Virus record (IMG/VR): IMGVR_UViG_3300037485_000262
Location: 1 to 22,240 of that record
Reading direction: 5' to 3' (one strand)
DNA from: a virus
Length of the DNA stretch: 22,240 bases
Part shown: positions 1-22,240 of the stretch, piece after piece
Layout: every line of letters starts with the position of its first letter
Position numbering within the stretch: the stretch's first letter is position 1
Notes under the pieces: generated by a model
The model's input: only the letters and a program-made list of their open reading frames with translations
The model's database searches: none
What the model was told of the DNA's origin: nothing
Program-made: the position numbers and the translations under genes

Positions 1-2
1 AT

Positions 3-752
3 GCAGTTAATTCAACTTTACAAATCAAGCACGTTAGCGGTCAATTACAATTTCTTAATGGTTCAAATATTGCTTGGTTAAAAGAAGATGGTTTTGGTGC
101 TGCCACCTTTTCAAGTAGTGTGACGGCAACGAATGGTTATTTTAGTTCTAACGTAGGTATAGGAACTACAAGTCCTGCATCATTGCTTCATGTTGGGGCA
201 GCAACGAATTTTGCAATTACTGGAAGAACAAGTGCGGTTTATGCAAGTGCAGATAGTACAACAATATTCACAATAGGAAGAAGTGGAGTTGATTATCCTA
301 TACTATTAGATTTTGGGGTAAATAATGCATCTCAATATGCAACCATTTCAGCAATTCAATATACTGGAAGCAACAAACCACTTGCACTTCAACCCTCCGG
401 TGGCAATCTACTGGTTGGCACAACCACCGATTCGGGGGAGAAGTTGCAGGTTTCGGGAAGTGTGAAGATTACAAATATATTAACACAAGAATATGGTTAT
501 GCATATCAAATAAAATTAGGAGCAACTGAAAAGTATTATTACTCAAATGGAGCATCTTATAATGCATTTAGTACTGGAATTATGGGTATTGGAACAACTG
601 CAGACCCAATTGGATTTGCGACTACAAATGTAATAAGAATGACAATAAAATCAGATGGAATCATCAACCTTTCAAACGTACCAAGTTCAGCAACCGGATT
701 AAGTGCAGGGGATATTTATAAAGATGCAAGTGGATTCTTAAAAATAGTTTAA
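3..752 (+). CDS. Tail fibre-like structural protein, C-terminal part (5' end outside window)
   Basis: The frame is open from the first bases of the window, so the true start lies upstream; 249 codons are visible. The protein is rich in Gly, Ser, Thr and Asn, with short beta-type motifs such as VGIGTTSPASLLHV and a related GNLLVGTTTDSGEKLQVSG segment. These 'GIGTTSP...L.V' motifs are typical of trimeric tail-fibre and adhesin-like proteins of Bacteroidota phages. It ends with GDIYKDASGFLKIV. No S74-type intramolecular chaperone domain follows, so it would fold without self-cleavage or with another chaperone. It precedes the lysis cassette, as expected for the last gene of a tail module. The structural role is inferred from composition and motifs; the receptor is unknown. 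Confidence 0.72.
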   Translation, partial: AVNSTLQIKHVSGQLQFLNGSNIAWLKEDGFGAATFSSSVTATNGYFSSNVGIGTTSPASLLHVGAATNFAITGRTSAVYASADSTTIFTIGRSGVDYPILLDFGVNNASQYATISAIQYTGSNKPLALQPSGGNLLVGTTTDSGEKLQVSGSVKITNILTQEYGYAYQIKLGATEKYYYSNGASYNAFSTGIMGIGTTADPIGFATTNVIRMTIKSDGIINLSNVPSSATGLSAGDIYKDASGFLKIV

Positions 753-781
753 TATTAAAAACAAAATAAAAATTGCAAAAC

Positions 782-1246
782 ATGAGAACCGCTATAATTG
801 AAGATTATATTATATACGAAGATGGTAGGGTTTATAGTACAAGGAAAAACATATTCCTTAAGCATCTAAAAAAATCATATCCTTGTGTTGACTTATATCT
901 GAAAGACAAAACAAAAAGATATTTCATTCATAGATTAATAGGAGAAAACTTCATACCTAATCCATTGAATAAACCATATATAAATCATATTGATAACAAT
1001 AGGAATAACTTTAGTATTGAAAATCTTGAATGGGTTACGCATAAAGAAAATATGCAGCACTGCTGGGATAATGGTTTTCATAAAATGACGATGCCCATAA
1101 GAAAGGTTATTTGCACTGAAACTGGTAAAATATACCAATCAGTTGAAGAAACATCTAAATTATTGGGAATAAGCATACATAGTCTTTATAAAAAATTGAA
1201 TGAGGCATATCCTCGTAAAAACAATACAACTCTTAAATACATTTAA
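782..1246 (+). CDS. HNH homing endonuclease with NUMOD-type DNA-binding segments
   Basis: This 154-aa protein has the layout of a free-standing phage homing endonuclease. A NUMOD4-like start (YIIYEDGRVYS, about residues 9-19) is followed by an HNH_3-type core: H50 in FIHRLIGENFIPN, then INHIDNNRNN (H69, D71) and ENLEWVTHKEN (N81, W84, H87). The C-terminal segment, residues about 105-140, with TGKIYQSVEETSKLLGIS, resembles a NUMOD1 helix-turn-helix. Such enzymes nick or cut DNA lacking the gene and so spread it. I chose the ATG at 782 over a TTG three codons upstream. It sits between the tail fibre gene and the lysis region, apparently as a self-standing insert with no intron visible around it. 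Confidence 0.88.
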   Translation: MRTAIIEDYIIYEDGRVYSTRKNIFLKHLKKSYPCVDLYLKDKTKRYFIHRLIGENFIPNPLNKPYINHIDNNRNNFSIENLEWVTHKENMQHCWDNGFHKMTMPIRKVICTETGKIYQSVEETSKLLGISIHSLYKKLNEAYPRKNNTTLKYI

Positions 1247-1272
1247 TTTTTAAATCTAAAATACGTATAATT

Positions 1273-1569
1273 ATGGCACAGAAAATCTCACCCGTCAATG
1301 TATGGGTAAATGGCGAAAGTAAGGAAGCGAAATATCTTCAAGTAACGGGCATCAATGACAACTACGAATCATCAGCTACCAACTATTGGCAGATGTTCAC
1401 CATGAATGTTGATGCTGAAGGGGTAGAAACAATGGGCGAGCAGGTAGCTGCTGGAAATCTGACCATTGATGGTGCTGACTACATCGCCTGGGGTGACCAA
1501 CCCGCAATGGCAATCAATGAGTGGATTTATAATTGGGTGGCAGGGAAGCTGAATTTGACAATAATTTAG
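1273..1569 (+). CDS. Small phage protein of unknown function
   Basis: A 98-aa protein with an ATG start after an A/T-rich leader. It has no signal peptide, membrane segment or recognised motif. The sequence is mixed and soluble, acidic in the middle, with aromatic residues towards the C-terminus (WGDQPAMAINEWIYNWVAG). It lies between the homing endonuclease and the holin-like genes. The position suggests a late, possibly virion-associated small protein, but I cannot assign a function. Confidence 0.7.
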   Translation: MAQKISPVNVWVNGESKEAKYLQVTGINDNYESSATNYWQMFTMNVDAEGVETMGEQVAAGNLTIDGADYIAWGDQPAMAINEWIYNWVAGKLNLTII

Positions 1570-1593
1570 TAAATTTACCTTAAAATTTATACT

Positions 1594-1725
1594 ATGACAC
1601 TTGTAGAACTGAAAGCAGCTGCTTATGACCTTTTAGCAAGCATTGAGTATGCTCAAAAGCAACTCCAAGAGGTAAACCAGAAGATTGGCGAAGAACTTCA
1701 AAAAGAGAACAAAGAAAATGGATAG
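1594..1725 (+). CDS. 43-aa coiled-coil peptide of unknown function
   Basis: A short ORF with an ATG start and an uninterrupted helical, heptad-like sequence (LLASIEYAQKQLQEVNQKI) ending in a Lys/Glu/Asn-rich tail. It overlaps the next gene by 8 bases (ATG of that gene at 1718, stop of this one at 1723-1725), which suggests coupled translation. Its place directly before two holin-like genes suggests a lysis-cassette accessory, but that is inference. Confidence 0.6.
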   Translation: MTLVELKAAAYDLLASIEYAQKQLQEVNQKIGEELQKENKENG

Positions 1726-1876
1726 CAAGTCTATTGGAATGTGTGTAGCGACTATACTGATTAAGGTGTGGGCAGATATTGCTCTCAGCGAGGTCGGTGT
1801 AGTCGTTGCTATTTTCGCAGGGTTAACAACCATAGTGTATAATTTAGTTAGGCTTTATAAAGAACTAAAAAAATGA
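1718..1876 (+). CDS. Small single-span membrane protein, holin-like
   Basis: A 52-aa protein starting at ATG 1718; a longer reading from a TTG at 1685 would run through the coiled-coil gene and is less likely. It holds one long hydrophobic stretch (about residues 7-43, with a possible break at KVWADIALSEV) and a basic end, RLYKELKK. Size, hydrophobicity and position next to spanin and endolysin genes fit a holin or holin partner. It overlaps the next gene through ATGA at 1873-1876. Holins have no conserved catalytic residues, so the call rests on topology and context only. Confidence 0.6.
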   Translation: MDSKSIGMCVATILIKVWADIALSEVGVVVAIFAGLTTIVYNLVRLYKELKK

Positions 1877-2112
1877 TAAAGAATTTTATTTGGAGTTTAC
1901 TCGCTGAAGATGGGAAACTTAGTAGCAAACGCTTCGCAGGTATCCTATCAACCTTGTTCCTTTGCATCACATTGCTTTGGAATAGTTTTAGCGAGGAACA
2001 TATCGCCCCATCAACAATACTTGTTGAGTGCGTGACTGCGGTTGCAATAGGTGCTTTGGGTATCTCTGCGGTGCAAACTATCTTTAAGAAAAAAGATGAA
2101 GAACCTAAGTAA
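1873..2112 (+). CDS. Putative holin (two membrane spans)
   Basis: A 79-aa protein with an N-terminal amphipathic start (MIKNFIWSLLAEDGKLSSKRF), a first membrane span around residues 22-37 (FAGILSTLFLCITLLW) and a second around 50-70 (ILVECVTAVAIGALGISAVQTIF), ending in the charged tail KKKDEEPK. The two-span layout, size and tail match class II-type phage holins, which form holes in the inner membrane at the time of lysis. It starts inside the stop of the previous gene (ATGA) and its end overlaps the PAS-protein start at 2096, so the three are probably co-translated. Confidence 0.62.
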   Translation: MIKNFIWSLLAEDGKLSSKRFAGILSTLFLCITLLWNSFSEEHIAPSTILVECVTAVAIGALGISAVQTIFKKKDEEPK

Positions 2113-2839
2113 AGAAGAACTCCTAAGTAGGATGGAGGCAATTAATCGTAGCAATGCGATTATTTACTTTGACCTCAACGGGTTCATACTTGGGGTAAAT
2201 GCCATCTTTTTAAAAGCAATGGGATTCGGAGAAGATGAACACGATAAGTTAATCGGTAAGCATCATAGCATATTTGTCAGTTATGAGTATTCTAAGTCTG
2301 ATGAGTATGTAAAGTTTTGGGAAACGCTAAGAAGTGGTAAGTTCTTTGAAGGGGAGTTTGAAAGAAAGAAGATAGATGGTTCACCTATCTACTTACAAGC
2401 GACATACAATCCTATCTTTGATGAAGCAAGTGTTATAACAAAGGTGATGAAGATAGCGACTGATATCAGTGAAACTGTTGTTAGCAAAAACAGAATAGAT
2501 GAACTATCCAAAACCTTGCAAAAGGAATTGGATAACACAAACAAACTAAGGGAGGCAATAGAGATAGAGAAAAACGCTGCGTTGGAGGACTTGGATGCAA
2601 CCCTAAAGAAAAGTCAAAACGAATTAATCAAAACGATTGTTAAGTGTGCTTTAGCGGTTATTATAAGCGTTGGATTTATCACAACAATTATGTACTCCTT
2701 CGCAATACTATCCAATAAGGACACGCAGATAATCGGGTCAACATGGTCAAATATGTTCAGCGTACTTCTCACAAATGCCTTCTCAATAGTTGGTACAATT
2801 ATGGGTATTAAGTATGCAACACAAGATGAAAAAAAATAA
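2096..2839 (+). CDS. PAS-domain protein with coiled coil and two C-terminal membrane spans
   Basis: A 247-aa protein. Residues about 16-127 form a PAS sensor domain of the kind seen in methyl-accepting chemotaxis and Aer/BdlA-type proteins: AIIYFDLNGFILGVN, then GKHHSIFV, FWETLRSGKFFEGEFER, IYLQATYNPIFD and VMKIATDISE. A coiled coil follows (about 130-178), then two hydrophobic spans (about 181-204 and 217-239) and the charged tail ATQDEKK. No kinase, cyclase or MCP signalling domain is present. The start is ATG 2096, overlapping the holin-like gene by 17 bases; a longer reading from 2051 is unlikely. It sits between holin-like and spanin genes. Family knowledge says PAS domains bind ligands or redox cofactors. 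A link between sensing and lysis is my inference; cofactor and ligand are unknown. Confidence 0.8.
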   Translation: MKNLSKEELLSRMEAINRSNAIIYFDLNGFILGVNAIFLKAMGFGEDEHDKLIGKHHSIFVSYEYSKSDEYVKFWETLRSGKFFEGEFERKKIDGSPIYLQATYNPIFDEASVITKVMKIATDISETVVSKNRIDELSKTLQKELDNTNKLREAIEIEKNAALEDLDATLKKSQNELIKTIVKCALAVIISVGFITTIMYSFAILSNKDTQIIGSTWSNMFSVLLTNAFSIVGTIMGIKYATQDEKK

Positions 2840-3290
2840 TATGAGATACTTACTTTTATTGATGCTATTTATCGGATGCAACCCAGTTAAGCAAGTTTTG
2901 CGTGACCAAGAGAAACTTGAAGAAGTCGCAAAAGTTGTGGTTAAGGGTGGATGGTGTGCGAATGATACTACCTTCATAACCAAGTCTGATACTCTTGTTG
3001 AGATGGACACAATTATCCGTATAGATACGCAAACAGATACGCATATCTTTAATGATACAACCTACATTACCAAGTGGAAAACAAGGGATATTACTAAGAC
3101 CTTAACCATTCACGATACCATTAAGTCCTTCATTGTTGACAATGCCCGTGTAAGGTTATTACAGACCGATTCAGCACGTTTAACGTATGAGTTAAACGAA
3201 TGGCAAGGCAAGGCAAAAAAAAGGCAATTGTGGATATTCCTATTGATTGGAATGATTGGTGCATACTTTTATATAAAATCTAAAATATGA
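2826..3290 (+). CDS. Putative unimolecular spanin (u-spanin) lipoprotein
   Basis: This 154-aa protein has the two end signals that define a u-spanin. The N-terminus is a lipoprotein signal (MKKNNM basic start, then LLLLMLFIG and Cys18 as the lipidated residue). The C-terminus is one membrane span (about 136-150, IFLLIGMIGAYFYI) followed by KSKI. Between them is a polar region full of regularly spaced Asp-Thr pairs, likely beta-rich, then a short helical part. Such a protein would tie the outer membrane to the inner membrane and fuse them in the last step of lysis of a Gram-negative host. I chose ATG 2826 because it adds the positive N-terminus; ATG 2841 is possible. It overlaps the PAS gene and, by 4 bases, the endolysin gene. 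Confidence 0.72.
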   Translation: MKKNNMRYLLLLMLFIGCNPVKQVLRDQEKLEEVAKVVVKGGWCANDTTFITKSDTLVEMDTIIRIDTQTDTHIFNDTTYITKWKTRDITKTLTIHDTIKSFIVDNARVRLLQTDSARLTYELNEWQGKAKKRQLWIFLLIGMIGAYFYIKSKI

Positions 3291-3754
3291 AACTTAGCGA
3301 ACATCTTGACTTGTCAGAAGTAACCCGTAGCGAATCAGCAAAGAGAAAAGGAATAAGCAATATGCCAACAGAGGCACACATTGCTAACTTTAAGTTATTA
3401 GCAGAAAAGATATTTGAACCAATAAGGAAACACTTTAGATGCCCTATTATTATCTCATCGGGATATAGAAGCAAGGAACTAAATGCTGCTATCGGTGGTT
3501 CATTAACCTCCCAACATTGTCAAGGCGAAGCAATTGATATTGATATGGATGGTACACCAAATGGAGTTACCAATAGGATGGTGTTTGATTACATCAAGGA
3601 CAATCTAAACTTTGACCAACTTATCTATGAGTTCGGAGATGCTAATAATCCTGACTGGGTTCACGTTTCTTATGAATCTACTGGTAAGCAAAGGAAGCAG
3701 ATATTAAGGGCAACAAGGTCCGGAGGGAAAACTTTGTACAGTAATTACCAATGA
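3287..3754 (+). CDS. Endolysin, M15-family zinc peptidase
   Basis: A 155-aa protein of the peptidase M15 (VanY/endolysin-like) fold, which cuts peptide bonds in the peptidoglycan stem or cross-link. Visible motifs are ISSGYRS (56-62), the zinc-binding SQHCQGEAIDID with H77 and D84, and DWVHVSY with the third ligand H126. The chain is full length for phage M15_3-type enzymes, and there is no signal peptide, so export would depend on a holin. The start overlaps the spanin stop (ATGA at 3287-3290), completing a holin/spanin/endolysin cassette. Confidence 0.9.
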   Translation: MKLSEHLDLSEVTRSESAKRKGISNMPTEAHIANFKLLAEKIFEPIRKHFRCPIIISSGYRSKELNAAIGGSLTSQHCQGEAIDIDMDGTPNGVTNRMVFDYIKDNLNFDQLIYEFGDANNPDWVHVSYESTGKQRKQILRATRSGGKTLYSNYQ

Positions 3755-4722
3755 ACAAGGTAGATATAGCAAGGGAATATCGTGAGAAATATGGGTGGGA
3801 AATGCCTACTCTAAAACTGGCAAGGATTATTTTTAAAGATAATCCTTTGTCGTTTACTAACGTAGACCATGCGAGGAGTTTTTTGAGGTCAATAGAAAAC
3901 AAAATGGGCAAGAAAAATAATCACATAATTACAAAAGAAATGCCTACAAGACCCAAGAACCCATATAATTTACCTGAATCAGATGAGGCAATATACCAAC
4001 CTTATGACCTAAAAGCGAAGCGTTTGTTGGTTCTTTCCGACATCCACATTCCTTATCATAACATAGAGGCATTGACTTGTGCTTTTGATTTTGCGAAACA
4101 AGAAAAGCCTGATGCGATACTTCTCAATGGAGATACCCTTGACTTCTTTGGATTGAGTAGGTTTATGAAAGACCCCAAGAAAAGGTCAATAGCAAGTGAG
4201 TTGGCAATCTTCAAGGACTTTATGGAGATTCTTAAAAAGACTTTTAATGCTAAAATCTATTACAAGATGGGAAACCATTGTGAAAGGTATGAGCATTTTC
4301 TTTGGATGAAGGCACATGAACTGGTCGGGGTTGAGGAATTTGAGATTGAGAATATACTTAAAGCAAGGGCAGAAGGTATTGAGATTATCAAGGACAAGCG
4401 GATAATGAAAGCAGGGGACTTGAATATTATACATGGTCACGAATTTGGCGGTTCGGTATTTAGTCCGGTAAACATTGCCAGGGGGTTATTCCTACGGGGT
4501 AAGGTATCTGCTATGCAAGGACACAATCACCAAACCTCAGAACATTCTGAAAGCAATATGAATGGGGAACTAACTACCACCTGGTCCTTAGGTTGCTTGT
4601 GCGAACTGCATCCCGCATACCTTCCCATTAACAAATGGAATCACGGATTCGCTTTGGTAGATGTAGATGGTCAGAACTTTGAAGTAAGGAACAAAAGAAT
4701 CCATAAGGGTAAAATCCTTTAA
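3751..4722 (+). CDS. Calcineurin-like metallophosphoesterase
   Basis: A 323-aa protein with all five metal-site motifs of the calcineurin-like phosphoesterase superfamily in order: SDIHIPYH (D97, H99), NGDTLD (D128), GNHCER (N175, H176), HGHEF (H228, H230) and GHNHQ (H258, H260). These bind two metal ions and cleave phosphoester bonds in nucleic acids, nucleotides or phosphoproteins. The first 90 residues carry no motif I recognise; the start of this part looks like a small helical DNA-binding region. It overlaps the endolysin gene by ATGA. The substrate is not evident. Its position at the end of the lysis operon suggests co-expression late in infection. Confidence 0.88.
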   Translation: MNKVDIAREYREKYGWEMPTLKLARIIFKDNPLSFTNVDHARSFLRSIENKMGKKNNHIITKEMPTRPKNPYNLPESDEAIYQPYDLKAKRLLVLSDIHIPYHNIEALTCAFDFAKQEKPDAILLNGDTLDFFGLSRFMKDPKKRSIASELAIFKDFMEILKKTFNAKIYYKMGNHCERYEHFLWMKAHELVGVEEFEIENILKARAEGIEIIKDKRIMKAGDLNIIHGHEFGGSVFSPVNIARGLFLRGKVSAMQGHNHQTSEHSESNMNGELTTTWSLGCLCELHPAYLPINKWNHGFALVDVDGQNFEVRNKRIHKGKIL

Positions 4723-4724
4723 TT

Positions 4725-4970
4725 ATGGAGCAGGACCTTATTTTAGGAGAATCGGATGAGGTTGAAGAAGTAGAGGAAGCGGAAGGGTATAGTTACCCCG
4801 AGTACATATCTGCCTCCGTTGAGGTCCTAACTATGCTTGAATCTTCCAATCCTATGACCAAAGAGGAGGTGGAAAAGGTCCAAGAACTAAAGAAACTTTG
4901 TTTTGAAATGCTTGAATTTTCGGTAAAATCCATGCATGAAACGCTATTTACTAATGACATAGACTGTTGA
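4725..4970 (+). CDS. Small acidic protein of unknown function
   Basis: An 81-aa protein with a very acidic N-terminal segment (ESDEVEEVEEAEGYSYPEY) and a helical remainder. It starts two bases after the phosphoesterase stop and is the last gene before a strong terminator, so it is the end of the late transcript. The ORF is clear from spacing, but I recognise no family. Confidence 0.7.
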   Translation: MEQDLILGESDEVEEVEEAEGYSYPEYISASVEVLTMLESSNPMTKEEVEKVQELKKLCFEMLEFSVKSMHETLFTNDIDC

Positions 4971-4994
4971 TTTTTAAAGTTTTAATGTGATTTG

Positions 4995-5029
4995 AACCCC
5001 TGGAGTTTCTACTTTGGGGGTTTTTGTTT
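4995..5029 (+). terminator. Strong intrinsic terminator ending the late operon
   Basis: Bases 4995-5006 (AACCCCTGGAGT) pair continuously with 5011-5022 (ACTTTGGGGGTT) around the loop TTCT. This gives a 12-bp stem with three G-U pairs, and the T-rich tract TTTTTGTTT runs on from its 3' arm. It lies 25 bases after the acidic-protein gene and 44 bases before the early promoter, separating the two transcription units. Confidence 0.85.
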
Positions 5030-5072
5030 GGGGGTAAATGCAAAAAAATATTTTAAAAAAGATTAAAAAATG

Positions 5073-5103
5073 TTTGGTAGTATGAAAAAAAGTATTATCT
5101 TTG
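5073..5103 (+). promoter_or_regulatory. Bacteroidota-type promoter (TTTG-N19-TATCTTTG)
   Basis: TTTG at 5073-5076 is followed after exactly 19 bases by TATCTTTG at 5096-5103, matching the -33/-7 consensus TTTG/TAnnTTTG of the primary Bacteroidota sigma factor. The expected start of transcription, a few bases downstream, falls at or just before the leader motif TCAAATCACA (5109-5118). It drives the early block starting at 5132. Confidence 0.85.
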
Positions 5104-5131
5104 ACATATCAAATCACAAAAACAAAACAAA

Positions 5132-5329
5132 ATGAACACTCAAATCATTGACTTGAAAAAAAGGAACTATGTAAACATGATTTCAAGAAGTACCGAGTAC
5201 ACAGTTAATCAAGTATTGGACTTTGCTGAAAAAACTTTTGGTATTAGACCTGCTTCTGTTGAACGAGGTTCGTGTTTACCGGGAATTAATTTTGAGTATG
5301 TAGTTACTTATTGGGTTTGCTTTGAATAG
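5132..5329 (+). CDS. Small early protein of unknown function
   Basis: A 65-aa protein, first gene after the consensus promoter, with an A-rich leader (AAAACAAAACAAAATG) of the kind favoured by Bacteroidota ribosomes. No domain recognised; the sequence is soluble and mixed. First-in-operon position and strong promoter suggest very early expression, where phages often keep small host-takeover proteins, but nothing in this sequence proves that. Confidence 0.68.
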   Translation: MNTQIIDLKKRNYVNMISRSTEYTVNQVLDFAEKTFGIRPASVERGSCLPGINFEYVVTYWVCFE

Positions 5330-5408
5330 CAAACCGTTGTTTTAAACATATCTTAAATTAATTCAATAACCTCAGGGGTGCAGCATCCTTCCAACTGCAA
5401 CAAATCAC

Positions 5409-5483
5409 ATGAAAAAGTCAACTATTCAAACCATCATTATCATCATTCTTTGTATTGCATTCTGCTTTGCAGATAACATCTAA
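5409..5483 (+). CDS. 24-residue single-span membrane peptide
   Basis: An ATG joined to the leader motif CAAATCACA (its last A is the A of the ATG) opens a 24-aa peptide: basic start MKKSTIQT, hydrophobic core IIIIILCIAFCF, then ADNI. The same leader precedes better-supported genes, which argues that this very short frame is translated. It could be a membrane-active or leader peptide. Function unknown. Confidence 0.45.
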   Translation: MKKSTIQTIIIIILCIAFCFADNI

Positions 5484-5494
5484 AATCAAATCAC

Positions 5495-5701
5495 ATGAAC
5501 CAACTACCAAAATGGGGCGACCTAAACACTTATGAACGGCACAAGTTACTCGGAGAGTTAATTGATGCCATGATATATTCGGGCGAAGCAGTCCACTATC
5601 TTAGCACAAGCGTTGAGCAGTTTAGAGCAATGGGATGGGTAAGGTCAATCATAATGCCCGAAGTAGATTTAAACAAGTACACTAACAATAATCAAAACTA
5701 A
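5495..5701 (+). CDS. Small early protein of unknown function
   Basis: A 68-aa soluble protein with an ATG fused to the leader motif TCAAATCACA (5486-5495). It has a helical region around YERHKLLGELIDAMIYSG and a polar Asn-rich end. No domain recognised. It sits four bases before the XRE regulator gene and is probably co-transcribed with it. Confidence 0.66.
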   Translation: MNQLPKWGDLNTYERHKLLGELIDAMIYSGEAVHYLSTSVEQFRAMGWVRSIIMPEVDLNKYTNNNQN

Positions 5702-5705
5702 AACA

Positions 5706-5876
5706 ATGACTAAAGAAGAACTCAGAAAAATCAGAAGGGCAAAGGATGTAACCCAAGAAAAGTTAGCATCTATCTCAGGTATCAGCCTTGCAACCATTAA
5801 CCGAGCAGAAAAGACTGGTAAGGTTAGACTTCAAACAATGCAACTTTTATTTGAAACATTAAACAAAATTTCTTAA
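5706..5876 (+). CDS. Minimal XRE/Cro-type helix-turn-helix regulator
   Basis: A 56-aa protein that is almost entirely one HTH_3 domain: LRKIRRAKDVTQEKLASISG, then ISLATINRAEKTGKV and a closing helix LQTMQLLFETLNKIS. The helix-turn-helix lies around residues 16-36. Proteins this size (Cro-like) bind operators as dimers and regulate early phage transcription. Its place near the start of the early operon fits feedback control. No partner repressor or integrase was seen, so it is not evidence of lysogeny by itself. Confidence 0.85.
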   Translation: MTKEELRKIRRAKDVTQEKLASISGISLATINRAEKTGKVRLQTMQLLFETLNKIS

Positions 5877-5897
5877 CTTTAACTAAAATCAAATCAC

Positions 5898-6155
5898 ATG
5901 ACTTACGTTACCGCAAATGTTACAATGCCTAAAGAATGGTTCAACGCAAATGTTGACCTCCCTTGCACCGCTGGTGCTTTCGTTACCGCTAAAGATGGAG
6001 AATGGGAAATCAATGTTAGGTACATCAACTTCCCAGGGTGGTATGTCTTTAACCTTAAACCCGAATTTAAGCGAGATGTTTATGCATTGGTAGAAGAAAA
6101 GTGCATCCAAAAGTATGCCGATGAAAAACTAAAGCAGGAAGATTATGTATTATGA
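5898..6155 (+). CDS. Small early protein of unknown function
   Basis: An 85-aa protein whose ATG overlaps the leader motif TCAAATCACA (5889-5898). Aromatic and beta-type segments (GEWEINVRYINFPGWYVFNL) are followed by a charged helix to the end. No recognised domain. It overlaps the following frame by 11 bases. Confidence 0.66.
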   Translation: MTYVTANVTMPKEWFNANVDLPCTAGAFVTAKDGEWEINVRYINFPGWYVFNLKPEFKRDVYALVEEKCIQKYADEKLKQEDYVL

Positions 6156-6474
6156 CCGAATAGAGATGACCTTAGAGGTAAGGGGCGAAGTTAGAGCAAC
6201 CGCTTACCCTTTAAGGTGTCATGAAAGCATAGAACGGCAAAGGCATCAATGGTATTATTTTTATGGGTTAAAAAGCATTAAAGACTGGGAGATATTCATT
6301 ACTCAAAAGTCTACGATGCAAAACTCCTCACCTTTCAGAATAGAGAAACCATTTCCTTATCATATCAAATCACAACAAAATGAATCAACAGAATCAGAAC
6401 CAACAGACATCCATTGCGAATCAGCTAATCCTTCAGGGGGACTTGAGCAAGTTGTCGGCAAACGACAAGGTTAA
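6145..6474 (+). CDS. Unknown protein, 3' end overlapping the recombination gene
   Basis: A 109-aa frame starting at ATG 6145 inside the end of the previous gene. The first ~75 residues (for example WYYFYGLKSIKDWEIFITQ) look like an ordinary protein and fill a space that would otherwise hold no gene. The last ~32 residues are read from the start of the next gene in another frame and look like a chance extension. ATG 6166 is an alternative start. Moderately sure it is coding; function unknown. Confidence 0.5.
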   Translation: MYYDRIEMTLEVRGEVRATAYPLRCHESIERQRHQWYYFYGLKSIKDWEIFITQKSTMQNSSPFRIEKPFPYHIKSQQNESTESEPTDIHCESANPSGGLEQVVGKRQG

Positions 6475-7096
6475 GTATTATAACGGGTATTGCGAAAGGA
6501 TGGGGTTAGACCCTTTTACCAAACCTTTTGACATCCTTAGACTTAATGGCAAAGAGGTACTATACTGCACAAGGTCAGGAACTCAACAACTTAACAAACT
6601 GCACAAGGTTTCTCATTTGATTACCAGTAGAGATACCAACCAAGATGCAGGGGTTTACATTGTAACAAGCAAGGCATCCCTCCCTGATGGTAGGTGTACG
6701 GAATCCATTGGGGCAGTAAACATTGCAGGTCTTAAAGGTGAGGCTTATGCTAATGCCATTATGAAGGCAGAAACCAAGGCAAAACGGAGGGCAACACTTG
6801 ACCTATTAGGATTGGGTGTCTTGGATGAATCAGAGGCAGAATCAATCCCTAATGCAACCACAGTGGCATTGCAGACAATGGTTGAAGCATTGCCTCAGAT
6901 GGAAGTAGAAGCGGTAGAGGTTATAGAGGAAGATGAGCAGTTGAGTATTGGTAGGTTAATGATTGCCATAAAGAAAGCGGAAAGCGTTACAGAACTGAAG
7001 CAGATTTATGAGGCAAACAAGCACAAAGTAGAAACAAATGCATTTGTAAAACAAGAACTTAAAACCAAGAAGAATGAACTCCTTAGCACTAAATGA
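6380..7096 (+). CDS. Putative ssDNA-annealing-type recombination protein
   Basis: A 238-aa protein. The conserved-looking part spans residues about 30-155: VKYYNGYCERMGLDPFTKPFD, then LNGKEVLYCTRSGTQQLNKLH and AYANAIMKAETKAKRRATLD followed by LLGLGVLDESE. This resembles the RecT/Red-beta-like annealing proteins of phages, where 'C...GLDP...PF' and 'AETKAKRRAT' segments recur. Those proteins pair single strands during phage recombination. The C-terminal third is acidic then basic and probably variable. The start at ATG 6380 follows TCAAATCACA (6365-6374). An SSB-like gene and nuclease genes downstream support a recombination role. The family assignment is from memory of motifs and could be wrong in detail. 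Confidence 0.55.
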   Translation: MNQQNQNQQTSIANQLILQGDLSKLSANDKVKYYNGYCERMGLDPFTKPFDILRLNGKEVLYCTRSGTQQLNKLHKVSHLITSRDTNQDAGVYIVTSKASLPDGRCTESIGAVNIAGLKGEAYANAIMKAETKAKRRATLDLLGLGVLDESEAESIPNATTVALQTMVEALPQMEVEAVEVIEEDEQLSIGRLMIAIKKAESVTELKQIYEANKHKVETNAFVKQELKTKKNELLSTK

Positions 7097-7505
7097 ACTG
7101 AAAATTGCAGATATTGCACCGAGCAAGTTCGGCATTGAACTGGTAGCAGATTCCATCCAAGAGCAAGTTAATGAGGGGTTAGTTGACCCATTGGAACTCG
7201 CTATTAAGTTTAACTGCTTAGAACAATTGGTTAAATCGGTAAAAACCCGAATAACCGACAATGTTCTTACAGAACTTACAAAGCATCCAAAAGGTAAGGC
7301 AGAGGTACTTGGGGCATCAGTTTCGGAAATGGTAACTATCAAGTATGATTACTCCGACCTCCCAGGGTGGACCGAACTTGAAGAACAAATCAAGGTATTA
7401 AAAGAGCAACAAAAGGAGATTGAGGACAAGGAAAGAACCTACCATAAAGGCGACCTTCCAATAAAGTCAGCATCTTCTACATTCAAAATTCAATTATCAA
7501 AATAA
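7074..7505 (+). CDS. Phage protein of unknown function in the recombination block
   Basis: A 143-aa helical protein overlapping the recombination gene by 23 bases. The N-terminal half carries LNELKIADIAPSKFGIE and a helix-rich stretch. The C-terminal half has YDYSDLPGWTELEEQIKVL followed by a coiled coil, about residues 98-123, then a Ser/Thr-rich end. Proteins of this layout recur next to annealing proteins in Bacteroidota phages, as far as I recall, without known function. It is probably a partner of the recombination or SSB proteins, which is inference from neighbourhood. Confidence 0.65.
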   Translation: MNSLALNELKIADIAPSKFGIELVADSIQEQVNEGLVDPLELAIKFNCLEQLVKSVKTRITDNVLTELTKHPKGKAEVLGASVSEMVTIKYDYSDLPGWTELEEQIKVLKEQQKEIEDKERTYHKGDLPIKSASSTFKIQLSK

Positions 7506-7511
7506 ACAAGT

Positions 7512-7778
7512 ATGCAAAAGTTAATCAGCCTTTCTATTGATGTAAGTAAAATCAACGCAAAACGCCTTTACAAAGGCAAAAAAGGACAGTACCTATCTGC
7601 AACCCTATTCCTCAAGGAAGAAACCGACCAGTATGGTAACAATGGTTTTATCGTAGAATCCATTACCAAAGAGGAAAGGGAAGCAGGACAGAAGGGTACT
7701 ATTTTAGGGAATGCCAAGTTTATGGCAACTGGTAGCAAACCTGCTCAAAATGATGATTACGGGGATGTACCATTTTAA
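7512..7778 (+). CDS. SSB-like protein with acidic C-terminal tip
   Basis: An 88-aa protein with a beta-rich body (LISLSIDVSKIN, then QYLSATLFLKEETDQYG and GFIVESITKEE) and the ending DDYGDVPF. That acidic tip with a terminal aromatic is the hallmark of single-strand DNA-binding proteins, where it recruits partner enzymes. It is shorter than bacterial SSB and could be a minimal OB fold. Its position between recombination and replication genes agrees. I am fairly sure of the tail and less sure of the fold. Confidence 0.6.
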   Translation: MQKLISLSIDVSKINAKRLYKGKKGQYLSATLFLKEETDQYGNNGFIVESITKEEREAGQKGTILGNAKFMATGSKPAQNDDYGDVPF

Positions 7779-7785
7779 TCTAACC

Positions 7786-7809
7786 GGGTGGGGTTTAGCG
7801 ACCTCACCC
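7786..7809 (+). terminator. Stable hairpin between SSB-like and nuclease genes
   Basis: GGGTGGGGT (7786-7794) pairs with ACCTCACCC (7801-7809) around the loop TTAGCG: nine pairs, one of them G-U. It starts eight bases after the SSB-like stop. The following sequence, ATTTAAAT, is not a clean T tract, so it may act as a leaky terminator, an attenuator or an mRNA stabiliser. The leader motif TCAAATCACA follows at 7817. Confidence 0.5.
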
Positions 7810-7826
7810 ATTTAAATCAAATCACA

Positions 7827-8291
7827 ATGAAAGTTACTTTAAATTACCAAGAGCAAATTATTGTTGAGGAAATAGCAAAAGCAAGGCATTTGCAAAATAT
7901 AGATAGGGGAAGCAGGTCTTTTAAGATGGGAGGTGGGGATGACTTACAAATTAATCTTGAAGGTACTGCTGGGGAATTTGCATTTTGTAAACTAAAAAAT
8001 GTCTACCCTGATATGAGCATTGAGCAACCAATGCCATTTGATTGCTTTTTAAATGAGTTCGGGTTTATTGATGTAAAAACCACAAAGAAGTTAGATGGGA
8101 TGCTTTTGGTAGGTAAATGGAAATCTAAGTCAATACCTCAATACTATGCCTTGATGGTCGGGAAGATGCCTTATTTTGAGTTTAAAGGGTACTTCCCAGG
8201 GGCAGAGGTTTTTAAACCGGAGAACATCGTTGACTTAGGTCATGGAGAAACCTACGGGATATCCCAAGACAGATTAATTATGTACTTATGA
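7827..8291 (+). CDS. Putative PD-(D/E)XK-type nuclease
   Basis: A 154-aa protein. I start it at ATG 7827, directly after TCAAATCACA (7817-7826); a GTG reading from 7788 would run through the upstream hairpin. The order GTAGEFAFCK (E50), then D72 in PFDCFL, then IDVKTTKK (D82, K84) matches the acidic-residue and D-x-K pattern of the restriction-endonuclease-like fold. A following GKWKSKSIPQYYALMVG segment fits its closing strands and helix. It could act in recombination or on host DNA. The fold call is from pattern only; DNA cleavage is not shown. Confidence 0.55.
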   Translation: MKVTLNYQEQIIVEEIAKARHLQNIDRGSRSFKMGGGDDLQINLEGTAGEFAFCKLKNVYPDMSIEQPMPFDCFLNEFGFIDVKTTKKLDGMLLVGKWKSKSIPQYYALMVGKMPYFEFKGYFPGAEVFKPENIVDLGHGETYGISQDRLIMYL

Positions 8292-8392
8292 AACTAATCA
8301 AAATTGTTTACTTTTTTATTTTTTCAGTACCATTGGCAATCTGCTTTTATATTAGTGCTTCAATTTTATCACTATTAAAAACAAGGTTTTGA
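8288..8392 (+). CDS. 34-residue membrane peptide
   Basis: An ATGA overlap with the nuclease gene opens a 34-aa frame with a basic start (MKLIKIVY) and one hydrophobic span (FFIFSVPLAICFYISASILSL), ending LKTRF. Its stop overlaps the TTG start of the next gene. Overlap on both sides supports translation. Function unknown. Confidence 0.5.
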   Translation: MKLIKIVYFFIFSVPLAICFYISASILSLLKTRF

Positions 8393-8637
8393 AGGATATA
8401 ACATATCATTTAGAGAATGCAGTTGAGTACCTTGTCTATGATTTATCCATTGAGGATATAGAAGAAAGGAAGAAAAAAGCGGTTACTTATCGGTCAGGCA
8501 AGTGCGTTTGTAACTTTATGGGTTATCCTCCGAACAAAATTTCAGACTTGAGGCAGGTAGGAAGGAAGGTTATAAGCAGACTGGATGGCAAAACCTATGC
8601 GGTCCGAGTAAAGAAAAAAGAAGTTACAAATGAATAA
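8389..8637 (+). CDS. Small basic protein of unknown function (TTG start)
   Basis: An 82-aa frame with no early in-frame ATG; the TTG at 8389 overlaps the previous stop, which suggests re-initiation. The sequence is basic, with a helical start and the segment YRSGKCVCNFMGYPPNK. The CxC pair could bind metal, but two cysteines alone are weak evidence. No family recognised. Confidence 0.58.
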   Translation: MKDITYHLENAVEYLVYDLSIEDIEERKKKAVTYRSGKCVCNFMGYPPNKISDLRQVGRKVISRLDGKTYAVRVKKKEVTNE

Positions 8638-8770
8638 TTTTGTATATTCGGGGTACTTGGTAGGGGAACACCAAGTGCATAAAAAACTTATTAATGCCTT
8701 AGAAAGGTTCGGAGGTTTGCAAAAGCAGACCTGTTCCCCCCGAATCTTTTTAAGGTATTCTTTTTTATGA
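8630..8770 (+). CDS. Possible 46-aa coupled protein before the replication initiator
   Basis: An ATG at 8630 overlaps the previous gene by 8 bases, and its TGA at 8768-8770 overlaps the next ATG (ATGA). This is the coupling seen between many real genes here. The first 30 residues (VYSGYLVGEHQVHKKLINAL) look protein-like; the end is odd. The same bases fold into a strong multi-hairpin structure (8646-8745), so the stretch may instead work as RNA. Both readings stay open. Confidence 0.4.
   Translation: MNNFVYSGYLVGEHQVHKKLINALERFGGLQKQTCSPRIFLRYSFL
8646..8745 (+). other. Multi-hairpin element upstream of the replication initiator
   Basis: A closing helix ATTCGGGG (8646-8653) pairs with CCCCGAAT (8738-8745). 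Inside it are three hairpins: ACTTGGT/ACCAAGT (8655-8661/8670-8676), CCTT/AAGG (8697-8700/8704-8707) and AGGTTTGC/GCAGACCT (8713-8720/8725-8732, loop AAAA, one G-U). This makes a junction of up to four helices, followed by CTTTT. It could be a regulatory RNA in the leader of the initiator gene or part of an origin. Pairings are seen; the role is inferred. Confidence 0.45.
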
Positions 8771-9513
8771 ACACTGGACAAATCGTAAAGAGCAAGTCAA
8801 CCGAAAGGTTTACAACTTTACCAAATGAGTTGATAAAGTCCAAGACTTTGTCACTTGATGAGAAAGGTCTTTTGAGTTATTTATTATCACTTCCTTCAGA
8901 TTGGGTTATCTACAAAAAGAATCTTTATAACAACCTTCCTGATAAACCTGGGACAATAGACAGAGCATTTAAGGGATTGCAAAACAAGGGTTATATCTTA
9001 TCAATAAAGATGCATGACCTTGGTACTGGTAGGTTTGTTGGATGGAATCATATAGTATATGACTTACCTGCCGAGAACCAAGATATCCGAGTTCGGGAAA
9101 CACCGACATCGGAAATTACCGACTTCGGTGAAAGTGCCATTATACAAAAGACTAATTCCATACAAAAGAAAGATTTAATACAAATAAAAGAGTTAGTCTT
9201 TATTTCAGATGATTGGGAAGATGCTTGGAAAGGTTGGATGGAATACAAGAAGGTTGAGCATGGCAATAAGTTCAAAAGTTCTAAAACCGAACAAACTGCC
9301 ATAAACAACTTGGTAGACCTTGCAGGTGGTGACTTGGAAACTGCGAAAAAAGTTATCAATCAAAGTATCTCAAACAATTACAAAGGATTATTTAAACTAA
9401 AAGAAACAAAGAATGCTACCACTAAATCAAGTTCTGACATCTATGCAGAACGCAGAGCAGAACTCCATCAGTACGCAGACAAGATTGACCAACTCAGAGG
9501 AATTAGACCTTGA
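8767..9513 (+). CDS. Winged-helix replication initiator-type protein
   Basis: A 248-aa protein. Residues about 14-80 form a winged helix-turn-helix of the HTH_36/replication-organiser kind: FTTLPNELIKSKTLSLDEKG, LLSYLLSLPSDWVIYKKNLY and GTIDRAFKGLQNKGYIL. The middle is variable. Residues about 150-215, with WEDAWKGWMEYKKVEHG and a helical repeat before NNYKGLFKLKE, resemble the C-terminal part of phage replication proteins of this type. Such proteins bind the origin and recruit the host helicase. The start overlaps the upstream small frame by ATGA. The next gene overlaps its end by 101 bases. Confidence 0.72.
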   Translation: MNTGQIVKSKSTERFTTLPNELIKSKTLSLDEKGLLSYLLSLPSDWVIYKKNLYNNLPDKPGTIDRAFKGLQNKGYILSIKMHDLGTGRFVGWNHIVYDLPAENQDIRVRETPTSEITDFGESAIIQKTNSIQKKDLIQIKELVFISDDWEDAWKGWMEYKKVEHGNKFKSSKTEQTAINNLVDLAGGDLETAKKVINQSISNNYKGLFKLKETKNATTKSSSDIYAERRAELHQYADKIDQLRGIRP

Positions 9514-10171
9514 GAAGTTTAAACTATCAAGAACCAGCGAACCAATTAAGAATCTAAGTAGTGGGTTGGTAATTGATGAACTTTTGAACGGGATGCAGAA
9601 ACTTGGGGTTAAAGGTGACAAGATGCCAAACAATGCAGACCTGCTTATTATGTACAAGTCAATAATGGAAGAATACCCTAATATAAAAGTCGGTGAGATA
9701 TCTCTTGCCTTTGACCTTGCTGCAAAGGGTAAACTTGACATAGAGGCAGAAACTTATCAAAATTTCTCAATGCTTTACCTTCACCGATTACTTAGGGCAT
9801 TTGCAAGGTATGGGATGCAGAAACTTAATGAGATAAAACCAGTAGCAGAAAGCAAGTGGCAACCAAGATTTATCTCGGATGATGAAAAGATAGAAACTGC
9901 TTTTGATTGCTTCAAAAAGTTTCGCCAATGGGATAACATAGTATTCGGGGTGGATGTGTTTAAAATCCTGCATAAACGAGGTAAAATCATTGTAACCCCA
10001 TCTGAAACCTATGAGAAGGTTCTGACCGCTATGAATGAGAAAATGTTTGAAGGTAGTAGGCAAGACAAGATAGATATCAAAAACAAGATGAAAGATGATG
10101 ACTACATGGAACATCAATGCTATCGGATGGCGGTTGCGGATTACTTTACTAAATTAATTAACAGAGGGTAA
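9413..10171 (+). CDS. Replication-associated protein, possible helicase loader or partner
   Basis: A 252-aa mostly helical protein overlapping the initiator by 101 bases; the A-rich leader AAAGAAACAAAGA favours ATG 9413 over ATG 9443. The central part, MPNNADLLIMYKSIMEEYP through ETYQNFSMLYLHRLLRAF, is helix-rich and conserved-looking. There is no Walker A motif, so it is not an AAA+ loader. A gene of this kind directly after a winged-helix initiator often works as a replication accessory factor in phages, but I do not recognise a named family. Confidence 0.6.
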   Translation: MLPLNQVLTSMQNAEQNSISTQTRLTNSEELDLEKFKLSRTSEPIKNLSSGLVIDELLNGMQKLGVKGDKMPNNADLLIMYKSIMEEYPNIKVGEISLAFDLAAKGKLDIEAETYQNFSMLYLHRLLRAFARYGMQKLNEIKPVAESKWQPRFISDDEKIETAFDCFKKFRQWDNIVFGVDVFKILHKRGKIIVTPSETYEKVLTAMNEKMFEGSRQDKIDIKNKMKDDDYMEHQCYRMAVADYFTKLINRG

Positions 10172-10476
10172 TGGACTTAACGGCAGGAATGATAACAAAG
10201 TTTGCACTAATTAAGTTGGAAGGACTTGGGTGCTATGTTTGGAGAAACAACAATTTATCTATCCCAGGCAGGAAGTTCATTGGTGAGAGAGGGGTTGCTG
10301 ATATCATAGGTTTTCACAAAGCAACTGGCAAGGCGGTCTATTGCGAGGTTAAAACTATTGCGGATAAACTTAGTGATTATCAGATAGTTTTTCTCAATAG
10401 AGCAAAAAATGCAGGTTGTTTATGCTACCTTGCAACAGATAACAAAGGCATCCCCGAACTTAACGAATGGCAATAA
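10171..10476 (+). CDS. VRR-NUC-type nuclease
   Basis: A 101-aa protein matching the small stand-alone VRR-NUC nucleases of phages. GERGVADIIGF carries D44, VYCEVKT carries the E59-x-K61 pair, and DYQIVFLNRAKNAGC gives Q71 and the closing helix. These PD-(D/E)XK enzymes act on branched or flap DNA such as Holliday junctions. It joins the previous gene by TAATG and overlaps the sigma-like gene by 10 bases, consistent with a role in processing replicating or recombining DNA. Confidence 0.82.
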   Translation: MDLTAGMITKFALIKLEGLGCYVWRNNNLSIPGRKFIGERGVADIIGFHKATGKAVYCEVKTIADKLSDYQIVFLNRAKNAGCLCYLATDNKGIPELNEWQ

Positions 10477-10982
10477 CAAAGAACGATATCATCCAAAGTC
10501 TATACACCGACAAGGATATAGATAATGCCATAAAGAAGATGCAACCGATTGAGTTGCAAGATGACTTGAGGCAGGAGATGTTTATGGTTCTTTGTGAGAT
10601 GGATGAGGTAAAGTTTATGTCAATGCATAATAACGGGTTCATAAAGTTCTACTTGGTACGCACAATGCTTTCAATGATAAAGTCTGATAGGTCAACCTTC
10701 TTCAATAAGTTTAGGCGAACATTTACAGAATGGACCGAGCAACACGATGCACCCGATTCATCAGATACCATCCAAGCGGATGAGATTGCGGTTAAACTAA
10801 ACAACTCCCTAAAGATTCTGCATTGGTACGAACTTGAGATATTCCGCTTGTACTCCGAGAATGGACAGAACATAATGTCCCTTTCACGGGACACTGGCAT
10901 CCCTTATAGGTCCCTTATGAAAACCATTAAAAAAACTCGCACACTTTTAAAATATAAAATCAAAAACCATGTTACTCCTTAA
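10467..10982 (+). CDS. Sigma-70-like transcription factor
   Basis: A 171-aa protein with the layout of a small sigma factor. A helical N-terminal half (about 15-75, with LQDDLRQEMFMVLCEM and YLVRTMLSMIKSDRS) resembles sigma region 2. A C-terminal helix-turn-helix (about 122-162, with WYELEIFRLYSENG, IMSLSRDTGIPYRSLMKTI) resembles region 4. Phage factors of this kind redirect host RNA polymerase to middle or late promoters. The region-4 part is clearer than region 2, so a non-sigma late activator with a similar HTH remains possible. Confidence 0.65.
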   Translation: MAITKNDIIQSLYTDKDIDNAIKKMQPIELQDDLRQEMFMVLCEMDEVKFMSMHNNGFIKFYLVRTMLSMIKSDRSTFFNKFRRTFTEWTEQHDAPDSSDTIQADEIAVKLNNSLKILHWYELEIFRLYSENGQNIMSLSRDTGIPYRSLMKTIKKTRTLLKYKIKNHVTP

Positions 10983-11220
10983 AGTAGTTATCGCATCACT
11001 TTTCTCGGTCTTTTACATAATTGATATGGCAAGACTGCCTGAACGTTTTAAAGTCAATTTTAAGCCTTTTAACTGCAATATGTGTCTAAGCGTATATGTT
11101 GCCATTGCTTTGTACTTACTGCCTACAATCGCCTTAAATTGCGTTTTAGTGGCATCCGTGAGTGGGGTATCTGCTCCGCTATTCAGAAACCTATTAAATA
11201 ACATATTTTTTAAAAAATAA
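10969..11220 (+). CDS. Small two-span membrane protein with CxxC motif
   Basis: An 83-aa protein with an N-terminal hydrophobic span (about 2-19), then RFKVNFKPFNCNMCLSVYVA with C36 and C39 just before a second span (about 41-62), and a basic C-terminal tail. The 'PFxCxxCLS' turn before a membrane helix recurs, as I recall, in small phage membrane proteins of unknown function. It overlaps the sigma-like gene by 14 bases. Confidence 0.65.
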   Translation: MLLLKVVIASLFSVFYIIDMARLPERFKVNFKPFNCNMCLSVYVAIALYLLPTIALNCVLVASVSGVSAPLFRNLLNNIFFKK

Positions 11221-11222
11221 CT

Positions 11223-11393
11223 ATGGAAGGAAAAGTCTGCCCAAAGTGCAAAGCATACAAGGAAAAGAAGTTATTTAGCAAATCAACTGCAAGGACCGAC
11301 CGAATGGCGGTCTACTGCAAAATGTGTGAGAATGCACAACGAAAAGCAAAAGCGGAAGAACGCAAAAGAGATGCAATGTTTGATATCTTTTAG
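11223..11393 (+). CDS. 56-aa zinc-binding protein (two CxxC pairs)
   Basis: MEGKVCPKCKAYKEK gives the first cysteine pair (C6, C9) and MAVYCKMCEN the second (C32, C35), followed by a long basic helix. The pattern CxxC...F.K...D....YC..C is the four-cysteine knuckle often found at the start of phage HNH/endonuclease VII-like proteins. Here it stands alone, without the nuclease part. It may bind DNA or a protein partner. Confidence 0.75.
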   Translation: MEGKVCPKCKAYKEKKLFSKSTARTDRMAVYCKMCENAQRKAKAEERKRDAMFDIF

Positions 11394-11450
11394 TTTAATT
11401 AAATCATAAATAACGTAGTAAATCACCTTAAAAATCAAATCAGATAAACT

Positions 11451-11747
11451 ATGACACAAGAAGATGAAAAGTTTATTCAAGACAATATCTACAACTTTGA
11501 ATGTGTCAAGGTTGGGTTCATGAAGAACCTACCCTTGCATATCTTGGTAGGATATGAGCAGATTTATCGTAGATACTTAGATGGTGGGTTTATCCTTACC
11601 TCCTGGTGTGCTAACTGTGTGGCAGATATGATGAAGCGGTTGAGTAATTACTGGGATGCATACCAAGCAAGTAAACTCATAGAGGTTGAGCAACCTATCC
11701 AAGAAGCACCGAAAAAGAAAGGTAGACCATTTAAAAACAAACAATGA
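11451..11747 (+). CDS. Unknown protein with AT-hook-like basic tail
   Basis: A 98-aa protein. The body is helical with a cysteine-containing segment, TSWCANCVADMMKRLSNYW. The end, PKKKGRPFKNK, contains a GRP core flanked by basic residues, as in AT-hook minor-groove binders. A diverged leader motif, TCAAATCAGA, lies at 11435-11444. It overlaps the first glycosyltransferase by ATGA, so it is the first gene of that coupled group. Function unknown. Confidence 0.66.
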   Translation: MTQEDEKFIQDNIYNFECVKVGFMKNLPLHILVGYEQIYRRYLDGGFILTSWCANCVADMMKRLSNYWDAYQASKLIEVEQPIQEAPKKKGRPFKNKQ

Positions 11748-12748
11748 GAATAATAGCAGTCGGGCAGCGTAACTCAGGGGTATCTTTCCATAGGTTATTC
11801 AATCCCATTATCTATCTTCCAAAGGACTTCGCAATGATGACCGATACCATCACCGAGGAAGAACTTGCCAAAGGATATGACATAATGTTTATCAATCGGT
11901 ATGTAGCAGGGGTTGAGGTAGATGAATTGGTAAGACTGCGTGAGAAATACGGGTTTAAATTAGTGGTTGATATTGATGACTATTGGCATCTTGACCCGTG
12001 GCATATCTTGTACGGAAAATATCCAACTCAAAAGGTCATAGACCATATCAAGGTAGCAGACTTGGTAATATGCTCAAACAATGATTTGGCAGTTTATGTA
12101 GATGAACTTAATCCGAATTGGATAGTAATACCAAACGCATTGCCTTATGGTGAGGACCAGTTTACGGATGTAAAGACTGAATCAGATAGGGTTAGGTTTG
12201 TTTATGCAGGGTCAGTAACACATGAGAAGGATATTGCAATCCTAAAAAACCCAATGAAAAGGGTGGCAGGGGATTCCTTCACGAAAGATAACTCAAGGTT
12301 TATCCTTTGCGGTTATAGTCAAGACAAGCAGGTTGCAAACACATGGGGCAGAATGATTAACGATTACCTTTGCGGATTCAATGTTGATGGTTACATACGG
12401 GAAGCGTTACCAGTGGATGAGTACATGAACTTTTACAATGAAGCAGATGCTTGTTTGATTCCTTTGGTACAAAGCAAGTTTAACTCAATGAAGTCTAACC
12501 TCAAAGTCTTGGAGGCAGCAACAAAGAATGCAGTAGTAATAGCATCAAATGTAAAACCTTATTCTGAATGCCCACACATTATTCCGGTAGGTTATCAAGC
12601 AGGTTGGTTCGGAAATATTAAAAAAGTTTGCAAAGATGCTATATATAGACAAGAGATGGGGATTGCTAATGGCGAATATTGTAGAGAACATTTTAATCTC
12701 GTCAAGGTAAATAAGTTAAGAAGTCAAGTTTTTGAATCAATAATATGA
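11744..12748 (+). CDS. GT-B fold glycosyltransferase
   Basis: A 334-aa protein with the two-domain layout of GT-B (GT4-like) enzymes. The N-terminal domain begins MRIIAVGQRNSGVSFHRLF and contains LVVDIDDYWHLDP (about 73-85) and ADLVICSNNDLA. A linker, WIVIPNALPYG, leads to the nucleotide-sugar domain with RFVYAGSVTHEKDI (about 151-164), ADACLIPLVQSKFNSMKSNLK and LEAATKNAVVIAS. The 'SNLKVLEA' segment fits the donor-binding E of retaining GT-B enzymes. It would move a sugar from a nucleotide donor. The acceptor is unknown. Confidence 0.82.
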   Translation: MRIIAVGQRNSGVSFHRLFNPIIYLPKDFAMMTDTITEEELAKGYDIMFINRYVAGVEVDELVRLREKYGFKLVVDIDDYWHLDPWHILYGKYPTQKVIDHIKVADLVICSNNDLAVYVDELNPNWIVIPNALPYGEDQFTDVKTESDRVRFVYAGSVTHEKDIAILKNPMKRVAGDSFTKDNSRFILCGYSQDKQVANTWGRMINDYLCGFNVDGYIREALPVDEYMNFYNEADACLIPLVQSKFNSMKSNLKVLEAATKNAVVIASNVKPYSECPHIIPVGYQAGWFGNIKKVCKDAIYRQEMGIANGEYCREHFNLVKVNKLRSQVFESII

Positions 12749-12987
12749 AAGCAGAGTTACACTTTAACCTTGATGATTATGATGATAAGATAGAGCATCT
12801 TAGATGCGTTCAAGCATCAGACTTGTGCAGTGCCATTCATGAATTTATTTACAATACAAAGAAGGGTTTGAAGTATGAAGCAGAGGTAAAGAATCTTGAT
12901 GCATACGATGCAATAAATACAGTCTATGAAAAGTTTTGGGATATACTTAAAGAGCATAACTTAGATATAGATAAACTCATACAATGA
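12745..12987 (+). CDS. Small helical acidic protein of unknown function
   Basis: An 80-aa protein coupled by ATGA to the glycosyltransferases on its 5' side and to a zinc-ribbon peptide on its 3' side. It is acidic and helical (LDDYDDKIEHLRCVQA and AINTVYEKFWDILKEHN). I see no domain. Co-translation suggests a role tied to the cassette, or a structural regulator with a job of its own. Confidence 0.65.
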   Translation: MKAELHFNLDDYDDKIEHLRCVQASDLCSAIHEFIYNTKKGLKYEAEVKNLDAYDAINTVYEKFWDILKEHNLDIDKLIQ

Positions 12988-13103
12988 AATACCAACCTAA
13001 ATGGGTAACGTGTAAAAACTGCAACAAGAAGTACACCATTACCTTAATCAAGTTAAAGGCAAAAGAAAGCAAGTGCGGTCATTGTGGAACTATAAATAAA
13101 TAA
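12984..13103 (+). CDS. 39-aa zinc-ribbon peptide
   Basis: MKYQPKWVTCKNCNKKYTI provides C10 and C13, and SKCGHCGTINK provides C31 and C34, giving a complete four-cysteine zinc ribbon and little else. The ATG overlaps the previous stop by 4 bases and the stop is one base before the next start, so it is embedded in the glycosyltransferase group. Zinc ribbons of this size often serve as protein or RNA adaptors. Partner unknown. Confidence 0.75.
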   Translation: MKYQPKWVTCKNCNKKYTITLIKLKAKESKCGHCGTINK

Positions 13104-13104
13104 A

Positions 13105-13887
13105 ATGAAAAGAGTATTAATCGCAATGGCGGTCCATGATACAGAGGAGAACAAGAGGACCGAACTAACAAAGAAAGTCCTTGATAGTATATATATTACA
13201 GACATTTTTGAGAACCATGACTTTTGGGTGGTAGATAATAACTCTTGCCAAGCAACAAAGGACATCCTTAAAATATATGCAGATGATGGTTACATAAACC
13301 TAATCACCAATGAGCAGAACATAGGAACTGCTGAGGCGGTTAACCTTGCTTGGAAGTACAGAGTACCTGGGCAACATTGCATAAAGATGGATAACGATGT
13401 TATTATCTATTCTGATTCTTGGATTACTGAAATGGTTGAGGCAATTGAAAGGGATAAGAGAATAGGCATAGTTGGACTAAAAAGAAAAGATTGTTGGGAA
13501 GAACCGAATCACGCTTTACCTGATTGGAGAAGCGAATTAATTATGCTTCCTCATATGGCAGGGCAAAGGTGGATGATAGTTGAGAAGTGCCATCACATTA
13601 TCGGTACTTGTCAGATGTACTCCTCAGCATTATTAGACAAAATAGGGTATCTTTACCAACCTTCCCTTTATGGTTATGATGATGTCCTTGCATCACATAG
13701 GTCAACAGTTGCAGGGATGTGGAATGTGTTCTTGCCTCATATTGAGATTGACCACATTGACCCGGGCGAAACCGAGTACCAATCTTGGAAGGAGAAACAT
13801 AGTAGCGAAGTAACCCAACAAGTCATCAAGATAACCCATGAGTATTATCACGGGGTAAGACCAATATATTATAATCCGTACCAATGA
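13105..13887 (+). CDS. GT-A fold (family 2-like) glycosyltransferase
   Basis: A 260-aa protein with the GT2 features. An N-terminal nucleotide-binding strand (RVLIAMAVHD) leads to WVVDNNSCQATKDIL (D44-N45-N46-S47) and NEQNIGTAEAVNLAW. The metal-binding D-x-D follows in KMDNDVIIYS (D96, D98). Later, CQMYSSALLDKIGYLYQPS and GYDDVLASHRS fit the acceptor/catalytic half. It would transfer a sugar from a nucleotide donor with inversion. Its 3' end overlaps the third transferase by ATGA. Confidence 0.85.
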   Translation: MKRVLIAMAVHDTEENKRTELTKKVLDSIYITDIFENHDFWVVDNNSCQATKDILKIYADDGYINLITNEQNIGTAEAVNLAWKYRVPGQHCIKMDNDVIIYSDSWITEMVEAIERDKRIGIVGLKRKDCWEEPNHALPDWRSELIMLPHMAGQRWMIVEKCHHIIGTCQMYSSALLDKIGYLYQPSLYGYDDVLASHRSTVAGMWNVFLPHIEIDHIDPGETEYQSWKEKHSSEVTQQVIKITHEYYHGVRPIYYNPYQ

Positions 13888-14507
13888 AAGTAATAGTTTC
13901 TTTAGATAATCCGAATCACCCAGGGTGGTTGAAGTTAGAGGAATCCTTGAAACGGCACGGATGGGAATATGTAACCATTGTCAAAGAGTGGAAAGGGTTT
14001 GGAACTAAGATAATCGGATTGTACGAATACCTTGTTAATGCCTATGATGAGGACTTTATATATCTTGATGCATATGATAACTACTGCATTGCACCAATGG
14101 ATGAGTTTGCATATAAATATAAGGCAGGAAGTGGATTGATTATAAGTGCAGAGAAAGGATGTTACCCTGATTCGCATAATCGTGGCAAGTTTCCAACAGT
14201 ACCTCACGAATGGAAGTATCTAAACTCGGGGCAGATATATGGTAGAAGGGAGGACTTTATGAAGTTGTTTGAACAGAACCCGGTCCGCTTTGAAGATGAT
14301 GACCAAAGGTGGTACACAGACAGATTCCTTGAGAGAAGGTCAAGCATCAGTCTTGATTACTGCAACATCTTTCAATCGGTTGCATTTGAAGTGGAAGGTG
14401 ACTTTACTTTAACGTACAATAGATTGTACAACAATAAAACCCATACCTTCCCTATGTTTATTCACGGCAACGGGAAAACGGATATGACTAAATTTTATCA
14501 ACTATGA
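13884..14507 (+). CDS. PLOD/procollagen-type glycosyltransferase
   Basis: A 207-aa protein matching the glycosyltransferase domain known from animal lysyl hydroxylase (PLOD/LH3) and found in many viruses and bacteria. The ordered motifs are FIYLDAYDNYC (D62-A-Y-D65, metal site), LIISAEKGCYPD, KYLNSGQIYG, the acidic DDDQRWYTDRFL, LDYCNIFQSV and FIHGNGK at the end. It transfers a sugar to an unidentified acceptor. In the animal family the acceptor is a hydroxylysine glycoside, but no hydroxylase gene is visible here. Coupled by ATGA on both sides. Confidence 0.82.
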   Translation: MKVIVSLDNPNHPGWLKLEESLKRHGWEYVTIVKEWKGFGTKIIGLYEYLVNAYDEDFIYLDAYDNYCIAPMDEFAYKYKAGSGLIISAEKGCYPDSHNRGKFPTVPHEWKYLNSGQIYGRREDFMKLFEQNPVRFEDDDQRWYTDRFLERRSSISLDYCNIFQSVAFEVEGDFTLTYNRLYNNKTHTFPMFIHGNGKTDMTKFYQL

Positions 14508-15175
14508 TGGATGAACTGGTTAAGGATTACACCGACAAGGTGAATGCCGACAAAGAACTCAAAGCATATCGGGATTGGATAGAAGCAAACGCATTCGGAT
14601 TCGGGGAAAGATGCTTTCTTTGGATGTGGAATGAGATAGTAAAGAAGATGCCTGATGAATTTACCTTTATGGAGATAGGTGTCTTTAGAGGGCAGATACT
14701 TGCAATAGTAAGCCTACTTGCAGAAAGGCACGGCAAGAAGGTGAGGCGAATAGGCATCACACCTCTTGACACATCCGATGGGCATTGGGAGAGTGACTAC
14801 GAAGCAGACATAATAAGACTGCATGATGTGTTCAATATTAAGGATGACTATGAGTTAATCCGCTTGGATTCAACCAATCCAAATGCAGTTAAGTTGGCAT
14901 CACAGAACCCACCCGATGTACTATACATAGATGGAGGACATACTTACGAAGTAGTCAAGTCAGACCTTACCAACTATCTTCCAATCCTCAAAGTAGGTGG
15001 CACATTGGTAATTGATGATTGCAATAATGCCATCCCAATGCCTTGGGGTTACTTCCAAGGTATTCAATCGGTATCTATTGCGGTTGATGAAGTCCTCCCA
15101 AGAGAGGGAAGCACAGAATATTGGAAGCATGAGTTGAACTTGGTTCATAATAGAGTATTAACTAAACTTAAATAA
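14504..15175 (+). CDS. Class I SAM-dependent methyltransferase
   Basis: A 223-aa protein of the Methyltransf_24-like type. FMEIGVFRGQILAIV (about 55-69) is the SAM-binding loop, DVLYIDGGHTYEVVKSDL (about 138-155) the second core strand with the DGGH motif, and GGTLVIDDC (165-173) the third. Enzymes of this group often methylate sugars or small molecules. Lying directly after three glycosyltransferases with an ATGA overlap, it may cap the added glycan. That assignment is inferred from neighbourhood; it has no DNA-methyltransferase motif. Confidence 0.8.
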   Translation: MMDELVKDYTDKVNADKELKAYRDWIEANAFGFGERCFLWMWNEIVKKMPDEFTFMEIGVFRGQILAIVSLLAERHGKKVRRIGITPLDTSDGHWESDYEADIIRLHDVFNIKDDYELIRLDSTNPNAVKLASQNPPDVLYIDGGHTYEVVKSDLTNYLPILKVGGTLVIDDCNNAIPMPWGYFQGIQSVSIAVDEVLPREGSTEYWKHELNLVHNRVLTKLK

Positions 15176-16332
15176 TGAATCCTATTAAAGTTAAAATCAG
15201 CGAAGTAAAGTCTAACCCGAACAATCCAAGAATCATCAAGGATGATAAGTTCCAAAAGTTAGTCAAGTCAATCAAGGAGTTCCCTGAGATGCTCAACATT
15301 AGACCAATAGTGGTTAATGCTGATATGGTGGTCCTCGGTGGCAATATGCGACTAAAGGCTTGTAAGGAAGCAGGGATTAAAGAAGTAGCAATCATTAAAG
15401 CATCTGACTTAACCGATGAACAACAGAAGCAGTTTATCATTAAGGATAACGTAGGATTCGGTGAGTGGGATTGGGAGGACTTAGCGAACAACTGGGATGT
15501 TGAACAGTTAACAGATTGGGGGTTAGATATTCCCGACTTTAAACCTGAGGTCCTTGAAGCAGAAGAAGATGACTTTGCAGTACCCGATGGGGGAATAGAA
15601 ACCGATATCGTGCTTGGTGATTTATTTGAGATAGGAGAACATAGATTACTTTGTGGAGATTCAACGGATAGCGACCAAGTAGCAAAGTTGATGAATGGGC
15701 AGAAGGCAGAACTTGTATTTACAGACCCACCTTATGGGAATGGTTCAAGCGGAAAGTATGGTAGGGGACAACTTGGGGTAAGAACTATTTTGAATGATGA
15801 TACGTTTGATTGCGTGAACGATTTTTTTAATTTAAGGATTTGCGATGCATACGTTTTCTTTTTGCAATGGAGAACCTTTAAGGAAGCAATACAAACTCTT
15901 GAAAATAACGAACTGCAACTTAAAACGATTGCAGTTTGGGATAAGAAAAACGCAGGTTTAAATGGTGCAGGAGGAATGGCAGAACAATGGGAGGCAATTA
16001 TAGTAGCAGGGAATATTAAATATTCAAGGTTTGGTGGTAATGTTTTTAACGTAAGCAGGGAACAAAAGAAAAGAATTGATAGTCCTCACCCACATCAAAA
16101 ACCTATTGAACTACTGAGCAATATTTTGGAATACTTCCAAGATTACAACTTGTTAGTTGACCCATTTAGCGGTTCGGGTTCAACAATGGTGGCAAGTCAT
16201 CAACTCAAACGTAAGTGCTATGGCATGGAATTAGACCCTAAATATTGCCAAGTCATAGTGGATAGGATGCTCAAACTTGACCCAAGTTTAGAGGTCAAGA
16301 GGAACGGGGTAACATATAACAAAACAAAGTAA
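15175..16332 (+). CDS. DNA methyltransferase with N-terminal ParB-like domain
   Basis: A 385-aa fusion. Residues about 1-90 form a ParB/sulfiredoxin-like domain (LVKSIKEFPEML, VNADMVVLGGNMRLKACKEAG). Then comes a beta-type N6-adenine/N4-cytosine methyltransferase: catalytic DPPY at 184-187, later HPHQKPIELL (305-314), then the SAM motif DPFSGSGSTMVA (329-340) and YGMELDPKYC. The order DPPY before FSGSG defines the beta group. No restriction partner is visible. It probably shields the phage DNA from host nucleases or marks it for packaging. The start joins the previous gene by TAATG. Confidence 0.9.
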   Translation: MNPIKVKISEVKSNPNNPRIIKDDKFQKLVKSIKEFPEMLNIRPIVVNADMVVLGGNMRLKACKEAGIKEVAIIKASDLTDEQQKQFIIKDNVGFGEWDWEDLANNWDVEQLTDWGLDIPDFKPEVLEAEEDDFAVPDGGIETDIVLGDLFEIGEHRLLCGDSTDSDQVAKLMNGQKAELVFTDPPYGNGSSGKYGRGQLGVRTILNDDTFDCVNDFFNLRICDAYVFFLQWRTFKEAIQTLENNELQLKTIAVWDKKNAGLNGAGGMAEQWEAIIVAGNIKYSRFGGNVFNVSREQKKRIDSPHPHQKPIELLSNILEYFQDYNLLVDPFSGSGSTMVASHQLKRKCYGMELDPKYCQVIVDRMLKLDPSLEVKRNGVTYNKTK

Positions 16333-16339
16333 TAACATC

Positions 16340-16720
16340 GTGGCAAAGAAGATTGCAGGAAGGAACGGAGGTACATTAATTGTACCTGAAAAGGGAGAAA
16401 CCAACAACCCAAACGGCAGACCGAGAAAGTATGTTTCCTTACTTAAAGAGCAAGGGTACAAACTGGCAGAGGTTAACGATTGCATCCAAGCAATTATGTC
16501 AATGGATATGCAGGAACTCAAAGCGGTATGGGATAACCCGAAGGCAACTGTACTGGAGAAAACCATTGCAGGGGCATTGAGGAAGTCATTGGAGAAGGGC
16601 AGCCTTTATTCCATTGATACCCTACTTACCAGGGTGTACGGCAAACCAAAGGAAACTGCTCACATAACAAATGATGGTAAGATTGAGGTGGTATTTACTA
16701 AGGGCAAAACGATTCTATGA
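16340..16720 (+). CDS. Probable terminase small subunit
   Basis: A 126-aa protein with a GTG start and no early ATG. The N-terminal NNPNGRPRKY is a basic DNA-binding patch common in phage packaging proteins. The helical body ends with SIDTLLTRVYGKPKET, often seen in small terminase-like proteins of Bacteroidota phages. It overlaps the large terminase by ATGA, which is the main support. Small subunits recognise the packaging site and load the motor. Confidence 0.65.
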   Translation: MAKKIAGRNGGTLIVPEKGETNNPNGRPRKYVSLLKEQGYKLAEVNDCIQAIMSMDMQELKAVWDNPKATVLEKTIAGALRKSLEKGSLYSIDTLLTRVYGKPKETAHITNDGKIEVVFTKGKTIL

Positions 16721-17874
16721 TTATTGAACTACCCGAACCACATAAGAATCAAATCGGTATCATTGAATCAGAAGCAAGGTTCAGAGTGGTTATGTGTGGC
16801 AGGAGGTTTGGCAAGTCAGAACTCAGTCAGGTAGAAATCATTAAGAATGCCATTGTGGGGCAATCTGTTGCCTATATTACCCCCACTTATAACCTTGCTA
16901 AGACTTTCTTTGACAAACTTGCTAAAGCGGTTCCTTTCGCCTCTAATCGGTCTGATTTAACTATTGAGTTCCCTAATGGGGGTTCTGTTCAGTTCTTTAC
17001 TGGGGAAAGGTTGGATAACCTGCGAGGCAGGAAGTTTCACTTAGTTGTGGTAGATGAGGCAAGTTTCATCCCTGACCTTGAAGGCGGTTGGTTGAATAGT
17101 ATTAGACCTACGCTAACGGATTACAAAGGAAAGGCATTGTTCTTATCTACTCCAAAGGGTAAGAACTACTTTTACTCTTTGTTTATGAAAGGGAATAGTG
17201 GTGAGGAAGATTGGCAGAGTTTCAAGTTCAGCACATACGATAACCCATACATAGATAAGAGTGAGGTGGATAGTGCAAGGATGCAACTGCCCGAGGTAGT
17301 CTTTGAGCAGGAGTACATGGCAAACCCTGCCGAGAATGCTGCCAATCCTTTTGGGTCTGCATTCATAAGGCAATGTATCTACCCGATGAGCAATGGACCA
17401 GTCGCTTGTTATGGGATTGACCTTGCCAAGTCGGTTGACTTTACAGTTATTACGGGACTTGATAAGAATGGTTCTGTCTGTCATTTTGAGAGGTTTCAGA
17501 AGGATTGGAGGCAAACTAAGGAGTATATCATCAATCTGCCAAAAGCACCCATCCTGATGGATTCTACTGGGGTAGGCGACCCTATATTTGAGGATATGCA
17601 ACGGGAGGGTCTTGATGTCCAAGGGTATAAGTTTAGTTCTACCTCAAAGCAGATGCTAATGGAGGGTCTTGCATCTGCCATACACCAAAGGAAGATAACC
17701 TTCCCAAGCGGTCCTATTGTAGATGAACTTGAAATCTTTGAGTATCAGTACACTTCCTACGGGGTAAAGTATTCCGCACCCCAGGGATTCCATGATGACT
17801 GCGTTGTTTCCCTTTCCCTTGCTTGGCAACACCTTCAGAAGAATGTAGGGAGCGGGAGATATAGTTTTGCGTAG
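16717..17874 (+). CDS. terL: Terminase large subunit
   Basis: A 385-aa packaging motor. The ATPase has Walker A CGRRFGKSE (G28-K33-S34), a Q-like IESEARFRVV start, Walker B LVVVDEAS (D113, E114) and the coupling motif LFLSTPKGK (142-149). The RNase-H-type nuclease has D235 in YGIDLAKSVDF, D282 in ILMDSTGVGDP and D360/D361 in FHDDCVVSLSLAW. It is compact but contains both halves. With the small subunit it cuts the concatemer and pumps DNA into empty heads. The 3' end overlaps a G-rich tract and is followed by a promoter-like element rather than by portal genes. Confidence 0.95.
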   Translation: MIIELPEPHKNQIGIIESEARFRVVMCGRRFGKSELSQVEIIKNAIVGQSVAYITPTYNLAKTFFDKLAKAVPFASNRSDLTIEFPNGGSVQFFTGERLDNLRGRKFHLVVVDEASFIPDLEGGWLNSIRPTLTDYKGKALFLSTPKGKNYFYSLFMKGNSGEEDWQSFKFSTYDNPYIDKSEVDSARMQLPEVVFEQEYMANPAENAANPFGSAFIRQCIYPMSNGPVACYGIDLAKSVDFTVITGLDKNGSVCHFERFQKDWRQTKEYIINLPKAPILMDSTGVGDPIFEDMQREGLDVQGYKFSSTSKQMLMEGLASAIHQRKITFPSGPIVDELEIFEYQYTSYGVKYSAPQGFHDDCVVSLSLAWQHLQKNVGSGRYSFA

Positions 17875-17947
17875 GGGGAAACTAGGGGGAAGTCGGGGAG
17901 AAACTACCTAAACAAATTATTTTTTAAAATAAATAAGAAAAAAAGTG

Positions 17948-17974
17948 TTTGTATTGATTTAGTTTGTATATTTG
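17948..17974 (+). promoter_or_regulatory. Promoter-like element after terminase
   Basis: TATATTTG at 17967-17974 matches the TAnnTTTG -7 box. A TTTG at 17948-17951 lies 15 bases upstream instead of the usual 19, so the -33 part is weak. As at the early promoter, a copy of the leader motif (CAAATCACA, 17980-17988) starts a few bases after the -7 box, which strengthens the case. Confidence 0.5.
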
Positions 17975-17993
17975 AAAAACAAATCACAACACA

Positions 17994-18203
17994 ATGACAC
18001 CTATCACTTACAAGTTAATCAACAAGAAATCAGATATCGGATTCTATAAAATGGAATTGGTAACCATTGCAGATGGTCAGTTTTGGTTTAAGTGCCATTA
18101 TAAAGTAAAGTTTAATAATAAGATTTCCAATGAGATAGACCTTATTTCGTTTGATTCTGAAGATTATGAAACAATAAGCAAGGATTACAAGATTGTAGGA
18201 TAA
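17994..18203 (+). CDS. Small protein of unknown function
   Basis: A 69-aa protein with its own promoter-like element and leader motif. The composition is Lys/Asp/Ile-rich and beta-like (FYKMELVTIADGQFWFKCHYKVKF). No family recognised. The leader is the type used by early genes, so it may be expressed early although it lies after terminase. Confidence 0.66.
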   Translation: MTPITYKLINKKSDIGFYKMELVTIADGQFWFKCHYKVKFNNKISNEIDLISFDSEDYETISKDYKIVG

Positions 18204-18206
18204 AAA

Positions 18207-18255
18207 ATATTTGCTAAAATAGTTAGCATTTGTGAAAAATGATTATATTTGCTAA
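18207..18255 (+). repeat. Operator-like direct and inverted repeats
   Basis: ATATTTGCTAA occurs exactly at 18207-18217 and 18245-18255. Between them, TTAGCA (18223-18228) is an inverted copy of TGCTAA (18212-18217), giving a 6-bp hairpin with loop AATAG. The second copy overlaps a TATATTTG -7-like box (18244-18251). The arrangement could be a binding site for the XRE regulator or a weak terminator after the 69-aa gene. Confidence 0.45.
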
Positions 18256-18257
18256 GT

Positions 18258-18351
18258 CAATCCGAAAGATAGTAGAGTATGTTTCGGGTTTGATTCAAGC
18301 AAACCTGCTTCAATTAGACCCACCTGCTCTACCAGTGTGGGTTCTTTTTTT
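18258..18351 (+). ncRNA. Candidate terminated small RNA
   Basis: Downstream of the TATATTTG box (18244-18251), two hairpins follow. CGGGTTTG/CAAACCTG (18285-18292/18300-18307, one G-U, loop ATTCAAG) is followed by the terminator hairpin. No convincing coding frame covers the stretch. A transcript of about 90 bases starting near 18258 would end in the T tract near 18351. The 5' end is a guess; the -33 element is not visible. Confidence 0.35.
18317..18351 (+). terminator. Intrinsic terminator
   Basis: ACCCAC (18318-18323) pairs with GTGGGT (18337-18342); with one bulged T the stem continues as CTG/CAG (18324-18326/18333-18335) around CTCTAC. The T tract TTCTTTTTTT follows directly. It ends transcription from the 69-aa gene or from the candidate small RNA. 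Confidence 0.75.
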
Positions 18352-18433
18352 ACCTACCTTCGTGAATGTCACATTTGATTTATGCGTTTTTTATCTCGGT
18401 TCGGTCAAATGGTATAAGGCAATAGAATGGGAT

Positions 18434-18624
18434 GATGGAAATTGCCAAGGGAGTGCGAATTACAAAACCCTTCCATCTTAGGTACTGAAACCTAAAAAGT
18501 GATTGTAACGGGTGATTAATCAGTTAAGTATCACCTAACCTTAAGCAGTGGCGAGGAAACTCAAAGCATAATGTTTGTGGTAGGGCAAAGGATGGTTAAA
18601 ACCTGATTAGGACTAACTATGCTT
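18434..18624 (+). other. Chain of hairpins, candidate structured RNA
   Basis: This stretch has no convincing gene. Helices seen: GATGGAA/TTCCATC (18434-18440/18471-18477), TTAGGT/ACCTAA (18478-18483/18490-18495, loop ACTGAA), GGTGAT/ATCACC (18511-18516/18530-18535), and AAGCATA/TATGCTT (18564-18570/18618-18624). The last encloses GTTA/TAAC (18595-18598/18614-18617) and CCT/AGG (18602-18604/18609-18611). Together with 18204-18433, it makes 456 bases between the 69-aa and 49-aa genes. A structured leader, a cis-acting packaging site or a non-coding RNA are all possible. Confidence 0.45.
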
Positions 18625-18659
18625 AAACCTATCACAATGACTCCAAAATCTAAAGCAAT

Positions 18660-18809
18660 ATGAGTAAAGTTATTAAAGATAACTACAAGGCAAGTAATGG
18701 GAAGTCCTATAAGTTAAGCAAAAAGGATAAGGCATTACAGAAAAAGATTGACAAGTTAAAGGAAAAGTGGGTCAATCAAAAGACTACTATTGACTTTCTC
18801 AATAGTTAG
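18660..18809 (+). CDS. 49-aa lysine-rich small protein
   Basis: The ATG at 18660 opens a 49-aa basic helical protein (KDKALQKKIDKLKEKW). A tiny eight-codon frame with its own AUCACAAUG leader (18637-18663) ends in an ATGA overlap with this start, so translation may be coupled. The basic character suggests nucleic-acid or protein binding. No family recognised. Confidence 0.6.
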   Translation: MSKVIKDNYKASNGKSYKLSKKDKALQKKIDKLKEKWVNQKTTIDFLNS

Positions 18810-18834
18810 ACACTAATTCTCAAAATCACTATTT

Positions 18835-19518
18835 ATGGGTATGACTTGGTCCGATGTAACAGTGTTTCAGTATCAGCAGATTAATGACATCTATGCGAAT
18901 GCAAAGGAGTTAACCGACCTTGATTTAAGCATTAAGGTAACTTCTATTCTAAAGAACATGACCGAGCATCAGATTGATTCTTTACCAGTTAAAGAACTTG
19001 GTCCTTTGCTTGAATCTATCTCTTTCGTTCATCAGGAAATCCAACCTCAAGCGGTAGACCGAATCAAGGTTAATGGTAGGGTTTACAAGTGCATCTATGA
19101 TGTTAGGAACATCCCTGCTGCAAGGTATATTGAATCCAAGCACTTCAGTTCTGATGTGATGGGTAACCTTCACAAGATATTCGCTTGTATGGTTATACCT
19201 CAAAAGAAAACTTGGTTCGGTTGGAAGGATGATAAGTACGATGCAAGTAAGCATTCGGACTATGCACAAGACATTCTTGAAGCACCTATTGTAAACGTAC
19301 TCGGTTCTGTGGTTTTTTTTTATCAAGTTTACAGACTTTGGATAAAGAATTCCAAGGACTATTTGGTCAAGCAGATGATGGAGGGGGGAGTGACGGAGAA
19401 GAAAGCGGTAGAGGGATGGGAGGCTTTATGCAACATTATGGATGGATTTATCAAACCAAGTTGGTTGCCGATTTTGAAGGCATCACCCTTAACCAAGCAT
19501 TTGACTTACCTACAATAA
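18835..19518 (+). CDS. Tail-assembly chaperone, short (gpG-like) product
   Basis: A 227-aa protein starting at ATG 18835 (ATG 18841 is possible). Features are a start MTWSDVTVFQYQQINDIYAN, a middle beta-type part (VNGRVYKCIYDVRNIPAARYIESK) and helical segments to the end. The reason for the chaperone call is genetic layout: a second frame, open in -1 from 19281 to 19601, overlaps its 3' third, and two slippery heptamers lie in register. Lambda gpG/gpGT-like pairs guide tape-measure and tail-tube assembly. Tail proteins follow downstream, which agrees. Sequence alone would not name it. Confidence 0.62.
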   Translation: MGMTWSDVTVFQYQQINDIYANAKELTDLDLSIKVTSILKNMTEHQIDSLPVKELGPLLESISFVHQEIQPQAVDRIKVNGRVYKCIYDVRNIPAARYIESKHFSSDVMGNLHKIFACMVIPQKKTWFGWKDDKYDASKHSDYAQDILEAPIVNVLGSVVFFYQVYRLWIKNSKDYLVKQMMEGGVTEKKAVEGWEALCNIMDGFIKPSWLPILKASPLTKHLTYLQ

Positions 19519-19601
19519 ACTTCCTTAATGACCTTGCCTACCTTAAAGCAAAGATGGAACACGATAACGAACTAATTAAGAAACAATATGGCAAGGGTTG
19601 A
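19281..19601 (+). CDS. -1 frame extension (gpT-like part) of the tail chaperone
   Basis: This frame has no good start codon of its own (first candidate TTG 19338) and opens just before the end of the chaperone gene. After a Gly/Asp/Glu linker it encodes a protein-like domain, HYGWIYQTKLVADFEGITL and FDLPTINFLNDLAYLKAKM, ending KKQYGKG. A -1 frameshift would fuse it to the chaperone, giving about 255 residues instead of 227. The linker then tail-binding domain is the pattern of gpGT-type products. An internal start at ATG 19416 is the alternative. Confidence 0.62.
   Translation, partial: STYCKRTRFCGFFLSSLQTLDKEFQGLFGQADDGGGSDGEESGRGMGGFMQHYGWIYQTKLVADFEGITLNQAFDLPTINFLNDLAYLKAKMEHDNELIKKQYGKG
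19314..19389 (+). promoter_or_regulatory. Programmed -1 frameshift region (two slippery heptamers)
   Basis: In the reading register of the chaperone gene, T_TTT_TTT lies at 19314-19320 (within a run of eight T) and G_GGG_GGA at 19383-19389. Both fit X_XXY_YYZ. A 7-bp hairpin, CTTTGGA/TCCAAGG (19336-19342/19351-19357, one G-U), lies 15 bases after the T site. I favour the G site because the 0-frame between the two sites reads like conserved helix, while the -1 frame reads like linker after it. Confidence 0.6.
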
Positions 19602-20280
19602 CACGGATGTAGTTATTAATGATGCCATTATTGCATCCCAAGCAGCGAACAAGGAGGACTACCAAAAGTTAGGGCAGTTGCCATTTGTTGAAAGAACTAT
19701 TATAAGGTTTGCCTCAATATTTATCAAAAGGGTTCAAGACAATCTTAAGAAGGCAAACAAGGTAGATACTGGAACTCTAAGCACGGATATCACAGAAGGT
19801 GAATTAATTAAGCAAGGTTCATCTTACTCGCTTGATATTGGTTATCCTCAAAGTTCTGATGGTGCGAAGTATTATGACTTTGTAAACAAAGGGGTAAAGG
19901 GGTTTAAGTCAGGTCAACCCAATTCACCCTACTCATTTAAGTCTGCGTATCCTTCTATGAATGGACCTATGGTTACTGCCATACAGAAATGGGTAAAGCG
20001 GAACGCATTATCTCAAAGAAGGGAGGACCAAAGGTTTAATCTGTCAGGACTGCAAAGGAAACGTAAGTCTGTTGCTCAACTAAACACGGGAAGGACTACT
20101 GCCTACCTCATAGCAAGGAAGATAAAGCAAAGGGGTCTACCCAAGACTGGGTTCTTTGACAATGCGGTGGATGAGGTGTTTAATCAGCAGTTCTATGACA
20201 AAATGGGTAAGGCAATCGGTGCGGACTTGGTAGTGTACATAAAACAAGCAAATACGCTAATTAACAATGAGAACAAGTAA
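19588..20280 (+). CDS. HK97 gp10-like tail/connector protein
   Basis: A 230-aa protein. VERTIIRFASIFIKRVQDNLKKA, then KVDTGTLSTDITEGE, then SLDIGYPQSSDGAKYYDFVNKGVKG resembles HK97 gp10-like head-tail/tail-completion proteins, where a long helix is followed by 'DTG.L..S' and 'YA.FV..G' elements. The C-terminal half is basic with GRTTAYLIARKIKQRGLPKTGFFDNA. It would sit at the head-tail joint or tail terminus. It overlaps the chaperone extension by 14 bases. Similarity judged by motif order only. Confidence 0.55.
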   Translation: MARVDTDVVINDAIIASQAANKEDYQKLGQLPFVERTIIRFASIFIKRVQDNLKKANKVDTGTLSTDITEGELIKQGSSYSLDIGYPQSSDGAKYYDFVNKGVKGFKSGQPNSPYSFKSAYPSMNGPMVTAIQKWVKRNALSQRREDQRFNLSGLQRKRKSVAQLNTGRTTAYLIARKIKQRGLPKTGFFDNAVDEVFNQQFYDKMGKAIGADLVVYIKQANTLINNENK

Positions 20281-20282
20281 TT

Positions 20283-21470
20283 ATGGCAATAACGATAAAT
20301 AGCATACCCGAACAATACGCATCCCTTCACGATGACCTATGGTTCGTGGTGGATTCTACCAATAAAGCATCATCAAATTTCAAATATGTGTTTGATGTGT
20401 ACGTTGATTCAACATTAGTGGCAAGGATTAAGCAGTTCCCCGATGTGGTAAGCACCAAAGGAATCTTTAACGCAGGAAACATTATGCGTAATTATGCTCA
20501 ATCTTACTTCATACCAAACCCAGTACCGAACCTTTTTAGTGGTTCAAATGACAATATTTATAAGCAATATACCATAAAATACGGGGAGGAATATGGAGGA
20601 ACTACTTACACAAACTTGGTAGAGCAGACCTATGTGGCATTCAACTTTTACTATCCCGACTTTTATAACCCTGCACAATCTCCAACCTATTACAAGTCAT
20701 ATCTAAACAAATGGTTGACGAATAGGGATTTATCAAACGTGGAATGTGCTTTTACGGACAAGTTGCATATTGGGTACATGAATGCATCGGGAGTTACCAC
20801 AAATATCTACCCATCACTTCAGTTGTACAATGAGAATGGCACACCAAGTGGAAGTGCAATAACTACGGGAACAGACCCACAAAACACATTTAGTCTATTG
20901 GATATCTCCCCAGGGGGTATTAATGACTGGTATGGTTCAACAGTAATCCCATCAACCGCTTATGCTTATGGAATCAAGTTGCATAATGGCACATCCTTTG
21001 GTCCGGAAACTAAAGTCAAACTTGTTTGCAATCCTAACTACACACCGATTGCATTGCACTTCTTAAATCAGTTAGGGGGTTATGATACGATGCATTTTAG
21101 GTTGGTAAACAAGGAATCAAGGCAAGTAGAATCTAAGCAATATGAGGGCAATAAGTGGAGGTACAATTCATCTGCTACTGCGATGCGGACTTATGATGAT
21201 TATAAGCGTATCAACCCTGGTGCAACTAAGTATGTTGTTGAGCATACAACATCCTATAAATTAAGAAGTAATTACTTAAATGTAACAGATTACAACTGGT
21301 TGGCAGAGTTGATTCAATCACCCGAGGTTTACTTTGAGCAAGGTGGGTACTACTACCCCATTGTTACAATGACAAGCAACTGGGAAGAAAAGAAAAGGAT
21401 AGCAGACAAGATGTTTAACCTTGAACTTGATGTGCAGATTGCGAACAAAAAATATAGTCAATTCCGATGA
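20283..21470 (+). CDS. Large phage structural (tail-region) protein
   Basis: A 395-aa protein with mixed beta composition, rich in Tyr, Asn and aromatic residues. It starts MAITINSIPEQYASLHDDLWF and holds KGIFNAGNIMRNYAQSYFIP and HFLNQLGGYDTMHFRLVNKE. The last is a 'GGYD...F' element seen in Bacteroidota phage tail proteins I recall. No signal peptide or catalytic motif. It lies three bases after the gp10-like gene and overlaps the next gene by ATGA, so both are probably tail or baseplate components. Confidence 0.62.
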   Translation: MAITINSIPEQYASLHDDLWFVVDSTNKASSNFKYVFDVYVDSTLVARIKQFPDVVSTKGIFNAGNIMRNYAQSYFIPNPVPNLFSGSNDNIYKQYTIKYGEEYGGTTYTNLVEQTYVAFNFYYPDFYNPAQSPTYYKSYLNKWLTNRDLSNVECAFTDKLHIGYMNASGVTTNIYPSLQLYNENGTPSGSAITTGTDPQNTFSLLDISPGGINDWYGSTVIPSTAYAYGIKLHNGTSFGPETKVKLVCNPNYTPIALHFLNQLGGYDTMHFRLVNKESRQVESKQYEGNKWRYNSSATAMRTYDDYKRINPGATKYVVEHTTSYKLRSNYLNVTDYNWLAELIQSPEVYFEQGGYYYPIVTMTSNWEEKKRIADKMFNLELDVQIANKKYSQFR

Positions 21471-22240
21471 GGACAGAGATTTACATTGATGGGAATGAAC
21501 TTGATTTAACGAAGAACATATCTGCGGAGTTTACCTATGCCATTGATGAGATACAAGACTTTGCTACAAGGAATACTTCATTTAGCAAAACAATAATACT
21601 ACCCGGAAATGACAATAATAATAAGTTATTCGGTAATATATTTGAATTCGGGATATCCAATACATATAACCCAGCAGAACCCAACGTGGGTTACAACTTC
21701 AATGCTACCAAGTCAGTTCCTTGCATCATCTTGGTAGATAAAATACAAATCTTTAAAGGTGTATTGAGGTTACTTGAGATAATCATTGATGGCAAGAGCA
21801 TAGAGTATGAGGTTGTGGTATTCGGAGAACTCGGTGGGTTTATAACGTCATTAGGAAATAACAAGTTAGAAGATATTAACTTCGGCATAGCTGACACCGC
21901 TTGGACCTATACCAACATAGCAAATAGTTGGGATAACATTAGCGGAAGCGGAGTTTACTTCCCTTTGATTGATTACGGGAACGAATCTACAAACAAGGTA
22001 GATTTCTCCTTTGATGCATTCCGACCTGCTCTTTATGTCAAGCAATACCTTACAAAGATTCTTGATGGGTCAGGTTACACCTATGACTTTCCTTTACTTA
22101 CTACATCCTTGATGAATCGGTTGGTCATTCCGCATAACCAAAAGGAAATAACCAAAAATGATACAAGTTCTTTTCAAGCAATACCAAATAATGCAAACTA
22201 CCCAATAGCATCAAAGGTTGCTTTTACGGCATCACAACTC
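21467..22240 (+). CDS. Tail/baseplate-type structural protein, N-terminal part (cut by window end)
   Basis: An open frame of 258 codons starts at ATG 21467 in an ATGA overlap and runs to the last base without a stop. It begins RTEIYIDGNELDLTKNISAEF, then FATRNTSFSKTIILPGN and KIQIFKGVLRLLEIIIDG, later FDAFRPALYVKQYLTKILDG. The 'RN.SFSKTI.LP' and 'F.G.L.L' pattern is common in large virion proteins that follow tail genes in Bacteroidota phages. The full length and any C-terminal domains are outside the window. Confidence 0.68.
   Translation, partial: MRTEIYIDGNELDLTKNISAEFTYAIDEIQDFATRNTSFSKTIILPGNDNNNKLFGNIFEFGISNTYNPAEPNVGYNFNATKSVPCIILVDKIQIFKGVLRLLEIIIDGKSIEYEVVVFGELGGFITSLGNNKLEDINFGIADTAWTYTNIANSWDNISGSGVYFPLIDYGNESTNKVDFSFDAFRPALYVKQYLTKILDGSGYTYDFPLLTTSLMNRLVIPHNQKEITKNDTSSFQAIPNNANYPIASKVAFTASQL

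Follow-up and report, generated by a model that had tools for sequence, protein, structure and literature searches.

What role could a PAS sensor gene play among the lysis genes of a phage? The question is raised by the window, the whole stretch of DNA analysed here, which is a complete viral record of 22,240 bases and which, judging from its sequence style and a 50% match of its M15 endolysin to a Flavobacterium phage, appears to derive from a Bacteroidota phage. At 2096-2839 on the plus strand, a gene with an ATG start, recognised from the ORF call, Pfam PAS matches, homologs, and a structural model, encodes a 247-aa product in which a PAS domain is followed by a coiled coil and a transmembrane (TM) hairpin. 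We give about an even chance to the reading that this PAS protein is an accessory, signal-gated trigger or modulator of lysis in lytic phages.

The cassette, encoded entirely on the plus strand, begins with a small 43-aa protein (1594-1725) that is conserved in three related loci (L163, L164, and L175). It is followed by two holin-like proteins with two TM segments each, holA (1718-1876; 52 aa) and holB (1873-2112; 79 aa), whose matches to PHROG holins are weak (E 0.03 and 0.021, respectively). Next come the PAS gene, a u-spanin-like lipoprotein gene (2826 or 2841 to 3290) assigned from sequence and hydropathy (lipobox LFIGC and a C-terminal TM segment), the M15 endolysin gene (3287-3754; Pfam Peptidase_M15_3, 2.5e-19; PHROG endolysin, 1.2e-37), and a gene for a metallophosphoesterase (3751-4722; Pfam and PHROG), an enzyme that recurs beside these endolysins. 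Three of the joints, including that between holA and holB, are 4-bp overlaps. The original prediction described the PAS gene as overlapping a holin-like gene on one side and the u-spanin gene on the other; the overlap with holB is real (17 bp), whereas that with the spanin gene (14 bp) exists only if the spanin starts at 2826, and the start matching its homolog in L163 is 2841, right after the PAS gene stop. A terminator-like site lies downstream of the cassette at 4994-5023, of a kind that shuffled sequences yield about equally often. The metallophosphoesterase gene overlaps the endolysin gene, and enzymes of this type form two families that recur near these lysis genes, in clusters covering 11 and 14 loci. 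Elsewhere in the window, an HNH_3 endonuclease gene, possibly a homing endonuclease, lies at 773-1246 with a tail-like gene on one side and the lysis cassette on the other, glycosyltransferase genes and a methyltransferase gene occupy 11744-15175, and a fusion of ParB_N with an N6/N4 DNA methylase lies just ahead of the terminase (15175-16332).

The protein starts with a segment conserved among homologs (MKNLSKEELLSR), and its N-cap helix (residues 6-19; 2111-2152), helical in the model and likewise conserved, has an 'AI.RS' start that chemoreceptor PAS units share. The PAS domain (residues 20-124; 2153-2467), delimited by Pfam, homologs, and the model, contains the invariant residues H56, H57, W75, and R90; four Pfam PAS models exceed their gathering scores over residues of about 20-126, among them PAS_9 (1.4e-8), PAS (3.2e-8), and PAS_3 (8.6e-8). 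An AlphaFold model of moderate confidence (mean pLDDT 74, pTM 0.44) comprises an N-terminal helix, a PAS fold, a helix at 125-205, a five-residue turn, and a helix at 211-242, the first long helix running unbroken from the coiled coil into TM1. According to model and alignment, the coiled-coil linker (residues 125-176; 2468-2623) is the most variable part of the protein; TM1 (about residues 180-203; 2633-2704), placed by hydropathy and alignment, is also variable. An invariant block at residues 210-242 (TQIIGSTWSNMFSVLLTNAFSIVGTIMGIKYAT; 2723-2821) covers the loop, TM2, and the start of the tail. Hydropathy peaks at 181-199 and 220-238 mark the two candidate TM segments, and lysines before TM1 and within the tail suggest that both ends of the protein, PAS and tail, are cytoplasmic. 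No Pfam match to a kinase, cyclase, MCP, or HAMP part was found in the 247 residues, and the chain stops after TM2 and the tail, so that the predicted architecture of a PAS domain, a coiled coil, and two membrane spans lacking a kinase, cyclase, or MCP part is borne out by Pfam, the model, and hydropathy. Absence of a PAS fold from the structure prediction had been set in advance as a test, and the opposite was found: the fold, a five-stranded sheet with a helical face, is present in the model, with Foldseek matches to NifL, MmoS, Aer, and LOV domains. The holin-like look attributed to the C-terminus stands as far as the two TM segments are concerned, but it is not accompanied by a significant match to a holin or antiholin family, the best PHROG hit of the protein being the phrog_689 holin (E 0.048). 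This family was matched by one of 11 homolog C-termini, and phrog_1544, a family with no assigned function, by 10 of the 11 (best 3.6e-5), the C-terminal PHROG matches being weak.

What the PAS domain might sense can be approached through its relatives. Its closest cellular counterparts (41-52% identity) are PAS units of tandem-PAS proteins from Myxococcales, Methylobacterium, Vibrio, and actinobacteria; of four such proteins scanned, three carry an MCP part and one (Vibrio) a STAS domain. Among solved structures, the best matches are MmoS (6.5e-9), Aer, and NifL, all of them FAD redox sensors, along with LOV domains. These relatives agree with the assignment of the domain to the chemoreceptor/Aer/BdlA kind, and a tandem-PAS chemoreceptor is the probable source of the PAS part. 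In Aer, the residues in contact with FAD are H53, W70, N85, R115, and R57 (PMC9668731), and the PAS1 and PAS2 domains of BdlA are predicted to bind FAD (PMC8694187). A check for PAS and cofactor pockets yielded the Pfam PAS matches and a flavin pocket that is conserved in part: Aer H53 and W70 correspond to H57 and W75, both invariant in the phage family, and G29 is kept, whereas N85, R115, and R57 align with R90, A121, and V61. Chemoreceptor relatives also have arginine where Aer has N85. Flavin is therefore a plausible cofactor, as far as residue conservation can indicate. The LOV adduct cysteine (GxNCRFLQ) is absent from the window protein, which has GKHHSIF at this site. Two candidate phage relatives, MT836939 and Listeria phage LM 4-14-1, were rejected, as they resemble the PAS part only and belong to MCP-type proteins; these matches probably reflect bacterial sequence in the two records.

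Full-length homologs were detected in 184 candidate IMG/VR stretches, with identities of 71-97% among the best 80 of the 184, and a search with the C-terminus gave at least 582 matching stretches. Hundreds of uncultured phage contigs carry the gene, most of them, by our own reading of the collection, from freshwater. Together with a PAS-only query using a two-PAS homolog, from which 80 loci were kept, the pooled set comprised 135 distinct homologs in viral contigs, of which 58 have one PAS domain, 74 have two, and three are clipped by contig ends. About half of the homologs thus contain two PAS domains in tandem, and TM2 stays constant while PAS number differs. The two-PAS homologs (368-392 aa, with the same C-terminus) are those of L067-L071, L074, L075, L077-L081, and most of L252-L330.

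A cell-wall enzyme lies within 1.3 kb of the gene in 126 of the 135 distinct homologs, the opposite of a distribution mainly outside lysis cassettes, which had been named beforehand as a test of the lysis link. The enzymes belong to four unrelated families, namely M15 (59), GH19 (50), GH24 (22), and a phrog_3000 type (16), counts that overlap because some loci have two. Where at least 1.5 kb is available on both sides (n = 95), an enzyme is present in 89 cases and an enzyme or holB in 93; one of the two exceptions has a GH19 enzyme at 1.45 kb (L271), and the other a TM coiled-coil protein that weakly matches a PHROG holin and overlaps by 4 bp (L304). One further locus, L028, is without an endolysin only as its contig ends. 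Stop/start overlaps of the PAS gene with a holin or endolysin gene are frequent, and the gene occurs on either side of the endolysin or of holB, beside the spanin, or between two holin-like genes. Membership of the PAS gene in lysis cassettes is thus strongly supported. The fourth enzyme family has no Pfam catalytic domain and gives PHROG endolysin matches; its domain (GINIH...WSAGCQ), alone or with PG_binding_1 (L328:1897-2715, L063:3456-4001, and L285:1952-2497), fills the endolysin place in some cassettes and probably represents an enzyme of the cell-wall type that Pfam does not cover. In about 30 of 81 loci, basic peptides only 40-46 aa long, with YRGQG(R/K) at their ends (clusters c5 and c12), occur near the lysis genes, adjoining the PAS gene in, for example, L005, L045, and L047.

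Linkage of this kind could also carry other late membrane functions in a late operon, which weighs against a trigger. The PAS protein might be a late membrane protein with a job outside lysis, acting on a host membrane component (respiration or secretion) or in superinfection exclusion, and travelling with the lysis genes through late expression; the accessory nature of the gene and the extreme constraint on TM2, which fits an invariant host target, both agree with this. The gene is nevertheless linked, in many gene orders, with four families of lysis enzyme and not with late genes generally, and in a within-locus control on the first set, all M15, GH19, and GH24 genes in the roughly 4 kb surveyed were within 1.3 kb of the PAS gene (midpoints). 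We consider a role outside lysis unlikely, at something like one chance in five.

The strongest constraint on the protein falls on the membrane and not on the sensor. Residues 210-242, a block of 33 spanning the loop, TM2, and the start of the tail, show no difference in any of the 135 distinct proteins; an alignment of 57 one-PAS proteins gives mean amino-acid differences of 0.000 for TM2, 0.161 for the PAS domain, 0.279 for the coiled coil, and 0.224 for TM1. In the same 57 proteins, comparable four-fold sites within the TM2 block differ at 0.585 (58.5%), like those elsewhere, and codons vary freely, with synonymous sites near saturation. Since the codons are free and the protein is fixed, the invariance reflects constraint on the protein; recent DNA copying is ruled out by the synonymous divergence, and ascertainment bias by the set retrieved with PAS patterns only, which shows the same. 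TM2 contains no charges and has a polar S/T/N/G face (shuffle p 0.03). No relatives of the C-terminus were found in 84,980 prokaryote species genomes, searched with two TM2-region patterns, or in the phage collection. Such a helix may pack against itself in a defined assembly or meet a constant host partner, and the unchanged 33 residues offer a sharp experimental handle, which should lead either to a defined pore or to some universal membrane target of the host.

The main lysis-related rival to the trigger is an antiholin-like brake, whose TM hairpin would bind the phage's own holin and keep it from acting for as long as the PAS cue is unchanged, much as RI and RIII of T4 restrain holin T; the T4 proteins provide a precedent for signal-sensing antiholins (PMC11413866). 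As a brake on the neighbouring holin would favour, 103 of the 135 homologs have a holB-family gene no more than 1.5 kb away and 83 have one no more than 100 bp away, and codons of the two genes often overlap. These holB neighbours share a mean identity of only 40% among homolog loci, with values as low as 11%, and near some PAS genes no holB is recognisable. A helix that binds a holin should co-vary with it, so the constancy of TM2 beside a varying holB counts against the brake and makes tuning of TM2 to the phage's own holin unlikely. On balance, we put the brake at about one chance in six.

A comparison of related cassettes indicates that the PAS gene is an accessory element, gained by or lost from cassettes that otherwise look complete. 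Among 80 loci with a close relative of the window endolysin (77-94% identical), at least four carry the PAS gene, a lower bound in that some of these contigs end early. In L163, a syntenic cassette with 76-78% nucleotide identity to the window on both flanks (1273-1843 and 2841-4664), the PAS gene is absent and holB runs straight into the spanin gene; L171 is likewise a syntenic cassette without it. L164 has the PAS gene in another slot, between holA and holB, and L175 has in this same slot a 99-aa multi-TM protein, an exchange of membrane proteins that would also suit the brake. Multi-TM proteins of this kind, 99-105 aa long and ending in SYYFGTK, are encoded at L175:2551-2850 and at L307:3621-3938, in the latter case directly after the PAS gene. 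A relationship between them and the C-terminus of the PAS protein was considered and is unsupported (hhalign probability 5.8).

Because the gene is added to or lost from complete-looking cassettes, the PAS protein is probably not an essential holin. It could still be argued that it is the phage's holin itself, as a PAS-gated canonical holin or pinholin: it has two TM helices, a small-polar face, and a charge-free TM2, some loci offer no other recognisable holB, and the M15 endolysin, for want of an obvious signal sequence, has to rely on a holin. Most loci, however, have other holin-like proteins, and the syntenic cassettes of L163, L171, and L175 do without the PAS gene, leaving this identity improbable, at perhaps one chance in ten. 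A decoy of a host PAS receptor, the other option of the original prediction, here taken as one that jams host signalling, would fit the chemoreceptor-like PAS domain but is very improbable, given that homology to host receptors stops at the PAS end, the most constrained part is TM2 and not the PAS surface, a similar TM2 was not found in the prokaryote genomes searched with the two patterns, and the location in lysis cassettes would be left unexplained.

For the signal-gated trigger or modulator, the dimerisation, topology, cue, depolarisation, and lysis-time effect that we infer would combine as follows. Dimerisation of two or more copies via their PAS and coiled-coil parts would give an inner-membrane complex whose PAS domains and tails face the cytoplasm. 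An internal cue, either redox or energy state via flavin or a small ligand, would be read by the PAS domain and would travel down the continuous helix to the TM hairpin. In the preferred last step, the invariant TM2 would form a small assembly, and this assembly, acting by itself or upon a host component that does not vary, would lower the membrane potential; the loss of membrane energy would fire whichever holin the phage carries. Holins are triggered early by falling membrane energy, and energy poisons serve as a diagnostic test (PMC13056207). A depolarising hairpin could fire any holin, which would explain both the dispensability of the protein and its occurrence, as one conserved form, alongside holins and endolysins of unrelated kinds. 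The boldest form of this reading is a widespread plug-in module that passes from phage to phage and lets the host metabolic state set the lysis time: a flavin- or ligand-binding PAS domain would act through the invariant TM helix, either depolarising the membrane or seizing some universal component of the host, and would thereby fire any holin-endolysin set. We regard this as possible but doubtful, at somewhat under one chance in three.

Models of lysis timing usually treat it as a clock whose setting depends on the allele and concentration of the holin, and few inputs to it are known, namely superinfection in T4 and, at the transcriptional level, an autoinducer in VP882. If the trigger reading is true, a metabolic or redox sensor within the cassette makes lysis time follow the physiology of the host in freshwater phages that are abundant. 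The placing of such a protein among lysis genes suggests that some phages gauge the condition of the cell when deciding on lysis. As the original prediction had supposed, no phage lysis protein of this architecture was found in the literature searched, nor was any description of a PAS protein in a lysis cassette found in this full-text literature, which leaves most subscription papers outside its scope. The sequences themselves are not new to databases: a structure search turned up UniProt entries from uncultured phages, either unnamed or labelled 'PAS domain', for which no description of place or role was found. By its sequence features, the protein is not a chemoreceptor (no HAMP or MCP part), a LOV protein, or a member of a known holin family.

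Among known systems, the aerotaxis/energy receptor Aer of Escherichia coli has a comparable layout, with a cytoplasmic PAS domain, a helical linker, and a membrane hairpin. The likeness extends to PAS sequence and fold (8dik) and to the shared histidine and tryptophan described above; the phage protein differs in lacking HAMP and MCP parts, in ending after TM2 and a short tail, and in the three replaced flavin contacts. Chemoreceptors of the BdlA/McpS type (Pseudomonas) have tandem PAS domains, as do the two-PAS phage homologs, and tandem-PAS cellular relatives share with the phage homologs the motifs GKHHxxF, FW..L..G.F..GE, and ATYNP, a likeness to BdlA that rests on these relatives, BdlA itself being outside the alignment. 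In place of the MCP part, the phage protein has a coiled coil and a TM hairpin, and it sits in lysis cassettes. T4 RI and RIII are also small proteins that sense a signal and alter lysis time via the holin (PMC11413866), but they are antiholins without a PAS domain or TM hairpin that bind holin T, and their signal is superinfection. VqmA of vibriophage VP882 is a phage PAS receptor linking a cell signal (DPO) to lysis (PMC8284805); unlike the protein studied here, it is a DNA-binding transcription factor with no membrane part, acting in the lysis-lysogeny decision. Cultured Bacteroidota phages provide gp090 of Cellulophaga phage phi18:3 (L249:39102-39620) and gp108 of phi19:1 (L251:4202-4924), which combine a predicted PAS-like fold with a coiled coil and lie beside or about 1.5 kb upstream of an endolysin gene. 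They have no Pfam PAS match, do not share TM2, fall into PHROG families of their own, and show the reverse order (hydrophobic N-terminus, coiled coil, PAS-like fold); their occurrence hints at a broader association of PAS folds with lysis among Bacteroidota phages.

Follow-up and report, generated by a model that had tools for sequence, protein, structure and literature searches.

A putative late antisense RNA that may pair with a leader shared by early genes in phages with Bacteroidota-type leaders

The translational repressor RegA of phage T4 acts on ∼30 early/middle phage mRNAs, where it occupies the start region or the bases 5' of the AUG (PMC3014915). The c4 antisense RNA of phages P1 and P7 and the sar RNA of P22 are encoded by the phages themselves and block a ribosome binding site, and the specificity of c4 underlies the heteroimmunity of P1 and P7 (PMC12197685). 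Other regulatory RNAs of phages, including VpdS (phage VP882), PreS (lambda) and 24B_1, mainly have host targets or act on one phage gene, with no shared leader motif reported, and VpdS and PreS depend on Hfq (PMC12197685); known phage antisense RNAs mostly have a single target. 3'-UTR-derived bacterial sRNAs with a terminator have an unpaired seed 5' of the intrinsic terminator and many trans targets (PMC10703908).

Here we analyse a 22,240-base IMG/VR virus record (the window, i.e. the whole stretch of DNA under study) and its relatives. Judging from sequence comparison, we think it likely that the nine-base CAAATCACA leaders of this phage are binding sites for its own antisense RNA, which would repress early genes late. 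As with RegA, many early genes would be repressed at their start regions, but RegA is a protein with degenerate sites, whereas the regulator here appears to be an RNA with exactly complementary sites. The c4 and sar RNAs have one target (ant), and belong to temperate phages of Shine–Dalgarno hosts; here we see several targets per genome, phages mostly without an integrase, Bacteroidota-type leaders and an element in a late 3' UTR. The architecture is like that of the 3'-UTR-derived bacterial sRNAs, but the element is phage-encoded, the targets are the phage's own early genes, and seed and targets co-diverge. The arrangement is undescribed in the open-access literature that we searched (subscription papers were outside the scope of the search). 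The features of the window are listed in Table 1.

Table 1. Late operon end, anti-leader arm, promoters and candidate target leaders in the window (predicted duplex energies in kcal/mol)
Feature	Position	Strand	Details
M15 peptidase gene	3287-3754		late operon
Metallophosphoesterase gene	3751-4722		late operon
Last gene of the late operon	4725-4970	+	81 aa, no family match; downstream of M15 peptidase and metallophosphoesterase
Anti-leader arm UGUGAUUUGA	4970-4996	+	27 nt, unpaired 3'-UTR stretch; inverted copy, fold, conservation, covariation
Core seed TGTGATTTGA in arm	4986-4995	+	reverse complement of TCAAATCACA
Intrinsic terminator	4997-5025	+	10-bp stem 4997-5006/5011-5020, loop TTCT, T tract 5021-5025
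-7 box TATCTTTG, early promoter	5096-5103	+	Bacteroidota type, TTG upstream
Candidate target copy 1	5110-5118	+	early mRNA 5' end; start codon 5132 (65 aa); duplex -15.0
Candidate target copy 2	5401-5409	+	start codon 5409; ORF 5409-5483, 24 aa hydrophobic peptide; duplex -13.0
Candidate target copy 3	5487-5495	+	start codon 5495 (68 aa); duplex -15.3
Candidate target copy 4	5890-5898	+	start codon 5898 (85 aa); duplex -16.3
Candidate target copy 5	6366-6374	+	start codon 6380 (238 aa, weak Rad52-like single-strand annealing protein); duplex -13.7
Candidate target copy 6	7818-7826	+	start codon 7827 (DUF5843 protein); duplex -16.7
Imperfect candidate target CAAATCAGA	11436-11444	+	start codon 11451 (98 aa); duplex -12.8
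-7 box TATATTTG, promoter after terminase gene	17967-17974	+	
Candidate target copy 7	17980-17988	+	start codon 17994 (69 aa, weak HNH match); duplex -11.1

A search of both strands of the window found eight exact copies of CAAATCACA, seven forward and one inverted, against a chance expectation of 0.50 copies on both strands (maximum 3 in 100 shuffles). All seven forward copies are at start codons. The preliminary description was correct in the positions of these seven and of the one-mismatch copy, in the spacing from motif to ATG, including three overlaps with the ATG, and in the two TAnnTTTG boxes. It went wrong in holding that no copy lies away from a start codon: the eighth exact copy is on the minus strand (4986-4994; TCAAATCACA at 4986-4995) with no start codon near, and this overlooked inverted copy is the key to the whole finding. 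The 24-codon ORF behind copy 2 (MKKSTIQTIIIIILCIAFCFADNI) is probably a genuine gene for a small hydrophobic peptide, and the relatives L089, L097 and L117 share its start region.

Read on the plus strand, the core seed is found 15 bases past the stop codon that ends the late operon's last gene and directly 5' of a strong hairpin and T run, with the early promoter ∼75 bases downstream of the hairpin. Folded alone, positions 4965-5030 give a 29-nt unpaired 5' stretch followed by one stable hairpin (-17.5 kcal/mol, z -3.4; none of 200 shuffles was as good). Every pair of the terminator stem is kept in 15 relatives, and three pairs have changed on both sides in a compensatory manner (the 16th row of this alignment is a misplaced fragment with gaps only in the stem). 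No known Rfam family matches the element at gathering score, and a permissive scan gave sub-threshold chance hits only. In 11 of 13 genomes, a search over 250 nt gave no promoter belonging to the RNA itself; in most clades a free sRNA would therefore have to arise by processing. The apex UUUCUA (a UUCU loop with a closing U-A pair; 5006-5011 in the window) is common to the terminators of many relatives, while the stem varies.

The complementarity is evident: the arm RNA matches all seven leaders perfectly over 9-11 nt. Duplex energies are predicted at -11.1 to -16.7 kcal/mol with the seven exact leaders and at -12.8 with the imperfect eighth, compared with -3 to -8 kcal/mol for the other starts tested (with one exception at -11.1), and the predicted pairing spans about -24 to +9 relative to the AUG. 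The element resembles a trans-acting antisense sRNA in having a predicted accessible stretch complementary to several mRNA start regions, co-evolution of seed and targets in sequence, and a 3' intrinsic terminator; the pairing itself is well supported by sequence.

Relatives were collected as 160 loci in IMG/VR through homologues of the terminase and the recombinase; these contigs are metagenomic and ORF starts on them were called mechanically. No near relative by DNA exists among named phages, whose terminase and recombinase matches are distant. The preliminary description had tied the motif's standing to its conservation before orthologous genes and to a scarcity of copies elsewhere. The leaders are indeed kept before orthologous starts in the relatives. 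Counted over distinct sequence contexts, 76 forward copies precede an ORF start by a strict rule and 39 do not; many of the latter are right after the ATG of the homologue of the DUF5843 gene, ahead of ORFs of <25 codons, or at the ends of contigs, and a few fall within coding sequence. Copies elsewhere are a minority, and the conditions set in the preliminary description did not refute the motif. There is exactly one inverted copy per genome, and it recurs before the same terminator (18 of 19 distinct sequence contexts have it 5' of a terminator). In some relatives the 3' end of the arm drifts (TGATTCT, TGATTTA) with the leaders still CAAATCACA, leaving 7-8 bp, and good targets are missing from several genomes that do have a terminator of this kind (e.g. 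L168).

Divergent relatives have other leaders, and their terminator-linked arm has altered in step: TCACAATCAAAA leaders go with arm TTTTGATTGTGA (L152/L153), TAAACACAAT with ATTGTGTTTA (G020/G037), TAAACCAAACAAAA with TTTTGTTTGGTTTA (G025), and CACACTATGAAA with TTTCATAGTGTG, which also covers the start codon (L164); G041 has CAAACAAAATGAA. This covariation is plain across genomes: with eight seed groups, and row and column effects removed, the true assignment of seeds to leaders ranks first of 40,320 permutations. Dinucleotide shuffles within single genomes give p <0.05 in 10 of 14 genomes but are weak for G033, G037, L137 and G003 (p 0.06-0.36; clearly not significant for G003) because the arms are of low complexity, and the cross-genome permutation was therefore used. 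Arms and leaders alike are of low complexity, so that the cross-genome tests carry the argument, and the relatives are not phylogenetically independent, although the main tests used collapsed seed groups. Clades have different upstream genes, and the arm is therefore not a by-product of one protein. An unguided whole-genome scan produced false peaks where minus-strand genes have A-rich leaders, but these peaks are without terminators.

Another branch of relatives separates early from late genes by strand: the element follows an XkdF-type protease gene on the late strand, and the genes taken as early are on the opposite strand. In six non-redundant genomes, matches of at least 9 nt are found at 18 of 98 opposite-strand (minus) starts and at two of 203 same-strand (plus) starts (Fisher p 5e-8), and shuffled seeds gave 4.4 opposite-strand matches in the same genomes, at most 11; in all 14 genomes the counts are 43 of 240 and two of 478. 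In many clades the inverted copy reaches across the complement of ATGAAA, and anti-AUGA is found in 22 of 40 distinct arms adjoining such hairpins vs eight in shuffles. The clear preference for opposite-strand starts, together with the anti-AUGA arms, favours trans pairing over start codons. The terminators sit after late genes, among them endolysin-like M15 and CHAP peptidases and the XkdF protease, and the RNA is therefore placed late, the labels early and late resting on gene content. An integrase is found in only one of 19 related contigs, so that most of these phages look lytic, though the records may be incomplete.

The bacterial genomes that contain terminase relatives suggest Chitinophagaceae as hosts, with one hit in a Verrucomicrobia bin. 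In 60 Chitinophagaceae genomes there are 26 occurrences of CAAATCACAATG vs ∼31 of its reversed control, and in one Chitinophagaceae MAG the count of TCAAATCACA equals that of the reversed control; being at background, the motif is no leader in general use by the host. The leaders are A/C-rich and unstructured, matching the preference of Bacteroidota initiation, which in Flavobacterium johnsoniae relies on both low structure and adenines at -3, -6, -12 and -13 (PMC6847099).

This preference is what recommends the view that CAAATCACA is a plain translation enhancer, an A/C-rich unstructured leader repeated by selection or copying, with the inverted copy incidental; other A/C-rich leaders in distant relatives fit it as well. 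It explains neither the exact 9-mer, which is not enriched in the Chitinophagaceae hosts, nor the conserved inverted copy at the terminator and the covariation, and we consider it unlikely. As a reason for the exact 9-mer, the enhancer in a host that avoids Shine–Dalgarno pairing, offered in the preliminary description, finds no support, since CAAATCACAATG is at host background and the leaders of related phages differ; an enhancer role may nevertheless be additional to an antisense one, as the arm would then exploit a region that must be single-stranded. The other earlier suggestion, a site for an RNA- or DNA-binding regulator, comes close, with the addition that the regulator appears to be a phage-encoded RNA. 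If it were instead a DNA-binding protein using the motif as operator, a change of its specificity would shift all sites, the terminator one included, and give the same covariation of all copies, and a small XRE-type HTH gene (5706-5876) does lie in the early operon. We nevertheless find this quite improbable: the motif is not palindromic, its sites lie right at start codons within operons and a long way from promoters, every clade has the terminator copy in inverted rather than free orientation, and coverage of the complement of ATGAAA in many clades is unneeded by a DNA operator.

Since pairing by itself leaves the sign of its effect undefined, a real pairing might activate or stabilise early mRNAs, protect the 3' end of the late mRNA or trap a host regulator; we hold such outcomes to be doubtful, as pairing at about -24 to +9 of the AUG should block 30S binding and the arm, which belongs to late operons, shows a preference for early starts. 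A small minus-strand gene that starts at the terminator with the usual leader would also account for the inverted copy, and in the clade of the window there is a 55-codon minus-strand frame from 4960. We rejected this candidate as very improbable: the frame only shadows the 81-aa plus-strand gene and is not seen in clades with other upstream genes, where the frames have 1-41 codons and are unrelated, none being conserved.

We therefore return to the antisense reading and its possible mechanism. The antisense RNA would be the 3' end of a late transcript, consisting of the unpaired arm and the terminator hairpin, either as part of the late mRNA or as an sRNA released by cleavage, with whatever processing or chaperone it may use. 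As late transcripts accumulate, the arm would pair in trans with UCAAAUCACA just upstream of early-gene start codons, and in some phages over the AUG itself, and so hide the A-rich single-stranded region needed by Bacteroidota ribosomes. A duplex of 9-16 bp over the start region should block 30S binding, and it is on this ground that we propose the late 3' end or sRNA as the repressor of early genes. Early (replication, recombination) genes would be switched off as the late programme begins, and incoming related phages could likewise be silenced. The sequences themselves show the complementarity, the architecture, the covariation and the preference for early starts on the other strand; that the RNA exists in this form, acts late and represses is inferred from them.

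If this is true, the early-to-late switch would be made through one RNA recognising a tag common to many early mRNAs, and it would reveal translation regulation in Bacteroidota, where Shine–Dalgarno pairing is unused. We give about even chances to the broader idea of a widespread class of phage RNAs, with an antisense arm in a late 3' UTR against shared early leaders and a code-like divergence of seeds that possibly defines cross-silencing. Co-diverging seed–leader codes predict such cross-silencing between phages, which is directly testable.

A second terminator-linked anti-start arm (the complement of CCAAACGCTATGAAAA) is found behind the XkdF-type protease gene in phages that carry the first element too (G003:17408, G005:28184, G033:24077 and G034:24001, in oriented contig coordinates), and may possibly have a host target. 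Among the named Bacteroidota phages 11b, B124-14 and FCL-2, only two have weak candidates, which we do not claim: in Flavobacterium phage 11b (L252, 11145), an AT-rich arm 5' of a terminator that follows the major capsid gene, and in FCL-2 (L254, 28697), one between two operons.

Elsewhere in the window, ∼450 bases past the HNH-like ORF (18204-18659) hold scant convincing coding sequence and repeated short complementary stretches; this region has no Rfam match and may represent a structured RNA or what is left of a mobile element. Glycosyltransferase-like and related genes are in series between the replication and terminase genes (11744-15175), and the gene at 15175-16332 encodes a ParB-N domain fused to an N6/N4 DNA methylase.
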